Below, one piece after another: positions 1 through 64,000 of a DNA stretch of 64,000 bases. Source of the DNA: Clostridiales bacterium Firm_04 (GTDB lineage Bacteria > Bacillota > Clostridia > Oscillospirales > Ruminococcaceae); the NCBI GenBank assembly GCA_001603005.1, contig LVAJ01000021.1, forward strand, positions 1 through 64,000. The letters are read 5' to 3'. A program made the translations under genes and the position numbers. Position 1 is the first letter of the stretch; each line of letters opens with the position of its first letter. The notes under the pieces are model-generated. The model was given only the letters and a program-made list of their open reading frames with translations. It had not been told where the DNA came from and did not search any database.

Positions 1-13
1 TTCCTTTGCTCAT
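1..13 (-). CDS. Start of a leftward gene cut by the window edge
   Basis: Only the first four codons (M-S-K-G) lie in the window. An AAAGGAG ribosome binding site sits 7 bp before the ATG, and a TATGAT -10 box occurs at 42-47 on the same strand. An inverted repeat (GGTATGAT at 14-21, ATCATACC at 42-49) spans the leader. The product cannot be told. Confidence 0.4.
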
Positions 14-117
14 GGTATGATCTCCTTTGCCTTTTTGTTCTATCATACCATATTTCTCTCTTCTTGTACACCTTTATTTTTCGTAAGCGATTGCCGTGTC
101 TTGTCCTTCATACCCTC

Positions 118-146
118 TTGACATTCAGTGAAAAGTGTGATACAAT
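118..146 (+). promoter_or_regulatory. Sigma-A promoter of the secreted amidase gene
   Basis: TTGACA at 118-123 and TACAAT at 141-146 are separated by 17 bp. A 12-bp palindrome, TGATGCGCATCA, follows at 163-174 in the untranslated leader and could be an operator. Confidence 0.7.
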
Positions 147-246
147 AAGATTATGTTTAGATTGATGCGCATCATCTGACATTCTATCGTTTTACTCATT
201 CATCTCATCACTTATAAACCACTTTATTGTAGAAAGGATCAAAAAC

Positions 247-870
247 ATGGAACTGAAGAAGATTTTAACGGGTGTACTTGCAGCCGGTCTTTGTGTTGTA
301 AATCTGGCATCCATTCCGGCAAGTGCGTACGGTGGAACTGCTGCTGCAGTTTATGCACAAAGATGGGCTAAGAGCCGAAATCCGGTTTATTACAGCTTTG
401 GATGGGACGAAAATGACTGCACGAACTTTGTATCTCAGTGCGTTGCGTGTGGTCACAGTATGTGGGGTTCGGGCACAGGTACTCCACCGCTGTGGTCGCA
501 GACTTGGATTGAAAGTGATCCTAACAAATGGTATATGTCCAATAAAATCCATCGTTCGGTCGGCTACGATTATTGGCGTTTTTCAAAATCATGGTCGTGC
601 GTGACGGAATTTCGCAATTACTTCGGCAGTCATGGTTCGGTGACCTATGTAAATAGAAACAGTACATCTTGGTACGGCTCTCTGCAGATTGGAGACATTG
701 TGCAGGCAGGCGGTTCCGGATATGGTCACTCTGTTATTGTTGTTTCTCCGAGCAGCGCCAACCCGAAGTACTGCGGGCATACCTATGATGCATATTATGA
801 ACCTATGGAAACAATGCGTAATTATGCAAAAGCCGGCGGACGGCAGATGTATATCGTTAGACCAAGTTAA
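247..870 (+). CDS. Secreted amidase-domain (NlpC/P60-like) protein
   Basis: The 207-residue product has an N-terminal signal peptide (about 1-27, ending ASA) and a single catalytic-looking domain. The motif DCTNFVSQC, with its Cys at about residue 58, followed much later by GYGHSVIVV, is typical of the putative amidase family (amidase_6), a papain-like fold. Members are secreted and are thought to act on peptidoglycan or other amide bonds; the substrate here is unknown. The gene stands alone behind its own TTGACA/TACAAT promoter, has an AAAGGAT-type ribosome binding site, and ends at a hairpin terminator. Confidence 0.75.
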   Translation: MELKKILTGVLAAGLCVVNLASIPASAYGGTAAAVYAQRWAKSRNPVYYSFGWDENDCTNFVSQCVACGHSMWGSGTGTPPLWSQTWIESDPNKWYMSNKIHRSVGYDYWRFSKSWSCVTEFRNYFGSHGSVTYVNRNSTSWYGSLQIGDIVQAGGSGYGHSVIVVSPSSANPKYCGHTYDAYYEPMETMRNYAKAGGRQMYIVRPS

Positions 871-886
871 AGCACTTTATTAAAGG

Positions 887-921
887 CGAAAAGCTGCGGG
901 ATGATCCCTGCGGCTTTTCGT
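887..921 (+). terminator. Rho-independent terminator
   Basis: The arms CGAAAAGCTGCGGG and CCTGCGGCTTTTCG pair with G-U wobbles around a short loop and are followed by a T-rich run. It separates the amidase gene from the transporter operon. Confidence 0.65.
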
Positions 922-964
922 CGTGTTTTATATTTGGAGATATTGTTTCATAAAGGAGATCATG

Positions 965-1594
965 ATGCATAGAAGAAGGAAAATATGCCTGCTGATTCTA
1001 TTGGTTTTCATTCTGACTACACTGATTGTATGGATCGTTAAGCCGCTTATCATAAAAAACAGCGTTTACTGGATTGCAGATGAAATTGAAGGCACGACTC
1101 TAGAAAGTGAATACAAGAATTTATACAGATATTGTCCCGATCTTTTTCAGCTTCCGAACTTTGAACTCGTTTTTCCCAGTGAAGAAATTACGGATTATTG
1201 CAGAGTTGTTGTCGGAATAGACGGAATGAACATATCCCCTATGTCTTTCCACAAGTTAGAAATAAACGTTGACTGGACATACACCAATCCGGATTTCATT
1301 GCTGCAATTATTCCGGGGATTCCTAGCCAGCAAGGGCATCGTTTTTCAAAAGTTCAGGAACGGTATATGACCAGCTTTCTGGTCTACCGAAACGGCAGAA
1401 CAGATGAAGAAATCATATCGGAACTGCAAAATATAGAAGTCATTCTGACTTATGAGACGCTCATCAAATCTTATTCCAAGCGAATGAAGCTTGGCGACCT
1501 TTCCTATCAACTCATGGATGATTGGTATTCCTATCCGAAGGGCTGGGATGTTCCGGTCGATGAAATACCGGAAGGAGCTGAGATTATCGAATGA
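965..1594 (+). CDS. Membrane-anchored protein of an ABC transporter operon
   Basis: The 209-residue protein has a basic N-terminus, one strong transmembrane segment (about residues 5-26) and a roughly 180-residue soluble domain presumably outside the membrane. I do not recognise a family. The AAAGGAG site at 952-958 suits the ATG at 965 better than the in-frame ATGs at 962 and 923. Its stop overlaps the ATG of the ABC ATPase (ATGA), so it is translationally coupled to the transporter and is probably a partner or substrate-sensing subunit. Confidence 0.65.
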   Translation: MHRRRKICLLILLVFILTTLIVWIVKPLIIKNSVYWIADEIEGTTLESEYKNLYRYCPDLFQLPNFELVFPSEEITDYCRVVVGIDGMNISPMSFHKLEINVDWTYTNPDFIAAIIPGIPSQQGHRFSKVQERYMTSFLVYRNGRTDEEIISELQNIEVILTYETLIKSYSKRMKLGDLSYQLMDDWYSYPKGWDVPVDEIPEGAEIIE

Positions 1595-2256
1595 TACTAC
1601 AAGCAGAAAACATTTCAAAATCATACAAGCTAAACGACAAGACAATCCCAATACTGGAACACTTTGATTTTATTGCGGACGCCGGTGAAAAAATTGCCGT
1701 GACAGGTCCGTCCGGCAGCGGAAAGAGTACGCTGCTGAATCTTTTGAGCGGTCTTGACAAGGCAGACAGCGGCGATATTCGTTTTAAGGATACAAAGTAT
1801 GCAGATCTTTCCAAAGAGCAGATGACGAATCTGCGTCTGACAGCGTTCGGTTATATTTTCCAGGCGTTTCATCTGATCTCAACGCTGAATGCTGCCGATA
1901 ATATCCTGATGCCGCTTGCAGCACGAAAGAAGAAAGTTCTGTATTCCGATCTGGAACCGATCTGCAAAAAGCTCGGTATCGAAAACTGTCTCGACCATTT
2001 TCCGCATCAGCTTTCCGGCGGTGAGCAGCAGCGAGTTGCAATCGCCCGTGCGCTGATTGGGAACCCTGCTGTGATTTTCTCCGATGAAGCAACCGGAAAC
2101 CTTGACCAGAAGAACAGTATACAGGTTATGGATCTTCTGACGGAATGTTGTTCTGCACAAAATGTGGCACTGATCTTTGTGACACATGACGAATCCCTGC
2201 TTCGCTATGCGGACAAGGTCGTCCGGATTCCGGAGGTGCAGCCGCATGAATCATAA
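1591..2256 (+). CDS. ABC transporter ATPase, MacB/LolD/FtsE type
   Basis: The 221-residue protein carries a full nucleotide-binding domain: Walker [10 protein letters not shown] (about residues 39-47), Q-loop IFQAFHL, signature [15 protein letters not shown], Walker [13 protein letters not shown] and the H-loop VTHD. This type pairs with FtsX-fold permeases and usually drives export or mechanotransmission rather than uptake. It overlaps the upstream membrane protein by ATGA and the downstream permease by 11 bp, fixing a three-gene operon. The substrate is unknown; antimicrobial-peptide resistance is the commonest role for this arrangement in Bacillota. Confidence 0.88.
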
Positions 2257-4678
2257 AGAGATCGGCATATCTGAAATGCTGCGCTGTATGATTCGCAGGA
2301 AGTGGAAAAAGAAGGGGCTTCTGACTGCTCTGATCTGCCTGTTTTTCTTTCTGCTTGCTGCTGTTCCGGTATTGATCCATTCGGCACAGGAATATCTTTA
2401 CCGGAAGAATACGAAGCTGTACGGAAGCTATGATGTTACCTATGAAGGGCTTTCGATCGAAGCTGCGGAAAAGCTGAGAAATGATGCTGCCGTAACAGAT
2501 AGTGTCCGTATGTGGTATGATGTGATTCCGGATTTCATAGGAGACAAGTATGCGAATATTCTTTATGCAGATCCAAGTCTGCTGGGCGGCATCTCGAATT
2601 ATACACTACATGACGGCAGACTCCCTGTCGCAAAGAACGAAATTCTATGCGACACGATTTTTCGCACAGCTTATCCAGATTTGATCAAGCAAGATTCTGT
2701 AAAGCTAGGGGAGAAAACGTATCAGATTGTCGGCACTTTTGTTTCAAAATCAAACGAAAACTATGACGCAGTCTATACCCCTTTGTTTATTGGATGGTTT
2801 AATGAAACTTCGTATCAACAGGCGCAAGGCATGCTGATGCTGCAATTTTCAGGTAAAACACAATCCAAACGTTTTCAGTCAATACAGAATTTTATTGCTC
2901 GGAATCAGATTGCTGCACAGGAATCCTATAATTACACGGCACTCGGCAGCGCGTATATGCAGCCGGATGGCAAACTGGAGCCGTTCTTTCTGACCGTTTA
3001 TCGCGTTGTGATGCTGCTTTTGACGGGAATCGGCTGTGTATTTATTGTGCTTTGCTTTTGGTTGTCTTTGCAGAATCTGCGGCGTGAAATCCAGATCAGC
3101 AGTGCGGTCGGAATCGCAAAGAAGGATTTGCAGAAAGGACTCATTTCTGTTATGCTGCGGATCGTTCTGACTGGAATCCTGATTGCTGTTCTGTTTTCTC
3201 TTGTTGTGATTGGTATTTGCTGCCGATATATGCAGATACCGCTTGGGGAAACGGCTTGCAGCTTACTGCCGCAATTTGGAATTGCATTGCTTCCATTCGT
3301 TCTGAGCATGGTAATTATGATATTGCTGACCGGAAAACTATTTCCGAAAAACATTGCGGCAGCGCTTGGAAATCGATCGCAAATCTATACAGGCAGGCGC
3401 GTTTATAAGGCGAAAAGCATTCTGGAACGTGCAAAATTTCCGTTTCTTCGGATTGCAGAGCAAAATAATATACTGCGTCCGATGCAGAAGTTTCTCTCCG
3501 TTGCTGTGATTGCGCTGTCAGTATGTCTGCCGGTTTCAATGCTGTATTTGTTCAGCACATTCAACACGAACAGTGCGCAGGAATTGTATGATTTCCAGAT
3601 TCAGTTCAGTTTTCTGGATAATATGGAGAGCATCACAGGTTCCAAGCGACTTGAACAAAGCTATGCAATGCTGAAAGAGCTCCCCGATACCGAAATCTAT
3701 CCGTTCTTTACAGAGGGCGTTCAGGCAGTCATGAAGAAAAACGATGTGTCTGAGGCATACCGAAATTACCGTTCCGCACATTCTACGGAATATCAAAAGC
3801 AATTTGCAATGCATTCATCTGCGGTTTATGAGGAACAGATCTTGCTCATCGGAACAGATTCGGATACGCTGCAAAGAATGTTCGGTGTAACCGGCTATCC
3901 GGATGGAATACCATCCGGCGAATGCATCGTTGTCGATCAGATTATGTCACAGAATGCCGGAAAAGTTTCTGTCGGCGTGCAGACCGGCACACAGATCACA
4001 CTGAAACCGAATTTCTTTTGCAATGAAAGCCGCCGTTTTACGGTTTCCGGAATTGCACCGAAGCTTCCGTTTTATGACAGCGTTTATGACGGTATGATTT
4101 TGTTGCTTTTGAATGAGCAGGATTATCATAATTACAATTCCATTTTGTATCCGACATCACTATATATCAACGCTTCAGATCAGGAACGACTGGAAAATTT
4201 CATTGAAGAACAGCCGGAAATGAGGCTTTCTGATCTCCGTGAAACACGGAGGATTGCAGTTGAAACGAAACTGCTTATCATGACAGTCGGAATAGGAATT
4301 TTGATTGGATTGCTTGCAATTATATGTATTTGCTGCTATTTTGTATTGCAGGATCAGACTGACCGAATGCGCGGGCAGTATGCGATGATGCAGGCTGTCG
4401 GTGTTCCGTTCCAAAAAATATCCTTTATACAGCAATATTCCATTCTGAATTTGTATTGGCAATCTATCGTAATCGGTATCTTTCTCAGCATCGCTGCATG
4501 CTTTGGCATTTGGATTATGATGCGGGAATCAAACACGTTCTTTGCTGACTTTTCATTAGAGTGGTCGCAAATTTTGCTGCCGTGTCTTGCAATTGGAATT
4601 GCCTTTATGGTCATTGCAATTCCGCTGCATAGATTGTTGCGAAATAATAATATTCTTGATGCATTGCATAAGGAATAA
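2246..4678 (+). CDS. FtsX-family ABC transporter permease
   Basis: An 810-residue integral membrane protein with the layout of large FtsX/BceB-type permeases: one N-terminal membrane helix (about 35-60), a long external domain, a central group of helices, a second external domain (about residues 480-680) and three C-terminal helices. The ATG at 2246 follows CGGAGGTG by 7 bp and is preferred over an in-frame upstream start inside the ATPase gene. It forms the membrane part of the transporter encoded at 1591. The C-terminal helix bundle resembles the FtsX domain with its usual final short cytoplasmic tail. Confidence 0.85.
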   Translation: MNHKEIGISEMLRCMIRRKWKKKGLLTALICLFFFLLAAVPVLIHSAQEYLYRKNTKLYGSYDVTYEGLSIEAAEKLRNDAAVTDSVRMWYDVIPDFIGDKYANILYADPSLLGGISNYTLHDGRLPVAKNEILCDTIFRTAYPDLIKQDSVKLGEKTYQIVGTFVSKSNENYDAVYTPLFIGWFNETSYQQAQGMLMLQFSGKTQSKRFQSIQNFIARNQIAAQESYNYTALGSAYMQPDGKLEPFFLTVYRVVMLLLTGIGCVFIVLCFWLSLQNLRREIQISSAVGIAKKDLQKGLISVMLRIVLTGILIAVLFSLVVIGICCRYMQIPLGETACSLLPQFGIALLPFVLSMVIMILLTGKLFPKNIAAALGNRSQIYTGRRVYKAKSILERAKFPFLRIAEQNNILRPMQKFLSVAVIALSVCLPVSMLYLFSTFNTNSAQELYDFQIQFSFLDNMESITGSKRLEQSYAMLKELPDTEIYPFFTEGVQAVMKKNDVSEAYRNYRSAHSTEYQKQFAMHSSAVYEEQILLIGTDSDTLQRMFGVTGYPDGIPSGECIVVDQIMSQNAGKVSVGVQTGTQITLKPNFFCNESRRFTVSGIAPKLPFYDSVYDGMILLLLNEQDYHNYNSILYPTSLYINASDQERLENFIEEQPEMRLSDLRETRRIAVETKLLIMTVGIGILIGLLAIICICCYFVLQDQTDRMRGQYAMMQAVGVPFQKISFIQQYSILNLYWQSIVIGIFLSIAACFGIWIMMRESNTFFADFSLEWSQILLPCLAIGIAFMVIAIPLHRLLRNNNILDALHKE

Positions 4679-4699
4679 CAAGTTTATGATCAGATAACG

Positions 4700-4735
4700 G
4701 CACAAGCTGTCAGATTGACGGCTTGTGCTTTTTTC
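4700..4735 (+). terminator. Rho-independent terminator of the ABC operon
   Basis: Twelve-base arms GCACAAGCTGTC/GACGGCTTGTGC, with one G-U pair, are followed by TTTTTT. Confidence 0.8.
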
Positions 4736-4847
4736 TTCCTGTGGTTCTGAACAGCACTTATGTCCGCAAAGATCGCATTCAATATCTTCATCACAGCAGA
4801 GGCATATCGTTATGATACTCCATATCACAAAAAGGAACCCGCCGCTT

Positions 4848-4884
4848 ACATCAAAAACGCAGACGGCGGTTTCTCTGTATTCAC
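4848..4884. terminator. Member of a recurrent CCGCCG/CGGCGG terminator-like element
   Basis: CCGCCG and CGGCGG arms flank a loop and are followed on the plus strand by TTTCTCTGTATTCACTTCC, a tail repeated at 13376 and, in variant form, at 21213 and 30083. The leftward AbrB-like gene stops within this tail. Confidence 0.55.
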
Positions 4885-5057
4885 TTCCCGATGTACCGTT
4901 CCTTCGCCGCTTCCAGCCCAATACAGAACACCATATCCTGTGTCAATGTTATCAGTGAGGGGTCGCCCTCCCGGATTCTCATTGTCCGCCTGATCTCTTT
5001 GGGTATGACGACTCTGCCGAGATCGTCGATCCTTCTCACAATACCGGTTGCTTTCAT
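4881..5057 (-). CDS. AbrB/SpoVT-type DNA-binding protein, 58 residues (copy 1)
   Basis: The first 34 residues match the swapped-hairpin AbrB domain closely (ATGIVRRIDDLGRVVIPKEI). AbrB proteins bind DNA as dimers or tetramers and act as transition-state regulators. After residue 34 the sequence leaves the usual family consensus and ends 24 residues later in RYIGK. The start at 5057 follows AAGGAGGCAC. A twin with the same length and the same unusual C-terminus lies at 13383-13559, so the short form is real rather than a truncation. Confidence 0.8.
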   Translation of the reverse strand: MKATGIVRRIDDLGRVVIPKEIRRTMRIREGDPSLITLTQDMVFCIGLEAAKERYIGK

Positions 5058-5147
5058 CTTGTGCCTCCTTTTGTGTTTCGCTATTTTGGGATCGCTTCGC
5101 TTTTTCAAAGCTACCGGTATTGTTTGCGCATCAAAGGGAATTTATGC

Positions 5148-5298
5148 ATGAAGAAGATTTTGGCTGTTTGCATTGTCTATCAGCAAAGTACACAAATCTG
5201 CATCAGAGATTTTTCCGCAGCAGACTGTTCCGGATTTCAATGAATTTGCGAATCCTCAAATAGAAAAGCTGAATGACAAGCGGATGATTTCATATTGA
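5148..5298 (+). pseudogene. Possible degraded small ORF
   Basis: An ATG after AAGGGAATTT begins a signal-peptide-like run (MKKILAVCIV), but the frame soon stops. A +1 frame beginning near 5193 continues as a plausible coding stretch (SEIFPQQTVPDFNEF) and stops at 5296-5298. This reads like a short secreted-protein gene broken by a frameshift; it could also be chance. The rest of the 5058-5329 gap shows nothing else I can support. Confidence 0.22.
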
Positions 5299-5329
5299 TG
5301 ATTCTTGCTTTTTGCCGGTCGATATGCTA

Positions 5330-5365
5330 TAATAAAACTGCCTGCGAAATGGCTCCGCAGGCAGT
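5330..5365 (-). terminator. Terminator of the leftward lipoprotein gene
   Basis: ACTGCCTGCG/CGCAGGCAGT arms (5337-5346 and 5356-5365) are followed on the minus strand by TTTTATT. Confidence 0.75.
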
Positions 5366-5371
5366 CCGTTT

Positions 5372-6427
5372 TTACTGAAATTCATAGCTTTCGATCGTCC
5401 AGTTGATTCCGTCGAACACAAAATGTGCAACACCGCGTCCGTCGATCTGGTTGGCATCTTTGGTCGTTGCCGTAAAAGAGGTATCTGTCTGATCGGTGAT
5501 CGTGACGCCGCTGCCGGTCTCAAAGCTCTGATAGCCGTGTGCATTGGAAGTCAGAATATAGCTCGAACCGTCCGGCTCGCTGATACGGAAGCTCTCATCC
5601 AGAATACCCTTCCAGCGTGTATATTCCGCACCGGTTACCGTTTCCTCCACCAATCTCTCAAAGGCAGCCTTGCCGAGACTGTTGATCGCAAAGCGTTCAT
5701 CTGTCACCAGTGTATAGGTCTGACCGTCAACGGTCATGGTTTCATTTGCATTGGTCGCAAGATCCACGGCACCGCCGGACAGGCTCTTCATCAGGAATGT
5801 CAGATTGTTCATTTTTTCGGCGGCAACATCCTCAAGGCTGATGCGGACAAACTGCATCCCGCCGTCCTGACCGGAGTTGATCTGACTGACCGGCTGCTTG
5901 TCGCATGCAAACGAGATCCATGCGGTATTGTCAGTATCGCAGATCGAATACCAGTAGCTCTCGGAGCCGTCCGGATGATCCTCTGTGTCGATGCGCACCT
6001 TGCCGGAGCGTGTTCCGCCGCCTGCATACCGCATGATCGCTGTGCCGTCTTTCCGGACGGTCAGCGAATTGGTCCGTGTGCCGAAGGTTCCGGTCATTAC
6101 CCATTCGCCGACGAGATCGTCCGCGGAATAGGGACACGCTGTTTTCGCTGCATCGGTCGTCTGTGCTGCTGCGGTCTGTGCCGCAGTTGTTTGTGCGGGA
6201 TCTGTCTGTGCCGCAGCGGAGACTTCGGTTTGTGCAGCGGCGGCAGAGGTTTCAGTGACGGCAGCTGTGGTTTCCGCAGCTGTGGTTTCCGCAACTGTCA
6301 TTTCGGTTGTAACGGATGTCGTCGTATCGCCTGAAAGACTCACATTGATATTCACCGGATCCGAACCGCAGGCGGTCAGGCAGAGGCTCATCAGAGCGGC
6401 AGTCATTGTAATCATTTGCTTTTTCAT
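5372..6427 (-). CDS. Lipoprotein 1 of the two-component regulon
   Basis: The 351-residue product starts with a lipoprotein signal peptide (lipobox LTAC, Cys about residue 20), then a long Thr/Ala/Glu-rich linker to about residue 100 and a globular part. The globular part begins LVGEWVMTG and contains a DGTAIMRY...HPDGS pattern also seen in the lipoproteins at 9227 and 10742, so the three appear to be a paralogous family. The function is unknown. The start at 6427 suits AAAGGAG by spacing better than the ATG at 6436. An 18-bp palindrome and a TATCAT -10 lie upstream at 6475-6524. Confidence 0.72.
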   Translation of the reverse strand: MKKQMITMTAALMSLCLTACGSDPVNINVSLSGDTTTSVTTEMTVAETTAAETTAAVTETSAAAAQTEVSAAAQTDPAQTTAAQTAAAQTTDAAKTACPYSADDLVGEWVMTGTFGTRTNSLTVRKDGTAIMRYAGGGTRSGKVRIDTEDHPDGSESYWYSICDTDNTAWISFACDKQPVSQINSGQDGGMQFVRISLEDVAAEKMNNLTFLMKSLSGGAVDLATNANETMTVDGQTYTLVTDERFAINSLGKAAFERLVEETVTGAEYTRWKGILDESFRISEPDGSSYILTSNAHGYQSFETGSGVTITDQTDTSFTATTKDANQIDGRGVAHFVFDGINWTIESYEFQ

Positions 6428-6474
6428 CGTATTCATTCTCCTTTGTGATTCGTTCAACTTCTGTTGACAATCAT

Positions 6475-6524
6475 ATGATATCATATTTATGATGCGGCGT
6501 GTGCAGGATTACAAATTTGTAATC
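6475..6524 (-). promoter_or_regulatory. Regulon promoter: 18-bp palindrome, 26 bp, TATCAT
   Basis: The perfect palindrome GATTACAAATTTGTAATC (6507-6524) is followed by exactly 26 bp and then TATCAT (6480-6475) reading toward the lipoprotein gene. The -35 position (CACACG) does not match consensus, as expected for an activator-dependent promoter. Confidence 0.75.
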
Positions 6525-6527
6525 AGG

Positions 6528-8087
6528 TTATTTTCGGAGTATCTGTTCAATCAGATTTTGTTCCGCATCTGATATCCCGTTTGATGCAGCCGGCAGCGTA
6601 AAGGTGAATGCAGTACCCTTGCCCTGTTCACTTTCAACACTGATTGTGCCGCCGTGCGATTCTACGATAAATTTGCAGATAAACAGCCCGAGCCCCGTGC
6701 CGGTTTCGGCGTGCTTGCCTTTATAGTACCGCTCCCAGATGTGGGGCAGATCCTCCGGCGAAATGCCGCAGCCGGTATCTTTGACCGTAACCGTTACGGT
6801 TTCATCGTCCGCTTCTGCCTTGATGAGCACCGTTCCGTCTTTGGTATGCTTCAGCGCATTGGAGATCAGATTGACAAACACGCGCTGCAATCGGGTGCTG
6901 TCCGCATTGACCTTCGGCAGGTCGATCGGAATACGCAGGATCAGGCGGTTGTTGTTCTTGTTCAGCACCGCAAAATAGGTCTCGACCGTTTTGCGCACAA
7001 GGCTGTCCAGATCACAGGGGGCTTTTTCCAGTACCATTCTGCCTTCCTCAATGCGCGTTGCATCGAGGATCTGCGTCACCATGAGTGCCATGCGGTTTGC
7101 TTCCGAGGAAATGCGCCGCAGCTTATTCTGAACGGTTGTCCGGTCGCCGCCGTTCATGAGGTCGAGTTCTGCATCCTGCGCATAGCCGGACATGGCGGCA
7201 AGCGGCGTTTTCAGCTCATGCGATGCATCCGAAAGAAATGTTGTTTTCATTTCATTGACCTGCACCAGCATGTCATGCTCGGAAACGACCGGATCTGCGA
7301 TTTTTTTGGAGAGCGCAGCAGAGATCAAGAGAAACACTGCAAATACGCAGAGAACCGATGCGATCATCAGCGATACATACTTCCGGAACATGCTGTCCAG
7401 ACTGTTCAGCAGCGCATCGGTCTGCTCGTCTGCACATTCTCTGATCGGCTCAATCCAGCTGTTGACATTCTGCATGAGCACACCAAAACAGAGGTTGTCG
7501 CCGGTATAATTGCAGAGGTTATCCCATGCGATCACATAGCCTGCGCCGTCTTTTGCATAGGAACCGCGCTGCTGCTCCATGCAGACATCCAGCCACCCGA
7601 AAAAATCAGTCTGGCTGCCGTAGTATTCCGGTAATTCTGCTGCTTTCTGATCGAACACGGCGATCGCATCCTGCATGATGAGGTCTGCATTGTCAGCCAT
7701 ACCAAGCTCATAGCAGCACAGCGCTTCGCCGTCATACAGAAAGAACACATCGGCATTGCTGAAATAATTGACCGCCTGATACTGCAAATTTTCGCGGCGG
7801 TCTTCCGCACTTATACCGTCCTGATACAGCAGAAGCGACATTTCCCTGCCAAAGTCGCGCAGATATTGCTGCTGCGAAGACAAAAACTGCTGATAGTACG
7901 CATCGGAAACAAGCGAAACGGTCTGCCCGGCAAGTTCGCCGGAATACAGATTGACATTCACCGATGCCTGCTGATAGATCATATTGAAAATAGCTGTGCA
8001 GATGCCCAGCACGGCAATCAGGCACGAGATCAGGGCAATCAAAAGCGTGCGCCGCAGCGAACGGCTTTTGGATGTATGTTTTTCCAA
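6528..8087 (-). CDS. Membrane sensor histidine kinase
   Basis: The 519-residue kinase has two membrane helices (about 12-35 and 235-260) around a roughly 200-residue external sensor domain. The dimerisation box SHELKTPLAA holds the phospho-accepting His at about residue 290. The ATPase domain has N-box LISNALKHT, G1 DTGCGISPEDL and G2 GTGLGLFI. Translation begins at TTG (8087), 8 bp after AAAGGAG. The gene is transcribed away from its presumed partner regulator at 8444, with 117-bp tandem repeats between them. Its upstream promoter carries the regulon palindrome, suggesting autoregulation. The external signal is unknown. Confidence 0.9.
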   Translation of the reverse strand: MEKHTSKSRSLRRTLLIALISCLIAVLGICTAIFNMIYQQASVNVNLYSGELAGQTVSLVSDAYYQQFLSSQQQYLRDFGREMSLLLYQDGISAEDRRENLQYQAVNYFSNADVFFLYDGEALCCYELGMADNADLIMQDAIAVFDQKAAELPEYYGSQTDFFGWLDVCMEQQRGSYAKDGAGYVIAWDNLCNYTGDNLCFGVLMQNVNSWIEPIRECADEQTDALLNSLDSMFRKYVSLMIASVLCVFAVFLLISAALSKKIADPVVSEHDMLVQVNEMKTTFLSDASHELKTPLAAMSGYAQDAELDLMNGGDRTTVQNKLRRISSEANRMALMVTQILDATRIEEGRMVLEKAPCDLDSLVRKTVETYFAVLNKNNNRLILRIPIDLPKVNADSTRLQRVFVNLISNALKHTKDGTVLIKAEADDETVTVTVKDTGCGISPEDLPHIWERYYKGKHAETGTGLGLFICKFIVESHGGTISVESEQGKGTAFTFTLPAASNGISDAEQNLIEQILRK

Positions 8088-8106
8088 AGAGTTTACTCCT
8101 TTCGCG

Positions 8107-8393
8107 CAAGGGCATTAAACCAAAATACAATGAATGCATTTGCATTCATTATACCATATAAGCGAAGCGTTTATGGTATAATTGCCCGATATGCAGGGAG
8201 CAGATCTGTGATCTGCGGATCTGCAAGGGCATTAAAAAAAATTATAATGAATGCGTTTGCATTCATTATACCATATAAGCGAAGCGTTTATGGTATAATT
8301 GCCCGATATGCAGGGAGCAGATCTGTGATCTGCGGATCTGCAAGGGCATTAAAATAAATTATAATGAATGCGTTTGCATTCATTATACCATAT
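8107..8393. repeat. 117-bp tandem repeat, about 2.5 copies, rich in palindromes and -10-like boxes
   Basis: Units start at 8107, 8224 and 8341 (partial) with a constant 117-bp period and very few differences. Each unit holds the palindrome AATGAATGC...GCATTCATT flanked on both sides by TATAAT-like hexamers, a second hairpin (ACCATATAAGCG...TTTATGGTAT) and GCAGATC...GATCTGC. It fills the space between the divergent kinase and regulator genes and would form most of the kinase mRNA leader. Confidence 0.92.
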
Positions 8394-8431
8394 TTTTACC
8401 GAAAATCAAACAGGATTACGATTTTGTAATC
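8382..8431 (-). promoter_or_regulatory. Regulon promoter facing the kinase gene
   Basis: The box GATTACGATTTTGTAATC (8414-8431), 26 bp, and TATAAT (8387-8382) point toward the kinase. The transcript would run about 290 nt through the tandem repeats. The same box lies only 12 bp before the regulator start codon, so binding could also affect rightward expression. Confidence 0.65.
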
Positions 8432-8443
8432 ACGGAGGTTGCT

Positions 8444-9130
8444 ATGGCACATATTTTGCTTGTAGAGGATGATTCCGATATCATGCGGATCAATCAGAAC
8501 TTTCTGGAAAAAGAGGGCTATGATGTACACTGTGCGGATTCCGTGCAGCAGGCGGCATTTCTGCTGGAGGAATGCGCGCCGGATCTGGTGCTGCTCGATG
8601 TGATGCTGCCGGACGGCGACGGCATGGATTTCTGCGGGATCCTGCGGCAGAAAACGCAGGCACCGGTCATCTTCCTGACTGCGCGTGACGAAAATGACGA
8701 CGTGATCAAGGGGTTTCGCAGCGGCGGCGATGACTATATCACGAAGCCCTATGATCTGAATGTGCTGAAAGCGCGCATCGAGGCGCAGCTCCGCCGCAAT
8801 GCCAGACCGGAAGCGCAGCATCCGCGCATAGAGCTTCCGGATCTGACGATCGACCTGTTTTCCGGAACCGCAGAACTGGACGGTAATGCATGCTCCCTGC
8901 CGCAAAGAGAATTGCAGATCCTCTACCTGCTGGCATCCCGCATCGGCTCGCGCATCAGCTACCATGAAATTTACGAAAAAATCTATGGCTGTGATGTCGA
9001 GGACAGTAAAAACACGATCCGTGTCAACATATCACGCCTGAAAAAGCATCTTGCGATGGACGACATGAGCACCTATGAGATCGCCTCGACCGCAGACGGT
9101 GAATATGTCCTGCGCAGAGTGATTTTCTGA
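8444..9130 (+). CDS. OmpR/PhoB-family response regulator
   Basis: The 228-residue protein has a receiver domain with acidic pocket EDD (8-10), phospho-acceptor Asp52 in VLLDVMLPDG, conserved Thr (FLTARD) and Lys (YITKPYD). A winged-helix DNA-binding domain follows (about 130-226). It is the obvious partner of the divergent kinase at 6528-8087. Four palindromic sites of one design lie in front of the kinase and three lipoprotein genes, making this protein the best candidate to bind them. OmpR-type regulators more often bind direct repeats, so the perfect inverted symmetry is unusual. The ribosome binding site is GGAGGT. Confidence 0.92.
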   Translation: MAHILLVEDDSDIMRINQNFLEKEGYDVHCADSVQQAAFLLEECAPDLVLLDVMLPDGDGMDFCGILRQKTQAPVIFLTARDENDDVIKGFRSGGDDYITKPYDLNVLKARIEAQLRRNARPEAQHPRIELPDLTIDLFSGTAELDGNACSLPQRELQILYLLASRIGSRISYHEIYEKIYGCDVEDSKNTIRVNISRLKKHLAMDDMSTYEIASTADGEYVLRRVIF

Positions 9131-9133
9131 CGC

Positions 9134-9183
9134 AATTACAATTCTGTAATTATGCACCGGAACACAGCATGATCTGCTATACT
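9134..9183 (+). promoter_or_regulatory. Regulon promoter of lipoprotein 2
   Basis: The box AATTACAATTCTGTAATT (9134-9151), exactly 26 bp, then TATACT (9178-9183). The -35 position (CACCGG) is poor. Confidence 0.75.
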
Positions 9184-9226
9184 AAACGTATCAGAACAGC
9201 ATATCATGCGAAAAAGGAGCAAAAAC

Positions 9227-10534
9227 ATGAAAATGCAATGGATCATGCCGGTTCTTCTCGGTACAGCGTTCTGCCTGACCGGATGCGGCAAAGGAAATGA
9301 GATCACCATTCAGCGGGACACGGCTCCGGTCGTGCCGATTGAAACAGCAGTATCCGGAACATCGGGCAGCAGTACCGAATCCGGCACCGGCACAAACGCA
9401 ACAGTCAAGACCGCAGCCCGCCGGACAACTGCTGTTAAAACCGAAACGTCAGTTTCCGTTACAACGCAGCACACGGCGGATGCAGCCGAAAACACAGCAC
9501 CGCAGAACAACGGCAGCAGTTCCGGCAAAGCTGCTGCCACGAATATGCTTTACGGAAAATGGGAGACCGTTTCCTTCTCGAAGGATTCCGGCGGGCGTGT
9601 TTCATATGATCTCGCCGATCCGGCACACAGAAGCTATTATGTCGGGCTGGAGCTGAATGAAGGCGGGCAATCAACGCTGACAGTCGGAACAGAGGAGCAT
9701 TCCGCATCGACTTCCATGCAGGGCAGCCTTCTGACGGTTTGCACGGTCGATCCGAACGATCCGGTTGACATGGTATTTTCGGTCAGCGAGGACAGAACCC
9801 AAATGACCGCCGAGCTGATGAACGGCAGGATCATTGCAACTTTGAAACGCATCAGCCATGACTTTTCGATCAAAGACTTTCTGAACGCGAAACCGGTGCA
9901 GGATGCCTCTGTACTGATCGGGGAATGGGTTTATGTGAATCCGCATTCTGTGCCGGAGTCGGTGATTGAAGTGCAGGCAGACGGCTCATTTTTTGAAACA
10001 CTTGTCGAAAACAATCTTATCACAGCCGGAACCGTCAAAGCAGAAAACGGCGGATATGCCTTCTATGACAGCGAGAATCATTTGTATCTGCGGTTTACAC
10101 CCGATCCTCTGACACCGAACACCTATCTGGATGACAAGTCCCAAGGCGGCAGACTCGTCAGCATTGCAGAATACGAACAGCCGAATGACTGGGGCTATTA
10201 TGATCCTGTGATTTACCCTGCAACCAGCATCAGCGTTGCAGGACTGAACGGAATATGGAAGAATGCAGACGGCAGCGGTGAATCCTTTGAGATCTATGAC
10301 GGCAGAAGCATTTATCACGGCAGATTTGCGCTGACCGATGCGGACGGCAAAGAAGAACGCGGTGATGTCCGGCTGCAATATCGGTATAATCAGGACGGAG
10401 AAAAGAGATTTTGCTTTACCTTCTATGGAGATAACGGGAAAATATACTATACGCTGGATGCTTCCGGCTCGATTCCGATGAATGATCTGTTCGGCTATCA
10501 ATCCGGTGAGCTGCATTTTATCAGGCAGGAATAA
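9227..10534 (+). CDS. Lipoprotein 2 of the two-component regulon
   Basis: The 435-residue lipoprotein has lipobox LTGC (Cys about residue 19), a Thr/Ser/Ala-rich linker to about residue 105 and a globular region with repeated beta-rich modules beginning GKWETVSF, LIGEWVYV and LNGIWKNADG. Similar G-E/K-W modules are present in the neighbouring lipoproteins. The start at 9227 follows AAAAAGGAG by 8 bp. The protein is expected to sit on the outer face of the membrane through the lipid anchor; no enzymatic motif is evident. It is transcribed alone from a regulon promoter and ends at a terminator. Confidence 0.72.
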   Translation: MKMQWIMPVLLGTAFCLTGCGKGNEITIQRDTAPVVPIETAVSGTSGSSTESGTGTNATVKTAARRTTAVKTETSVSVTTQHTADAAENTAPQNNGSSSGKAAATNMLYGKWETVSFSKDSGGRVSYDLADPAHRSYYVGLELNEGGQSTLTVGTEEHSASTSMQGSLLTVCTVDPNDPVDMVFSVSEDRTQMTAELMNGRIIATLKRISHDFSIKDFLNAKPVQDASVLIGEWVYVNPHSVPESVIEVQADGSFFETLVENNLITAGTVKAENGGYAFYDSENHLYLRFTPDPLTPNTYLDDKSQGGRLVSIAEYEQPNDWGYYDPVIYPATSISVAGLNGIWKNADGSGESFEIYDGRSIYHGRFALTDADGKEERGDVRLQYRYNQDGEKRFCFTFYGDNGKIYYTLDASGSIPMNDLFGYQSGELHFIRQE

Positions 10535-10542
10535 CAACATGA

Positions 10543-10575
10543 AAACAGACAGTCTGAACGGCTGTCTGTTTTTTT
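10543..10575 (+). terminator. Rho-independent terminator
   Basis: AAAACAGACAG/CTGTCTGTTTT arms are followed by T residues. Confidence 0.8.
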
Positions 10576-10622
10576 GCTGATACGGGCAAATAAGCATGTT
10601 CCAAGGCTGAAAGGACACCTGC

Positions 10623-10672
10623 AATTACAAATTTGTAATTCTGCACACAAACGCTTTATTATTTGCTATAAT
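10623..10672 (+). promoter_or_regulatory. Regulon promoter of lipoprotein 3
   Basis: The perfect palindrome AATTACAAATTTGTAATT (10623-10640), exactly 26 bp, then TATAAT (10667-10672). The first part of the spacer (CTGCACAC) is shared with the site at 6507. The -35 position (CACACA) is non-consensus. Confidence 0.8.
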
Positions 10673-10741
10673 GGCATTGTCAGCAGGAGAGCTGATGAAA
10701 CCAACTGATCGAATACTGTTAAATGTAAAGGAGAATGTACC

Positions 10742-12073
10742 ATGAAAAAGCAAATGATCACAATCGCGATCCTGATCGCAGCAGTCAGCATGACCGGCTG
10801 CACCGTCAACATCAATGATGAAACCATGTCCGCAGCAAAGGATATCGCAGCTTCCGTGCTGGATGACACCGACATCAAAGTCAACGGACAGTCCGTTGAT
10901 GTTTCATTGGATTCGGACGGAAATGTCAGCGTCAACATGGGACAAAAAGCTGCTGCAAAGCCGGGTGCAGATCTGTTCGGCGGCTATGTGATCGGAGATA
11001 CCGCGGTTAAGAGTCAGCCGGATTCCAATTCCGAAACGCTGATCACAATTCCGGATGCAACACAGATCGGCGTGAAGGAAAGCGGCGTATCCGGCTGGTT
11101 CATGACAGTCTTTCAGGATCAGACGGGTTATATTGCCGCACAGTCCGTCAAGGAGATCCCGCCCTATGATCCTGCACTCGGCGGAGAAAATGTCCTCGGC
11201 GGTTCTGTCAATGCCGATGTCAAACTGATGAGCGGCACGCATTCATATGCAGAGGTTCTGATCGAAATCCCGAACGGCACGCAGGTTAATTATTATCCCG
11301 TTCCCGATCAATCCGGCTGGTGTGCTGTGAATTATCAGAATAAAATCGGCTATATCGAGGCAAAATATATCAGCCCGATCGAAGACTATGTGCCGGCAGA
11401 GCCGGATGTCAGCGTGCTTACCGGTGAATATCGTTATCAGCTTCGGGACGAGAAACCCGGTGAATATTTCATTGATGAAGGATATGTCACGGTGAACGCA
11501 GACGGCACTTATATGTATCAGCCGAAAGACGGTTCGCTTCGGCAAAACGGTGTTGTGCAGCTGGAATATGACGAGCATCCCGACGGAAGCAAAACACCGC
11601 TTCTCGTATTCCGTGAAAAAGAAAGCAACGAGGTCTGGAACGGAACATACGACTGCGAACCGGACGGAAAGGGCGCGTTCTATCTCGGAAACGGCGGCAT
11701 GGCAAGACTGCTTCCCAAAGATCAGCGTGAAGATGATTTCTCCGATTACATCGGAATCTGGCAGTACGACAGATGCAGCATTCAGATCGGTGAACAGGGT
11801 GAAGGCTATCTCGTGACAATTCACTGGGCAGACAGCGCATCCGAAGACAATGTCTGGAGCTATCAGTGCAGCGCCATGTCTGACAACATGGGGCTGGAAT
11901 GCACGGGCGGCGGAACGCTGACACATATTGTCACAACAGAGGACGGAACCGAAACCCGCACCGTGGTCTACAGCGACGGCACTGCATTTTTCCGTCAAAA
12001 GGGCGGCAGACTGTTCTGGTCTGACGGCAAGGAAAACAAAGGCATGGAAATGGGCTTTGAGAAGATCGGATGA
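10742..12073 (+). CDS. Lipoprotein 3 with two SH3-like domains
   Basis: The 443-residue lipoprotein starts almost like lipoprotein 1 (MKKQMIT, lipobox MTGC). Two bacterial SH3-type domains follow at about residues 80-140 and 145-215, each ending in a GYI(A/E)A motif. Such domains usually bind peptidoglycan. The C-terminal half (from LTGEYRYQL) holds the lipocalin-like modules and HPDGS motif shared with the two neighbouring lipoproteins. This suggests a cell-envelope monitoring or modifying role under control of the two-component system, but no catalytic site is visible. Confidence 0.75.
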   Translation: MKKQMITIAILIAAVSMTGCTVNINDETMSAAKDIAASVLDDTDIKVNGQSVDVSLDSDGNVSVNMGQKAAAKPGADLFGGYVIGDTAVKSQPDSNSETLITIPDATQIGVKESGVSGWFMTVFQDQTGYIAAQSVKEIPPYDPALGGENVLGGSVNADVKLMSGTHSYAEVLIEIPNGTQVNYYPVPDQSGWCAVNYQNKIGYIEAKYISPIEDYVPAEPDVSVLTGEYRYQLRDEKPGEYFIDEGYVTVNADGTYMYQPKDGSLRQNGVVQLEYDEHPDGSKTPLLVFREKESNEVWNGTYDCEPDGKGAFYLGNGGMARLLPKDQREDDFSDYIGIWQYDRCSIQIGEQGEGYLVTIHWADSASEDNVWSYQCSAMSDNMGLECTGGGTLTHIVTTEDGTETRTVVYSDGTAFFRQKGGRLFWSDGKENKGMEMGFEKIG

Positions 12074-12104
12074 TCACAGCTGAACTTCCCGAACCGCAAA
12101 ACCG

Positions 12105-12142
12105 AAAACGGACGCCGGATCATCACCGGCGCCCGTTTTTTT
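12105..12142 (+). terminator. Rho-independent terminator
   Basis: AAAACGGACGCCGG/CCGGCGCCCGTTTT arms are followed by T residues. Confidence 0.85.
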
Positions 12143-12182
12143 CATCTCAGCAGCATATTAAACTCCGCATATAATCCTGTCT

Positions 12183-12662
12183 TTATTCCGCTGCGGCAGA
12201 ATTGGTCGGAAGATATGTATTCAGCAGCCGTTCGATCAGGTCGTCTTTTCTCTCTATTTGATTTTCAAGTCGTGCTATATTTCGGTCATAGATACTCTTT
12301 CGTTCTTCATACATTGATTTCCGGGATTCAAATGCGGCTTCCTGCTCGTCCAGTTTGATCATCAGAAATTCAATCAGCTTATTTTTCTCGCGGATAATAT
12401 GCCGCAGAGATTCCGCATCATCCAAACTGCTCGTATCGCCGTAGATGTCCAGCAAGACATCTGCAATCGGCGCGATACTGTCCTGATACCGGAAACTTTG
12501 TTCCTCCGAACCGTCTGCAAACACACGCTTGATTGTTGATTCCGATACAAACTGACCGCGTTCCTCCATCAGATCCATAATTTTCGGAACGGACAGTCCT
12601 TGTTCTGATTTAATCTCTTTTAGCCTTCTGATTGTCTTTCGCTTCATTTTTTCGATTTCCAT
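12183..12662 (-). CDS. Helix-turn-helix protein with C-terminal coiled coil
   Basis: The 159-residue protein has an XRE-like helix-turn-helix at about residues 5-60 (LKEIKSEQGLSVPKIMDLME...SESTIKRVF) and a long heptad-patterned helix at about 85-150, suggesting dimerisation. The start at 12662 is 11 bp after AAAGGAG; an in-frame extension upstream lacks a credible site. It is divergent from the Spo0A-like gene at 12918, with about 250 bp between them. It is probably a transcriptional regulator; its targets are unknown. Confidence 0.68.
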   Translation of the reverse strand: MEIEKMKRKTIRRLKEIKSEQGLSVPKIMDLMEERGQFVSESTIKRVFADGSEEQSFRYQDSIAPIADVLLDIYGDTSSLDDAESLRHIIREKNKLIEFLMIKLDEQEAAFESRKSMYEERKSIYDRNIARLENQIERKDDLIERLLNTYLPTNSAAAE

Positions 12663-12720
12663 GGTACCATAATCTCCTTTTCGTATTATTCTGTGACACA
12701 TAATTGACACGTTACTGAAC

Positions 12721-12749
12721 TTGCAAATTGCTTGGCAGATTTGTATAAT
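12721..12749 (+). promoter_or_regulatory. Promoter upstream of the Spo0A-C-like gene
   Basis: TTGCAA (12721-12726), 17 bp, TATAAT (12744-12749), leaving a leader of about 160 nt. Confidence 0.5.
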
Positions 12750-12917
12750 ATATATGCGGAAGGGGGATCGGCGCCGATAACCTATCAGGCAGATATATAT
12801 TATAGCATAAATGACTGCAAAAGTCAAACATACTATTTTAATATGCACAATATGTCTAAAAAGGATGCTGCGCAGAGAACAACTGTGCCTATATAATCCA
12901 AAATCAAGGAGGTTCAA

Positions 12918-13334
12918 ATGTCACCTGTCATTTTATATCCCGCAACTCATCATACAGAATCCTTTTATCCAAACAGAAGCGCATTACAAAGCAGACGCAC
13001 TGAACTGGATGCGGCGCGGTTTGTCCAAAAACTGCACATCCGTTCACATCTGAAAGGATATTCGTACCTGATCACGGCGATCGTCCTCGGAATCAACGAT
13101 CCGCATCTGCTTTCTTCACTGACACAGCTGCTTTATCCGGCAGTTGCATCTGTTTACAACACAACACCCGCAGCAGTTGAACGGAATATCCGCACGGCAA
13201 TTGATCTTGCCGCACAGCATGATCCGGAGCACCTGCAGTCAGTCTTTTATTATCGAACAAGAAAGCCTTATATTTCTGAAGTCCTTTCGCTTGCGTTGGA
13301 AACCATCCGTTTGAACGCATATGAAGCAATGTGA
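12918..13334 (+). CDS. Orphan Spo0A C-terminal-type DNA-binding protein
   Basis: The 138-residue protein contains a domain at about residues 37-115 resembling the Spo0A effector domain: HLKGYSYLITAIVLGINDP, an SLTQLLYPAVASVYNTT segment with the shape of the recognition region, then VERNIRTAI. Full Spo0A has an N-terminal receiver; here it is absent and replaced by a short unrelated arm, so activity cannot depend on phosphorylation of this chain. The start follows AAGGAGGTTCAA. It may control sporulation-like or other stationary-phase genes, or be a domesticated regulator. Confidence 0.75.
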   Translation: MSPVILYPATHHTESFYPNRSALQSRRTELDAARFVQKLHIRSHLKGYSYLITAIVLGINDPHLLSSLTQLLYPAVASVYNTTPAAVERNIRTAIDLAAQHDPEHLQSVFYYRTRKPYISEVLSLALETIRLNAYEAM

Positions 13335-13342
13335 AACATATC

Positions 13343-13375
13343 CAGCCGCCTGACGAAAAATCAAGCGGCTGTTTC
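13343..13375. terminator. Bidirectional terminator-like hairpin between convergent genes
   Basis: CAGCCGCCTGA/TCAAGCGGCTG arms flank an A-rich loop. The following TTTCTCTGTATTCACTTCCCGA is identical to that at 4870-4891. Confidence 0.6.
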
Positions 13376-13382
13376 TCTGTAT

Positions 13383-13559
13383 TCACTTCCCGATGTACCG
13401 GTCCGCTACGGATTCCACACCCATGCAGAACACCATATCCTGTGTCAATGTTATCAGTGAGGGGTCGCCCATCCTGATCCGGAGCGTTCGACGAATTTCT
13501 TTTGGTATGACAATGCGGCCAAGATCATCAATTCGCCTGACGATTCCTGTTGCTTTCAT
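13383..13559 (-). CDS. AbrB/SpoVT-type DNA-binding protein, 58 residues (copy 2)
   Basis: A twin of the gene at 4881-5057: same length, same AbrB domain (ATGIVRRIDDLGR.VIPKEI) and the same unusual C-terminal tail ending RYIGK, with scattered substitutions concentrated near the C-terminus. The pattern suggests selection on both copies. Start at 13559; GGAG-type ribosome binding site. It lies between the Spo0A-C-like gene and an IS66 remnant. Confidence 0.8.
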   Translation of the reverse strand: MKATGIVRRIDDLGRIVIPKEIRRTLRIRMGDPSLITLTQDMVFCMGVESVADRYIGK

Positions 13560-13620
13560 ATTACTCTTTTCTCCTATTTCAAAATTATTTGCAGCATACT
13601 GCTGTAGATATTGTTTGCAG

Positions 13621-14090
13621 GTTAAGGAGAATTATGCGAAGCAGACATGGGCACAGGAACTGTACTGTGAGCTGATGTCCATGTACCGTGCTGCAGATTT
13701 TTACAATCAGCATCCGGAGATCGAATCGCGGCAGCATTACATGGAATGCCTGAAGCGGAATTACGATCAGATCCTTGAAAAGGGCGCAGCACAGAATCCG
13801 CTCCCAGAGAAAGAATCCGTGCTCTGATCGACCGTCTTCGGATATACAGGGGAGAAGTCTGCCGTTTTGCAGATAATCCCATCGTACCCTTTACAAACAA
13901 TCAGGCCGAGCGCGATCTGCGTATGGTCAGAATGAAGAGCAAGGTCATAAGGTCATTTCGTTCTGAACAGGGTGCGATAGACTTCCTGCTGCTGAAGACC
14001 TTTACCTCTACTGCTGCAAAAGCAGGAATTGCTGCTTTTGATGCACTGCTTTCTATGTTCCAAGGGCAGTTGGCTTTGAAGACTGAATAG
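13621..14090 (+). pseudogene. IS66-type transposase remnant (C-terminal part, frameshifted)
   Basis: The reading frame ENYAKQTWAQEL...ILEKGAAQNPL and, after a one-base frame change near 13805, RERIRALIDRLR...PFTNNQAERDLRMVRMKSKV...FRSEQGA together match the C-terminal third of IS66-family transposases, including the catalytic-region signature NNQAERDLR. The N-terminal part, a start codon and IS ends are missing. It is a dead fragment of a mobile element. Confidence 0.85.
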
Positions 14091-14162
14091 TTACATTTTT
14101 TATTATTATAACATTCATCTATGTGTTTGTCAAGCAGTCAAGTTCTCTGAAACTGCACGAAC

Positions 14163-14191
14163 CGCCGCCTGATATGCACAATCAGACGGCG
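14163..14191. terminator. Recurrent GC-rich hairpin element
   Basis: CGCCGCCTGA/TCAGACGGCG arms; the same core occurs at 30051 and 32191. No T-run follows on the plus strand here. Confidence 0.45.
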
Positions 14192-14239
14192 TGACGTCCT
14201 CATGCGGACAGCGGTTTCTGCGTGCCAATAAAAAACAGA

Positions 14240-14268
14240 TTGACAAACAGCAGAGAGTGTGATATAAT
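14240..14268 (+). promoter_or_regulatory. Consensus sigma-A promoter
   Basis: TTGACA, 17 bp, TATAAT: both hexamers are a perfect match. It drives the sulfur-transfer/tRNA modification operon. Confidence 0.9.
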
Positions 14269-14307
14269 CATACTGTTTCTATATGAATAGTAAAAGGAGC
14301 GCGCATT

Positions 14308-15261
14308 ATGACGGAAAGACCGGTCAGGACCGAAATACCTCATGTTTCGCAAAGCGAAACAGCACAGTTTGACAAAGTCAAACATGCGAATCACTTTGAA
14401 CTTTCGATCGTCAATAAGTTCCGCAGGGAGATCTGGACGAAATTTCTCAAGGGCATCAAGGAATACGAGCTGATTCAGGCAGGCGACAAAATCGCTGTCT
14501 GTATCTCCGGCGGCAAGGATTCGATGCTCATGGCGATGTGCATGAAGCGGCTCCAGCGGTATTCCAAAGTGCCGTTTGAGGTCGTGTTCCTCGTCATGAA
14601 TCCGGGCTACAACGAGATCAATTATCAGAAGATACGCGAAAATGCAGAGCTGCTGGAAATTCCGGTGCAGGTCTTTGAAACCGGCATTTTCGATGCCGTC
14701 GCAAAGGTCGATCAGCACCCGTGCTATCTCTGCGCACGGATGCGCCGCGGGCATCTCTACAAAACGGCAAAGGAACTCGGCTGCAATAAAATTGCGCTGG
14801 GGCATCATTTTGACGATGTGATCGAAACGATCCTCATGGGGATGCTCTACGGCTCGCAGGTGCAGACCATGATGCCGAAGCTGCACAGCGAAAATTATGA
14901 GGGCATGCAGCTGATCCGCCCGATGTATCTTGTGCGCGAAGCGGATATCATCCGCTGGAAGCAGTACAACGATTTGCAGTTTATCCAGTGCGCATGCCGG
15001 TTCACCGAAAACTGTACCATGTGCGACAACGGCGGCGGCGGTTCCAAGCGGCAGGAGATCAAAACGCTGCTGAAACAGCTCCGCGCGGTCAATCCGGCGG
15101 TCGATAAAAACATCTTCCGCAGCGTGGAAAACGTCAACCTGCAAACGATCATTTCCTATCACCGCGGGGACGACTATCATCACTTCCTCGATGATTATGA
15201 CGAGGGCAGAAGCATCCGCGGAACGAAAGCAGAGGACACAAATGCATCCGATTTATCTTGA
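14308..15261 (+). CDS. TtcA-family PP-loop ATPase (tRNA thiolation type)
   Basis: The 317-residue protein has the PP-loop SGGKDS at about residues 67-72, a CYLCARMRR Cys pair near 140 and a further ENCTMCDNGGG cysteine cluster, as in TtcA enzymes that use an iron-sulfur cluster to thiolate C32 of tRNA. The motif GHHFDDVIET is also typical of the TtcA/TilS/MnmA group. The immediate downstream cysteine desulfurase would supply sulfur. Start at 14308, 8 bp after AAAGGAG. The exact target (s2C32 or another tRNA position) is not certain. Confidence 0.8.
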   Translation: MTERPVRTEIPHVSQSETAQFDKVKHANHFELSIVNKFRREIWTKFLKGIKEYELIQAGDKIAVCISGGKDSMLMAMCMKRLQRYSKVPFEVVFLVMNPGYNEINYQKIRENAELLEIPVQVFETGIFDAVAKVDQHPCYLCARMRRGHLYKTAKELGCNKIALGHHFDDVIETILMGMLYGSQVQTMMPKLHSENYEGMQLIRPMYLVREADIIRWKQYNDLQFIQCACRFTENCTMCDNGGGGSKRQEIKTLLKQLRAVNPAVDKNIFRSVENVNLQTIISYHRGDDYHHFLDDYDEGRSIRGTKAEDTNASDLS

Positions 15262-16363
15262 TTATGCAGCAGATACGCCGCCGGATGAGCGGGTATTATC
15301 CGTCTATACCGAAACGGCAGGGGCATATTTTGCAAATCCCAATTCCGTGCATCAATGCGGCATATCGGCAAAAGGGATCGTCAGTCAGTCGCTTTCGCAG
15401 ATCGCAGATCTGCTGCATATCGGCAGCGATGAGATCATTCTGACAAGCGGCGCGAGTGAGGCGAATAATCTCGCAGTCAAGGGCATTGCGTTTGCGAACC
15501 GGCGGCGCGGAAAGCACATCATTTCGACGTTTCTGGAACACAGCTCCGTCAGCGGCGCCCTGACCTTTTTGCAGGAGCAGGGCTGGGAGATCGACCTTGT
15601 GAACATTCTGCCGGACGGCACGGTTGACCTCGGTCACCTGAAATCACTGCTGCGGCAGGATACGGTTCTGTGCGCAGTTTGTGCGGTGAACAGCGAACTC
15701 GGCACGGTACAGCCGGTTCAGGAAATTGCAGAGATCGTGCATGAATACCCGAACTGCCGTCTGCATCTGGACGCGACGCAGGCGATCGGAAAAATACCGG
15801 TTGATCTTTCATATGCCGATACCGCGAGCTTTGCGCCGCATAAATTCTACGGACTGAAAGGCTGCGGCGTGCTGTATAAGAAAAAAGGAATTGTGCTGGA
15901 ACCGCTGATCCACGGCGGCGCTAGCACGACGATCTACCGCAGCGGTACGCCGGATGCACCGGCAGCAGCGGCACTTGCAGCAGCATTGCAGTATGCGGTC
16001 AGCGAATATGACGCGCGGCTGCAAACGGTTCATGCGCGGAATCAGATGCTCCGTTCATTCTGCGCACAGCAGGCGCGTATCCGCATCAACAGCCCCGAAC
16101 ATGCCGTGCCGCATATCCTGAATCTGTCGGTCAGCGGCATCAAGGGTGAGGAGATGCGCCAGCTGCTCGATGAAAAAGGCGTGTGCGTTTCCGTGAAATC
16201 CGCCTGCTCTGTGCCGAATACGCCGTCCAGAGCGGTCATGGCGATCTCGCATGACCGGAAAAATGCGCTTTCTTCATGGCGCATCAGTCTGTCGCATCTG
16301 ACGACCGTGCAGGAGATCGAACAGTTCACGGATATTCTTTGTCAAATCATTTCGGAGGGATAA
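15242..16363 (+). CDS. Cysteine desulfurase (NifS/IscS-like aminotransferase class V)
   Basis: The 373-residue PLP enzyme has the Schiff-base Lys in SFAPHKFYG, the upstream HLDATQAIG motif and a catalytic Cys in SVKSACSVP. It would take sulfur from cysteine to form a persulfide. The ATG at 15242 lies inside the end of the TtcA gene (20-bp overlap), preceded by AGAGGA; a longer in-frame extension has no ribosome binding site. Its position between TtcA- and TcdA-like genes suggests dedicated sulfur delivery for tRNA modification. Confidence 0.88.
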   Translation: MHPIYLDYAADTPPDERVLSVYTETAGAYFANPNSVHQCGISAKGIVSQSLSQIADLLHIGSDEIILTSGASEANNLAVKGIAFANRRRGKHIISTFLEHSSVSGALTFLQEQGWEIDLVNILPDGTVDLGHLKSLLRQDTVLCAVCAVNSELGTVQPVQEIAEIVHEYPNCRLHLDATQAIGKIPVDLSYADTASFAPHKFYGLKGCGVLYKKKGIVLEPLIHGGASTTIYRSGTPDAPAAAALAAALQYAVSEYDARLQTVHARNQMLRSFCAQQARIRINSPEHAVPHILNLSVSGIKGEEMRQLLDEKGVCVSVKSACSVPNTPSRAVMAISHDRKNALSSWRISLSHLTTVQEIEQFTDILCQIISEG

Positions 16364-16364
16364 G

Positions 16365-17120
16365 ATGCTGAATCAGTTTTCGAGAACACAGCTGCTGCTC
16401 GGACAGGAAAACATGGAAAAGCTTGCAAAATCGCGTGTTGCGGTCTTCGGTATTGGCGGTGTTGGCGGATATGTCTGTGAGGCGCTTGTCCGCAGCGGTG
16501 TCGGTGCGTTTGACCTGATCGACGACGACAAGGTCTGCCTGACAAACCTCAACCGCCAGATCATTGCAACAAGAAAAACGGTCGGGCAGTATAAGGCAGA
16601 GGTCATGGCAGAGCGCATGAAGGAGATCAATCCGGATACGGATATCCGGATCCGCAAATGCTTTTTCCTGCCGGAGAATGCCGATGAATTTCCGTTTGCA
16701 GAATATGATTATATTGTGGATGCGGTCGATACGGTCACGGCAAAGCTTGCGCTTGTCATGAAAGCGCAGGAACTGCATATCCCGATCATCAGCAGCATGG
16801 GTGCGGGCAACAAGCTCGATCCGACGGCATTCCGTGTTGCGGATATCTACAAAACGAAGGTCTGCCCGCTTGCGAAGGTCATGCGGATCGAATGCCGCAA
16901 ACGCAGGATCAAAAAGCTGAAAGTCGTGTATTCCGAGGAAACACCGACACGCCCGATCGAGGATATGTCGATCTCCTGCCGGACGCACTGTATCTGTCCG
17001 CCGGGTGCGCAGCACAAATGCACCGAGCGGCGCGATATTCCGGGCAGCACCGCGTTTGTGCCGTCGGTTGTCGGGCTGATCATCGCAGGAGAGGTCGTGA
17101 AAGATTTATGCAAAGCATAA
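16365..17120 (+). CDS. tcdA: TcdA-like tRNA threonylcarbamoyladenosine dehydratase (E1-like)
   Basis: The 251-residue ThiF/E1-fold protein has the nucleotide loop VFGIGGVGGYVCEALVRSGVG, the catalytic-region DDDKVCLTNLNRQ and a C-terminal RTHCICPPG segment containing Cys residues. TcdA converts t6A37 of tRNA into its cyclic form using ATP, and in E. coli is linked with the cysteine desulfurase CsdA. Here too a desulfurase gene is adjacent (1-bp gap). Start at 16365 after CGGAGGG. A membrane anchor is not evident. Confidence 0.85.
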   Translation: MLNQFSRTQLLLGQENMEKLAKSRVAVFGIGGVGGYVCEALVRSGVGAFDLIDDDKVCLTNLNRQIIATRKTVGQYKAEVMAERMKEINPDTDIRIRKCFFLPENADEFPFAEYDYIVDAVDTVTAKLALVMKAQELHIPIISSMGAGNKLDPTAFRVADIYKTKVCPLAKVMRIECRKRRIKKLKVVYSEETPTRPIEDMSISCRTHCICPPGAQHKCTERRDIPGSTAFVPSVVGLIIAGEVVKDLCKA

Positions 17121-17356
17121 CACAAGAGATTGCAGACCGCGCAGAACTGCTGCGCTGCGCAGAATCCGGCGAGGAATGCAGCTTTGAACTGAACGGAAAG
17201 CGGCACATTCTCTACGGCTGGGGACAGTGCGACGGCATTTTTCTCAATATTGCGGATGAAAACGGCGAAATTCTGTGGCAGGCGGTCGGCAGGAGCCGCG
17301 CGGAATGTGCTGCAAAGCTGCGGCAGGATCTCTTTGCTGCATGCGCGGAGCGATAG
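17108..17356 (+). CDS. Small protein coupled to the tcdA-like gene
   Basis: An 82-residue ORF overlapping the end of the tcdA-like gene by 13 bp. Its codon use resembles the surrounding genes, and the predicted protein alternates beta strands (FELNGKRHILYGWGQCDGIFLNI) with a final helix. No family is recognised. The overlap suggests translational coupling, so it may be an accessory part of the modification operon. Confidence 0.5.
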   Translation: MQSITQEIADRAELLRCAESGEECSFELNGKRHILYGWGQCDGIFLNIADENGEILWQAVGRSRAECAAKLRQDLFAACAER

Positions 17357-17389
17357 CCTGAAACTATCACCCGCAATGGCTTTTTCGCA

Positions 17390-17419
17390 TTGGACAAACG
17401 CCTGCGCCTGTGCTATAAT
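17390..17419 (+). promoter_or_regulatory. Promoter of a short transcript
   Basis: TTGGAC (17390-17395), 18 bp, TATAAT (17414-17419). It starts a transcript of roughly 265 nt that ends at the terminator at 17654-17692. Confidence 0.65.
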
Positions 17420-17425
17420 AAAGCC

Positions 17426-17692
17426 ATACCAAACGAAAGGAGCTGTACAAATGTTTCCGAAAAAAACACTGTCACAGCGCATGTTCCGCCCGGTACCCAT
17501 TTGTACAGAGCGAATGTGGAAAGCCGGACGATGTTGATGCGCACGACCGAAGCCTACAGAATACCTCCATTCTTTTTGCTGAGAACACCGCGATGTCCCT
17601 CAAAAAAGTTTCATTTGCTTTCATAAAAAGGACGTCGCATCCTTCACGTGTTGATCCGCCTGAGCTTTCATTCGGTTCAGGCGGATTTTTTA
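17426..17692 (+). ncRNA. Short structured transcript with a 28-codon ORF
   Basis: The unit has its own promoter and a strong terminator but no ordinary gene. A 28-codon ORF at 17451-17537 (MFPKKTLSQR...GRC) has a GAAAGGAG ribosome binding site. TGTACAAATG at 17444-17453, which spans the start codon, is perfectly complementary to CATTTGTACA at 17498-17507, so the start codon can be masked by a stem. It may be a small RNA, a regulated small peptide, or both. I do not recognise a known RNA family. Confidence 0.4.
17654..17692 (+). terminator. Strong Rho-independent terminator
   Basis: ATCCGCCTGA/TCAGGCGGAT perfect arms are followed by TTTTTTAT. Confidence 0.85.
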
Positions 17693-17738
17693 TAAAAGCG
17701 GCATGTGAAAATATATCGCGTTAAATTCCTAAAACCTA

Positions 17739-17767
17739 TTGACTCTGTATGAAATATGTGCTATAAT
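17739..17767 (+). promoter_or_regulatory. Promoter of the gamma-glutamyl ligase operon
   Basis: TTGACT (17739-17744), 17 bp, TATAAT (17762-17767). Confidence 0.85.
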
Positions 17768-17823
17768 AAAGCATACCGAATCAGTATGCAAACCGCACGA
17801 TGCTGTTATCAGAGGTGAGAATC

Positions 17824-19206
17824 ATGGATCCTACACTCAGACAAGCAATCTATGACAAATATATCGCACCGACGCAAAAGCAACGACCGGACTGCATCGG
17901 CGTTGAAATTGAAATGCCTGTTGTGAATCTGGCAAATGAACCTGTTGACGAAAAGGTCGCGCTTGCGGCAGCGGAGCAGTTTGCGTCGCATTTCGGATTT
18001 CAGATCACCGGACGGGGCGCAGACGGCAATTTCACTTCCGCGCAGGACAAAGCAACCGGAGATATCCTCTCGTTTGACTGCTGCTATTCCAATCTGGAGC
18101 TGTCCTTCGGCAAGGCACACGATCTGCTGGAAGTCAAGGCGCGCTTTGAAGCATATGCGCGCTTCCTGAACAGCGAACTCGGCAAAAGCGGCTATACCCT
18201 CACCGGAATGGGCATTCACCCGAATGCCAACATCAACCGCAATCAGCCGATCCAGAATGAGCGCTACCGGATGCTCTATCACTATCTGCACTCGTATCCG
18301 CAGCATGCCGATGAGGTCGAAATGCGCTTTCATCAGCGTCCGGATTTCGGCACATTCACAAGCGCATCACAGGTGCAGCTGGACGTCCGCTTCGATGACC
18401 TGACCGATGTCATCAATGTATTCGGTCTGCTGGAGCCGTACAAATCGCTGCTGTTTGCAAATTCCTATCTGCCGGATTATCCGGACTGGCTCTGCGTGCG
18501 GAACATGCTCTGGGAGCGCAGCATGCAGGGGTATAATCCGCACAATGTCGGCATGTTTGAGCAGAACATCACGACGATCGACGAGCTGATCGACTATATC
18601 GGCACACAGTCGATCTACTGCACAATGCGCGGCGGAAAATACATTGATTTCACGCCGGTTCCGGTCGATCAGTATTTTTCGCAGGATACGGTCGAGGGCG
18701 AATACTTTGACGGCGAACGCTATCAGAAAATTGTGTTCACGCCAGAGATCGGGGATCTCGAATATCTGCGCACATTCAAATTTGAGGATCTGACCTTCCG
18801 CGGGACGATCGAATACAGAAGTTCCTGCTGTCAGCCGCTTTCCGAGGCGCTGACCGTTGCTGCATTCCACACCGGACTGAAGGAGCGGCTGCCGGAACTG
18901 AAGGAGCTGCTGGAAAAGGATACTGTGATCTACCGCCACGGCTTCAGCGCGGCAGAACTGCAAAAGCTGCTTTCCAAACGCGAAAAGCCATGTTTTATAC
19001 AGGATGCGCTGATCGAGCACCAGCTCATCCGCATTCTGGATCTGGCATCGGACGGTCTGCAATCGCGCGGACTTCACGAGGAATCTTTGCTTGCACCGCT
19101 CTATGACCGCGCAAAACGGCACAGCAATCCGGCAAATGATATGCTCAGCGGGCTCGAAAGCGGTGTGCCGCTCCGAAGCTATATCGAGCAGTATGCAGCG
19201 ATTTGA
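17824..19206 (+). CDS. Glutamate-cysteine ligase family protein (GCS2-like)
   Basis: The 460-residue protein begins with CIGVEIEMPVVNL, the acidic ATP/metal-binding strand of the glutamate-cysteine ligase superfamily, and continues with NLELSFG, GMGIHPNAN and SASQVQLDV, matching GCS2-type carboxylate-amine ligases. These make a gamma-glutamyl bond to an amine such as cysteine using ATP. The start at 17824 follows AGAGGTGAG. The next gene encodes a second ligase of a different subfamily, so one of the pair may use a substrate other than cysteine. Confidence 0.75.
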   Translation: MDPTLRQAIYDKYIAPTQKQRPDCIGVEIEMPVVNLANEPVDEKVALAAAEQFASHFGFQITGRGADGNFTSAQDKATGDILSFDCCYSNLELSFGKAHDLLEVKARFEAYARFLNSELGKSGYTLTGMGIHPNANINRNQPIQNERYRMLYHYLHSYPQHADEVEMRFHQRPDFGTFTSASQVQLDVRFDDLTDVINVFGLLEPYKSLLFANSYLPDYPDWLCVRNMLWERSMQGYNPHNVGMFEQNITTIDELIDYIGTQSIYCTMRGGKYIDFTPVPVDQYFSQDTVEGEYFDGERYQKIVFTPEIGDLEYLRTFKFEDLTFRGTIEYRSSCCQPLSEALTVAAFHTGLKERLPELKELLEKDTVIYRHGFSAAELQKLLSKREKPCFIQDALIEHQLIRILDLASDGLQSRGLHEESLLAPLYDRAKRHSNPANDMLSGLESGVPLRSYIEQYAAI

Positions 19207-19215
19207 GGTGTGCCT

Positions 19216-20355
19216 ATGAACAGTCATTTTTTTGAAGGAAAATTCGGCATCGAGCGCGAAACGCTCCGCGTGGACAGCTTCGGCAGACTGGCACAGACGC
19301 CGCATCCGTTCGGCGATGATCCGCATATTACAAGAGATTTCTGCGAAAATCAGATCGAGCTGGTCACGCCGCCCTGCGAAAGCATTGATGAAGCGCTCGC
19401 TGCACTCGGTGCGCTCGATGCAAATGTGCGGGCTGTCCTCGCAGAACAGGGCGAGCATCTCTGGCTGTACAGCAATCCGCCGCATATTGAAAGCGAGGAT
19501 GAAATTCCGATCGCGGCGTTTCGCGGCAGGCATTCTTCCAAGCGGCTGTACCGCGAATATCTGGAACAGAAATACGGCAAAAAGCTGATGCTGTTTTCCG
19601 GCATTCACTTCAATTTCTCGTTTTCCGAAGCATGTCTGCACGCGCTGAATCCGCAAAATGAAGATCCAAACCGCTTTCGCGACGCGCTTTATCTGCGGCT
19701 CTATAAGCAGCTCATGCGGCACAGCTGGCTGCTTGTCATGCTGACGGCTGCAAGTCCTTACTATGATGCATCGCTCGATCAATCCGGCGAACGCGGCATC
19801 ATCAAGAGCCCGTATGCTTCCATGCGAAACAGCGTGCGCGGCTATTGGAATCAATCGCTGCCGGTGCTCGATCACCGGAATCTGCAAAGCTTCACGGACA
19901 GCATCCGGACATATATCCGCAGCGGATCGCTGCATTCGGCGAGTGAATTGTATCTGCCGGTCCGTCTGAAACCGCGCGGCGTCAACGCGCTGGAAAGTCT
20001 CGCCGAAAACGGCGTTGACCATATCGAACTGCGCATGTTTGACCTGAATCCTGCTGTGCCGCTCGGCATAGATGCGCGCGATCTGCAATTTGCGCATCTG
20101 CTGATGCTGTATCTGCTTTCGCTGCCGGATTTTGATTTTACGCCGGATTTGCAGATGCAGGCGGTCAGCGCGCATCAAAATGCAGCGCTGCTCGAACCGG
20201 ATGCCGCGCTGACGGAACAGGCTGACGAGATCCTGCATAAAATGGAAGTGTATTTTTCTGAATATGAAGATGCACGGAATGTCATTGCATTTGAGACAAA
20301 CAAACGGAATCAGCCGCAGACATACAGCAATGCCTGCTGCTGTATCAGCAGATGA
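19216..20355 (+). CDS. gshA: Glutamate-cysteine ligase, GshA type
   Basis: The 379-residue protein opens with FGIERETLRVDSFGRLAQTPHP and ENQIELVTP, hallmarks of the proteobacterial-type GshA domain, and retains SGIHFNFSF and the RPxx-like sugar/Mg loop region. It is shorter than E. coli GshA (about 518) and close to the GshA part of GshAB fusions, without the ATP-grasp glutathione synthetase half. Expected product: gamma-glutamylcysteine. No glutathione synthetase is present in the window. Start at 19216, 5 bp after GAGGTG. Confidence 0.82.
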   Translation: MNSHFFEGKFGIERETLRVDSFGRLAQTPHPFGDDPHITRDFCENQIELVTPPCESIDEALAALGALDANVRAVLAEQGEHLWLYSNPPHIESEDEIPIAAFRGRHSSKRLYREYLEQKYGKKLMLFSGIHFNFSFSEACLHALNPQNEDPNRFRDALYLRLYKQLMRHSWLLVMLTAASPYYDASLDQSGERGIIKSPYASMRNSVRGYWNQSLPVLDHRNLQSFTDSIRTYIRSGSLHSASELYLPVRLKPRGVNALESLAENGVDHIELRMFDLNPAVPLGIDARDLQFAHLLMLYLLSLPDFDFTPDLQMQAVSAHQNAALLEPDAALTEQADEILHKMEVYFSEYEDARNVIAFETNKRNQPQTYSNACCCISR

Positions 20356-20370
20356 AGGAAGGTGGGAAAT

Positions 20371-21129
20371 ATGTGCGAGCTGCTCGGCTTCACAGCATCC
20401 AAAAAGACAGATATTTCTGCGTATCTGAAAGCATTTTATGCGCACAGCGTGACAAATCCGCACGGCTGGGGCATGATGTATGAGGATGGTGTCAGAGTCA
20501 TTCTGCGCGAAGCCGTCAGCGCAAACAGCAGCACATTTCTCGCTGATTTCATTGATTCGATGCAGCCGCAGAACATGCTGCTTGCGCATATCCGATATGC
20601 GACGGTCGGCGCGGTCAGAGAGGAAAACTGTCACCCGTTCAGCGGCATGGACGATTCCGGCAGAGAGTGGACGATGATCCACAACGGCACGATATTTCAC
20701 GGTGAACACAATTACCGCTATGCCGCGCAGCAGCAGGGCGACACCGATTCCGAGCGCTTTTTCCTCTCCATGATGGACGCGGTCAATCATCAGCTTTCCG
20801 GCGGCATCCCGACAGACCGCGAGCGCTTTGAAGCGATCAACCGGTTCATTGCCGACCATGCGCCGCGCAATAAGCTGAATCTGATGATCTATGACGGCGA
20901 TCTGCTCTATGTCCACAAAAATCTGAAAAATACGCTGTGCTTCAAGCGATTGGAAAACGGGATCTTGTTCTCGACCAAACCGCTTGACAGCGGTGTCTGG
21001 GTGCCGTTCCCGATGACACAGGTCATTGCATACCGGAACGGACAGGAAGTTTTCCGCGGTGACCGGCACAAGGGCGTTTTTGAGCCGCCGCTGGATTATA
21101 TTACCGTCAACGATGCGATGTATATATGA
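20371..21129 (+). CDS. Class II glutamine amidotransferase domain protein (EgtC/YafJ-like)
   Basis: The 252-residue protein starts MCELLGF, so Cys2 becomes the N-terminal nucleophile after Met removal; this fixes the start at 20371 rather than 20362. Motifs NPHGWGMMYEDG, AHIRYATVG, CHPF and HNGTIF fit stand-alone class II amidotransferase/amidohydrolases such as EgtC, which removes gamma-glutamate from a sulfur intermediate. Placed behind two gamma-glutamyl ligase genes, it probably hydrolyses a gamma-glutamyl compound they make. No ergothioneine synthase (EgtB/D/E) gene is nearby. Confidence 0.82.
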   Translation: MCELLGFTASKKTDISAYLKAFYAHSVTNPHGWGMMYEDGVRVILREAVSANSSTFLADFIDSMQPQNMLLAHIRYATVGAVREENCHPFSGMDDSGREWTMIHNGTIFHGEHNYRYAAQQQGDTDSERFFLSMMDAVNHQLSGGIPTDRERFEAINRFIADHAPRNKLNLMIYDGDLLYVHKNLKNTLCFKRLENGILFSTKPLDSGVWVPFPMTQVIAYRNGQEVFRGDRHKGVFEPPLDYITVNDAMYI

Positions 21130-21182
21130 GCACGCTGTTCCTGTCTGCGGCAAACTGCATCAAAAAATGCATAAAAATGGAT

Positions 21183-21218
21183 CGCCGTCTGCAACAAATA
21201 ACGCAGACGGCGGTTTCT
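21183..21218. terminator. Bidirectional terminator, recurrent CGCCGTCTGC element
   Basis: CGCCGTCTGC/GCAGACGGCG perfect arms, then TTTCTCAATATTCACTTTCC, a variant of the tail at the AbrB-like genes. It sits between the convergent amidotransferase and ABC permease genes. Confidence 0.7.
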
Positions 21219-21240
21219 CAATATTCACTTTCCGAAGAAG

Positions 21241-22281
21241 CTATTTTTTCTTTTCAGCGGCAGCACATGTACCGCACAGCAGCAGACCTGTTTTCAAAAG
21301 CAGAAAGAAAATCAGAAATCCGGTATCAACGCCGGAGAGTGTTTTGGCGGCAGAAAGTCCGGAAAGTGCGCTGTATAATGAAAATACCGGAAACACGCTG
21401 ATTTTTGAGGCAAGGATCGCACTGCATCCGATCAAAACCGCCCATGCCGTAATTGCAGCAGGCTCTTTGCGGATCAGTACAGAAAGCAGGCAGAGCAGCA
21501 GTGCTGCCGCAGGTGCAGCCAGAATCCGGATGATGCCGAACAGGATCATGCAGCCGGAAATACTGCTTTTGATCGTGCAGGATCCAAACCCGGTCAGGCT
21601 TTGTACCGGCACAGCCAGTGTTCCGAAATCCCAGCGAACGGAAAAGATCCCCCATTGCAGCAGCGTACACAGCAGCATCAATGCAGCGGAAACCGAGCAG
21701 GCAGTCAGCAGTTTTGCAAGTGTGATCCGTTTTTGCCCTGTGATCGTCGGGAATAAGATCTGTTCCATACCGCAGTTAGCATCACCGAGCATCAGAAGCG
21801 GAAGCAGCAGTGCCATGCCGATCAGTGCCGCCCAGTTCATACCGAATTTCTGAAAATATTCTGTTGCTTCAATATCATAGGTCATTTCAGGCGCGTATTC
21901 TTTGCAGGCGGAAAGCTGTGCATATTTATTCTGGATCTCATTGAGTGCCGCGGTTTTCAGGTTTGCAAGCATCATTTTCTGATTTTGTTCCCGCATTTCC
22001 TCGGAAGAAAGCTCCTCGTATTCCATTTTGTATTCACCGAGCCGCTCTGAAACAACCAGCGATGCATGTATAATGCGTTCGGTTTCTTTGGAATACGGCC
22101 CTGCATAAAGTTCCGCATATTCTTTATAAAGCTGCGTGTCGAAGCTGTAATACTGATACGGTTTTGCAAAGCAGGCAATTCCGATTTGCAGCAGAACAGT
22201 GCAAAGCAGGATCAGCCAGCCTTTTCTTGCAAAGAGCAGTTTTTTCATTTCATATTGATATGCGGCTGCTGTTCTGCTCAT
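21241..22281 (-). CDS. ABC-2-type transporter permease
   Basis: A 346-residue membrane protein with a short cytoplasmic N-terminus (YEMKKLLFARKGW), a first helix, a roughly 120-residue external loop and five further helices, the usual ABC-2 permease plan. It overlaps the ATPase gene by ATGA and is the last gene of a five-gene operon. It likely forms a transmembrane half together with the permease at 23158. The substrate is unknown. Confidence 0.78.
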   Translation of the reverse strand: MSRTAAAYQYEMKKLLFARKGWLILLCTVLLQIGIACFAKPYQYYSFDTQLYKEYAELYAGPYSKETERIIHASLVVSERLGEYKMEYEELSSEEMREQNQKMMLANLKTAALNEIQNKYAQLSACKEYAPEMTYDIEATEYFQKFGMNWAALIGMALLLPLLMLGDANCGMEQILFPTITGQKRITLAKLLTACSVSAALMLLCTLLQWGIFSVRWDFGTLAVPVQSLTGFGSCTIKSSISGCMILFGIIRILAAPAAALLLCLLSVLIRKEPAAITAWAVLIGCSAILASKISVFPVFSLYSALSGLSAAKTLSGVDTGFLIFFLLLKTGLLLCGTCAAAEKKK

Positions 22282-23144
22282 GATGCATCGTCTCCGAACA
22301 TATAAAGATACACATCTTCCAGCAAAGGCTTGCAGGAAACTGCGTCCGGATGCGGCTTCGTATCATTCACGATGCGAACCGCTGTCTGCATATTCCGGCT
22401 GACCAGACTGGAACGCGGATATTCGTCCAGCAGATGTTCGATTCCGTCCTGATCCGGCAGAACCTCCCAGACCTTTCCCTGCATTTCTTCGACCAACTCC
22501 GGGATTGCCGCCTTTTTCAGCAGCTTTCCGTGGTGGATCAGCAAAATCTCTTTTGCGATCGTTTCGATATCCGAAACAATATGTGTGCAGAAGATCACCG
22601 TGATCTGATCGGAAAGCCGGCGCACCATGTTACGGAAGCGCACGCGCTCTTTCGGATCCAGTCCGGCGGTCGGTTCATCTAAGATCAGAATTTTCGGATC
22701 GTTGATCAGTGCCTGTGCAAGTCCGAGACGCTGACGCATACCGCCGGAAAAGCTTCCGATCTTTGCATCCTTCTTCTCTGTCAGATTGACAGATTCGAGC
22801 AGCTTCAGGCAGCGCTTTTCCGCATCCTTCCGCGGGATTCCCTTCATCTGTGCCATATAGCGCATCAGATCCATTGCGGTGAAATTCGGGTAGAATCCCG
22901 GATACTGCGGCATATAGCCGATGATATCGCGGAATTTATCGTCCATTTTGCTGATATCAGTGCCGTCATAATAAATACATCCGTTTGTCGGGGCGATCAG
23001 TCCGACAAGAATATTCATCATCGTGGATTTGCCTGCGCCGTTCGGACCGAGAAGCGCATAAATGCCGCTTTCCAGATCAACCGTGAACCGGTCCAGCGCA
23101 GTGAAATTTCCGTATTGCTTCGTGAGTTCTTTGAATTGTAGCAT
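22278..23144 (-). CDS. ABC transporter ATPase (ABC-2 partner)
   Basis: The 288-residue ATPase has Walker A GPNGAGKST, Q-loop YMPQYPGF, signature FSGGMRQRLGLAQAL, Walker B ILILDEPTAGLDP and switch His in FCTHIVSD, with a C-terminal extension typical of drug/antibiotic exporters. Start at 23144 after GGCGGGGAATCT. It lies between two permease genes and energises the pair. Confidence 0.9.
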   Translation of the reverse strand: MLQFKELTKQYGNFTALDRFTVDLESGIYALLGPNGAGKSTMMNILVGLIAPTNGCIYYDGTDISKMDDKFRDIIGYMPQYPGFYPNFTAMDLMRYMAQMKGIPRKDAEKRCLKLLESVNLTEKKDAKIGSFSGGMRQRLGLAQALINDPKILILDEPTAGLDPKERVRFRNMVRRLSDQITVIFCTHIVSDIETIAKEILLIHHGKLLKKAAIPELVEEMQGKVWEVLPDQDGIEHLLDEYPRSSLVSRNMQTAVRIVNDTKPHPDAVSCKPLLEDVYLYMFGDDAS

Positions 23145-23157
23145 AGATTCCCCGCCT

Positions 23158-24300
23158 TCAAATTCTTCTGTGCCGGGTGTCTCTCGTCCAGAATGCATAG
23201 GCAGCAGACAGCAGAAACGCCGTCAGCAGGCAAGTGCAGAGAACGGAAAGCAAAAACTGCCCGATCGGAAAACCGAATACATTCACGGTGTTATATTCCG
23301 TAAGATAATTGCTTAAATAGGAGAGCTGCATGATTCCAAGCCTGTTCTGAACAGTCTGAACCGCCGGCACATTTTCAAAAAGTTTTGCGATCAGGATCGG
23401 AACTGCTGCCGTAATACCGGAAAACACAAAGACGGTCACGTTCTTTTTGCAGAAACAGGAAACCAGTGCAGTCAATGCCAGAACAAACGCCCCGATCACA
23501 GCACGCATGGCAAAAACCAGAAGCGCGTAATCTAAAAATGTCAGCGCATACGGACAATTCCGGAACAATGCGCTGCTTTGCAATGCCGCAGACAGCATAC
23601 GGATATTCATACCGTGCCAGAACCAGCTCAGCAGAAACGTAAATGCAGTGTAGAGAAATGCAAACAGTACCACGCAAAGCAGTCCGCCGCAGATTTTTTT
23701 CCGGAACAATCCTGCTTTTCCTTTTTTGGAGCTGAACAGGATCTGATACATTCCGGATTCATATTCCGCAGAGAACAGCGGAGAAAGCATCGTACATAAT
23801 ACTAAGAGATAGAGGTAGTGAAAATAGCCGCCCTGTTCCAGCAGCAGCAGAAAATATTCCATAGATGAAGCATCTGCGAGCTTATAATTCCGCACACGGT
23901 TATACAGTTTGATTGCGTGCGCAAGATCACGCCTTGCAAAATCACTGTCTGCCGTGTTCATTTCGTTATACATCTGACGGATTACATTCGGATCATTTTT
24001 ATTTGCAGAAATAAAATCCTTCGCCAGATCTCTCATATGATACAGTACCCGCCAGTCATGGTAATGGGAAGAATTGATATCAGAAGCGCTGCTGCCGAGC
24101 TGTTCCAGTTCACGTTCGATCAGCGGAAGCGCTTCTTCCGGCGAATAATCATAATAAGCAGCGGTTTTTTGGCTGTTTGATCCGGCATCGGCAAGTGAAG
24201 AACGGTCGCGCAGCACAAGCAGCAGAATTGCAAGCAGCGTTAATCCGAGTACGATCCAAAGTTCTTTTCGCTGAAACAGTTTTTTCAATTCATAGATCAC
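23158..24300 (-). CDS. ABC-2-type transporter permease with large external loop
   Basis: The 380-residue membrane protein (start GTG at 24300) has an N-terminal helix after ELKKLFQRKELW, a 130-residue external segment and five or six later helices. The GTGA overlap with the upstream gene shows tight coupling. Together with the permease at 21241 and the ATPase at 22278 it makes a complete exporter. Confidence 0.78.
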   Translation of the reverse strand: MIYELKKLFQRKELWIVLGLTLLAILLLVLRDRSSLADAGSNSQKTAAYYDYSPEEALPLIERELEQLGSSASDINSSHYHDWRVLYHMRDLAKDFISANKNDPNVIRQMYNEMNTADSDFARRDLAHAIKLYNRVRNYKLADASSMEYFLLLLEQGGYFHYLYLLVLCTMLSPLFSAEYESGMYQILFSSKKGKAGLFRKKICGGLLCVVLFAFLYTAFTFLLSWFWHGMNIRMLSAALQSSALFRNCPYALTFLDYALLVFAMRAVIGAFVLALTALVSCFCKKNVTVFVFSGITAAVPILIAKLFENVPAVQTVQNRLGIMQLSYLSNYLTEYNTVNVFGFPIGQFLLSVLCTCLLTAFLLSAAYAFWTRDTRHRRI

Positions 24301-25436
24301 GGCAATACCGCCTTTCCGTTCCGGTCATACAGCCCGATCTCGCCGGATTCTCCGGAAGGCGCTGCCGGTACAGTGAGCAGCAGATCCCGCACAGCCGCAG
24401 CAGGTACCTGCGGCAATGCCGGAAGCTCCGTTACACTGCCGTCATCCAGATCCATACAGCGCACGATCCCGTCCAGATGATAGTAAAGCCGGTTATCTGT
24501 CAAAAGGCAGGCATACGGTGATTCCTTTGAGAGTTTGTCCGTCTTTGTGATCTCGGTCAGCGTTCCCGCCGCCGGATCATAGGCGTAAATTGCCTCTTTA
24601 TACGGAAAATAGACATTTCCTGCATAGGCGTACCAAACAAACGGATAATCATAATATAAAACAGAGGATTTTTTCCGTGAAGGCAGCAAGCCTTTCAGAA
24701 CATTCCGCTGTGTCTTTCCGGTCGTCAGCGAATAGCAGCAAACATTGCCGTTCATGTCAAGCCAGCAGAGTGATTCGCCGGTCAGCAGCGGATTATACAT
24801 ATCGTTTGCGATGAAATAGCCGCGGTCATGCATTTCACTGTCATACAGATGCATCTCACCGTTGTAGCCGATCATGAGCAGATCATCCCGCAGGCGCATG
24901 GCGGTTCCGTCGTTCATGTACGTTGCATATTTTCCGCCTAATCCTGCACTGTCCGAAACCGCCTGATAATACGGCAGATCAAGCAGCAGCTTCCTGCTGT
25001 CAGTCAACGGATCCCAGAAAAAGATCTGAAACAGATCTTCTGTCTTAAAAGATGTAATAAAGCCGTGATCGGCATAGCTCATCAGTTCCAGCGAAGCATT
25101 CTGTGTCAGCGGATACAGCGGGCAGTCTGTCGAATGATGGGAACAACAGACGCGCTGGCACACAGCAGATGCCTGCCCCGTTTTCAGATCGTATCTGTAA
25201 AGCGCAGAAGTATCGTACTGGAAGCTCGGTATATTTGCAATATAATAGAAGCTCGTATCATCATAGTAAAACCGGAGACTCCGGCATCCGGTCTCACTGA
25301 TCTCTCCGAAGCCGCCGAAGCGGTTCTGACCGGCTGCGGTTCTCCGACCGGAAAATGTGCCGAAAGAAGACAGCAGGCAGAACACAAACAATCCGCAGAA
25401 AACAACGGATAATAAAACAGATTTGATGTGCAGCAT
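24297..25436 (-). CDS. Secreted beta-propeller-like protein with a Cys/His motif
   Basis: The 379-residue protein has an N-terminal membrane/signal helix and repeated short beta modules (LYRYDLKTGQ, MHLYDSEMHD, CYSLTTGK, IYAYDPAAG, CMDLDDGS) that look like a six- or seven-bladed propeller. After the first module comes CQRVCCSHHSTDCPLYP, a Cys/His cluster typical of a clostridial family found beside ABC-2 exporters. The function is unknown; it may be an extracellular sensor or immunity component of the transporter. Gap to the lipoprotein gene is 6 bp. Confidence 0.65.
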   Translation of the reverse strand: MLHIKSVLLSVVFCGLFVFCLLSSFGTFSGRRTAAGQNRFGGFGEISETGCRSLRFYYDDTSFYYIANIPSFQYDTSALYRYDLKTGQASAVCQRVCCSHHSTDCPLYPLTQNASLELMSYADHGFITSFKTEDLFQIFFWDPLTDSRKLLLDLPYYQAVSDSAGLGGKYATYMNDGTAMRLRDDLLMIGYNGEMHLYDSEMHDRGYFIANDMYNPLLTGESLCWLDMNGNVCCYSLTTGKTQRNVLKGLLPSRKKSSVLYYDYPFVWYAYAGNVYFPYKEAIYAYDPAAGTLTEITKTDKLSKESPYACLLTDNRLYYHLDGIVRCMDLDDGSVTELPALPQVPAAAVRDLLLTVPAAPSGESGEIGLYDRNGKAVLP

Positions 25437-25442
25437 CGTCGG

Positions 25443-26651
25443 TCAGTCCGTAAAATCAGCGTATACGGGAGAAACCGTACTCATATATTGATCAAACATC
25501 AGTTTGTCATTCTGATATTCCAGAAAACAGAACTGGAGAACTGCCTGATCGCCTGCATGAAAATCGGAATCGACCGCAACGGTTTTCAAATAGTCGTGAT
25601 CGGAAAAGGAGAGCATTGCGGCAGTTTTTCCGCCGAAAGCCGGCATCGGTCTGCCGTTGTTCAGCGCAAGGCAGATGCCCGCGCGGTTGCTCGGTCCGAG
25701 GTCATTATTGATGTTCTGAATCGGGAAGCTGAACTTTGTATCCGATTTGAGTGTGACATGGCGGAAGTCATCACCGGTTTTTACCCGATATTTCGGATCA
25801 TAATTATCCAGCGAAGCAATGTAAGTGGTAAGCTGATCCTTGCTTTTGCCGTCCGTCGATTCCGTATTGACGGAAAGCGAGGATTCTGCGGCAAAATCTG
25901 CCGGTGCGTCACCGTCTCTTGCTGCCTCTGCATCCCAGTAGCCCGTAAAACACTGCGGAGAAAGATAAAGCGCACGCTCTGTGCTGTAAGGAACGATCCA
26001 GAACGTCATTTCATTTTCACCTTTCTGAACGGGCACATTTGACATATCAAACGGCAGAACAATGTCAGTATCTACCGGAATATCCATAGTCAGAATACCG
26101 CTGCTGCTCTTTTTTCCGTCAACAGAAAAATCATAAGGCTTTCCGTTGACCGTCAGCAGCATGACGGCAGGAATATTATAATCTGCATCATCCGTATAGG
26201 AGTACATCAATAAATTCAGATCCATTTTTACAATGCCGTTATCAACAGGAAGATTTTCTTTGTCCACCCGTTTCAGGGAGTCGGAATCCGTACATTCCGT
26301 GAAATCCATGAGACTTTGTTCTACGACATCATATCCGTCTAAGCCGGAAGCGGCTTCTTCTGCTGCCATTTTGGTCATAAAATTCCGCAGCGGATATTTG
26401 GAATCGCCTTTGTAATATTCGGAATAATCATCATCTCCGCCGTCCCCGATCTGTTCCGAACTGATTTCGGAATTGTCGGAATCCTGCGGCGTATCTTCTT
26501 CGGAGGATGCACGTTCCTGTTCGTTCTCTGTATTCCGGCTGCTCTCCGTGCTGTCCGGATTATAGAGTGTCTGAGGTGATTCTCCGCAGCCGGAAGCAGT
26601 CAGTGCAAGAGATAATGCAAAAATGATAGCTGATAATTTCAAATATTTCAT
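25443..26651 (-). CDS. Lipoprotein, first gene of the ABC-2 operon
   Basis: The 402-residue lipoprotein (lipobox TASGC) has an acidic Ser/Glu/Asp-rich linker (about 25-80) and a globular part of about 310 residues without a recognised domain. AAGGAG precedes the ATG. It heads the operon lipoprotein, propeller, permease, ATPase, permease. Such a lipoprotein could trap an antimicrobial peptide or substrate at the cell surface. Confidence 0.68.
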   Translation of the reverse strand: MKYLKLSAIIFALSLALTASGCGESPQTLYNPDSTESSRNTENEQERASSEEDTPQDSDNSEISSEQIGDGGDDDYSEYYKGDSKYPLRNFMTKMAAEEAASGLDGYDVVEQSLMDFTECTDSDSLKRVDKENLPVDNGIVKMDLNLLMYSYTDDADYNIPAVMLLTVNGKPYDFSVDGKKSSSGILTMDIPVDTDIVLPFDMSNVPVQKGENEMTFWIVPYSTERALYLSPQCFTGYWDAEAARDGDAPADFAAESSLSVNTESTDGKSKDQLTTYIASLDNYDPKYRVKTGDDFRHVTLKSDTKFSFPIQNINNDLGPSNRAGICLALNNGRPMPAFGGKTAAMLSFSDHDYLKTVAVDSDFHAGDQAVLQFCFLEYQNDKLMFDQYMSTVSPVYADFTD

Positions 26652-26687
26652 GCCAAGGCTCCTTTTGTTTATATATTGTACTTATAT

Positions 26688-26723
26688 AAAAACAAGGCAC
26701 TGCGGAAATAACCGCAGCGCCTT
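26688..26723 (-). terminator. Intercistronic terminator between small peptide and ABC operon
   Basis: On the minus strand AAGGCGCTGCGG and CCGCAGTGCCTT pair (one G-U) and are followed by GTTTTTA. Partial read-through would give high peptide and lower transporter expression. Confidence 0.6.
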
Positions 26724-26735
26724 GCGCTGAACGAA

Positions 26736-27065
26736 TCAGAAATACCAAGTCTTGTTGATGCCCTTTTCACTGCCGTGCATCTCGCCGCTGCCGGAGCAGG
26801 TAGCAGATGCAACCTTGTCTGTATCCATAACGCTCTGAGATCCATGGAAGGAAATCTTACCGCCGTTGGACCACATAAAACCGTTGCTGAAACGGTAACC
26901 GTCACGCAGGCTGCAGCTTGCATGCTTGCTGATAAAAGAAATACCGTGATAACTGTAGCGGTTGGTGAAAGACGGGCCTGCAGCGTTTGCGTTGAGAGCA
27001 CCAAATGCAGAGATAGCCATAACGGATGCGAGAACTGCTGTAGTAAGTTTCTTGAACTTCTTCAT
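26736..27065 (-). CDS. Small secreted peptide, possibly lactococcin 972-like bacteriocin
   Basis: A 109-residue precursor with a clear Sec signal peptide (about 1-29, ending NANA) and an 80-residue mature part rich in Ser, Gly, His and aromatics, ending NKTWYF. Size, signal peptide, the SN...HGS...ASATC composition and an aromatic C-terminus resemble lactococcin 972-type bacteriocins, whose genes lie beside ABC transporter genes as here. The similarity is judged by eye and the match is loose. Start at 27065 after GAAAGGAC; TATAAT at 27086-27091 and the palindrome GTTCGCGAAC at 27116-27125 are upstream. Confidence 0.5.
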   Translation of the reverse strand: MKKFKKLTTAVLASVMAISAFGALNANAAGPSFTNRYSYHGISFISKHASCSLRDGYRFSNGFMWSNGGKISFHGSQSVMDTDKVASATCSGSGEMHGSEKGINKTWYF

Positions 27066-27085
27066 GTTTTTTTGTCCTTTCAAAT

Positions 27086-27125
27086 ATTATAACATAGTAG
27101 TGTGGCGGTTATACAGTTCGCGAAC
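27086..27125 (-). promoter_or_regulatory. Putative promoter/operator of the small peptide gene
   Basis: TATAAT (27091-27086 on the minus strand) lies 24 bp downstream of the perfect palindrome GTTCGCGAAC. No good -35 box is visible, so an activator may bind the palindrome. Confidence 0.4.
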
Positions 27126-27457
27126 GTATATTCAATTTTCAAAAATGCATTTTCACTTTGTATTCTAATCGAAACAAAGCGGGAAGTCAAATCCGGTTAT
27201 CCGCGGTTTCATAAAATAATTGCGGCAATTTTTCCGGAATCCTTTCGGATCCTCCTATTTCCTCCGTTTTGCAATATGCTAAGAAAGCATTGTCTGATAT
27301 TGACGGGATCGCGCAGCATCACTGTTCCGATACAATGACAGCATGCACTTCACAGCGTATGATCGGCGAATGGATCAAGCAAGTCTCCGTCTGATGATCC
27401 GATTCGTAAAAAAGTGAAGACTGTTTTTGTAACATACGCAGAAAAAAAGAAAATGAC
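27126..27457. other. Intergenic stretch without a supported gene
   Basis: No gene with a start and ribosome binding site was found. A plus-strand open stretch of roughly 55 codons without start (about 27210-27395, containing QYAKKALSDIDGIAQHHC) has coding-like composition and may be the tail of a lost gene. Confidence 0.3.
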
Positions 27458-27486
27458 TTGTGCGCCTGCCGGAATCCTGATATAAT
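27458..27486 (+). promoter_or_regulatory. Promoter of the GH9 cellulase gene
   Basis: TTGTGC (27458-27463), 17 bp, TATAAT (27481-27486), followed by AAAGGAGAG before the start codon. Confidence 0.65.
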
Positions 27487-27521
27487 GTAATCAAAGACAC
27501 CGCGAAAGGAGAGACAATATC

Positions 27522-30041
27522 ATGAAAACACGGAAATGTGCTGCATGCATCCTGAGTGTTCTGCTTTTCGTCACCGCTGCGCCGGCACAGCATGCCTTTG
27601 CGGGAAATGCAGAGGAAACACCGGGCTGTCAGCTGCAAACCATTCTGATCGACAACGACGGCAAAAATCTCTGGACGACAGAAAGCTGGGGCGGTGCGAA
27701 CATCCTGCCGAATACAAGCTGGACAACGACCGATGCGTATGATTATTATTACAACGGTACGCTTTCCTTTGAAGCAAAAAGCAACGGCACGGAACCGCTC
27801 AGCTTCCGGATCGGGCTCAGTTCTCACCGTCACGACGATACCGTTTCTCTTTACTGGACGGATCTGGAACCGTATAAAGGAAAAATGATCGCAAAGACGG
27901 ACTGGACAAGCTATACGCTGCCGATCAAAGAATTGCTTGATGCGAACCCTGACAGCGGATTTGATCTTGCAAATCTCTGGAAAATCTGTGTATCAGCCGT
28001 CAAAAAGGGCGAAACGGTCTCTTTCCGGAATGTGAAGATTTCTTCTCCCGATGACGAGCGGCAGTATCCGTTTATCAAGGTCAATCAGGTCGGGTACAGC
28101 ACGCACGGTGCAAAAACTGCGCGCATCAGCTATTTTGAAAAATTCGGCTCGCTGGACGGCAAGACCTATGAAATCGTTGACAAATCAACCGGAAAAATTG
28201 TTCTGACCGGGACATTGCCTGCTGCCGAACTGAACGATCATCTGTCCGGCGAATCGGTTCATATCATTCACTTCGATGCGCTGCAAACGCCGGGGACATA
28301 CTTCATCCGCATACCGGATGCCGGATTATCTGCATCAGCACGTTCTCCGCGGGATATCGAAAACGGGCTGAAAACCGATACGCTGACTTCATTCACGTTT
28401 GAGATCGGCGACCGGATCTATGACAGCCTGCTCAGCGACATGACGAAATATTATTATTATCAGCGGCAGGGGCTTGATCTGGATGAAGCCTATGCCGGAG
28501 ATTTCGCAAGAAAAAATCTGCATCCGAACGATGCGCAGGTGAAAAAGTGGTCGGACCGCAGCAATCCGGATGCGGAAACATTTGATCTCACGCAGGGCTG
28601 GTACGATGCCGGCGACTACGGGAAATATACTTCTCCTGCTGCGACTTCCGTTGAAAATCTGCTGCTGGCATATGATCTGTTTCCGGCGGTTTTTCAGGAT
28701 ATGCGCCTGCATATTCCGGAAACAGACAAGTCAAATCCCGCTTATGCCGATGCACCGGGATACCTCAGCGAAATCAAGTGGGAGCTTGATATGCTGTTAA
28801 AGCTTGAGCACGAAGATCACGACGGCTCGTTCTATGTCGCAGCAAATTACAAGGACGGCACGATCTATCTGGAGGATACGCTCTATCAGTCCTCGGATCA
28901 CACATCCGGTTCGGATCAGACCGATCTGCGTTCGCATCTGGCGACAGCCGAAACGGCAGCTGTGCTGGCACATGCCTACCTGATCTACAAGGATATTCCG
29001 GCTTATGCGGATTTCGCAGAAACCTGTCTGGAAACATCACTGCGCGCATGGAACTGGGTGAACGATCCTGCCAATCCGCAGCATCCGTCGATCGGCGCCG
29101 CGAACCGCACCTACACCTATACGCAGGAGGAGCTCGACCGCAGTATGTTCTGGGCTGCCGGCGCGATCTGCCGGGCAGCGAAGGCAGCAGGGATGCAAAC
29201 CGCACCGTATGAGACTTATCTGGTGAAGCACTGCGAGGAAACCAATATCGTCAAGTGCTTTACGGGTGCATCGCTCGGCTACCATTCGCACGGGCGCTCC
29301 TTCCTCGGTTTTTTCCATTATCTCTATCACAACAGCGATGCCGATGCGAAGGTCAGCGAAGTCTTTCAGCAGTTTCCGGCATGGCGAAAACGCACGCTGA
29401 ATTATGACAACTGGGGCACCGATTATCCTGACTGGGGCTACTGGTGGGGCTCCAATATGGTCATTGCACAAAGCACAATGAGCATTCTGCTCGGCAGCAT
29501 CCTCACGGAGGGGGAGAACAGCATTCCCGATGCGGTCATTCTCTCCAATGAGAGCGCGTTCAATTACCTGCTCGGCGTCAATCCGATTTCGTTTTGTTAT
29601 GTATCGGGATACGGCGAAAACTGCGTGCGGAATATCTTCAGCGCGATTTACTCGAAGGACGCAAAGCTCGATCCGTACAGATGTCCGGCAGGATATGAGA
29701 CGGAAGGGACAAATCCCAACAACAACCGCCAGCTTTCCAAGTATGACGGGAAATGCTACATGGACAGCGATGCCGAATGGACGACAAACGAAAACACGAT
29801 CTATGGCAATGCTGCGATGATTTTCCTGACGGCGGCGATCAGATCGCGGATCGAATCCGATCCGGTTCGCGGCGATATCAACGTAGACGGCAAATGCGGC
29901 ATTGCGGATGCGGTGCTCCTGCAAAAGTATCTGCTGACGCTTGAAACTGACCTTCCGAATCGGAAAGCCGGCGATCTTGATCAAAACGGAACACTCAATG
30001 CTGCCGATCTCACATTGATGAAACAGCTGCTCATGAAATAA
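27522..30041 (+). CDS. Secreted GH9 cellulase with carbohydrate-binding region and dockerin
   Basis: The 839-residue protein has a signal peptide (1-27), a beta-sandwich CBM-like domain (about 35-185), the Ig-like domain found before many GH9 modules (about 190-300), a GH9 catalytic domain (about 305-765) and a C-terminal type I dockerin (about 775-839). Catalytic-region motifs are GWYDAGDYGKY (Asp base, about residue 360) and TTNENTIYGNAA (Glu acid, about 754). The dockerin has two calcium loops, GDINVDGKCGIADAVLLQKYL and GDLDQNGTLNAADLTLMKQLL in shortened form. It cuts beta-1,4-glucan and should dock to a cellulosome scaffoldin not in this window. Confidence 0.92.
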   Translation: MKTRKCAACILSVLLFVTAAPAQHAFAGNAEETPGCQLQTILIDNDGKNLWTTESWGGANILPNTSWTTTDAYDYYYNGTLSFEAKSNGTEPLSFRIGLSSHRHDDTVSLYWTDLEPYKGKMIAKTDWTSYTLPIKELLDANPDSGFDLANLWKICVSAVKKGETVSFRNVKISSPDDERQYPFIKVNQVGYSTHGAKTARISYFEKFGSLDGKTYEIVDKSTGKIVLTGTLPAAELNDHLSGESVHIIHFDALQTPGTYFIRIPDAGLSASARSPRDIENGLKTDTLTSFTFEIGDRIYDSLLSDMTKYYYYQRQGLDLDEAYAGDFARKNLHPNDAQVKKWSDRSNPDAETFDLTQGWYDAGDYGKYTSPAATSVENLLLAYDLFPAVFQDMRLHIPETDKSNPAYADAPGYLSEIKWELDMLLKLEHEDHDGSFYVAANYKDGTIYLEDTLYQSSDHTSGSDQTDLRSHLATAETAAVLAHAYLIYKDIPAYADFAETCLETSLRAWNWVNDPANPQHPSIGAANRTYTYTQEELDRSMFWAAGAICRAAKAAGMQTAPYETYLVKHCEETNIVKCFTGASLGYHSHGRSFLGFFHYLYHNSDADAKVSEVFQQFPAWRKRTLNYDNWGTDYPDWGYWWGSNMVIAQSTMSILLGSILTEGENSIPDAVILSNESAFNYLLGVNPISFCYVSGYGENCVRNIFSAIYSKDAKLDPYRCPAGYETEGTNPNNNRQLSKYDGKCYMDSDAEWTTNENTIYGNAAMIFLTAAIRSRIESDPVRGDINVDGKCGIADAVLLQKYLLTLETDLPNRKAGDLDQNGTLNAADLTLMKQLLMK

Positions 30042-30050
30042 AACAAAAGC

Positions 30051-30082
30051 CGCCGCCTGACGACCGATCAGACGGCGGTTCT
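30051..30082 (+). terminator. Terminator of the GH9 gene (recurrent hairpin element)
   Basis: CGCCGCCTGA/TCAGACGGCG arms, followed by GTTCTCTGTATGCACGTTCCG, a variant of the tail at 4870 and 13376. Confidence 0.65.
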
Positions 30083-30243
30083 CTGTATGCACGTTCCGCA
30101 GCAGACTGCTCATGCACGCGGTCAGATCCGCAATGCCAGATCCTTTTTGCAGACAATTTGAGGCTGATTGTGCTGCTTATCCGGAATTGTGTTGAATATA
30201 TTTGTACACAGCGACAGTTTCGCGTGAATTGATCGCGGTCGCC

Positions 30244-30272
30244 TTGTCTAACTGTCTAAAAAATGTTATAAT
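30244..30272 (+). promoter_or_regulatory. Promoter of the GH5 cellulase gene
   Basis: TTGTCT (30244-30249), 17 bp, TATAAT (30267-30272), with a leader of about 160 nt. Nothing else is evident in the 30083-30442 gap. Confidence 0.6.
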
Positions 30273-30442
30273 AATATTGAAGATACCCCATGCATTTTTA
30301 GATTCACAAATGAGAGACAGGAACGCTTTCGGATTCGTCCGAATCAGACAAACAGAGACACAGCCGGACAGAAGCACATGATACGGTGATTGGTGCATGA
30401 TACATGCATAGATCGAAATATTTTTTTGGAGGTGCAACCCAT

Positions 30443-32113
30443 ATGAAAATGCAAAAAGCGTTCAGTGCAGTCTGCGCATTTGTGATGTCAGCTGTACTCC
30501 TTCCGCGCGTCCTGCCGGTACCGGAACCTTCGGAGGTTTCAGCGGCAGAGGGCGGACCGGTCAGTTATTACGGTCAGCTTCAGACCAGCGGAAACAGGAT
30601 CGTCGGTTCATCTTACGAGGAACCGGTGCAGGTCAAGGGCATGAGCTTTTTCTGGAGCAACTGGCAGGGACAGTACTGGAACAGCGGGACCGTTGACCGT
30701 ATGGTTGATGAATTTCAGTGTGAGATCCTGCGCTGCTCGCTCGGTGTAGACGATCAGGGCTCGATTTACAGCGGCGGAGATGTCGGCGCGCTGCGCTCCG
30801 TTATGGATGCGGCGATCGCAAAGGATATCTACGTGATCGTGGACTGGCATTCGCACGGCGCACATAATAACACGAATGCAGCAAAAAGCTTTTTCTCCGA
30901 GATTGCGCGTGATTACGGAAAATATGACAATGTGATCTTTGAGCTTTACAACGAACCGACAATGGTCTCATGGTCTACCGTGAAAGGCTATGCCGAGCAG
31001 GTGATTCCGGAGATCCGCAAGTACTCGGACAATCTGATCCTCGTCGGCACACCGACATGGTCTCAGGATGTCGATGCAGCCGCAAATGATCCGATCAATG
31101 ACAGCAATGTTGCATATGTTCTGCATTTTTATGCCGGCACGCATGGCGGCGATCTGCGTGGCAAGGGCGATGCGGCACTCAGCAAAAATGCAGCAATCTT
31201 TGTATCCGAATGGGGAACGGTCAATGCAGACGGTGACGGTTCCGTCAATGTCGGATCGACAGAACAGTGGCTTTCATGGATGGATTCCAACAAGCTCTCA
31301 TGGTGCAACTGGGCGATCAGCAGCAAGGCAGAGGGTTCCAGTATTTTCGGCGGAGACGGCAGCTCGCTGACAGAAGCCGGCAACTACCTCAAAAAGATTC
31401 TGAATACACATGCGGAGAATGCAGTGTGGCGCACGGTTCCGAAGGGCGGCACCGATCCCGATCCGCAGACAACACAGCCGGATCCGCAGTATACCGATCC
31501 CGAACCGCAGACGACAACGAGCACGCCGCAGACGCAGAATGTTGCACGGCTTTCTCTGCCCGGCTCCGGCAATGCGGTGCTGGAAGCTGAAAACTATGCT
31601 TCCATGAACGGCGTGGAAGTGGAGGACTGCGCACAGGGCGGAAAGAATGTCGGATATATTGACGCCGGAGACTGGATGAGCTATTCGATCTCTGTGCCGC
31701 AGGCGATGAGATATGAGCTGACGGTGGATGCTGCGTCTGAATACGGCGGGGGACAGATCGCATTTTCCTGCGGCGGCAATACGCTCGGTACGCTCTATAT
31801 TCCGGCGACCGGCGGCTGGCAGAGCTGGCAGCAGTTCAAGGTGACGCTGGAGCTTCCTGCCGGCGAATCCGATCTGAAGCTGGATGTACAGCAGGGCGGA
31901 TTCAATATTGACAAGATCACATTCACGGCATCCGTCGGCGATATCAACCGGGACGGCAATGTGTCCGCGGCGGATGCAGTCATGCTGTGCAGATATCTGA
32001 ACAGCAATGAGCAGCTGAACGGCGAGCAGGCAAAGCAGGCTGATCTCGATAACAATCAGGTGATCAACGCCGTTGACCTGACGCTGCTGAAGCGGATGCT
32101 TCTCAGACGATAA
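30443..32113 (+). CDS. Secreted GH5 cellulase with CBM6/35-like module and dockerin
   Basis: The 556-residue protein has a signal peptide (about 1-34), a GH5 catalytic domain (about 45-325), a Pro/Thr/Gln linker (about 335-370), a CBM6/CBM35-type module (AENYASMNGVEVEDC...GYIDAGDWMSY, about 375-490) and a C-terminal dockerin (about 495-556). The acid/base Glu is in ELYNEP and the nucleophile Glu in VSEWGT, as in GH5_2 endoglucanases. Start at 30443 after TTGGAGGTG. It acts on cellulose or mixed-linkage glucan, and belongs with the GH9 enzyme upstream in the cellulosome system. Confidence 0.92.
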   Translation: MKMQKAFSAVCAFVMSAVLLPRVLPVPEPSEVSAAEGGPVSYYGQLQTSGNRIVGSSYEEPVQVKGMSFFWSNWQGQYWNSGTVDRMVDEFQCEILRCSLGVDDQGSIYSGGDVGALRSVMDAAIAKDIYVIVDWHSHGAHNNTNAAKSFFSEIARDYGKYDNVIFELYNEPTMVSWSTVKGYAEQVIPEIRKYSDNLILVGTPTWSQDVDAAANDPINDSNVAYVLHFYAGTHGGDLRGKGDAALSKNAAIFVSEWGTVNADGDGSVNVGSTEQWLSWMDSNKLSWCNWAISSKAEGSSIFGGDGSSLTEAGNYLKKILNTHAENAVWRTVPKGGTDPDPQTTQPDPQYTDPEPQTTTSTPQTQNVARLSLPGSGNAVLEAENYASMNGVEVEDCAQGGKNVGYIDAGDWMSYSISVPQAMRYELTVDAASEYGGGQIAFSCGGNTLGTLYIPATGGWQSWQQFKVTLELPAGESDLKLDVQQGGFNIDKITFTASVGDINRDGNVSAADAVMLCRYLNSNEQLNGEQAKQADLDNNQVINAVDLTLLKRMLLRR

Positions 32114-32131
32114 CCGAATCATCACAGTAAG

Positions 32132-32163
32132 AGGGCGCCCTATGCAGCAGGGCGCCCTTTTGT
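32132..32163 (+). terminator. Terminator of the GH5 gene
   Basis: AGGGCGCCC/GGGCGCCCT arms are followed by TTTTGTG. Confidence 0.75.
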
Positions 32164-32190
32164 GTCGTGCGGTTCAATACCAAAAGTGAA

Positions 32191-32224
32191 CCGCCGCCTG
32201 CATGATCTCGCAGACGGCGGTTTT
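32191..32224. terminator. Recurrent hairpin element, terminator of the CotH gene
   Basis: CCGCCGCCTGC/GCAGACGGCGG arms with T residues on one side and A residues before the other arm, between convergent genes. Confidence 0.6.
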
Positions 32225-32251
32225 CCTGTTTGTGATTCCGTTTTTTCGGTC

Positions 32252-34873
32252 TTATTTTCCTGTCAGGATCCGTTTCAGCATGCTCAGGTCAACTGCATTC
32301 AGTTTTCTGTCTGCATTCAGATCGCCGGCTTTCCAGTCAGCAAGCTTTGTATCCGGTACGGCAAGCAGCCATTTTTGCAGCAGAACTGCATCCGCGCGGC
32401 TGCATGTGCCGTCTGCATTGACGTCGCCGCGGACGGCATCTGCAAATGCAGCGGTCAGATCCGTATTGCCGCTGACGGTGATGCTGACGGTTTGCTCCGT
32501 TCCCGACGCTGCACCGGACCATGCGGCAAATGATGCGCCGCTCTCCGGAACCGCCGTGACCGTGACCGCGGTTCCTTTCGGATATTTGCAGACAATGCCG
32601 CTGCCGGTGTCCTGTACGGGCAGCCCGTTGATGAGCAGCGTGCCGGAACCCTTTGTGTGCAGCGTCACGGAAGCCGTATCGCTGCTGATGCCGGTATACT
32701 GCGTCAGGAACCGGATCGCGGGCTCCGGACGCTTCTCGAAAAATGTCTCAAATACGCCGATTTCCTTTTTCCATGTGGAGATATACTGATCGGTCAGCGT
32801 ATCAAAATCCGCTCTGCCGCTGCTTGACCAGCGCGAACGGCTCTCCGCCATGTAATCAAGATAATGCGCCTGCATCTCCGCAATCAGATCCTGCATCCGC
32901 GCCGGACGGTACACGACATTTGCGAGATCGCAGTACCGCGTCACAAACAGCGCACGAAATTCCGCATTTTTCAGCAGACTGTCGAGCACAGGCTTCATGG
33001 CGGATTTGTTCATGCGGCTGAAGCTGTTGTAGTCGTAGCCCTGACCGCCGTTGAACGCATTGCCCTCATAGCTCAGCCCGCAGGTATAGTCAAAATCGAA
33101 GGTGCCGAAGCGCCATCTGCCGTCCGAATACGGATTTCCGCTGATCGGTGTGCCGCTGTACCGCCAGACGGTGTAATTGTGCTCCGGCCAGTCCACCATG
33201 CCCGTATACAGGCAGACGGCATAATGGTCGATCATCGAGAGCACATCCAGTTTCTCTGTCACGGCGCGGTACTGCGCAGGATCGGACATATCGCCTTTCG
33301 CGATCGTTTCGAGCAATGACTGATAGGCGTCAAAGTCGGAATCGCTGCCTTCCTTGACCTCATCATCTTTGATGTAAATGACCTGTTCTTCCGGAATGCC
33401 GTAATTGCTCTGAAAGTAGAATGCGGAGAATTTTTCGGAGAGGTCATAGGTTCCCCAGTATTCGCCGTCCAGAAAGACCACGCAGCGTTCTTCGTCCAGC
33501 GTTGCCATTTCCGGCAGATCGGAAAGCGGTGTCTGCACGGTCAGGTCGCGCATTTTATCGCAGTAGTTGATCGGGCGGAGCGAGAAGGAATCGTAGCTTT
33601 TGATCGCCTTGCCGTTATCTGCCGCATCGTTGCCGTCAATCAGTTTGAAGTGCAGCTTGGTATCGCCGTATTCGCCGCGCGCATAGAGATTGAAGCCCTT
33701 CTGTGCTGCAACACAGGTCGATGCGCCCTTGATGCGGATGCCGAGCTTCTGTGACAAGGCAGGCTGATTCTCCGCAAACAGCGTCATTTCCACGGGGCGT
33801 TCCCATTCTTTTCCGCTGCTGAAAAAGTTTGCCTTGTTGAGATCGCTGTATTCGCTGCGCATCGGATCGTAGGGATCGGTCGGAATTTTGTTTGCTTTCC
33901 AGTCCAGATACTGCTGTCCGCAGACATAAATGCCGCGGTCGGGATCATTGAGATTCTCCGGCGGTGTCACAAGTGAGAGCACCTTGACATTCTGATAGAA
34001 TGCGCATCGCGATGCAGGCAGGACAAAATAGGTGTTTGTGACCGTTTTGCTCCAGCTTCCGCCGGATCTGACCGCTGCGCGGATGACATTTGCCTTTTCC
34101 ACCGCATAGCCCGGCGCACGGTATCGTGTTCGCAGCATGATCGACTGCGTACTGTTATCCTCATACTGCATCGCGGCAAGCTGATTCGGTTCAGAGGAAC
34201 GGTCATGCAGCGCAATCGGTCCCTGATAGCGGATCGCGGTGTCGGATACCGCCGGATCGGAGCCGTCAGTCGTGTAGTAGATGTCGCCCGATGCGGAAAG
34301 CGTCAGCTCATGTGTCTGCGCGGAATCATAGAAGCCGGATGCAAGCGAGAACTTCACCTGCGCGACTGCTTTCGGATTCGCACTGTTCGGCGTCGGCTGC
34401 ATCACAGCCCATTCGCCGGAATCCGGCAGCATGCCGTAGGTCTCGTCCTCGGAAAGCGGCGGGATCGTGAGCTCCTGCACGACTGTTCCCGCGGCATCTT
34501 TCAGCGTCAGAGATTCGCCGTTTTTGCTCAGTGCAAAGCCGGTGTGCAGTTCATCGCCGGCAGATTGCTGCTTGCTTGCAAAGATCACGGCATAGCCGCC
34601 TGCCGGAACAGAATAACCCTGCGGAAATGTAAATTCCGCGCCGCTGTCGGAGATCGTCCAGCCGGAAAGGTCTGCCGCCGTGCTGCCGGAGCACCGCAGC
34701 TCGATCCAGTCGGATGCATTGCCGTAGCTGTCCGTCAGGGACGCGCGGTTCTGTGTACAGACCTCGCTGATCAGAACCGTACTGCCGGATGCTGCCGCGT
34801 AAGCGGACAAAGACTGCACCAGCAGTGCGCATGCAGCAGAAAACGCCGCTGCCCGTTTTTTCCCTCTTTTCAT
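32252..34873 (-). CDS. Secreted CotH-kinase-like protein with lamin-tail domain and dockerin
   Basis: The 873-residue protein has a signal peptide, a lamin-tail domain (about 30-140, ISEVCTQNRASLTDSYGNASDWIEL), a chitobiase-type Ig domain (DIYYTTDGSDPAVS, about 180-290), a CotH domain (about 300-690, with GIRIKGASTC, DGEYWGTYDLSEKF and FGTFDFDYTCG), an InlB-type B repeat (about 720-800) and a type I dockerin (about 805-873). CotH proteins can be protein kinases; this one is exported to the cellulosome. The start at 34873 follows GAGAGGTG. Its promoter lies in the repeat at 34967-35050. Confidence 0.85.
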   Translation of the reverse strand: MKRGKKRAAAFSAACALLVQSLSAYAAASGSTVLISEVCTQNRASLTDSYGNASDWIELRCSGSTAADLSGWTISDSGAEFTFPQGYSVPAGGYAVIFASKQQSAGDELHTGFALSKNGESLTLKDAAGTVVQELTIPPLSEDETYGMLPDSGEWAVMQPTPNSANPKAVAQVKFSLASGFYDSAQTHELTLSASGDIYYTTDGSDPAVSDTAIRYQGPIALHDRSSEPNQLAAMQYEDNSTQSIMLRTRYRAPGYAVEKANVIRAAVRSGGSWSKTVTNTYFVLPASRCAFYQNVKVLSLVTPPENLNDPDRGIYVCGQQYLDWKANKIPTDPYDPMRSEYSDLNKANFFSSGKEWERPVEMTLFAENQPALSQKLGIRIKGASTCVAAQKGFNLYARGEYGDTKLHFKLIDGNDAADNGKAIKSYDSFSLRPINYCDKMRDLTVQTPLSDLPEMATLDEERCVVFLDGEYWGTYDLSEKFSAFYFQSNYGIPEEQVIYIKDDEVKEGSDSDFDAYQSLLETIAKGDMSDPAQYRAVTEKLDVLSMIDHYAVCLYTGMVDWPEHNYTVWRYSGTPISGNPYSDGRWRFGTFDFDYTCGLSYEGNAFNGGQGYDYNSFSRMNKSAMKPVLDSLLKNAEFRALFVTRYCDLANVVYRPARMQDLIAEMQAHYLDYMAESRSRWSSSGRADFDTLTDQYISTWKKEIGVFETFFEKRPEPAIRFLTQYTGISSDTASVTLHTKGSGTLLINGLPVQDTGSGIVCKYPKGTAVTVTAVPESGASFAAWSGAASGTEQTVSITVSGNTDLTAAFADAVRGDVNADGTCSRADAVLLQKWLLAVPDTKLADWKAGDLNADRKLNAVDLSMLKRILTGK

Positions 34874-34966
34874 GATGCACCTCTCAATCTGTGTTTTGGT
34901 TGTACCCGTATCGGATCGGAACGCTGCTTTTTCCCCCTGCAAGCAGGCTTTATTCCGATTCAATTT

Positions 34967-35050
34967 CATTATAGCATATTATACTTCAAAGTGCAATGGG
35001 AGAGAATGCAAAAAAGCCGTTTTTCGCTTCATGGGCGTTAAAATGGAGGC
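34967..35050 (-). repeat. Dispersed promoter-carrying repeat, copy 1
   Basis: About 84 bp nearly identical to 63350-63432 in the opposite orientation, sharing CATTATAGCATATTATACT, AAAGTGCAATGGGAGAG and TTTTCGCTTCATGGG segments. On the minus strand it contains TTGCAC (34996-34991), 17 bp, TATAAT (34973-34968), well placed to drive the CotH gene. Confidence 0.8.
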
Positions 35051-35258
35051 GGGCACTGCCCGCTTATAGCATAAACAATTGGAAAAAGCAACGGAGCGGA
35101 AACATATTTCATATCGGCGCGCAAAAAGTATCCGGAAAGCTTTCGGTCAATGGAAGATGTCACTGCTTGTGTATTGCATCCTTCCGGCAGATTGTAGGGA
35201 TCATTCGCACGGCAGGGAATGTATTTTGATGAAAAATACTGAATTTCGGGCATACTGC
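35051..35258. other. Intergenic stretch with no supported gene
   Basis: A short inverted repeat GCGGGCACTGCCCGC lies at the left edge beside repeat copy 1. Open frames here lack ribosome binding sites and recognisable sequence. Confidence 0.35.
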
Positions 35259-35287
35259 TTGACAAATGAAAGAGAACAGTGTATTCT
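35259..35287 (+). promoter_or_regulatory. Promoter of the TetR gene
   Basis: TTGACA (35259-35264), 17 bp, TATTCT (35282-35287). Confidence 0.75.
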
Positions 35288-35326
35288 TATATCAGAGAAC
35301 ATCGTTCACCAACAGGAGTAATCATC

Positions 35327-35941
35327 ATGCCACGAAACAAAGAACAAAGTCATGAACGAATCATCGCAGCCGCAAAGGAGGAGTTTCTTTCCTGCGGATT
35401 TGAAAACGCGTCGATGCGGCGCATTGCATCCAATGCAGGCATCACAGTCTCCGGACTCTACAAGCATTTTCCGAGCAAGGAGGAAATGTTTGCGGCGCTG
35501 GTGCAGCCGATGCTGGATGAATTTTATGCGTTATACCGGCAGAAGGAGCAGGAGGAAAACGATGCGATCATGCAGATCGGTTCGGCTGCTGCGTTTCTGA
35601 ATGAAGATGCCGTGTATGTCATGGCGTTTATTTACGATCATCTGGATGCGTTCCGGCTGCTTGTCTGCTGCTCGCAGGGTACGCGATATGAGAATTATTC
35701 CAACACGCTTGCAGAAATGGAGGAGGAGAGTTCTCTGAAATTCATCGACGTACTGCGGGAACGCGGCGACCTTGTGCCGGAATTTGACCGCAGAGAATTT
35801 CATCTGCTGGTCTCCGCGAATGTCGAGGCGGTTCTGCAGCCGATCCGGCATGATTTTACGCGTGAGGAAGCGCTGCATTATGCGCAGACGATCAATACAT
35901 TTTTCGCAAAGGGCTGGAAATGGCTCTGCGGAATGGAATAA
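35327..35941 (+). CDS. TetR-family transcriptional regulator
   Basis: The 204-residue protein has an N-terminal TetR helix-turn-helix (about 8-55: IIAAAKEEFLSCGFENASMRRIASNAGITVSGLYKHFPSKEE in fragments) and an all-helical ligand-binding domain. It lies 108 bp upstream of feoA in the same direction with a weak hairpin between. It may regulate iron uptake or sense an unrelated ligand. Start at 35327 after AACAGGAG. Confidence 0.85.
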   Translation: MPRNKEQSHERIIAAAKEEFLSCGFENASMRRIASNAGITVSGLYKHFPSKEEMFAALVQPMLDEFYALYRQKEQEENDAIMQIGSAAAFLNEDAVYVMAFIYDHLDAFRLLVCCSQGTRYENYSNTLAEMEEESSLKFIDVLRERGDLVPEFDRREFHLLVSANVEAVLQPIRHDFTREEALHYAQTINTFFAKGWKWLCGME

Positions 35942-35944
35942 AAC

Positions 35945-35998
35945 GAATGTCGGCTTCACAGCCGATATTCTTTCGTAATTGAGTTAGCGAAAACTAAC
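35945..35998 (+). promoter_or_regulatory. Hairpin and GTTAG-N6-CTAAC inverted repeat before feoA
   Basis: A small hairpin (TCGGCT/AGCCGA, 35950-35965) followed by TATTCTTTC may end the tetR transcript. GTTAGCGAAAACTAAC at 35983-35998 is an inverted repeat in front of feoA and resembles metalloregulator-type sites in symmetry; the regulator is not known. Confidence 0.4.
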
Positions 35999-36049
35999 CA
36001 AATGGATCTGTCAGACAAACGTCTGCGGAATAAACGGAGGAGGAAGTAT

Positions 36050-36271
36050 ATGAAGCTCACAGAAACGACTGCGGATATGCAGGGGAGGATCAAATCGCTG
36101 GGCGGGGACGATCATTTTATGAACCGCATCACGTCCATCGGCATGACGGAGGGCACGGCATTCCAGACGGTGCGCAATGACAAAAACATGCCGCTGCTGA
36201 TCTATCTGCGGGAGACACTGATCTCGCTGAACCGCGCAGATGCGGAGAGAATCGAGGTGGATGCACGATGA
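36050..36271 (+). CDS. feoA: FeoA-type ferrous iron transport protein
   Basis: A 73-residue SH3-like FeoA domain (GRIKSLGGDDHFMNRITSIGMTEGT... ending LISLNRADAERIEV). FeoA is a small cytoplasmic partner of the FeoB channel. Strong GGAGGAGG site; the stop overlaps feoB by ATGA. Confidence 0.88.
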   Translation: MKLTETTADMQGRIKSLGGDDHFMNRITSIGMTEGTAFQTVRNDKNMPLLIYLRETLISLNRADAERIEVDAR

Positions 36272-38106
36272 ATCGCATTGCATTACTCGGGCAGCCGAAC
36301 TCCGGCAAATCCACGATCTACAACAATCTGACCGGTTCGCGGCAGCATGTCGGCAACTGGGCAGGCAAGACCGTCGAGAAAAACGAGGGTACCTATACCT
36401 ACAACGGCACGAAATATGCCGTCACAGACCTGCCGGGCAGCTACGGTCTTTCCGGCAATTCCGACGAGGAGATCATCACGACCGATTTCATCCGGTCGGG
36501 ACAGAGCGACCTGACCGTCGTGCTGGTCGATGCGTCGCAGCTGGAACGCAGCATGTTCATGCTCGCGGAATTTGCGCGGCTCGGAAAGCCTGCGGTGCTC
36601 GTGCTCAATATGATCGACGTTGCGCAGAATCTGGGCAAAAAGGTCGATGCAAAAGCGCTTGCCAAAAAGCTCGGGATCCCGGTTCTGCCGTTCAATGCGA
36701 CCGACACGAAGGATTATGACAAGCTGAAAAAGCTGATCGCGGACGAGCTGAAATCGCCGCACAAATTGACCGTCGCGCCGCCTGAATCGCACAGCGATGT
36801 GAAATCGGACAGTCAGGCGAAATTTGACTGGGTGGATGCGCTGCTTTCCGGCGTCGCAAAGACGGGGAACAGCGTGTACAGAATGTCGAAATTTGACCGC
36901 CTCATGACAAGACCGGTGCTCGGAAAGATCATCTGCATCGGCGTGGTGCTGCTCTCATTTCTTGTGGCAATGATCATCATGATCCCGTTTATGGGGATCG
37001 GTGAGATGATCCCCGGTGTGCTGCACGATCCGGTGGACAGGCTGCTGACCGGCTGGAATGTGCATCCGTGGCTCGTTTCGGTGTTCAGCACGATGCTGCC
37101 GAATGTGCTGTTCTTTGTCATCTCAATGGCGAGCTTTGTGTTCGGCGTGAACATTGTATTCGGTTTTCTCGAGGAGATCGGCTTCCTCGCCCGTGCAGCC
37201 TATCAGTTTGACGGGGTGCTCTCCAAGCTCGGCTTGCAGGGCAAGGCGATCTGTCCGATGCTGATGGGCTTCGGATGCACGATCGGCGGCGCCTGCGGTA
37301 CAAGAGTTATGGACAACTGGGGACAGCGCATGCTTGCCATGTCGATCGTCTGGGCGATTCCGTGCGCGTCGATCTGGTCGATCATTCCGGTGATCTCTGG
37401 GATGTTCTTCACATGGTGGCAGACGATGCTCGTGTGCATCGGCATTCTGCTGTATGTCGTTGTCTCAATGGTCATTGTCTCGAAGGTATTCAGCAAAAAG
37501 CTTGCGCCGAAGGAGTCCAGAAGCGGCATGATCATGGAACTGCCGCCCTATCACAAGGCGCACTGGAAGCATATCATCAAGGAAGCATTTTTCAAAGCAT
37601 GGGACATTTTCAAGCGTGCGCTCGGTACGGTCACGCTTGTTTCGATCCTGTTCTATGTGCTGTCGTTCAGCAAGGACGGCAATGTCGATCACAGCCTGCT
37701 GTACCGCGTCGGCACATGCATCGAACCGGTCACGCGGTTCTTCGGCATGGGCTGGCAGACCTTCATGGCATTTGTCAGCGGCGCCTTCGCAAAAGAGGCG
37801 GTGCTCGGTACGCTCAATGCCGTGTTCATGGGCAATAATTCGCTGATGGAGGCGACCTTCTTTGCGAAAACCGCAAAGGCAGATACCGCGATGCTCGGCG
37901 CTGCCATGACGCAGGTGATCCAGCCGGCAGAGGCGCTTGCATTCATGTTTGCAACGACCTTCAATATTCCATGCCTGATGGCGCTCTCCACGACCTATAA
38001 GGAATCGCATTCGCTGAAATGGACGGTAAAAGTGGCATTGTTCTACATCTGCAATGCGCTGGTGCTTTCCTGCATTGTGTATCATATTGCAAGCATTTTC
38101 ATGTAA
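36268..38106 (+). CDS. feoB: FeoB ferrous iron transporter
   Basis: The 612-residue protein has an N-terminal G domain (G1 GQPNSGKST, switch region, G3 DLPGSYGL, G4 NMID), a helical spacer and a membrane domain with two gate repeats (GFGCTIGGACGTR and the AFAKEAVLGTLNAVF region). It is shorter than E. coli FeoB (773 residues), mainly in the spacer and C-terminal part, but both gates are present. It imports Fe(II), important for an anaerobe. It is cotranscribed with feoA. Confidence 0.92.
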   Translation: MNRIALLGQPNSGKSTIYNNLTGSRQHVGNWAGKTVEKNEGTYTYNGTKYAVTDLPGSYGLSGNSDEEIITTDFIRSGQSDLTVVLVDASQLERSMFMLAEFARLGKPAVLVLNMIDVAQNLGKKVDAKALAKKLGIPVLPFNATDTKDYDKLKKLIADELKSPHKLTVAPPESHSDVKSDSQAKFDWVDALLSGVAKTGNSVYRMSKFDRLMTRPVLGKIICIGVVLLSFLVAMIIMIPFMGIGEMIPGVLHDPVDRLLTGWNVHPWLVSVFSTMLPNVLFFVISMASFVFGVNIVFGFLEEIGFLARAAYQFDGVLSKLGLQGKAICPMLMGFGCTIGGACGTRVMDNWGQRMLAMSIVWAIPCASIWSIIPVISGMFFTWWQTMLVCIGILLYVVVSMVIVSKVFSKKLAPKESRSGMIMELPPYHKAHWKHIIKEAFFKAWDIFKRALGTVTLVSILFYVLSFSKDGNVDHSLLYRVGTCIEPVTRFFGMGWQTFMAFVSGAFAKEAVLGTLNAVFMGNNSLMEATFFAKTAKADTAMLGAAMTQVIQPAEALAFMFATTFNIPCLMALSTTYKESHSLKWTVKVALFYICNALVLSCIVYHIASIFM

Positions 38107-38143
38107 CATCAGACCGGAAATTATTCCGGAATTTGCGAAAGCA

Positions 38144-38181
38144 TCTCCTGTGGATCTTTATATCCGCAGGAGATTTTTTTT
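38144..38181 (+). terminator. Terminator of feoAB
   Basis: TCTCCTGTGGAT/ATCCGCAGGAGA arms are followed by TTTTTTT. Confidence 0.85.
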
Positions 38182-38259
38182 TCTGTACATTCGTATCATC
38201 AACCTGCCCAAGCCCGCTGTACGATATTTGTATAATATGCTAAATTTCACGCGCGGACC

Positions 38260-38290
38260 TTGACTTGCACCAGACTCCGTGCTGTATAAT
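38260..38290 (+). promoter_or_regulatory. Promoter of the fused oxidoreductase gene
   Basis: TTGACT (38260-38265), 19 bp, TATAAT (38285-38290); another TATAAT occurs at about 38230. Confidence 0.55.
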
Positions 38291-38319
38291 AGAAGCATCA
38301 CCAAAAAGGGGGAGATACG

Positions 38320-40167
38320 ATGTCTGTGAACAATGAAACCATGCAGATGCAGCCGGTGAAATGGGGCGTGCTCGGAACAGCCGGCATTGCGGTCAGCTGC
38401 ACGATCCCGGGCATGCAGAAAGCAAAGGGCTGCGAGCTGTATGCGATCGCCGGCAGAGATCCGGAGAAAGCAGAGGCGATCCGGGCGCAGTTCGGCTTTC
38501 AGAAGGCATATCAGGGCTATGACGCGCTGCTTGCCGATCCCGCGGTCGAAGCGGTCTACATCCCGCTGCCGAACGATCTGCACTGTGAATGGGTGTGCAA
38601 GGCACTGCGCGCGAAAAAGCATGTGCTCTGCGAAAAGCCGATCGCAATGAATGAGCCGGAGCTGCGGAACATGTTCCGGACGGCAAAGGAGAACGGCGTT
38701 GTGTTAATGGAGGCGTTTGCGTATCTGCACAGTCCCTATATCAGCAGACTGAAAGAGATCATTGCAGGCGGTGAGATCGGCAGGATCGACTACATCGACA
38801 CCGCATTTCTGACGCAGGACTATTCGCAGAACTTCCGGCTTCATAAGGCGCAGGGCGGCGGCGGTCTTTACGATGTCGGCTGCTACTGCACCACGATGAT
38901 CCTCTCGCTGATAGATGCGCCGGTGCAGTATCTCAAAGCGGACGCGGAACTGGACAGCACAGGCGTTGACCATATGGCATCTGTGCTGATCGGCTTTGCG
39001 GACGGCGCGCGGGCATCCTTCCACGCTGGCATGATGCTCGGCACGGATACGAACGACCGCTATGACCGGCTGTTCATCCACGGCACAAACGGCTATATCC
39101 GCTCCGATGCCGAATACAACGGCGAGGGCGCGCTTTCCTTTGATGTGACGGTCAAAAACGCGGACGGCGAACGGATCACCCGCACCGAGACTGTGACGGT
39201 CGGCTCAAACTACTGTCTGGAGATCGAGCAGATGAATGCCTGCATCCGGAATCACGAAAAGCCGCATATCACCGAGGAATTTTCGCAGAAAAACATGCGC
39301 CTGCTCGACCGGATCCTGGATGCTGCGGGCTATACAGATTTCAGACGGGAATTTATTCTGCTGAACGGCGTTTCGATTCCGGCGGTCGGTTACGGTTCCT
39401 ATCTTTCCACGCAGAACGGCTCGCAGCCGGTCACCGATGCGCTGGCTGCGGGATACCGCTACATTGATACGGCGAAATTTTACAACAATGAAGCGGAGAT
39501 CGGGGCAGCGATCGCGCAGTCCGGCATTCCGCGGGAGGAGATCTTCCTGTGCAGCAAGGTCTGGCCGACCGATCTCGGCAGAGAGAATACGCTCGCCTCG
39601 TTTGCGGAATCCTGCCGGAAACTCGGAACGGACTATCTGGACATGTATCTGATCCACTGGCCGAAAAATGAACCGGATGATCCGGATTGGCTCGGAAAGG
39701 TGCAGGCATCGTGGGCAGCGATGGAAGAACTGTATGAGCAGGGGAAAGTGCATGCGATCGGGCTTTCCAATTTCCTGCCGCATCATATTCGCCCGCTGCT
39801 GAAAACAGCCCGCATCCGCCCGATGGTCGATCAGCTGGAGCTGCATGTCGGGTATATGCAGGAATATGCGCTGCAGTTTCTCAGGGAGCAGGGGATCCTG
39901 CCGCAGGCATGGAGTCCGCTCGGCAGAGCAAAGCTGCTGCAGGATCCGGCAGTCACAAAGCTCGCGGAACAGTACGGCTGCACGAATGCGCAGCTGCTGC
40001 TCCGGTATCTCAATCAGCGCGGCATCGCGGTCATCCCGAAAGCCTCGCGGACAGAGCGGATGCAGGAAAATCTTGCGATCTTCTCCTTTACCATTTCCGA
40101 CGATGATCTGTCGTATCTCTCCTGCCTGCCGGAGCGCGGCTGGTCAGGGGAGCATCCGGATTTCTGA
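38320..40167 (+). CDS. Fused Gfo/Idh/MocA oxidoreductase and aldo/keto reductase
   Basis: The 615-residue chain has two complete enzymes. Residues about 10-340 are a Gfo/Idh/MocA-type NAD(P) Rossmann oxidoreductase (GVLGTAGIA, the HVLCEKPIA motif, GGGLYDVGCY). From about 345 an aldo/keto reductase begins without its own Met (LLNGVSIPAVGYGSY) and keeps the tetrad Asp/Tyr (YIDTAKFYNNE), Lys (LCSKVWP) and His (YLIHWPKN). Two redox domains on one chain suggest sequential oxidation and reduction of a sugar or polyol, for example an epimerisation; the substrate is unknown. Start after AAAGGGGGAG. Confidence 0.88.
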   Translation: MSVNNETMQMQPVKWGVLGTAGIAVSCTIPGMQKAKGCELYAIAGRDPEKAEAIRAQFGFQKAYQGYDALLADPAVEAVYIPLPNDLHCEWVCKALRAKKHVLCEKPIAMNEPELRNMFRTAKENGVVLMEAFAYLHSPYISRLKEIIAGGEIGRIDYIDTAFLTQDYSQNFRLHKAQGGGGLYDVGCYCTTMILSLIDAPVQYLKADAELDSTGVDHMASVLIGFADGARASFHAGMMLGTDTNDRYDRLFIHGTNGYIRSDAEYNGEGALSFDVTVKNADGERITRTETVTVGSNYCLEIEQMNACIRNHEKPHITEEFSQKNMRLLDRILDAAGYTDFRREFILLNGVSIPAVGYGSYLSTQNGSQPVTDALAAGYRYIDTAKFYNNEAEIGAAIAQSGIPREEIFLCSKVWPTDLGRENTLASFAESCRKLGTDYLDMYLIHWPKNEPDDPDWLGKVQASWAAMEELYEQGKVHAIGLSNFLPHHIRPLLKTARIRPMVDQLELHVGYMQEYALQFLREQGILPQAWSPLGRAKLLQDPAVTKLAEQYGCTNAQLLLRYLNQRGIAVIPKASRTERMQENLAIFSFTISDDDLSYLSCLPERGWSGEHPDF

Positions 40168-40183
40168 CTGATTTGTAAACAGC

Positions 40184-40213
40184 AAAAGCCCCCGGTTCAC
40201 GCCGGGGGCTTTG
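40184..40213. terminator. Strong bidirectional terminator
   Basis: AAAGCCCCCGG/CCGGGGGCTTT arms around a 6-base loop, between convergent transcripts. Confidence 0.85.
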
Positions 40214-40228
40214 TATATCGGTTCAGGT

Positions 40229-40327
40229 TCAGATGCTCACATCTTCTGTGACAGGGCTTGCCGTGATGACATCCTCGCTGTCAAATGTGATGATATCCAT
40301 TTCGGGTGTGAGATAGCTTTCTTTCAT
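40229..40327 (-). CDS. 32-residue acidic peptide
   Basis: A tiny ORF, MKESYLTPEMDIITFDSEDVITAS..., with a strong AAAGGAG site 6 bp before its ATG, starting 13 bp after the stop of the giant surface protein and ending just before a terminator. The Y-x-x-P-E-M-x-I-x-x-F-x-x-E-D-V-I-T-A-S pattern looks like short acidic peptides that recur as tiny ORFs in Ruminococcaceae and Lachnospiraceae. Its role is unknown; it may be a peptide precursor or regulatory peptide. Confidence 0.6.
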   Translation of the reverse strand: MKESYLTPEMDIITFDSEDVITASPVTEDVSI

Positions 40328-40340
40328 TGGAAATCTCCTT

Positions 40341-43300
40341 TCAGTTTGCCGCTGCATAGGCTTCTGCTGCCTTTGCGTATGCATAGAGCGCATTGACCAG
40401 CGTTTTCAGCTTCGGATTGCTGCTGCCGCCGTTCATGACCGCATAGCCGTAGGACAGCGCGCTCAGGTTCTCGTATCTGGTGTCGCCGACAACGAGCGTT
40501 TTCGGCGTGCCGAGCTGATGTGCGGGGATGTTGCGGATATAGTAATAATTGCCCTCTTTTTCCAGAACCTTGCCGCCGTAGGAAACGGTTCCCTTGCCGC
40601 TGTATGCGATGCGGATGCTGGTCTCGGTGTTCATGATCAGCGCGATCTTTGCAGAGCCGCTGCCGGTTTTCCTGAATTTGTATGCAGAGAAATTGCCGTT
40701 TGCGACGTTCAGGTCATCATGCTGCGCAATACCGAAATAGGTTTCAGCGGATTTGCAGTACTGATCCAGTGCATTGACCAGCGCTTTCAGCTTCGCATCA
40801 TTCTGATACGCTGTCACATTTGCGATATAGTCGCTGACCGAATATCTGACCGCGTTGTTCCGGAGCTTTTCATATTCGCTGTTGTAGATATCAAGCGTCT
40901 TTCCGTCCGCAGTATAGATCTTCATGCTGATGATCTCACTTGCCTGCGTTGCGCTGACGCCGAACGAGAACAGGTATGTGCCGTCAGACTGCTTTGCGGC
41001 AGCGAGCTGATCGCCGGTGTATGTTTCCGTTATGCCGCCGCCCCACAGAGAGACCTTTGCAGCATTTTCGCTCAGCTTGACGCGGAAGTTGAGCCCGATT
41101 TTGCCGTCCAGCGACATGCCGATGCCGAGCACGCGGTTGCCGTATGCAATGACCTCATCGTTCTCGAATGTGACAAAGTTGCGGTTGTATTTTTCTGCAT
41201 ATGCGTGTGCAGTGCTGTTTTCGCTGCTGCGGATCTTTGCAGCGGAAGGAATTGTTTTCGCCGCATCTGCGATCACGCAGTCCGGTGCCTGAATCGAGAT
41301 CAGCTTCAGATTTGCATAACCGGAAATATCATTTTGTCCGATTGATTTCATGGTTTTCGGCAGGATGATCGCCGCAACTGTTCCGCTGTCAAATGCGTGC
41401 TCCGGAATCGCCGTGACGCCCTCGCGGAAAATGACTTCCAGATTGGTGCTTTTTGTGTCGAATGCGCATTTATGGATGTATGTAATGCCGGTGCCGATCG
41501 AAACGGATTCCAGCGCTGTGCAGTTGTAAAATGCACCTTCGTCATTATAGCCGCCGCATTCGATCGACTGAACAGAATCCGGCAGCGTCACATTTTCCAG
41601 CGCGGCGCAGTTACGGAAGCACTCCGCGGGAATGCTCTCTGTACCTTCATTGAACGCGACCGATACCAAAGATTCGCAGCCTTTGAATGCAGCTCTTTCA
41701 AGCGCACAGCCCGGCAGCGTCAGTTCCGTCAGCCCCGTACCTTGAAATGCATATGCTTGGATCTTTGCAAGACCGTCGGGGAAATTGCAGACAGTCAGAT
41801 TGGAACAATTGAAAAATGCATTTTTTCCCACAGTTTTCAGTGAATCCGGCAGAACCACCTTTGTAAGTTCTGTTCTTTTGTAGAACGATTCATCCGGAAT
41901 CGCTGTGACACCTTCACGGAATGTGATCTCCAGCTCTGTGCCCTTTGTCTGGAATGCGTTTTTGTCAATGTAAGTAATGCCGGAGCCGATCGAAACGGTT
42001 TTCAGTGCAGGGCAGTTGTTGAATGCGCCTTCGTCATCAAAGCCGCCGCAGTTGATCGACTGAACGGAATCCGGCAGCGTGATGCTTTCCAGCGCGGTGC
42101 AGTAACGGAAGCACTCTGCGGGAATGCTCTCCGTGCCTTCGTTGATCTTCACTGTTTTCAGTGATTTGCAGCCATAAAACGCTTCTCTGCCAAGCGCACA
42201 GCCCGGCAGCGTCACTTCTGTCAGAGCCGTTGATTTGAACCCGTCTTCACCGATTTCAGTCAGATTATCAGGGAAATTGCAGCTGCTCAGACTGGAGCAG
42301 TCGGCAAATGCTCTTGCGCCGATCGTTTTCAGCGTATCCGGCAGAATCACTTTTGTGAGTTCCGTTCTTCCGTTGAATGATTCAGCCGGAATTGCGGTGA
42401 CACCTTTGCGGAATGTGACTTCCAGCTCTGTGCCCTTTGTCTGGAATGCGTTTTTGTCAATGTAAGTAATGCCGGAGCCGATCGAAACGGTTTTCAGTGC
42501 AGGGCAGTTGTTGAATGCACCCTCGTCCGAAAAACCGCCGCAGTTGATCGACTGAACGGAATCCGGCAGCGTGACGCTTTCCAGCGCGGTGCAGTAACGG
42601 AAGCACTCTGCGGGGATGCTCTCCGTGCCATTATTGATCTTCACTGTTTTCAGTGATTTGCAGTCATAAAACGCTTCTCTGCCAAGCGCACAGCCCGGCA
42701 GCGTCAGCTCAGTCAGAGCCGTTGATTTGAACCCGTCTTCACCGATCTCTGTAAGACCGGCAGGGAAATTACAGCTGCTCAGATTGGAGCAGTCGGCAAA
42801 TGCTCTTGCGCCGATCGTTTTCAGCGAATCCGGCAGAACAACCTTTGTGAGTTCCGTTCTTCCGTAGAAAGATTCATCCGGAATCGCTGTGACACCTTCA
42901 CGGAATGTGATCTCCAGCTCTGTGCCCTTTGTCTGGAATGCGTTTTTGTCAATGTAAGTAATGCCGGAGCCGATCGAAACGGTTTTCAGTGCAGGGCAGT
43001 TGTTGAATGCACCCTCGTCCGAAAAACCGCCGCAGTTGATCGACTGAACGGAATCCGGCAGTGTGACGCTTTCCAGCGCTTTGCAGAAACGGAAGCACTC
43101 TGCGGGAATGATTTCCGTGCCATTATTGATCGTCAGCGTTTTCAGCGATTTGCAGTTGTAAAACGCTTCTCTGCCAAGCGCACAGCCCGGCAGATTCAGT
43201 TCTGTCAGAGCCGTTTCACAGAATGCATCTTCACCGATCTCTGTGAGACTGTCGGGGAAATTGCATTTACTCAGACTGGAACAGCCGGAAAAAGCCCGGT

Positions 43301-43679
43301 AGCCGATGACTTCGATCGTATCCGGAAGCGTGATCTCCGTCAACGCGGAGCAGTTCCGGAACAGTTCTGCACCGATCGCGGTGAGCGTGTGCGCTGCATC
43401 GGTGTTCTGAATGACCGCCTTCTTGATCTTTGACCGATAGGATGAGAGATTGCCGGTCAATTCCGACATATCGCCGGATCCGGTCACGGTGAGCGTGCCG
43501 TTTTTGTCCAGCTGCCATGTGACCGTTGCACAGAGCGTACCGCTTGCAGCGATCTCCGGCGTTTCTTCGGCGGCGGCAGCAATTGCCGGACGGATTCCGG
43601 CAGCATTCTGCGCGGCGGGTGCCGCTGCTGCCAGAAGCAGGAATGCTGTCAGGAATACTGCAGTTTTTGTCAGCCTCAT
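40341..43679 (-). CDS. Giant secreted leucine-rich-repeat (BspA-like) surface protein
   Basis: The 1,112-residue protein has a signal peptide (about 1-28), then about 20 BspA-type leucine-rich repeats (pattern LTEITLPDTIEVIGYRAFSGC) to about residue 830 and a C-terminal domain of about 250 residues without a recognised anchor. The repeats form higher-order blocks of 164 residues (492 bp) that are nearly identical. BspA-like repeats bind proteins or surfaces. Start after AAAGGAGGAACT; promoter TTGCTT-17-TATAAT at 43802-43830. A 32-residue peptide gene follows in the same transcript. Confidence 0.82.
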   Translation of the reverse strand: MRLTKTAVFLTAFLLLAAAAPAAQNAAGIRPAIAAAAEETPEIAASGTLCATVTWQLDKNGTLTVTGSGDMSELTGNLSSYRSKIKKAVIQNTDAAHTLTAIGAELFRNCSALTEITLPDTIEVIGYRAFSGCSSLSKCNFPDSLTEIGEDAFCETALTELNLPGCALGREAFYNCKSLKTLTINNGTEIIPAECFRFCKALESVTLPDSVQSINCGGFSDEGAFNNCPALKTVSIGSGITYIDKNAFQTKGTELEITFREGVTAIPDESFYGRTELTKVVLPDSLKTIGARAFADCSNLSSCNFPAGLTEIGEDGFKSTALTELTLPGCALGREAFYDCKSLKTVKINNGTESIPAECFRYCTALESVTLPDSVQSINCGGFSDEGAFNNCPALKTVSIGSGITYIDKNAFQTKGTELEVTFRKGVTAIPAESFNGRTELTKVILPDTLKTIGARAFADCSSLSSCNFPDNLTEIGEDGFKSTALTEVTLPGCALGREAFYGCKSLKTVKINEGTESIPAECFRYCTALESITLPDSVQSINCGGFDDEGAFNNCPALKTVSIGSGITYIDKNAFQTKGTELEITFREGVTAIPDESFYKRTELTKVVLPDSLKTVGKNAFFNCSNLTVCNFPDGLAKIQAYAFQGTGLTELTLPGCALERAAFKGCESLVSVAFNEGTESIPAECFRNCAALENVTLPDSVQSIECGGYNDEGAFYNCTALESVSIGTGITYIHKCAFDTKSTNLEVIFREGVTAIPEHAFDSGTVAAIILPKTMKSIGQNDISGYANLKLISIQAPDCVIADAAKTIPSAAKIRSSENSTAHAYAEKYNRNFVTFENDEVIAYGNRVLGIGMSLDGKIGLNFRVKLSENAAKVSLWGGGITETYTGDQLAAAKQSDGTYLFSFGVSATQASEIISMKIYTADGKTLDIYNSEYEKLRNNAVRYSVSDYIANVTAYQNDAKLKALVNALDQYCKSAETYFGIAQHDDLNVANGNFSAYKFRKTGSGSAKIALIMNTETSIRIAYSGKGTVSYGGKVLEKEGNYYYIRNIPAHQLGTPKTLVVGDTRYENLSALSYGYAVMNGGSSNPKLKTLVNALYAYAKAAEAYAAAN
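41449..43220 (-). repeat. 492-bp direct repeats inside the leucine-rich-repeat gene
   Basis: The segment CCCTTTGTCTGGAATGCG recurs at 41941, 42433 and 42925, a constant 492-bp period, with long identical stretches around it; a diverged fourth unit lies near 41449. Recent duplication or gene conversion within the gene is likely. Confidence 0.9.
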
Positions 43680-43801
43680 AGTTCCTCCTTTTTTTCAACA
43701 GAAAATGGCTTTGACCGACGGATCTTTTGTGCCGTGCGGTCCGTTTGTTCATCAGCAAAACGGAGCCGAAAGGACAGTCAGTCTTGCTGATTTCACCCTC
43801 A

Positions 43802-43830
43802 ATTATAGCACATATTTTCCTAAAAAGCAA
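43802..43830 (-). promoter_or_regulatory. Promoter of the leucine-rich-repeat gene
   Basis: TTGCTT (43830-43825), 17 bp, TATAAT (43807-43802) on the minus strand. Confidence 0.6.
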
Positions 43831-43902
43831 TATATATACAAAAATGACGCAGCAGCTTGCAAATCCTGCATTGACTGAATGTCTTGCAGGGCGGTACCCC
43901 TG

Positions 43903-43937
43903 AAAAAATGAGCCGCAGACAATTTTGCCTGCAGCCC
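43903..43937 (-). terminator. Terminator of the phosphonate-lipid operon
   Basis: On the minus strand GGGCTGCAGGCA and TGTCTGCGGCTC pair with G-U wobbles and are followed by ATTTTTT. Confidence 0.65.
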
Positions 43938-43955
43938 GTATAGTTTATGATGATG

Positions 43956-45071
43956 CTATGCCAGATAGTCCATGAACGACTGCTTGTTTTCGCGCGCAGT
44001 CGTTGTCGGGCGTCCGAGGTTTTCGCGCGCACCGATCGCACACTGCACCTCGATCAGAGAAAGCGCATGCCGTTCTTTTGCATCCGCAAGCGCACGGTCC
44101 AGCGCATCGAATGTCCCGACGCAAACCGTGTGCGGATAGCCGCATGCCCTTGCGATCTCTGCAATGCTGCATCCGGATGCGGCTGTCGGCATCCCGCCGA
44201 CGGTCTCGTGTGCGCCGTTGTTGATCACAATATGGATCAGATTCTGCGGGCGGTACTGTCCCGTGACGGCAAGGCTGCCCATGTGCATCAGCACGGCACC
44301 GTCGCCGTCAATGCACCAGAACCGCAGCTCCGGTCTGCTGAGCGCAAGCCCCAGCGCGATCGAGGACGCATGCCCCATCGAACCGACCGTCAGGAAATCG
44401 TATTTGTGGCTCCGGTGACCGGCTTCACGGAGCTCGAACAGCTCGCGGCTCGCCTTGCCGGTCGTGGAAACGACGGGATCCTCTCCCGAAGCCAGCAGAA
44501 CATGCCGGATGACGTCCTCGCGCAGCAGCGCATTGCTGTTCCGGTACTGCACGGGCTGCTCGTCTGTCAGGGCACCCTTGCGCACGACGATCGCCGCCTG
44601 TCTGCCGGATGCGAACAGTCTGCGGAAATCATCCATTGCAGCGGCAAGCGCATCCTCTGCGGTATCCGGACCGAGCACAAATGACGCGATTTCCAGATCT
44701 TCCAGCAGCTTCAGCGTGACCGCCCCTTGATAGCGATGCTGCGGCTCGTCGTGCACGCCGGGTTCGCCGCGCCAGCCGATCACAAACAGCATCGGGATCG
44801 CGTAAACCTGCGGGTGCAGCAAAGATGCTGCCGGATTGATGAGATTGCCCTCGCCGGAATTTTGCATGTAGACGGCAGGGACTTTTCCGGTCGCGAGGTG
44901 ATAGCCGGCGGCGAGTGCCGCGCAGTTGCCCTCATTCGCCGCAATGATGTGGTGCTGCGGATCGGTGCCGTAAGTGCGGATCAGATAATTGCAGAGCGCT
45001 TTCAGCTGGGAATCCGGTACGCCGGTATAAAAATCCGCGCCGATGATCCGGACAAAATCTTCTGCTCTCAT
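43956..45071 (-). CDS. aepY: Phosphonopyruvate decarboxylase
   Basis: The 371-residue thiamine-diphosphate enzyme matches the phosphonopyruvate/sulfopyruvate decarboxylase family: FYTGVPDSQLKALCNYL at the N-terminus, AANEGNCAALAAGYHLATG with the cofactor-activating Glu, and the TPP/Mg motif GDGAVLMHMGSLAVTG...INNG. It converts phosphonopyruvate to phosphonoacetaldehyde, pulling the unfavourable PEP mutase reaction forward. It is the last gene of the operon and overlaps the dehydrogenase gene by ATGA. Confidence 0.9.
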   Translation of the reverse strand: MRAEDFVRIIGADFYTGVPDSQLKALCNYLIRTYGTDPQHHIIAANEGNCAALAAGYHLATGKVPAVYMQNSGEGNLINPAASLLHPQVYAIPMLFVIGWRGEPGVHDEPQHRYQGAVTLKLLEDLEIASFVLGPDTAEDALAAAMDDFRRLFASGRQAAIVVRKGALTDEQPVQYRNSNALLREDVIRHVLLASGEDPVVSTTGKASRELFELREAGHRSHKYDFLTVGSMGHASSIALGLALSRPELRFWCIDGDGAVLMHMGSLAVTGQYRPQNLIHIVINNGAHETVGGMPTAASGCSIAEIARACGYPHTVCVGTFDALDRALADAKERHALSLIEVQCAIGARENLGRPTTTARENKQSFMDYLA

Positions 45072-46195
45072 GGCATCTGCTCCTTCTCAAGGATCTGCGC
45101 ATACAGCTGCCGGATCGTATCTGCGGTCAGCTGCACCGGATGATTTCCGAGCCGGTCTGCATTGACCGAGCATGTCAGCATGTCCAGCTCGGCAGCCGCT
45201 GCAGGCGTTTCAATGCCCGGCAGCAGCGAATCCACAAATGCTGCAAAAAATGTCGGGAGCTCCGCCGCGGTCGTGCAGCCCATTGCCTCTGCGATCTCCG
45301 TATAAACCTGATGCAGATGTGCCGCACCGCGCGTGTCGATGCAGAGATCGGGATGCGCCGTCATGAACGGCAGCAGCGCCTTGACGCAGAGCGCCGCCGC
45401 ATGTCCGTGCGAGATGCCGTAATGCATGGTCAGCTGATAGCACATTGCGTGACCGGCGGTCGTTTTGGTCACATTGATCGCTTTTCCGGCAAAATGCGCC
45501 GCTTTCAGCATGTTTCGGCAGCCGGTATCCGTGCCGGCAAGATAGTCGTCTTTGTTTGCGGCGATCAGCCGGAGCGCGGCTGCTGCATCCTTCATGCTGT
45601 CCGCATCCGAATGCAGCGACCAGTACGATTCGACTGCGTGACAGACCGCATCGAGCATCGTGGATTTTTTTTGATAGGGCGGGAGCGTTTTCAGCGCATC
45701 CGGATCAAACAGCACCGCATCCGGCAGCAGACTGTCGTCCTCTGCGGACTGCTTCACGCCGTTTTCGTATACCACGGCAAAATGTGTCGCCTCGCTGCCG
45801 GAACCCGCTGTGGTCGGGATCGCGAGGAACGGAACGGTATTCGGGACGGGCGGCTGATGCAGCGCCTGTTCGGGATCGCGCGCGTTGATGCAGAGCTTGA
45901 TGCATTTTGCGACGTCGATCGCACTGCCGCCGCCGACTGCCGCGAGCATATCGCAGCCGTTCGCGCGGTATGTAGCCAGCCCCTTGACTGCGGAGCTGAA
46001 ATCCGGATTCGGGTTGAAATCGGAAAACCGCACCACGCGGATCCCGCAGCGCTGTTCCAGTGTTTCAAAGTATGTGTTCAGACGCAGCTTCCGGATCGAG
46101 CCGCCGCATACGAGCAGGACGCATTTTGCGTCAGCTGCGGCAAAATATCCGTCAAGCTCGGTGTAATCTGTGGTTGCAGTCATGAGTGTTTGCAT
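45068..46195 (-). CDS. Fe-type alcohol dehydrogenase, probable phosphonoacetaldehyde reductase
   Basis: The 375-residue protein is an iron-containing (type III) alcohol dehydrogenase: GGGSAIDVAKCIKL (NAD loop), IPTTAGSGSEAT, and metal-binding His/Asp region HAMCYQLTMHYGISHGHAAAL. Beside PEP mutase and phosphonopyruvate decarboxylase, this family reduces phosphonoacetaldehyde to 2-hydroxyethylphosphonate. No aminotransferase for 2-aminoethylphosphonate lies in the operon, which supports the hydroxy rather than amino product. GGAGG site 9 bp before the ATG; 1-bp gap to the upstream gene. Confidence 0.85.
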   Translation of the reverse strand: MQTLMTATTDYTELDGYFAAADAKCVLLVCGGSIRKLRLNTYFETLEQRCGIRVVRFSDFNPNPDFSSAVKGLATYRANGCDMLAAVGGGSAIDVAKCIKLCINARDPEQALHQPPVPNTVPFLAIPTTAGSGSEATHFAVVYENGVKQSAEDDSLLPDAVLFDPDALKTLPPYQKKSTMLDAVCHAVESYWSLHSDADSMKDAAAALRLIAANKDDYLAGTDTGCRNMLKAAHFAGKAINVTKTTAGHAMCYQLTMHYGISHGHAAALCVKALLPFMTAHPDLCIDTRGAAHLHQVYTEIAEAMGCTTAAELPTFFAAFVDSLLPGIETPAAAAELDMLTCSVNADRLGNHPVQLTADTIRQLYAQILEKEQMP

Positions 46196-46196
46196 G

Positions 46197-48215
46197 TTAA
46201 GTATCCTCCGGTATCAATCGAATAATCTGCTGAAACGGCATACAGACCGCATCGCATTCCTTTGCGCGGTGATGTGTCAGGATCAGTTCGGCAGCCTTCT
46301 GCATTGCCGGAAAGCTGCTGCGCGTCAGCTGGTTTGCGTAGATGACCACATTGATCCCGTGCGCTTTGAGCTCCTCCTCTGTGATCGTGTTGAAGGCTGT
46401 CGGCACCACGACGAGCGGCGTGACCGGATCCCTTGCCCGGAAACGGTCTGCAAAGGCAAGGATCTCCGACGGATCGGTTTTGCGGGAATGGATCATCACG
46501 GCATCCGCGCCCGCATCCGTATAGGCAAAGGCACGCGTCAGCGCATCCTCCATGCCGCGTTCCAGAATCAGGCTTTCAATGCGCGCGCAGATCATGAATG
46601 TATCGGTTTTCTGCGCATTTTTTCCGGCGCGGATCTTCGCGCAGAAATCGGGGATCTCCGCCTGTGTCTGCGCCGCCTCCGTCCCGAACAGCGAGTTCTT
46701 TTTCAGACCGGTTTTATCCTCGATCACGACCATTGACACGCCCATGCGTTCGAGTGTCCGCACCGTATGCACGAAATGCTCCGTCAGACCGCCGGTGTCG
46801 CCGTCAAAAATGACCGGCTTTGTTGTCACGTCCATGATCTCGTCGATCGTCCGGAAACGGGATGTCATATCGACCAGTTCGATGTCCGGCTTGCCCTTTG
46901 CGGTCGAATCGCAGAGCGACGAAACCCACATCGCATCGAACTGCCGCAGACCGCTGTTTTCCGGCACCGCCGTTTTCTCCGCAATCAGTCCGGTCAGACC
47001 GCTGTGTGCTTCCAGTGCGGTCACGAGCCCTTTCATCGCGATCGCTTTTTTCAGCCGTGCGCGCCGGAAGTCCGGCATGGACATTTCCGCGCGGGCGCGC
47101 TTTTCCAGTTCGCGGTATGCGTCATCATTTGCATACGGCGTTTCGATCAGTCTGCCGCCGTAGCTTTGCAGCACGGCGATCACCTCATCGCGGATCTGCT
47201 GCTGGATGCCGGTGCGCCAGTCATCGCCGTGTACGACAAAATCGGGGCGGTACTGCATGAGATTTTCGCGGTAGCTGAGCGTATTTTGCGCAGTGACCTT
47301 CCATACCCCCGCGATCGCCTCAAACATCGCTTTCCGCTCCGGAAACGGCATCAGCGGAAAGCGCTTGTAGGTCACGACCGCTTCGTCGGTCAGCACGCCG
47401 ATCAGCAGTCTGCCGTAGCGCTTTGCCTTCCGGATCAGCGCGATATGCCCGCTGTGGATCATATCCGTTGAAAAGCAGAGATAGACCGTCCGTTCGCGGA
47501 GTGCGCAGAGCCTTTCGGAGACTGCCGCAAGATCGTCTGCATTGTCGATCTCCGCGCAGAGCCGGTCACCGAAATCCAGCGGCATGATCTGTTTGTCCGC
47601 GATCGCGTTGAGCGCATCTTCCGCATAGCACTTCTGCTGCGCCGGATCGCCGGATTCGCAGAACGCAATGATGCCGGCAAGCCATTTGTCCCATTCCGTC
47701 CGCTTCAGATGATAGAGCGGCTGCGCGGCAAGTGCACGGTCAAAAAATGCAGTCCCGACCTTCTGGATGCAGCCGTCCGCGATCACCGCCTTGAAATCCT
47801 TTTCCGGCAGCGGCAGCGCAGATGAAACGGTCATGCAGCTCTGCTCCGCAGCGAGCACATCGTCCAGCACGGTCGGATCAAACACGAGGTCGCCGTGCAG
47901 CAGCAGGATGTCTTCATGCAGCAGATGCCCGCGCGCACAGTAGATCGAGTAGATGTAGTTTGTTTCGGCATAACGCGGATTTTTCACAAATGTGATCTGC
48001 AGCGGCAGTTCCAGACTGCGGCAGTATTGTTCCAGTACATCGGCAAATGCGCCGGTCGTCATCACGACCTCGCGGATGCCGCGCTCTGCAAGCATCGAAA
48101 GCTGCCTGCTGACGATCGTTTCTTCCGCGGCGATTTCCGTCATGCACTTGGGCTGTTCCGCGGTCAGCGCGCCCATCCGGCTGCCGAGACCGGAGTTCAG
48201 GATCAGTGCTTTCAC
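46197..48215 (-). CDS. Three-domain nucleotidyltransferase/cytidylyltransferase/PEP mutase
   Basis: The 672-residue protein (GTG start) joins three enzymes. Residues about 1-238: LicC/MobA-like nucleotidyltransferase (ALILNSGLGSRM...KCMTEI). About 243-375: cytidylyltransferase-like fold with HSGH at 254-257 (HxGH class). About 405-665: PEP mutase with DGDTGG and the signature EDKTGLKKNS at 499-508, which separates true mutases from lyases. It should form the C-P bond of phosphonopyruvate and activate a phosphonate as a CMP derivative. Two nucleotidyltransferase domains in one chain are unusual. GTGA overlap with the upstream gene. Confidence 0.9.
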   Translation of the reverse strand: MKALILNSGLGSRMGALTAEQPKCMTEIAAEETIVSRQLSMLAERGIREVVMTTGAFADVLEQYCRSLELPLQITFVKNPRYAETNYIYSIYCARGHLLHEDILLLHGDLVFDPTVLDDVLAAEQSCMTVSSALPLPEKDFKAVIADGCIQKVGTAFFDRALAAQPLYHLKRTEWDKWLAGIIAFCESGDPAQQKCYAEDALNAIADKQIMPLDFGDRLCAEIDNADDLAAVSERLCALRERTVYLCFSTDMIHSGHIALIRKAKRYGRLLIGVLTDEAVVTYKRFPLMPFPERKAMFEAIAGVWKVTAQNTLSYRENLMQYRPDFVVHGDDWRTGIQQQIRDEVIAVLQSYGGRLIETPYANDDAYRELEKRARAEMSMPDFRRARLKKAIAMKGLVTALEAHSGLTGLIAEKTAVPENSGLRQFDAMWVSSLCDSTAKGKPDIELVDMTSRFRTIDEIMDVTTKPVIFDGDTGGLTEHFVHTVRTLERMGVSMVVIEDKTGLKKNSLFGTEAAQTQAEIPDFCAKIRAGKNAQKTDTFMICARIESLILERGMEDALTRAFAYTDAGADAVMIHSRKTDPSEILAFADRFRARDPVTPLVVVPTAFNTITEEELKAHGINVVIYANQLTRSSFPAMQKAAELILTHHRAKECDAVCMPFQQIIRLIPEDT

Positions 48216-48862
48216 CAGTTATCCCTTCTTTTCGTCTTTCGTTTCAGGATCAGCCGGCTGAGCAGCTTTCCGTTCAGCCGGAGCATGTCCGTCAGATATC
48301 TGACCGGCTCCCATCGCTGCATATATCGCGGATAACCGGCAGAAGCCTGCCGCGGGAGCAGCCCCTCGAAATACAGATGCGGCGTGAGCAGCGCGTCCAG
48401 CTCCGGGATCGAATAGCATTCAACCGATTTTTGCAGCTGCACGCAGCCGGAGAGCTCCGCGACCTTTGCGGTGAACGACATGCAGTTATGCGCCTTATAG
48501 ACCGGCAGCCCGTGCAGGAGCGGCATGGTCATCATCGCATAGAGATTGAAGATCTCCCCGCGGTCGGATTCGCATTTTTTGAGAAAACGCCGGATCGCCT
48601 GCATATGCGCATCGTCCGGACAGAGCCGGAATACTTTGACCTTGACGTCCTTGTGCGTTCCGAATGCATAATAATCGCGGTATTCATGTGCAAATCCCGC
48701 ATCAAACGGAAAATTGTGATACCGCCGCGAATAGCTGATAAAGTCGGTCAGGGAGCGGTCGAGGCTCACTGCGGCATGCGTGTACGGATACCGCGTGAAC
48801 AGCCGTGCGAAGCTGCCGAGTCCGGTATGCGCGCGGATCAGGACAAGAAAGATCTCATTCAC
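48212..48862 (-). CDS. Permuted papain-fold (YiiX/LRAT-like) protein
   Basis: The 216-residue protein (GTG start after AAGGAGA) has the layout of permuted NlpC/P60 proteins: an early His in YPYTHAAVSLD (about 29) and a later Cys in KAHNCMSFTAKV (about 127). This fold includes YiiX-like hydrolases and lecithin:retinol acyltransferase-type enzymes that act on lipid esters or amides. In this operon it may move or remove an acyl group on the phosphonolipid. It overlaps both neighbours (8 and 4 bp). Confidence 0.68.
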   Translation of the reverse strand: MNEIFLVLIRAHTGLGSFARLFTRYPYTHAAVSLDRSLTDFISYSRRYHNFPFDAGFAHEYRDYYAFGTHKDVKVKVFRLCPDDAHMQAIRRFLKKCESDRGEIFNLYAMMTMPLLHGLPVYKAHNCMSFTAKVAELSGCVQLQKSVECYSIPELDALLTPHLYFEGLLPRQASAGYPRYMQRWEPVRYLTDMLRLNGKLLSRLILKRKTKRRDNW

Positions 48863-49535
48863 TGCCGTCTGTCTCCTTCAGTCTGCGGAACAGTCTGACC
48901 TGCAGGCGGATCATCTCATAGTACATCGGGATCATGCCGATTAGCATGACGAGATCCATGACCGTGAAGCCGGCAGAACCGATCGTGAGGATCTCTTTTG
49001 TCCGGAAGATCATGCCGAGCACGCAGATCGCGGCATAGGACAGATGTGCTTCGATCGGGCCGAGGCGCGGGAACTGAAATTCATTGAAATAGATGATGTA
49101 ATTCATGATCGTGACATTCGTGACGCCGTAAAGCGGTGCCGCAAATGCCGCGAGCTTCATGCTGCAATAGGGCGTCAGACCGAATGCCAGCAGCAGGAAC
49201 GTCGAGAACAGCACGTCGGTGATCAGATCGAAATAGGCGCCTGCTCTGGACGACATGCCGCGATTGCGGGCGATATAGCCGTCGAGGTCATCCGCGGTCA
49301 GATGCACCGCGATGCCCGCGATCGTGCCGAGAAAGAACCACGGGCTGAGATTCGTCAGCAGCGTGAAGATGATCGCTGCAAGACCGCCCAGCGCGCCGAC
49401 CAGTGTCATGTCATTCGGCGTCATGCCAGCGGGAATGTATTTGCCGGCATGCTTGTATAAAAACTGCTGAAAACCGGTTTCGAGCCTGCTCGGGATCAGC
49501 TTTTTGACCGGATTCTGATAGGTTTGCTTTGCCAT
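48855..49535 (-). CDS. CDP-alcohol phosphatidyltransferase
   Basis: The 226-residue membrane enzyme has the exact family signature D(x)2DG(x)2AR(x)8G(x)3D(x)3D at residues 82-107 (DDLDGYIAR...GAYFDLITD) and about six membrane helices. The family transfers a phospho-alcohol or phosphatidyl group from a CMP-linked donor to an alcohol. Next to enzymes making a CMP-phosphonate, the likely reaction is transfer of hydroxyethylphosphonate to diacylglycerol or a related lipid. Start at 49535; the GGAGGG site overlaps the stop of the radical SAM gene. Confidence 0.88.
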   Translation of the reverse strand: MAKQTYQNPVKKLIPSRLETGFQQFLYKHAGKYIPAGMTPNDMTLVGALGGLAAIIFTLLTNLSPWFFLGTIAGIAVHLTADDLDGYIARNRGMSSRAGAYFDLITDVLFSTFLLLAFGLTPYCSMKLAAFAAPLYGVTNVTIMNYIIYFNEFQFPRLGPIEAHLSYAAICVLGMIFRTKEILTIGSAGFTVMDLVMLIGMIPMYYEMIRLQVRLFRRLKETDGSE

Positions 49536-49536
49536 G

Positions 49537-50868
49537 TTACCCTCCGAATCTGAACAGATTTTTGACCATGGAACGGATATAGAAGCCGTAATCGAGAAAG
49601 TCGTAGATACCGTCCCGCCTGCCCTTGAGAAAGAGCATGACCACAAGAATGTGATAATAGAAATAATAGCGCTTCACACTCATGTTCGACGGCTTTGCGA
49701 CCACATGCAGATAATCCCACTGGCTCGGATCCGTCGTGATCAGTCTGCGTTTGTAATCCGCAAACTGCGGCGAGCTCATTTCCGGCGTAAAGATCGAGAT
49801 CGCCGTATGTTTCAGGTCATGCCGGCGGATCCATTTGTAGATGCTGAAAAAATCTGCGCGTTTGAAATCCAGATCGACAATGAACATGCCCATCATGTTG
49901 ATGCCGGTCTCGTTCAGGATCCGGACGGCTTCCGCATTTGTCTGCGGACCGGTTTTTTTGTTGTATGCTTTCAGCCGCTTTCCGTCGGCAGCTTCGAGAC
50001 CGGTCAGCACATAGTAGAATCCGATGTCTTTGAGCTGACGCATCAGATCGGGATTTGCCGCGACGAAATCCGCTCTGCCGTAGCAGACGTATTTTTTGCG
50101 GATCCCGCGCTGCCGGATCAGTGCGATAAAGCGCTCGATGCGTTTGCGGTCAAAGAGAAAATCATCGTCAATGAAATAGATATTCTCGCATTCGATCGCG
50201 GCGATCTCATCCACAACATCCTCGATCGGACGCACGGAATAGCTTCCGCAGTTCATCTGATTGCGGCAGCAGAATTTGCAGCGGTACGGGCAGCAGTATG
50301 CGGAGCGGACATGCGCGCAGGGGAGCAGCTCCAGATAGCGGTAGCGGTCGGTATGCGCGTAGAAATAGCTTCTGTCCGGACGCGGCAGGCGGGCAATGTC
50401 AAACGGCTGTGCGGGTTTGATGATCCATTTTCCGTCATGCCGCAGGCATACGCTGTGCGCGGGCTCTCCGCCTGCAAGGATCTCTCCGATGTGGAAGATA
50501 TCGAATGAGGTCAGGACAAAGTCGATATTCTTTGTGCAGAAGCGTTTGAAATTGAGCTGCGCATGCAGTCCGCCGACGATCGTGATGCAGCCTGCCGCCT
50601 TTGCCGCAGCGCAGTATTCCTTCATGAAATTCTCCTGCCGCGTTCTGCCGCAGACATAGACCGCAAACGGCTTCACTTGGCGCAGACGGTCTGCGAATTT
50701 CTGCGTTTCGACCTGTCCGTCCCAGATCTCCGGCGCATAGCCCTGTTCTTTGAGCATTGCGGAGATGTATTCCAGCTCCAGCGGTTCATTGTCGATCACG
50801 CCCGCAAAATTATACTTGTTGCGGGAGATCTCCGGATGTACCAGCAGTACCTTGCGATTCGCGTTCAT
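49537..50868 (-). CDS. B12-binding-type radical SAM protein
   Basis: The 443-residue protein has an N-terminal Rossmann-like cobalamin-binding-type domain (about 1-135), the radical SAM cluster motif CxxxCxxC at Cys193, Cys197 and Cys200 (CPYRCKFC), and a radical SAM barrel to about 380. Such enzymes methylate unactivated carbons or rearrange substrates; Fom3 of fosfomycin biosynthesis methylates a CMP-activated hydroxyethylphosphonate. Here it could modify the phosphonate or the lipid chain. It is not certain that the N-domain binds cobalamin, because a DxHxxG motif is not obvious. Confidence 0.82.
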   Translation of the reverse strand: MNANRKVLLVHPEISRNKYNFAGVIDNEPLELEYISAMLKEQGYAPEIWDGQVETQKFADRLRQVKPFAVYVCGRTRQENFMKEYCAAAKAAGCITIVGGLHAQLNFKRFCTKNIDFVLTSFDIFHIGEILAGGEPAHSVCLRHDGKWIIKPAQPFDIARLPRPDRSYFYAHTDRYRYLELLPCAHVRSAYCCPYRCKFCCRNQMNCGSYSVRPIEDVVDEIAAIECENIYFIDDDFLFDRKRIERFIALIRQRGIRKKYVCYGRADFVAANPDLMRQLKDIGFYYVLTGLEAADGKRLKAYNKKTGPQTNAEAVRILNETGINMMGMFIVDLDFKRADFFSIYKWIRRHDLKHTAISIFTPEMSSPQFADYKRRLITTDPSQWDYLHVVAKPSNMSVKRYYFYYHILVVMLFLKGRRDGIYDFLDYGFYIRSMVKNLFRFGG

Positions 50869-50872
50869 CCTC

Positions 50873-52513
50873 TCACCCCTCTGCGATCAGTTCGTTATAG
50901 GCGATCTTTCCGACCAGTGTTTTCGGGAAGCTGTTCACAAAGACGATCTCCTTCGGGATCGCATAGGCAGCGACCGATTTCTGCATCAGCTGCATCAGCT
51001 CGGAGCGGACTTTTTCCTCGGAACATGTGCCGCGCAGCATCACATATGCTTTGGCGATCTGTCCGCGCTGGGCATCGGGCACGCCGATGACGGCGCACAT
51101 CGCGACCTGTTCATGGGAGCTGATGACGTTTTCAATGTTCTGCGGGTAGATGTTGTAGCCGTTTGAAATGATCATGCGTTTCAGCCGCTGCCGGAAATAG
51201 ATGTAGCCTTCTTCATCCTGAAAACCGAGATCGCCCGTATGCAGCCAGACCTTGCCGTCCGCATCCCTGCGGAGCGTCTGTGCGGTTTCATCCGGTTCAT
51301 TGTAATAGCCCTTCATGACCGTCGGGCCGCTGAGCACGATCTCTCCGGTGCCGCCGGCAGGTGCGTCCGCGCCGGTTTCCGGATCGACAATGCGGTATTC
51401 CGTATCCGCATAGGGCAGACCGCAGGTCTCGGAGATCGTGCAGCCGTCGGGCGTCAGGCAGCTGCCGGTCACGCATTCGGTCAGACCGTAGCCCTCGCGC
51501 ACCGTACATTTGCAGCCGTGACTGCGGAGCATTTCATTCAGCTTGATCTTGGTATTCGCAGCGAGGGAGTCGCCGCCGGAGATCACGCATTTGATGAAAT
51601 CGAGCGATTTTCCCTCAAATCCGCTGCTGCGGAGCATCGCCTCATAGATCGCAGGGACGCCCGCAATGACATTCGGTCTGTATTTGAAAATCAGCCTGTC
51701 GAACTCCCTGACGTTGAATTTCGGGAGAATGACTGCCGTGCCGCCGAATGTCAGCACCGTATGGATGCAGACGCCGAGCCCGAAGCCGTGGAACACCGGC
51801 ATCACGGAGAGGACGCGGTCGCCTTTGGCAAGACATCCGCATGCATCAATGCTCTGCAGCGCGAGCGCGTTGAAGTTCAGGTTTGTCAGCATGATGCCCT
51901 TGGGCTTTCCGGTCGTGCCGCCGCTGTACAGGATCGCCGCGCAGTCATCGGGTTTGCCGTCGTGCGGCGCTGCACTGTCCGGCGCCGGATCGCCCATTGC
52001 GAGAAAGCTTTTCCAGTTCATGAAGCCGGAGCGCGGCGCATGATCCTTCAGGCTCTTGAGAAAATAACCGGCTTTCATCAGCATGGACATGCCGTCGGCA
52101 GGGGAGACCGTCACCGCAAGATCAAGCTCCGTTTTTGCCGCGACCTTTTCCAGCTTGTCCGCGATCAGATCAACCGCAAAGATGAAGCGGCTTTTTGTCA
52201 GGCGCATGTCATGGATGATCTCCTCCTCTGCGGAGAGCGGGTGGATCATGTTTGCCGCCGCGCCGATCCGGCTGACCGCATAGAACAGATAGATCGCCTC
52301 CGGAATATTCGGCAGACAGATCGAAACGACGTCACCTGTTTTGATGCCTGCGCCCGTCAGTGCAGCGGCAGTGCGGTCGATCTCACGGATCAGTTCGCTG
52401 TATGTGATTGTGCGCCCGAAGTATTCGACGGCACCTGCATTGCCGTACTGCGCAGCCTTCTGCCGGATATGTTCATAGACAGAGCACTGCGGATAATCAA
52501 GATGTCTTTTCAT
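50873..52513 (-). CDS. AMP-forming acyl-CoA synthetase/ligase
   Basis: The 546-residue protein belongs to the ANL superfamily: P-loop YSGGTTGKPKG, GYGLTECVTGS, LHTGDLG and the hinge region RLKRMIISNGYNIYP with the C-terminal catalytic Lys in TLVGKIAYNE. It activates a fatty or other carboxylic acid as the adenylate and thioester. Placed directly behind a PlsC acyltransferase it probably supplies the acyl donor. Start at 52513 after GGAGGGAAGAAC; overlaps the upstream gene by 17 bp. Confidence 0.88.
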   Translation of the reverse strand: MKRHLDYPQCSVYEHIRQKAAQYGNAGAVEYFGRTITYSELIREIDRTAAALTGAGIKTGDVVSICLPNIPEAIYLFYAVSRIGAAANMIHPLSAEEEIIHDMRLTKSRFIFAVDLIADKLEKVAAKTELDLAVTVSPADGMSMLMKAGYFLKSLKDHAPRSGFMNWKSFLAMGDPAPDSAAPHDGKPDDCAAILYSGGTTGKPKGIMLTNLNFNALALQSIDACGCLAKGDRVLSVMPVFHGFGLGVCIHTVLTFGGTAVILPKFNVREFDRLIFKYRPNVIAGVPAIYEAMLRSSGFEGKSLDFIKCVISGGDSLAANTKIKLNEMLRSHGCKCTVREGYGLTECVTGSCLTPDGCTISETCGLPYADTEYRIVDPETGADAPAGGTGEIVLSGPTVMKGYYNEPDETAQTLRRDADGKVWLHTGDLGFQDEEGYIYFRQRLKRMIISNGYNIYPQNIENVISSHEQVAMCAVIGVPDAQRGQIAKAYVMLRGTCSEEKVRSELMQLMQKSVAAYAIPKEIVFVNSFPKTLVGKIAYNELIAEG

Positions 52514-53156
52514 GTTCTTCCCTCCACGCATCATAGGCGGTCAGCCGTTTGGTTCTGCGGATCTCCGGCGGCATGACCGTTTCGAGCAGCTGTGCGACTG
52601 CCTCGTACAGCGCACGGTTGATCTCGTCCGGCGTTCTGCCGTCGGGACGGATCGGTTTCCCGAAGCGGATCGTGACCTTGCCGCGGAACGGCTTGTACGT
52701 ACCCGTGACCGCATACGGAATGATCGGCGCGCCGGTGCGCTGCGACATCACAGCCGCGCCGTATTTGAACGGCAGCAGCAGTTCATCCGTATAATTGCGC
52801 TTTGCCTCCGGCGATACATTCACGAGCTGCCCGCCGCGGAGCGCTTCCACAGCAGCTTTCAGCGCATCTGGATTGTGTGCGCTGTGCAGATCGACCGGAA
52901 TCGTTCCGGCAGCGCGGAACAGGAATCCGAATGCGCCGTCATGGAGCGCTTTCTTGGCAAGGGTACACACCACTCTTTTTGTGCAGATGTCCACGAAGAT
53001 CGGATCCAGCGCATGCATATGGTTGCCTGCGAGCACGGCAGCACCCTCTGCGGGGATCTGTTCGCTGCCGATGATCTCTTTGCGGAACAGAAGGGAGAAC
53101 AGCGGTTTGAATACCAGCCGGAGCGACCGGTATACCAGCATATTTTGCTTTTTCAT
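52497..53156 (-). CDS. PlsC-type 1-acylglycerol-3-phosphate acyltransferase
   Basis: The 219-residue protein has the acyltransferase motif NHxxxxD at 45-51 (GNHMHALD), a block III-like VNVSPEAKRN in place of the common FPEGTRS, and the VTGTYKPF region. It would acylate lysophosphatidate or a lysolipid. It is the first gene of the leftward phosphonate-lipid operon, right behind a TTGAAA-17-TATAAT promoter, with AAGGAAAGGAAC as ribosome binding site. Confidence 0.87.
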   Translation of the reverse strand: MKKQNMLVYRSLRLVFKPLFSLLFRKEIIGSEQIPAEGAAVLAGNHMHALDPIFVDICTKRVVCTLAKKALHDGAFGFLFRAAGTIPVDLHSAHNPDALKAAVEALRGGQLVNVSPEAKRNYTDELLLPFKYGAAVMSQRTGAPIIPYAVTGTYKPFRGKVTIRFGKPIRPDGRTPDEINRALYEAVAQLLETVMPPEIRRTKRLTAYDAWREEHEKTS

Positions 53157-53184
53157 GTTACGTTCCTTTCCTTGCAGTCAACTT

Positions 53185-53213
53185 ATTATACCATTTTTGT
53201 CCGGTTCTTTCAA
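53185..53213 (-). promoter_or_regulatory. Promoter of the phosphonate-lipid operon
   Basis: TTGAAA (53213-53208), 17 bp, TATAAT (53190-53185) on the minus strand; leader only about 20 nt. Confidence 0.75.
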
Positions 53214-53417
53214 GTATGCGGGTTCATCTGCTGTATTTATGATAGCATATCCGCACCGGAAAAGGAAGATGCCGCCCGTCATCGGGAATGTGACATTTGT
53301 CACTCCGGGCGGGGAGCTCCCGCGGGCATTTCCCTTCGGGAGCCGGTTTCGCGGACTGTACCCGCAGCCACAGTTCACGCCGCCAGACGCGGCTTCTCAA
53401 TCGTGACTGCTTCCAAA

Positions 53418-53460
53418 AACTGCGCTTTTTTATGTTCTCCCATTGCACTTTCCTGCATAA
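53418..53460 (+). repeat. Dispersed repeat, copy 3 (partial, degenerate)
   Basis: CTCCCATTGCACTTTCCTGCATAATG matches the core of the repeats at 34967 and 63350 but has lost about 8 bp between the -35 and -10 parts, so the promoter is probably broken. The remainder of the 53214-53613 gap shows GC-rich hairpins but no gene. Confidence 0.55.
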
Positions 53461-53613
53461 TGTGTTGTTACAAAGTCACTGCGTCACTGCTTCACTGCGC
53501 TGCATATCCCATAGAAAACCGCGCTGGCAAACAACAAGTTTGCCGGCGAATTTTTAATATAATATAATTACTATATGGTGAAGAATAATTGTGTGATTTC
53601 AGAAAATACGTCT

Positions 53614-53642
53614 TGCAAATTCAGTCGTTACGTGATATAATA
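53614..53642 (+). promoter_or_regulatory. Promoter of the pilus operon
   Basis: TTGCAA (53614-53619), 17 bp, TATAAT (53637-53642). It leaves a leader of about 240 nt. Confidence 0.6.
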
Positions 53643-53723
53643 GAGTATAGTATATATGATCAGGTTTGATCCCTGCCATTTTTGGCGTTATTACTTAACA
53701 AACGAAAGGAGGCAATATAAAGC

Positions 53724-53900
53724 ATGCTGATAATAACCAGACAGGCAATAGGCGATACTGTGCTTTCAAAAATGCGTTCGGAAATGCCGGACAAGTTCTC
53801 CGGCAGCTGTCATATGTCTCGGAATAGATCAGCATCCGGATGTGTGTCTCCTTTTAGAAAGGTTCTCAGCGAAAGGGAGGAGGATGATGGATACGGATAA
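53724..53900 (+). CDS. Possible leader ORF of the pilus operon
   Basis: A 58-codon ORF (MLIITRQAIGDTVL...) with an AAAGGAGG site 11 bp before the ATG. It ends 14 bp inside the SipA-like gene. The sequence after the first residues is of poor quality as protein, so it may be a leader peptide or chance. A hairpin, GCCGGACAAGTTCTCCGGC, lies inside it. Confidence 0.25.
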   Translation: MLIITRQAIGDTVLSKMRSEMPDKFSGSCHMSRNRSASGCVSPFRKVLSEREEDDGYG

Positions 53901-54465
53901 AACCGAAACCACAGCCCCGAAAGCAGAACCTGAGAAGGACAAAAAGGCTTCAGACGTTCAAATGAAGCCAAAGAAAAAACGAACTGCGAAAAGCTACGCA
54001 ATATCCTTTTTTATCAAGGTGTTCGTAACGCTGATTGTTCTGACAGTTGTGTTCAGGTTCATTGCAGGGATACACATCTGTCACACGAACTGTGCGTACC
54101 CGACGATCAGGGACGGCGAATTTATCCTTACCTACCGGCTCGCCGATCTGAAACAGGGAGCGATGATCGTTTATCGCCGTGACGGAGAGGTGAGATTCGG
54201 ACGTGTCATCGCATTCAGCAATGATAAGGTTAATATTTTCAATGATTTTATTTCTGTCAATGACTATGGCATCTCCGAAAATGCAGTCTATCCCACATCA
54301 CCGGAAGGCTCGGCGATCAGCTACCCTTATCAGGTACCCGAAAACTGCGTATTTGTTCTGAATGATTTTCGCAGCGACATTTCCGATAGCAGGACCTATG
54401 GCGGAATACCGCTGGAGGATGTTGAAGGAGCCGTTGTGTTCACGATGCGAATGCGCGGTATTTAA
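53887..54465 (+). CDS. Signal-peptidase-I-like pilus chaperone lacking the catalytic dyad (SipA-like)
   Basis: The 192-residue protein has a charged N-terminus, one membrane helix (about 38-60) and an S26 signal peptidase fold. Where active enzymes have Ser in S-M-x-P-T, it has Cys69-Ala (NCAYPTIRDGEF); where they have Lys in K-R-V-I, it has Gly105 (FGRVIAF). Loss of the Ser/Lys dyad with retained fold is the mark of the pilus-assembly factor SipA of streptococcal FCT loci. It sits first in a pilin/class B sortase operon. Start at 53887 (or 53884) after GGGAGGAGG. Confidence 0.75.
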   Translation: MDTDKTETTAPKAEPEKDKKASDVQMKPKKKRTAKSYAISFFIKVFVTLIVLTVVFRFIAGIHICHTNCAYPTIRDGEFILTYRLADLKQGAMIVYRRDGEVRFGRVIAFSNDKVNIFNDFISVNDYGISENAVYPTSPEGSAISYPYQVPENCVFVLNDFRSDISDSRTYGGIPLEDVEGAVVFTMRMRGI

Positions 54466-54519
54466 GCCATGTTATATCCACGAGCCTTATTAACATATTT
54501 CGTTGTTAGGAGGATCCTT

Positions 54520-55941
54520 ATGAAAAAGTACAGACGATTTGCAAATTTCATTGCTTCCGCAGCCGTTATCGCCTCTGCTGCCGCTGTGCCTATGAGCGCA
54601 AGTGCTGCCGGAACGACTTACAGCAGTACGCTTACAACAGAAAATGACAAGAAAGTCACAACGCTTGACAAGTATCTCGTGATGAAAGCGGATGCAACTG
54701 TTCCGAATGCACAGTTCACCTTCTCTGTTGCACCGGGTACTGCGATCGACGCTGATAAGGAAAATGGCACGCTTGCTGTGCTTGCCGGAATCGGCACGCC
54801 TGTACTGTCTAACGGCGGCACTATGACATTCTCGACTGCTGATACGACAACAGCCGAGGCAGCTAAGGGCACCGATACACCTGTGTTTGTCACAGCGGAT
54901 ACATCTGACGAGAAGTATGTCAAAAAGGTGCTGACACTTGATTTTTCCGGCGTCGCATTTACAGAACCGGGTGTCTACCGCTATCTTATCACGGAAGCAG
55001 GTACAAATCAGGGTATCACCAATGGCTATGTTGACGCATCGACGACCGAGACAGTCAGAACGCTTGACGTATATGTAGAAGATGCAGGCACAACGGCTGC
55101 TGATGGTACTGATGCCGGAAAGCCGCAGCTCAAGATCACCGGCTACGTTATGTATAACGGCACGCAGACAGGTGCACCCAAGGCATCGGCAGCCACTCCC
55201 GAAGCCACACCAAACGGTGCAGAGGCAGCAGGTGCGGCGAAAAATGATACGATCACAAATGTATATTCCTCACAGGATCTGACCTTCGGCAAGGCAGTTA
55301 CAGGAAATCAGGGCTCAAAGGACAAGTATTTCAAGTATACCGTTGAGATCAGCAATATCTCTGCTGAAAACGCAAAGCTCAGCGCAGATCTGACAGGTGC
55401 CGATTCGGCAGTTCCGGCTTCTCCGAACGCTGCAACAAATGGGGATTATGCAGGAAAAGTGAATCCTGCGGAGCTGATTGCTGATACAGCCAAAACAATC
55501 ACTGCTGACGGCTACACAGCAGAAGCAGTTACGTCCGGCGAAGCACCTGATACCGTCACTGCATACAAGATCACCGCAGAATATTATCTCCAGCACGGTC
55601 AGTATATCACCATTCAGGGGCTTCCAAAAGGTGTTTCCTATTCTGTGACCGAAGATGAGGAAGACTATACTCAGACATCAGGCATCGCGGCTGCCCTCAG
55701 CCCCCTGAACTGGGACGGTGATGACACCAACGGTAATGATGCTCTGGAAAATGCAGCAGAAGGAACCATTGCCGATGCGGATATCCACACCGGTTACACC
55801 AACGACCGCTCCGGAGCGATCCCCACAGGTATCCTTTCGACTGTTGCAGGCTCTCTTGGGATCGTGGCGCTCGGCATTGCCGGTGTTGCAGGCGGCGCTG
55901 TTTACCTGAAAAAGAAGAAGTCTGAGGATGAGGACGAGTAA
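54520..55941 (+). CDS. Major pilin, FctA/Spy0128-like
   Basis: The 473-residue protein has a signal peptide (about 1-30), two FctA-type Ig-like domains (about 40-215, with GVYRYLITEAG; and about 265-430, from DLTFGKAVTGNQGSKDKYFKYTVE), and a C-terminal sorting signal: IPTG motif, hydrophobic helix and KKKK tail. FctA domains usually carry internal Lys-Asn isopeptide bonds. It should be polymerised by the class B sortase encoded next. Start at 54520 after TTAGGAGGATCC. Confidence 0.85.
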   Translation: MKKYRRFANFIASAAVIASAAAVPMSASAAGTTYSSTLTTENDKKVTTLDKYLVMKADATVPNAQFTFSVAPGTAIDADKENGTLAVLAGIGTPVLSNGGTMTFSTADTTTAEAAKGTDTPVFVTADTSDEKYVKKVLTLDFSGVAFTEPGVYRYLITEAGTNQGITNGYVDASTTETVRTLDVYVEDAGTTAADGTDAGKPQLKITGYVMYNGTQTGAPKASAATPEATPNGAEAAGAAKNDTITNVYSSQDLTFGKAVTGNQGSKDKYFKYTVEISNISAENAKLSADLTGADSAVPASPNAATNGDYAGKVNPAELIADTAKTITADGYTAEAVTSGEAPDTVTAYKITAEYYLQHGQYITIQGLPKGVSYSVTEDEEDYTQTSGIAAALSPLNWDGDDTNGNDALENAAEGTIADADIHTGYTNDRSGAIPTGILSTVAGSLGIVALGIAGVAGGAVYLKKKKSEDEDE

Positions 55942-55944
55942 GCA

Positions 55945-56649
55945 TTGCTGAAATTCTGGAAACGGCTCAATGAGCTTTACGGCTGGCTGCTGATTGCTGT
56001 ATTCGGGCTTGTCATGCTGATCGGTCTCTGGCAGGTGTATGACAACTATTATATGTTCAGTCATACACTGGACAAGAGCATTCTCAGATACAAACCGGAT
56101 CCGAAGGATACTGCCGCAGCCGATTCGCCGATCACCAACGATATGGCAGGCTGGCTTACCATAGACGGAACCAATATTGATTATCCCGTCATGCAGGGGA
56201 AAGATAACAATGCTTACCTGAATACGGATCCGTTCGGCAAATACAGCCTGACCGGCAGCATTTTCCTTGACAGCAGGTCTTCACCTGATTTTTCGGACGA
56301 ATACTCTGTTGTTTACGGCCATCATATGGACTACGGAAAAATGTTCGGAGCCCTTGATGATTTTCTGAATGAAACGTATTTAAGGCAGCACACAGCAGGA
56401 ACACTCATGGTCGGGCGAAATGCTGAGCAAGTTTATGAACTTGAGTGCTTCGCCTCAATGAAGGTGAGTGCAAAAGAAAAAATCGTTTTTGATATGGAGC
56501 AGGAGCAGATACGGCAGTTTATCCATGATAACGCCGCTGTGCTGACAAATGAGGCAGACAGCCGTATCCTTGCGCTGTCCACCTGTGCCGATGCAAATTC
56601 GGTAACAAGAGTGGTCGTGTTCTGCTATATCAGAGACAGCGAAAAATAA
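55945..56649 (+). CDS. Class B sortase (pilin polymerase)
   Basis: The 234-residue protein has an N-terminal membrane helix (about 14-34) and a sortase domain with MAGWLTIDGTNIDYPVMQG, the catalytic His in VVYGHHM and catalytic Cys in LSTCADANSVTR followed by the conserved Arg. The sequence resembles class B sortases such as the pilin polymerase of FCT pili. Translation probably begins at TTG (55945), 3 bp after the pilin stop. Confidence 0.88.
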   Translation: MLKFWKRLNELYGWLLIAVFGLVMLIGLWQVYDNYYMFSHTLDKSILRYKPDPKDTAAADSPITNDMAGWLTIDGTNIDYPVMQGKDNNAYLNTDPFGKYSLTGSIFLDSRSSPDFSDEYSVVYGHHMDYGKMFGALDDFLNETYLRQHTAGTLMVGRNAEQVYELECFASMKVSAKEKIVFDMEQEQIRQFIHDNAAVLTNEADSRILALSTCADANSVTRVVVFCYIRDSEK

Positions 56650-56665
56650 GAAGGGAGGTAAGCAT

Positions 56666-57352
56666 ATGAAGAACTTGATTCCGGCTTTTGTATGCTTACT
56701 CTCCCTTTTTGTGCTTTTGTCCGGAACTCAAACTGCATTTGCTTACGAGACGGTCAGAGTGGTTATCCCCGTAGACTGTCTGGAAGTATACGGAAACAAT
56801 ACGCATACCTATGAATTAAAAATTGAATCAGAAAATGAAAGTTCCCCGATGCCTGTCAGCGATATTCTGACGATCGCTGAGGACAGCACCGGCACTTTTG
56901 AAATATATCTTACAGAACCCGGAACCTATCGTTACAGCATATACGAGGCTGCCGGAAGCGATACCAATATACAGTATGACAGCAGCAGATACAATATCGA
57001 GGTATACTCCGAAAACAATGAGGATAACGAACTTTGCTGTTCGGTCATCGCTTTTCAGGCAGGAGCGGGCAGCAAGGCGGAATCTGTTGCTTTTCAGGAT
57101 ATTGTCCTGTCTGATACGGTGACGACTGCTGCCGCAGCATCAACCACTCTTACTTACACAACTGCTGTCACGAAAGTCACAACTGCTGTGACGACAAAGG
57201 AACATAAGACGGATATTATGAATAGTATTCTGACCGGAGATCGTTTTCCGGCTCATGCGATCAGGCTCGTCATGCTGCTTGCAGCAATGACAGCGATCTT
57301 CGCATTCCTTTTCAAGCAAAAACAGAGTGAGGAGGATGAGAAGAATGAATAA
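56666..57352 (+). CDS. Minor/anchor pilin with FctA-like domain
   Basis: The 228-residue protein has a signal peptide (about 1-26), one FctA-type domain (about 30-150, with GTYRYSIYEAAGSD), a Thr-rich stalk (about 155-185) and a C-terminal ILTGD-like sorting motif, helix and charged tail. Small size and position suggest the pilus base subunit that links the fibre to the wall. AGGGAGGT site before the ATG. Confidence 0.78.
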   Translation: MKNLIPAFVCLLSLFVLLSGTQTAFAYETVRVVIPVDCLEVYGNNTHTYELKIESENESSPMPVSDILTIAEDSTGTFEIYLTEPGTYRYSIYEAAGSDTNIQYDSSRYNIEVYSENNEDNELCCSVIAFQAGAGSKAESVAFQDIVLSDTVTTAAAASTTLTYTTAVTKVTTAVTTKEHKTDIMNSILTGDRFPAHAIRLVMLLAAMTAIFAFLFKQKQSEEDEKNE

Positions 57353-60300
57353 AATAAAGAAAAGAATCGCGAGCATTGCCTGTGCTTTCACAATGATGCT
57401 TTCATCTGTGACGACTTGTTTTTCTGCCTTTGGTGCTGAAACGGGAACGGATCCCGCTGCTGAAACGACAGCTTTCACTTCGGAGACTGTAACCGAAAGC
57501 ACTGAAACAACGCAGACAGAACCGGAGAAAGTGCTGACAGAGCAGGCAGAAGTACTGACAGAACAGAGCATTTCGCTTTACCCCAACGGTGAAGCGGCAG
57601 AGCAGATCATCACGCTGAACGGAATGATGCCGGAGGGCGCAACCGCAGAAGCTGTTGACGTTTCCGAATTTCATGAAGGCGCTGCAGCTTATGATATCAC
57701 GATCAGCAGCGGCGAACAGGAATATCAGCCGGGTGAGGCAAACCCGATCCGTGTTGAGATCAGCGATCCGGTGATCTCTGATTCTGTTTACATAGAACTC
57801 TGGCATATTGCAGACGACGGCACCCGTGAACGCATCACGGAGTTTTCCGTCACGGACAGCACGATCAGCTTTGAAGCGACTGCATTTTCAGTCTATGAGA
57901 TCGTGGCAGCTCCGGAACCGCTTCCGGACGGAACGACGACGGCTCAAACGGTCGAAGAACTGGACGGTCAGGGATTCTGGATCTCCAATAAAAACGGCAA
58001 TAATTCCTATTACTTCATGAACGATATTGTCGATAGCTTCAAGATCCGTAAAACTGCCGCAAATGCAAGAGATCATGCCGCTGTATGGTATTTTGAAAAG
58101 ACGGACGATGATAAATACCGCATATATACCCTGACAGATGAACAGAAGGTATATATGAAAATGACAGTCAATGGAAATCAGGGAGATATGTCTCTGGTTT
58201 CGGCAAATGATGCGACCGCTTTCGATGTCACGCTGCTTACGAACAATAATGTCGCAGGTTTCTATATTTCGTCCTTAAACTGCGGGCTGAATATGGTGGG
58301 CGGCGCAAACGGAACCGGCTTTGCAGGCCGACTGAATACTTCGAGCGACTCAGGCTCGAAGATGATTCTGACTTACCCGCCGGTCACAGCAGACGATCCT
58401 GCTGATCTGGACGGAAAATCCTTTGCACTCATCATGACAAAGCTCGATAAGCCAGCTGCGCTCATGGCAGATGATTGCCCAGGTTATCCCAACAGACGTA
58501 TGGCACAGGAAACGCAGATCAGGAACAACCCGTTTATCAGCGGCACAAATATTTACCAGACTCCGGATACCGACCTGACACTCTGGACATTTGAGAATAT
58601 CGGCGGCAACAAATACTATATTATGACCAGGATTGACGGCAGCTATAAGTATCTCAGGATCAGCGGCAGAAGCAACGGCGCTTCCGTTACGCTTGCTGAT
58701 ACGCCCGATGATGACTGTGAGCTTACTGTTGTGCAGGGCCGCGGCGATTATTCGGGAATGATCCAGATCAAGAACAGTGCCGGTATGGCCGTTAACTTAA
58801 AGAGCCGTACTATAGCGAACGGTTTTCAAGGCTACACCGCCGGAAACGGAATCAATGAATGGCTGAGCCTTGCACAGCTCTCTGTTATCAAGGACGACGA
58901 CTTTGTAGTAAATATCGCAAAGAAGACCAGTGTCAGCGAAATTCAGGAGGGACAGCAGGTCGTCGTATACACCCGTGTATGGGACAATGCAGACAAAGCA
59001 TATAAGTACTACATCGTTGACTACGAAGGAAATCTGATCCCTGCTTATGAGATCGGCGAAAATCTTGAGTGGCACGGGCTGAAGATCGGCACGGTGTTCT
59101 GGGAGTTCACAGAATATAAGAATGCCGATGGATCACCGAACTATTATTATGAGCTGCAAAACACCTATTCCGGAAATTATCTTGCTCCCCAGATCGTGGA
59201 CGGGCAGATCATTTCTCCGGATCCGAACGGAATCAACCTGAACGGAAGAAAGAACGATAAGTACTATTCGACGATCCTTGCGTGGGACGAAACCTATTAC
59301 CAGTATGCAGGACTGAAGGTCGATGGAGATCATATCGTATCTGCGCCGAAATCCAAAGCAGATGACTTCTATTTTGCTGTGATCGAGCCGCCGGTCAGTG
59401 AACTGACGACAGTTGATACAATCAACAATAACGATTTCGGCATTTCGATGAAGATGATTGATTACGGTAACGGCAAATTAATTGGGGGGAATCCACGAAG
59501 TCAGGATCAGTATGATGTGATCACAGAGGATTCCTATATCGCCGGTCCGAATCCCATATCCGGCATACTGGAACCGTGGCTTGATCCGGTTACCGGCTAT
59601 CCGCGTGTGACTGAGAAGGGAAACAGCAGCAGTACAGCAGAAAATCCCATTTCCCTTTCAAGGCTGTTTGACGGTGCCTATGAGGTAAACAACCTCTTCC
59701 TGAAAAACACCTACAATGAATCCGGTTATTTTGAATACGACTGCACAAACAACTTTGCGTACCTTGATCCGGTAACACATACCTTCAGAGTTTACGATCA
59801 GGTCGCTACAGTGGAAGCAGGAAACAGAGAAACCCTACAGCACGGACAGTTTCTTCCTTATAACGATCTCGATCCGAGCAGAATTTCAGAGATTCAGAAC
59901 CAAACCGATGCACTTGGCATTTCTCTTCCATACGATGACCCGAGGCGCAGTAAACCACTGTACTCCATTCCCTACAAACAGAATTCTTTGAATGGAGAAA
60001 ACGGAAATGCCGATTATTTCTTCGGTATGGAGCTGGAAGCAGGCTTCACACAGACGGTCAGCGGTCAGGATACCTGGGGACACGATATGATTTTTGAGTT
60101 CACAGGCGATGATGATTTCTGGCTGTACATTGATGATGTCCTTGTGATCGACCTGGGCGGTATCCACAATGCCCTGAGCGGCTCTGTCAACTTCAAGACA
60201 GGCGAAGTCCTGCTGCGCGGCAGAAACGGAAACAATTATACGACTATAAAAACTACGAACCTGAAAGTACTGTTTGAAGAATCTTACCGTGCAAAGTATC

Positions 60301-63146
60301 CCGGCGCAACCAATGCGCAGGTACGGGCTTATCTTGACCAGTATTTCGGATATGACAAAAACGGTGTGCAGGAGAATGTTTTCAAAGATTACTCCAACCA
60401 CAAAATGAAGATCTTTTACATGGAGCGAGGCGCAGGTGCATCCAATCTGCACATGAAATTCAACCTTGCTGCTGTAAAACCCGGTCAGGTGCGTCTGAGC
60501 AAAGAAGTCTCAACAGACAACTCGAACCTCGAACTGGACTATGAGCTTGTGGAATATCCGTTCCAGATCTGGTATAAGCTGCCTTCAAGTGACAGCTACA
60601 AACCTTTGAACCCGTTAGACAGCAGTGAGACTGATCATGTCGGTGTCTACTATGACAAGTCACAGGAACCGGTTAGTTACAAGCCAAGCTACACACCGCC
60701 CGGCGGAAGTACATCGTATTCAGATGTATTCTTCCTGAGTGCCGGCGAGAGCGTTTTCATTGATTTTCCTGAAAATATCGTTGATTACTATATCGTCGAA
60801 TGCGGACTGGACGAGAACGTGTATGACGTTGTGAAGGTGAACGGCGATCCTGTCACGGGTACAGCGAACGGAACTGACCGTAAAGACTATCACTGCGGAG
60901 CAGCCCGTGTGATCGACCGCCCTGCGGTAACATATGATAACCATGTAAATAACAATGCGATCCGTGATCTTTCATTTACCAAAAAGCTCTATGATGAAAA
61001 CAATCAAGAACTCCATAATGATCTGATTGCCTTCGACTTCCGTTTGTATCTCGGTGCAGAGTCAACAGATCTTGAGGACCTTGCATACGCAAATATGCAC
61101 CGGTATCGTGTGATCTCACCATCCGGCAAATATTGCAGCTGGTCTGCAGCTTCAGGATTTGTTGAAACAGGATATTCCAGCGATGAGGGGCTGACGCAGG
61201 CGCAGCTTGAAGACATCACATTCTTTACCTCGCCGAACGGCTCTATCTCCATGATACCTGCGTGGTATAAGGTTCAGGTCATTGATCTGCCGATCGGCAC
61301 AAAATTCAAGGTTGAGGAGAAGTTCTCCGAAATGCCGCTGGGATATGACCTGATCGGATTTGAAAGAGACGGCGGATCATATCTCGTGAATGCGAATGAT
61401 CCGGAAAACACCGGTATTGTCAGAGCAAACTCAAATCCTGCCATGTTCGTAAAAAATCAGCGAGGTTTTGGTATTTCCGCTGAAAAGGTATGGGCAGACA
61501 GGTATTCAGTTGATTCACATGAACCTGCATATTTTGCGCTTTACAAGAAAAACGGCAGCGTTGAAACGATTGTGAACGGCACGCTCAAACAGCTGAAAGC
61601 ACCTGATACCTCTGTGAAATGGTTCCTGCACGCATCGTCCGGCAGCCTTTCGGATTATGTTGTCCGTGAAGTAAAGCCTGTCAGTGATCCGGTCGTCGAT
61701 CACGACGGAAATGTCACAAGCTACTCCGGAACCGTTATTCCGGTTTTAGAAGGCACTGCGGATACCGTAACGATTGGCGTTTGGAAAAACGGCAGCGATC
61801 AGAAGAAGGACAAGGATTATTCTGTCAGCTGCAATGAGGGTACAGTCAGATCCTCTGTTGCCGGCGAAGCTTTACAGAATATCCGCACAGATACTGTCAC
61901 GAACACGCCTGTTTCAAAGGGCGTCCGCATCCGGCTGAGTGAATGGAACGGAACGGCTGCTGACAGAGATTTCAAAACAGCTTTGCCGGACGGAACATTT
62001 ACCCTGAAACTGAACGGCGATACGGTTGATTTCGGCAAATTCACTTCAGATGAGAACGGACTTATCGCTGTTCTGTATGACTGCGAAAAAGGCGAAAACA
62101 ACATCTATACACTTACGCAGACCTGCGCTCCTGTAACATGGGTAGGAACTGACATCCCGATCAGATTCTATATCGAAGAATCAGAAGGACGAGACTATGT
62201 CAGAATCCTGAACCCGGAAAATGACGGCTGGGTGAATCATAAGGATATCGGTTCGGACGACCTGATCGGCGATATCATCGTCTATAACAAGAAACTGTCG
62301 CTCAACATGATCAAGTATGCAGCAGGCTCAAATGAACCTCTCGCACGGGCTGAATTTGATCTTTACAGAGGAACGAAGCAGCCTGACGGAAGCTATCTGC
62401 AAAACTATTATCCGATCAGCGGCTATGAAGCGCTTGTTTCAGGGGCAGACGGTGTGATCCCGAAAATTGATGAAACATTGCCGTCGGGCAGATACTTCCT
62501 GAGAGAAAAACGTTCGCCAAACGGATATGAACGGTTTGTTGACGCAATCGAATTTAACATTTCGGAGCTCGGAGAAGTGGAACTGGTAAATGCACCGATA
62601 GGTGTTTTCCTCAGCAGCGACACATCTCAGGACGGCAGCGTGATCATCAGGATCAAAGCCGGCAACACCCGTAAGGATGCACAGACTGCCAATCTCATCG
62701 TTATGAAAAAGGTGGAAGGCGTTTTTGGCGACAAAACAAAGGATTTTGCGTTCACCCTGACGGTTGAAAATGCAGCCGATGAATATTTCATGTGGACACT
62801 GAATGAGGTGACACAGGAAGGAATCCGCTCCGGCGATACATTCCGCCTTGCCCACGGCGACACAGCTGTATTGATTCTGCCGCTGGAATGTGAAGTGACG
62901 ATAAGAGAAGCAGCGGAAGATTACACAGCCAGTATGCAGCTGAATCACGCAGAAGCGCAGAATACTGATTCAATTACATTTCCTTTCTCAGCAACAACTG
63001 AACTGCTCGTTACGAATACCAGAAGCGGCATTCTGCCAACCGGCATATCCGGTACACTTTGCAAAGCACTTCTGCTGTTCATAATGCCCATGATACCCGT
63101 TGGTCTTATCCTTTATTCTAAACGAAAAAGGAAGCAAACATCCTGA
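57345..63146 (+). CDS. Giant pilus tip adhesin with fibro-slime/PA14-like and Cna-B domains
   Basis: The 1,933-residue protein has a signal peptide (about 1-35), an N-terminal region with beta modules to about 860, a fibro-slime/PA14-like domain (about 870-1045, DTWGHDMIFEFTGDDDFWLYIDD), about six Cna-B/SpaA-like domains (about 1047-1890, including AEFDLYRGTKQPDG and SGRYFLREKRSPNGY) and the sorting signal LPTG with helix and KRKRKQ tail. It should be the tip or ancillary pilin that binds a surface or glycan. The start at 57345 lies inside the minor pilin gene, 9 bp after GGAGG; two upstream in-frame starts are less well placed. Confidence 0.85.
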   Translation: MNKIKKRIASIACAFTMMLSSVTTCFSAFGAETGTDPAAETTAFTSETVTESTETTQTEPEKVLTEQAEVLTEQSISLYPNGEAAEQIITLNGMMPEGATAEAVDVSEFHEGAAAYDITISSGEQEYQPGEANPIRVEISDPVISDSVYIELWHIADDGTRERITEFSVTDSTISFEATAFSVYEIVAAPEPLPDGTTTAQTVEELDGQGFWISNKNGNNSYYFMNDIVDSFKIRKTAANARDHAAVWYFEKTDDDKYRIYTLTDEQKVYMKMTVNGNQGDMSLVSANDATAFDVTLLTNNNVAGFYISSLNCGLNMVGGANGTGFAGRLNTSSDSGSKMILTYPPVTADDPADLDGKSFALIMTKLDKPAALMADDCPGYPNRRMAQETQIRNNPFISGTNIYQTPDTDLTLWTFENIGGNKYYIMTRIDGSYKYLRISGRSNGASVTLADTPDDDCELTVVQGRGDYSGMIQIKNSAGMAVNLKSRTIANGFQGYTAGNGINEWLSLAQLSVIKDDDFVVNIAKKTSVSEIQEGQQVVVYTRVWDNADKAYKYYIVDYEGNLIPAYEIGENLEWHGLKIGTVFWEFTEYKNADGSPNYYYELQNTYSGNYLAPQIVDGQIISPDPNGINLNGRKNDKYYSTILAWDETYYQYAGLKVDGDHIVSAPKSKADDFYFAVIEPPVSELTTVDTINNNDFGISMKMIDYGNGKLIGGNPRSQDQYDVITEDSYIAGPNPISGILEPWLDPVTGYPRVTEKGNSSSTAENPISLSRLFDGAYEVNNLFLKNTYNESGYFEYDCTNNFAYLDPVTHTFRVYDQVATVEAGNRETLQHGQFLPYNDLDPSRISEIQNQTDALGISLPYDDPRRSKPLYSIPYKQNSLNGENGNADYFFGMELEAGFTQTVSGQDTWGHDMIFEFTGDDDFWLYIDDVLVIDLGGIHNALSGSVNFKTGEVLLRGRNGNNYTTIKTTNLKVLFEESYRAKYPGATNAQVRAYLDQYFGYDKNGVQENVFKDYSNHKMKIFYMERGAGASNLHMKFNLAAVKPGQVRLSKEVSTDNSNLELDYELVEYPFQIWYKLPSSDSYKPLNPLDSSETDHVGVYYDKSQEPVSYKPSYTPPGGSTSYSDVFFLSAGESVFIDFPENIVDYYIVECGLDENVYDVVKVNGDPVTGTANGTDRKDYHCGAARVIDRPAVTYDNHVNNNAIRDLSFTKKLYDENNQELHNDLIAFDFRLYLGAESTDLEDLAYANMHRYRVISPSGKYCSWSAASGFVETGYSSDEGLTQAQLEDITFFTSPNGSISMIPAWYKVQVIDLPIGTKFKVEEKFSEMPLGYDLIGFERDGGSYLVNANDPENTGIVRANSNPAMFVKNQRGFGISAEKVWADRYSVDSHEPAYFALYKKNGSVETIVNGTLKQLKAPDTSVKWFLHASSGSLSDYVVREVKPVSDPVVDHDGNVTSYSGTVIPVLEGTADTVTIGVWKNGSDQKKDKDYSVSCNEGTVRSSVAGEALQNIRTDTVTNTPVSKGVRIRLSEWNGTAADRDFKTALPDGTFTLKLNGDTVDFGKFTSDENGLIAVLYDCEKGENNIYTLTQTCAPVTWVGTDIPIRFYIEESEGRDYVRILNPENDGWVNHKDIGSDDLIGDIIVYNKKLSLNMIKYAAGSNEPLARAEFDLYRGTKQPDGSYLQNYYPISGYEALVSGADGVIPKIDETLPSGRYFLREKRSPNGYERFVDAIEFNISELGEVELVNAPIGVFLSSDTSQDGSVIIRIKAGNTRKDAQTANLIVMKKVEGVFGDKTKDFAFTLTVENAADEYFMWTLNEVTQEGIRSGDTFRLAHGDTAVLILPLECEVTIREAAEDYTASMQLNHAEAQNTDSITFPFSATTELLVTNTRSGILPTGISGTLCKALLLFIMPMIPVGLILYSKRKRKQTS

Positions 63147-63170
63147 CATTCTGATGGAATGCGTTTTGTA

Positions 63171-63207
63171 TTCAGCACGCTCGGTTATCGAGGGTGCTGA
63201 ACTTTTT
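63171..63207 (+). terminator. Terminator of the pilus operon
   Basis: TTCAGCAC/GTGCTGAA outer arms with an inner CTCG/CGAG pair, followed by CTTTTT. Confidence 0.8.
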
Positions 63208-63349
63208 GCAGATGGGTTCAGCTTGAAAATAACCGGACGCATTGAGAATCATTTTTCCTTCGCCTGCGTGCAAAGCAAAAGGCTCTGCATTTCTGCAAAG
63301 CCCTATGCTGATTATTCGTCAGCTTCTTCGCAGTCCGTCCGGACCTCAC

Positions 63350-63432
63350 GCCCCCTTTTTAACTCCCATGAAGCGAAAAGCGGTTTTTTGCATCCTCTCC
63401 CATTGCACTTTTCAGTATAATATGCTATAATG
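63350..63432 (+). repeat. Dispersed promoter-carrying repeat, copy 2
   Basis: Nearly identical to 34967-35050 in inverted orientation. It contains TTGCAC (63403-63408), 17 bp, TATAAT (63426-63431), placed to drive the sensor gene that starts at 63455. Confidence 0.8.
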
Positions 63433-63454
63433 ATTGGCAAAGGAGGTGGTGCGA

Positions 63455-64000
63455 ATGACCGGATTTGTTCAGGCTGTTCTGCTGATTCTCGGGCTTTGCG
63501 GCATGATGGGCTCTGTCATATGGATCATCCGCCGCGGCAACAACAACCGCCTGACAAGGCTGTTCATCAGCTGTCAGTTTTCGATTGTACTCTGGCTGAT
63601 CTCCGAGCTGCTCATTCTGTTTTCCGTCACAAAGCAGCAGTACTGGATCAGCTATTGCATCGGCAATGTCGGCATCAGCTGTTTTGCGCCGCTCTGGCTG
63701 ATGCTTTCCTCTGTGTATACGGGATCCGGAAAGCGCGTGCACAAGCTCATGAATTTTCTGCCGCTGTTTGCGCTTGCCGCGGTGACCGTCGTGCTGACCA
63801 ATCCGCTGCATCATCTTTACTACGCGGTGTTTGAGGCGGGATCTGTGCGCTACGGACCGCTGTTTTATGCGTTTCAGGTGCTCTACTATATCCTGATCCT
63901 GACCGGCATCTCGATCATCTGTTTCAAGCACCGGCGGGATTCCGCGATGATCTCCAAGCAGTCCGTGCTGCTGATCCTGTCTGCGGCGATCCCGCTCGCG
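63455..64000 (+). CDS. Membrane sensor with N-terminal 7TM domain (partial, runs off the window)
   Basis: The 182 visible codons stay open to the window edge and encode several membrane helices with the motif TNPLHHLYY, typical of the 7TM sensing region (histidine kinase 7TM type) found before histidine kinase, GGDEF or PAS domains. The output domain lies outside the window. AAAGGAGGTG site 6 bp before the ATG. Confidence 0.7.
   Translation, partial: MTGFVQAVLLILGLCGMMGSVIWIIRRGNNNRLTRLFISCQFSIVLWLISELLILFSVTKQQYWISYCIGNVGISCFAPLWLMLSSVYTGSGKRVHKLMNFLPLFALAAVTVVLTNPLHHLYYAVFEAGSVRYGPLFYAFQVLYYILILTGISIICFKHRRDSAMISKQSVLLILSAAIPLA

Follow-up and report, generated by a model that had tools for sequence, protein, structure and literature searches.

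An operon joining phosphonate synthesis genes to a lipid cassette in a Clostridia bacterium: candidate genes for a phosphonate glycerolipid

Background

An operon in which genes for phosphonate synthesis are packed together with genes for lipid assembly raises the question of whether the two halves serve a single product. Such an operon lies in a stretch of 64,000 nucleotides from Clostridiales bacterium Firm_04 (contig LVAJ01000021.1, assembly GCA_001603005.1), which we refer to as the window. Relatives of this bacterium inhabit animal guts.

Phosphonolipids as such are already known, among them the sphingophosphonolipids of the Bdellovibrio group. In Burkholderia, a 2-hydroxyphosphonoacetate lipid head group is suggested in part of one report (PMC12723261). 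These known or proposed bacterial lipids have a phosphonate head group in common with the product predicted here, but their head group differs from 2-hydroxyethylphosphonate (HEP). The open-access literature that we searched yielded neither an HEP glycerolipid operon nor a Kennedy-like phosphonolipid route.

Here we follow up a sequence-only reading of the window that had proposed a phosphonolipid pathway. The proposal holds in outline, through gene content, protein families, linkage and recurrence; against it stands a catalytic dyad missing from the transferase. Two genes that the earlier reading had counted in the operon and left unnamed encode a B12/radical-SAM protein and a protein of papain-like type. 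On balance, we lean towards an operon that makes a phosphonate glycerolipid (a diacylglycerol hydroxyalkylphosphonate) by a Kennedy-like route.

Results

Operon structure

Eight leftward genes run from 53156 to 43956 on the minus strand as a single tight operon, as had been read from the letters alone: neighbours overlap at four of the seven junctions and are 1-4 bp apart at the other three. The first gene encodes a PlsC-type acyltransferase (52497..53156; 219 aa; HMHALD) and overlaps by 17 bp an AMP-binding long-chain acyl ligase (50873..52513; 546 aa from the ATG at 52513, taken instead of the longer ORF-list frame of 553 aa from 52534). After a gap of 4 bp comes the B12-binding radical SAM protein (49537..50868; 443 aa; CPYRCKFC) and, 1 bp further, a CDP-alcohol phosphotransferase (48855..49535; 226 aa), whose start was taken as the ATG at 49535, not the ORF-list TTG at 49646. 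The probable permuted papain-like protein (48212..48862; 216 aa) overlaps the transferase gene by 8 bp and starts with GTG at 48862; the three-domain NTP transferase / cytidylyltransferase / PEP mutase protein (46197..48215) overlaps it in turn by 4 bp and starts with GTG at 48215. An iron-containing alcohol dehydrogenase (Fe-ADH; 45068..46195) follows after 1 bp and overlaps by 4 bp the final gene, for phosphonopyruvate decarboxylase (Ppd; 43956..45071).

The promoter and terminator of the earlier reading were both found again as promoter-like and terminator-like sites. The promoter-like site TTGAAA-17-TATAAT (53185..53213, minus strand) matches at 11 of 12 positions and has a TG ahead of the second hexamer (extended), but sites of this kind number 15 over 15 kb, where shuffled sequence has 9.6, so a lone one means little. 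Downstream, the genes are followed at 43910..43937 (minus strand) by a hairpin of 12 pairs and a T-run; terminator-like sites show no overall enrichment (14 against 15.3). Comparison of window positions 35001-62000 with a 20 kb stretch of a sister genome, G004, gave a single matching block at 43962-53303 (83.5%), which takes in the promoter-like site; the bounds of the operon are thus the bounds of a conserved unit.

The phosphonate half resembles early fosfomycin synthesis

The three-domain protein consists of a LicC/PntC-like NTP transferase (about residues 1-230), a Fom1-type cytidylyltransferase (about residues 241-363; HSGH, of the form HxGH) and a PEP mutase (residues 388-671) in which the motif noted earlier, EDKTGLKKNS, is present. 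The PEP mutase scores 392.2 bits against TIGR02320 (cut-off 319.55), and the cytidylyltransferase domain matches the CyltD of Fom1 (5x3d) with an E-value of 1.5e-38 over 123 aa. Ppd, which is Fom2-like, exceeds the cut-off of NCBIfam TIGR03297 (449 bits vs 312.5). For the Fe-ADH, a candidate phosphonoacetaldehyde reductase (FomC-like), the best NCBIfam model is the phosphonate-associated TIGR03405 at 146.7 bits, far under the cut-off of 423.7, so that its substrate can only be presumed.

The same CyltD-PEP mutase fusion, Ppd and Fe-ADH belong to the early fosfomycin pathway of Streptomyces (Fom1, Fom2, FomC, Fom3), where, according to part of PMC8158854, Fom1, Fom2 and FomC produce HEP-CMP. 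The B12-radical-SAM gene of the operon is of the class of Fom3, the methylase of HEP-CMP, a likeness by class alone. Family membership thereby supports the proposal that PEP mutase, Ppd, Fe-ADH and cytidylyltransferase together make and activate HEP, and the phosphonate half should yield CMP-2-hydroxyethylphosphonate as in fosfomycin synthesis. Unlike that pathway, the operon has a CDP-alcohol transferase, acyl genes and an extra LicC-like domain, while family-model searches of its eight proteins found no match to the FomD hydrolase or the Fom4 epoxidase. Because these matches are absent among the eight proteins, a reading as an antibiotic pathway was set aside.

A fusion of PEP mutase with an NTP transferase is also found in the pnt (phosphonyl tailoring) clusters with PntC, in which the phosphonate is activated for cell-surface transfer. 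Part of PMC6697681 states that 2.9% of Ppm enzymes are fused to both domain types, and that the characterised pnt enzymes act on AEP as the phosphonate to be activated and have glycan genes linked to them. The window operon differs in having Fe-ADH and a lipid transferase, and no transaminase over the family cut-off.

The transferase resembles enzymes with polar CDP donors

In the CDP-alcohol phosphotransferase, the motif D1xxD2GxxAR...GxxxD3xxxD4 is complete and its residues are invariant in nine orthologues. The nearest solved relatives of a profile of this family are CHPT1/CEPT1 entries (E 8.5e-9 to 2.3e-6), followed by 4mnd, named for CDP-inositol (6.8e-6), and 4o6m (1.4e-5), with weaker matches to PssA (1.3e-4) and PgsA (0.034). 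Control profiles of PgsA-type (five sequences) and PssA-type (four), both drawn from these genomes, matched their own kind first. By profile, the transferase appears nearer to the choline/ethanolamine phosphotransferases, which use a polar CDP donor and a diacylglycerol acceptor, than to the CDP-DAG enzymes.

While it shares the CDP-binding motif with the Kennedy class-II enzymes CHPT1, CEPT1 and EPT1, the window transferase is bacterial, shorter (226 aa vs about 380-406 in PDB chains) and devoid of their Glu/His dyad, given as G2ExxD3HxxD4 in part of PMC10182977: Ala100 and Leu104 stand at the dyad positions. His78, Glu162 and His164 are invariant in the nine orthologues. A polar CMP-linked donor, in line with the earlier reading, is thus favoured by the profile ranking and both controls but weakened by the missing dyad.

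The dyad bears on a second, in our view improbable, direction of the reaction, in which a class-I enzyme would join CDP-DAG to the hydroxyl of HEP and give phosphatidyl-O-ethylphosphonate, with one phosphate and one terminal phosphonate. Its absence fits that direction, as do the single-sequence NCBIfam matches, which are class-I models favouring archaetidylinositol-phosphate and PIP synthases (lipid CDP donors), and the statement, in part of PMC10156783, that most bacterial family members use a lipophilic CDP donor. The cytidylyltransferase domains would however be left roleless, and the profile ranking with its controls favours polar donors. A structure model of the transferase built from two sequences was unusable (pLDDT 39.5), and an order-level search of 375 genomes with the transferase returned the window's own copy alone.

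Acyl, radical SAM and papain-like proteins

PlsC and the acyl ligase, to which the earlier reading gave a lipid-assembly role, are both present in the operon; the ligase is missing from one related cassette (genome G617). The best NCBIfam model of PlsC is 1-acylglycerol-3-phosphate acyltransferase, below cut-off, and its second to fourth matches are the acyltransferase parts of acyl-ACP-phospholipid acyltransferases (Aas type); the ligase matches long-chain acyl-CoA ligases. Aas shows the same pairing of a PlsC-like acyltransferase adjoining an AMP ligase, but in the window these are two separate proteins, and neither has Aas as its first match.

Among NCBIfam models the radical SAM protein matches HpnR best, with BchE and PhpK next, and it scores far under the cut-off of each. 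Plasmid searches gave no Fom3 annotation and no radical SAM match above 32% identity among the 25 of 41 matches listed. Other Clostridia have relatives with 32-39% identity, which were not counted as cassettes: at the loci inspected, in five of ten such genomes (G618, G381, G598, G513, G447), they lie in clusters of several radical SAM genes without other cassette genes.

His29 and Cys127 of the papain-like protein are invariant in 28 family members and in register with the His and Cys of YaeF/YiiX (peptidase C92), to which similarity is weak (probability 46% and 2.4%, E 2.1e-4 and 0.019); the YaeF model is matched by three of the 28, at E 0.016 or weaker. The window protein has no Pfam match, the family profile found nothing convincing in PDB or Pfam, and an AlphaFold model from two sequences was too poor to use (pLDDT 39.6). 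We regard the protein as probably permuted papain-like and C92-like, and as a candidate lipase or acyltransferase.

The lipid cassette recurs with PEP mutase

The lipid half, comprising PlsC, AMP ligase, radical SAM protein, CDP-alcohol transferase and papain-like protein, forms a cassette of its own, which was found in 12 sampled genomes of three families. The radical SAM protein was the search query, and its presence in 12/12 is therefore by construction. The papain-like protein as query singles out the same six genomes of the family sample (E 3e-52 or better, the next 1e-23). In two genomes open frames were seen by tblastn (PlsC and papain-like genes in G009, the papain-like gene in G021), and scans of viral contigs for further copies found no relative.

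The proposed co-occurrence with PEP mutase was borne out in these samples: PEP mutase is encoded in 11 of the 12 genomes and adjoins the cassette in five, which span two families and show three gene architectures. The architectures are NTP.CyltD.PepM (G000 and G004, as well as G617, where one gene intervenes), CyltD-PepM+Ppd+NTP (G138) and PepM+Ppd+NTP+Fe-ADH (G169, whose PEP mutase falls short of the family cut-off, at 259.8 vs 319.55 bits, with its motif intact). PEP mutase lies away from the cassette in G009, G021, G025, G210, G288 and G671, in the last among genes that read as glycan genes. No PEP mutase was found in G244, where the contig stops just past the cassette.

In the family sample, PEP mutase occurs in 5/6 cassette genomes against 30/247 overall (Fisher p 1.1e-4, or 7e-4 with the window left out); two of the 30 (G169 and G074) score under the family cut-off, and PEP mutases over it give 4/6 against 28/247 (p 0.0017; 0.010 without the window). 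In the genus sample the counts are 5/5 against 10/30, the ten including G007, whose match has an internal stop (p 0.0018; 0.0053 without the window). These tests count few independent events, because six of the cassette genomes (G000, G004, G021, G025, G210, G009) have PEP mutases that fall in one part of the PEP-mutase tree, and the recurrence owes much to shared descent. In that tree, from which L105 was excluded as too short, two groupings are starred, one of G617 with L092 and L094 and one of G000/G004 with L033, L034 and G210; G169 and G138 sit on long branches and are perhaps joined falsely.

The phosphonate core (PepM, Fe-ADH and Ppd) is common and also occurs without the cassette, and this bears on a reading that we hold unlikely yet of real weight, namely two independent modules under one promoter, the core placing HEP on a cell-surface glycan, as is thought for its relatives, and the cassette making an ordinary modified phospholipid. 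Lipid genes were present within the examined neighbourhood of the core at one of 80 named loci; the 79 without cassette genes include L033, L034 and L036, which come from cassette genomes (G021, G025 and G009). At some core loci, in clusters of 4-7 loci each, we read the neighbouring genes as coding for flippases, glycosyltransferases and nucleotide-sugar enzymes. In the genus, half of the ten PEP-mutase genomes have no cassette radical SAM gene, and cassette and core are on different contigs for 3/5 cassettes. Against two modules stand the five adjoining loci with their varied architectures, the near-constant presence of PEP mutase in cassette genomes, and the window operon itself, which contains no glycan gene.

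Since the core usually occurs with no lipid genes near it, the lack of an AEP transaminase, taken earlier to set the operon apart from aminoethylphosphonate glycan systems, was not upheld as a mark of a lipid pathway. The absence itself stood in the nine cassette genomes searched (all but G009, G021 and G025): TIGR03301 had no match over its cut-off of 360.8 bits, and matches below it in all nine, the best 139 bits (G617).

Finally, the LicC-like NTP transferase could make a different CDP-alcohol as the cassette's own donor, with the phosphonate as an optional or second head group; we give this very little credence. In G288 an NTP transferase but no PEP mutase adjoins the cassette, and in G210, G009, G021, G025 and G671 neither does; part of PMC10191378 describes a gut Bacteroidota route from CDP-inositol and diacylglycerol to PI. 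All six genomes nevertheless have PEP mutase elsewhere, and PepM, Ppd and NTP transferase stand together beside the cassette in G169 and G138.

Discussion

The phosphonate glycerolipid route that we favour is a prediction in each of its reactions, in the direction and acceptor of the transferase, and in its product, radical SAM step and acyl chemistry. PEP would be converted to HEP by PEP mutase, Ppd and Fe-ADH, and HEP to CMP-HEP by the fused cytidylyltransferase, through either the Fom1-type or the LicC-like domain. The CDP-alcohol phosphotransferase would then release CMP and attach the phosphonate to a diacyl- or acylglycerol at its hydroxyl. PlsC and the acyl ligase, perhaps with the papain-like protein, would set or remodel the acyl chains, and the B12/radical-SAM protein may add a methyl group or make another radical change, on head group or acyl chain.

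A bolder version, speculative and on the whole doubtful, is that gut Clostridia build a membrane lipid with the four chemical steps that open fosfomycin synthesis, among them a B12-radical methylation of CMP-HEP like that of Fom3. The transferase would move CMP-2-hydroxypropylphosphonate (or CMP-HEP) onto diacylglycerol via a new catalytic Glu/His pair, and a papain-fold acyltransferase would then remodel the lipid.

The operon supplies candidate genes for an entire route to a phosphonate glycerolipid, and the predicted product can be searched for directly. Phospholipases that cleave phosphate esters on the side of the head group cannot cut a carbon-phosphorus bond. Aminophosphonate in the rumen is usually attributed to protozoa; a bacterial phosphonolipid, if true, would give the gut a further phosphonate source.

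The operon and its genomic setting

The source genome is a draft of 3.54 Mb, 88.6 % complete. Its nearest named relative at the operon locus is the draft 'Oscillospiraceae bacterium isolate Tb.RUG.135', whose contig is the same as that of the sister genome G004. The sequence-only reading described eight tightly spaced leftward genes with a single promoter and a single terminator. The open reading frames and junctions bear out this layout, with four overlaps and three gaps of 1–4 bp, and one promoter-like site and one terminator-like hairpin are found at the operon. Two of the eight genes, encoding a B12/radical-SAM protein and a papain-like protein, had been overlooked; the rest of the gene content stands. 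Comparison of window 35001–62000 with 20 kb of G004 gives one shared block (window 43962–53303, 83.5 % identity). What is conserved is thus the operon with its promoter, set in different surroundings.

The G+C content of the operon (window 43956–53156) is 57.5 %, versus 51.1 % for the whole window. Immediately downstream (40341–43679, minus strand) lies a gene for a BspA-type leucine-rich repeat protein of 1112 aa with large repeated modules, and at 38320–40167 (plus strand) a 615-aa fusion of a GFO/IDH/MocA oxidoreductase and an aldo/keto reductase. Divergent from the operon, 53842–57352 (plus strand) holds a small pilus-like locus encoding an S26 signal peptidase, a DUF7601 protein, a sortase and an FctA-type isopeptide protein.

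The lipid genes form a cassette of their own

Relatives of the radical-SAM protein were found in 6 of 247 family genomes (E < 1e-180), in 5 of 30 genus genomes (E < 1e-200) and, in a 391-genome sample of the class, in two members of other families (G617 and G671, E ~6e-175). Located by these searches, the cassette occurs in 12 genomes of three families (G000, the window's own, G004, G009, G021, G025, G138, G169, G210, G244, G288, G617 and G671). The genes for PlsC, the radical-SAM protein, the CDP-alcohol transferase and the papain-like protein stand together in identical order in all 12, and the AMP-ligase is missing only from G617. With the papain-like protein as query, the same six genomes of the family sample rank far ahead.

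The genes adjoining the cassette vary. The three-domain PEP mutase protein, Fe-ADH and phosphonopyruvate decarboxylase (Ppd) adjoin it in G000, G004 and G617, in the last with a LysE-type translocator gene (L192, 9611–10375) in between, whose protein might export or flip the product. A cytidylyltransferase-PEP mutase protein, Ppd and an NTP transferase adjoin it in G138, where a contig end cuts the locus. In the one-contig genome G169 the neighbours are Ppd, Fe-ADH and two stand-alone proteins, a PEP mutase of 36 % identity and an NTP transferase; in G288, an NTP transferase alone. No core gene adjoins the cassette in G009, G021, G025, G210 or G671, and in G244 a contig end does. The operon had been read as one joined pathway, but its lipid half is a separate cassette, partly independent of the core.

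Association with PEP mutase

Eleven of the 12 cassette genomes hold a PEP mutase, and none was found in the twelfth, G244. In the family sample (threshold E 1e-40 or better) PEP mutase occurs in 5 of 6 cassette genomes versus 30 of 247 overall (Fisher p = 1.1e-4; 7e-4 without the window). The G169 protein falls under the cut-off, with the EDK...NS motif present; with over-cut-off matches only, the figures are 4 of 6 versus 28 of 247 (p = 0.0017; 0.010 without the window). Strong matches in the genus occur in 5 of 5 cassette genomes versus 10 of 30 (p = 0.0018; 0.0053 without the window). These tests ignore shared descent, which matters here.

A tree built from 90 PEP-mutase domains puts G000, G004, G210, G021 (L033) and G025 (L034) in one starred clade, with G009 (L036) beside it. 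G617 stands apart with L092 and L094, also starred, and G138, G169 and the pair G288/G671 lie elsewhere, the first two on long branches. That core and cassette travel together in this clade despite different contigs fits a shared function, with few events behind it. The G671 PEP mutase counts against the link: it sits among genes reading as glycan genes, and the phosphonate of some genomes may therefore go to glycan as well as lipid, or to glycan instead.

Predicted chemistry of the operon

Protein 6 comprises an NTP transferase domain (MobA-like, with LicC among its PDB matches), a cytidylyltransferase domain matching the Fom1 structure 5x3d (E 1.5e-38) and a PEP mutase domain that exceeds its NCBIfam cut-off and carries EDKTGLKKNS. 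Ppd also exceeds its cut-off; for Fe-ADH the top model is the phosphonate-associated TIGR03405, with a score far under that model's cut-off. In Streptomyces, according to PMC8158854, Fom1, Fom2 and FomC convert PEP to CMP-linked 2-hydroxyethylphosphonate (HEP), which the B12-radical-SAM enzyme Fom3 methylates. The operon has putative counterparts of the first three, plus a B12-radical-SAM gene, of the enzyme class to which Fom3 belongs. The sequence-only reading noted the absence of an aminoethylphosphonate aminotransferase; in none of the nine cassette genomes searched does such an enzyme reach the family cut-off.

A profile of nine transferase orthologues puts at the top five entries of the CHPT1/CEPT1 type (8.5e-9 to 2.3e-6), followed by 4mnd, named for CDP-inositol (6.8e-6), AF2299 (1.4e-5), PssA (1.3e-4) and PgsA (0.034). 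Control profiles from the same genomes recover their own types first (PgsA-type, five sequences, 1.8e-51; PssA-type, four sequences, 3.4e-8). According to PMC10156783, the donor of CEPT1 and CHPT1 is a polar CDP compound and their lipid substrate diacylglycerol, so the profile would fit a CMP-phosphonate donor. With the window transferase as single query, class-I NCBIfam models come out on top. Where class-II enzymes have the Glu/His pair that PMC10182977 adds to their signature, the window transferase has Ala100/Leu104. Its Glu162 and His164, invariant in the nine orthologues, align with a Glu and a Gln of hCEPT1; if numbered by the residues named in PMC10156783, the latter is Gln217, said there to contact lipid. 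Our guess is that Glu162/His164 take over the role of the class-II pair.

PlsC best matches 1-acylglycerol-3-phosphate acyltransferase in NCBIfam, then acyl-ACP-phospholipid acyltransferases of the Aas kind, and the AMP-ligase matches long-chain acyl-CoA ligases best. De novo acylation and lyso-lipid reacylation are both candidate roles.

HpnR, a hopanoid methylase, and BchE are the nearest NCBIfam models to the radical-SAM protein, then PhpK, a P-methyltransferase, all far under cut-off, and the candidate substrate is not readable from these names. A Fom3-like step is possible. Retention of the gene where PEP mutase is not adjacent leans towards action on the lipid or at a late step, weakly, because the cassettes were located through this very protein. 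Related B12/radical-SAM genes also occur in groups of three or four in other Clostridia (L118, L121, L123, L124, L194–L196, L199 and L200), several of the groups adjoining a protein reading as a SAM methyltransferase; these are probably a different system.

The papain-like protein has no match in a Pfam search. Its family profile matches E. coli YaeF (probability 46 %, E 2.1e-4) and YiiX (2.4 %, E 0.019), the latter annotated as a putative lipid-binding hydrolase; in these weak matches His29 and Cys127 land on a His and a Cys. The comparison proteins YijF and NlpE give E 0.26 and 0.82, NlpE being the cleaner control because YijF may be papain-like itself. In the family sample, 94 of 247 genomes contain a match to the papain-like protein, counting orthologues. 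The fold is therefore widespread in the family, with the cassette protein as a single branch of it.

A widespread core and the phosphonolipid proposal

Relatives of protein 6 were collected by a pattern scan with one genome per species. Among the best 80 of 311 stretches, several interrupted by contig ends, Fe-ADH occurs in 67 and Ppd in 69; a single locus, L032 from G004, has the genes for PlsC, the radical-SAM protein, the CDP-alcohol transferase and the papain-like protein. The pairing of PEP mutase and Fe-ADH is therefore chiefly a core of wide occurrence, to which other genes are joined in some cases. Three of the 79 cassette-less loci (L033, L034 and L036) come from genomes with the cassette elsewhere. 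Neighbours recur in clusters of 4–7 loci each and, by our reading of the sequences, encode glycosyltransferases, flippases and nucleotide-sugar enzymes.

Two loci hold at least two PEP-mutase-type gene pieces each (L111, 3538–9203; L110, 3318–10443). Core proteins from drafts labelled Gastranaerophilales, Bacteroidales, Lentisphaeria and Synergistales (L039, L055, L056, L064, L083 and L106) group among clostridial ones in the tree, reflecting either gut gene transfer or binning errors.

Phosphonolipids as such are already known. In our searches of the open-access literature we found no operon in which a Kennedy-like bacterial transferase serves the synthesis of a hydroxyalkylphosphonate glycerolipid. 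The proposal that the operon makes a phosphonolipid holds in outline and is strengthened by the recurrence of the cassette, but needs three corrections: two genes had been missed, the core is widespread and as a rule stands without lipid genes next to it, and the lipid half is a distinct cassette with partial independence. A similar cytidylyltransferase domain (56 % identity) occurs in a protein annotated aepX in the Segatella copri DSM 18205 record of the plasmid collection (NZ_CP085933.1, 126393–126830), a named gut strain suited to testing the HEP core.
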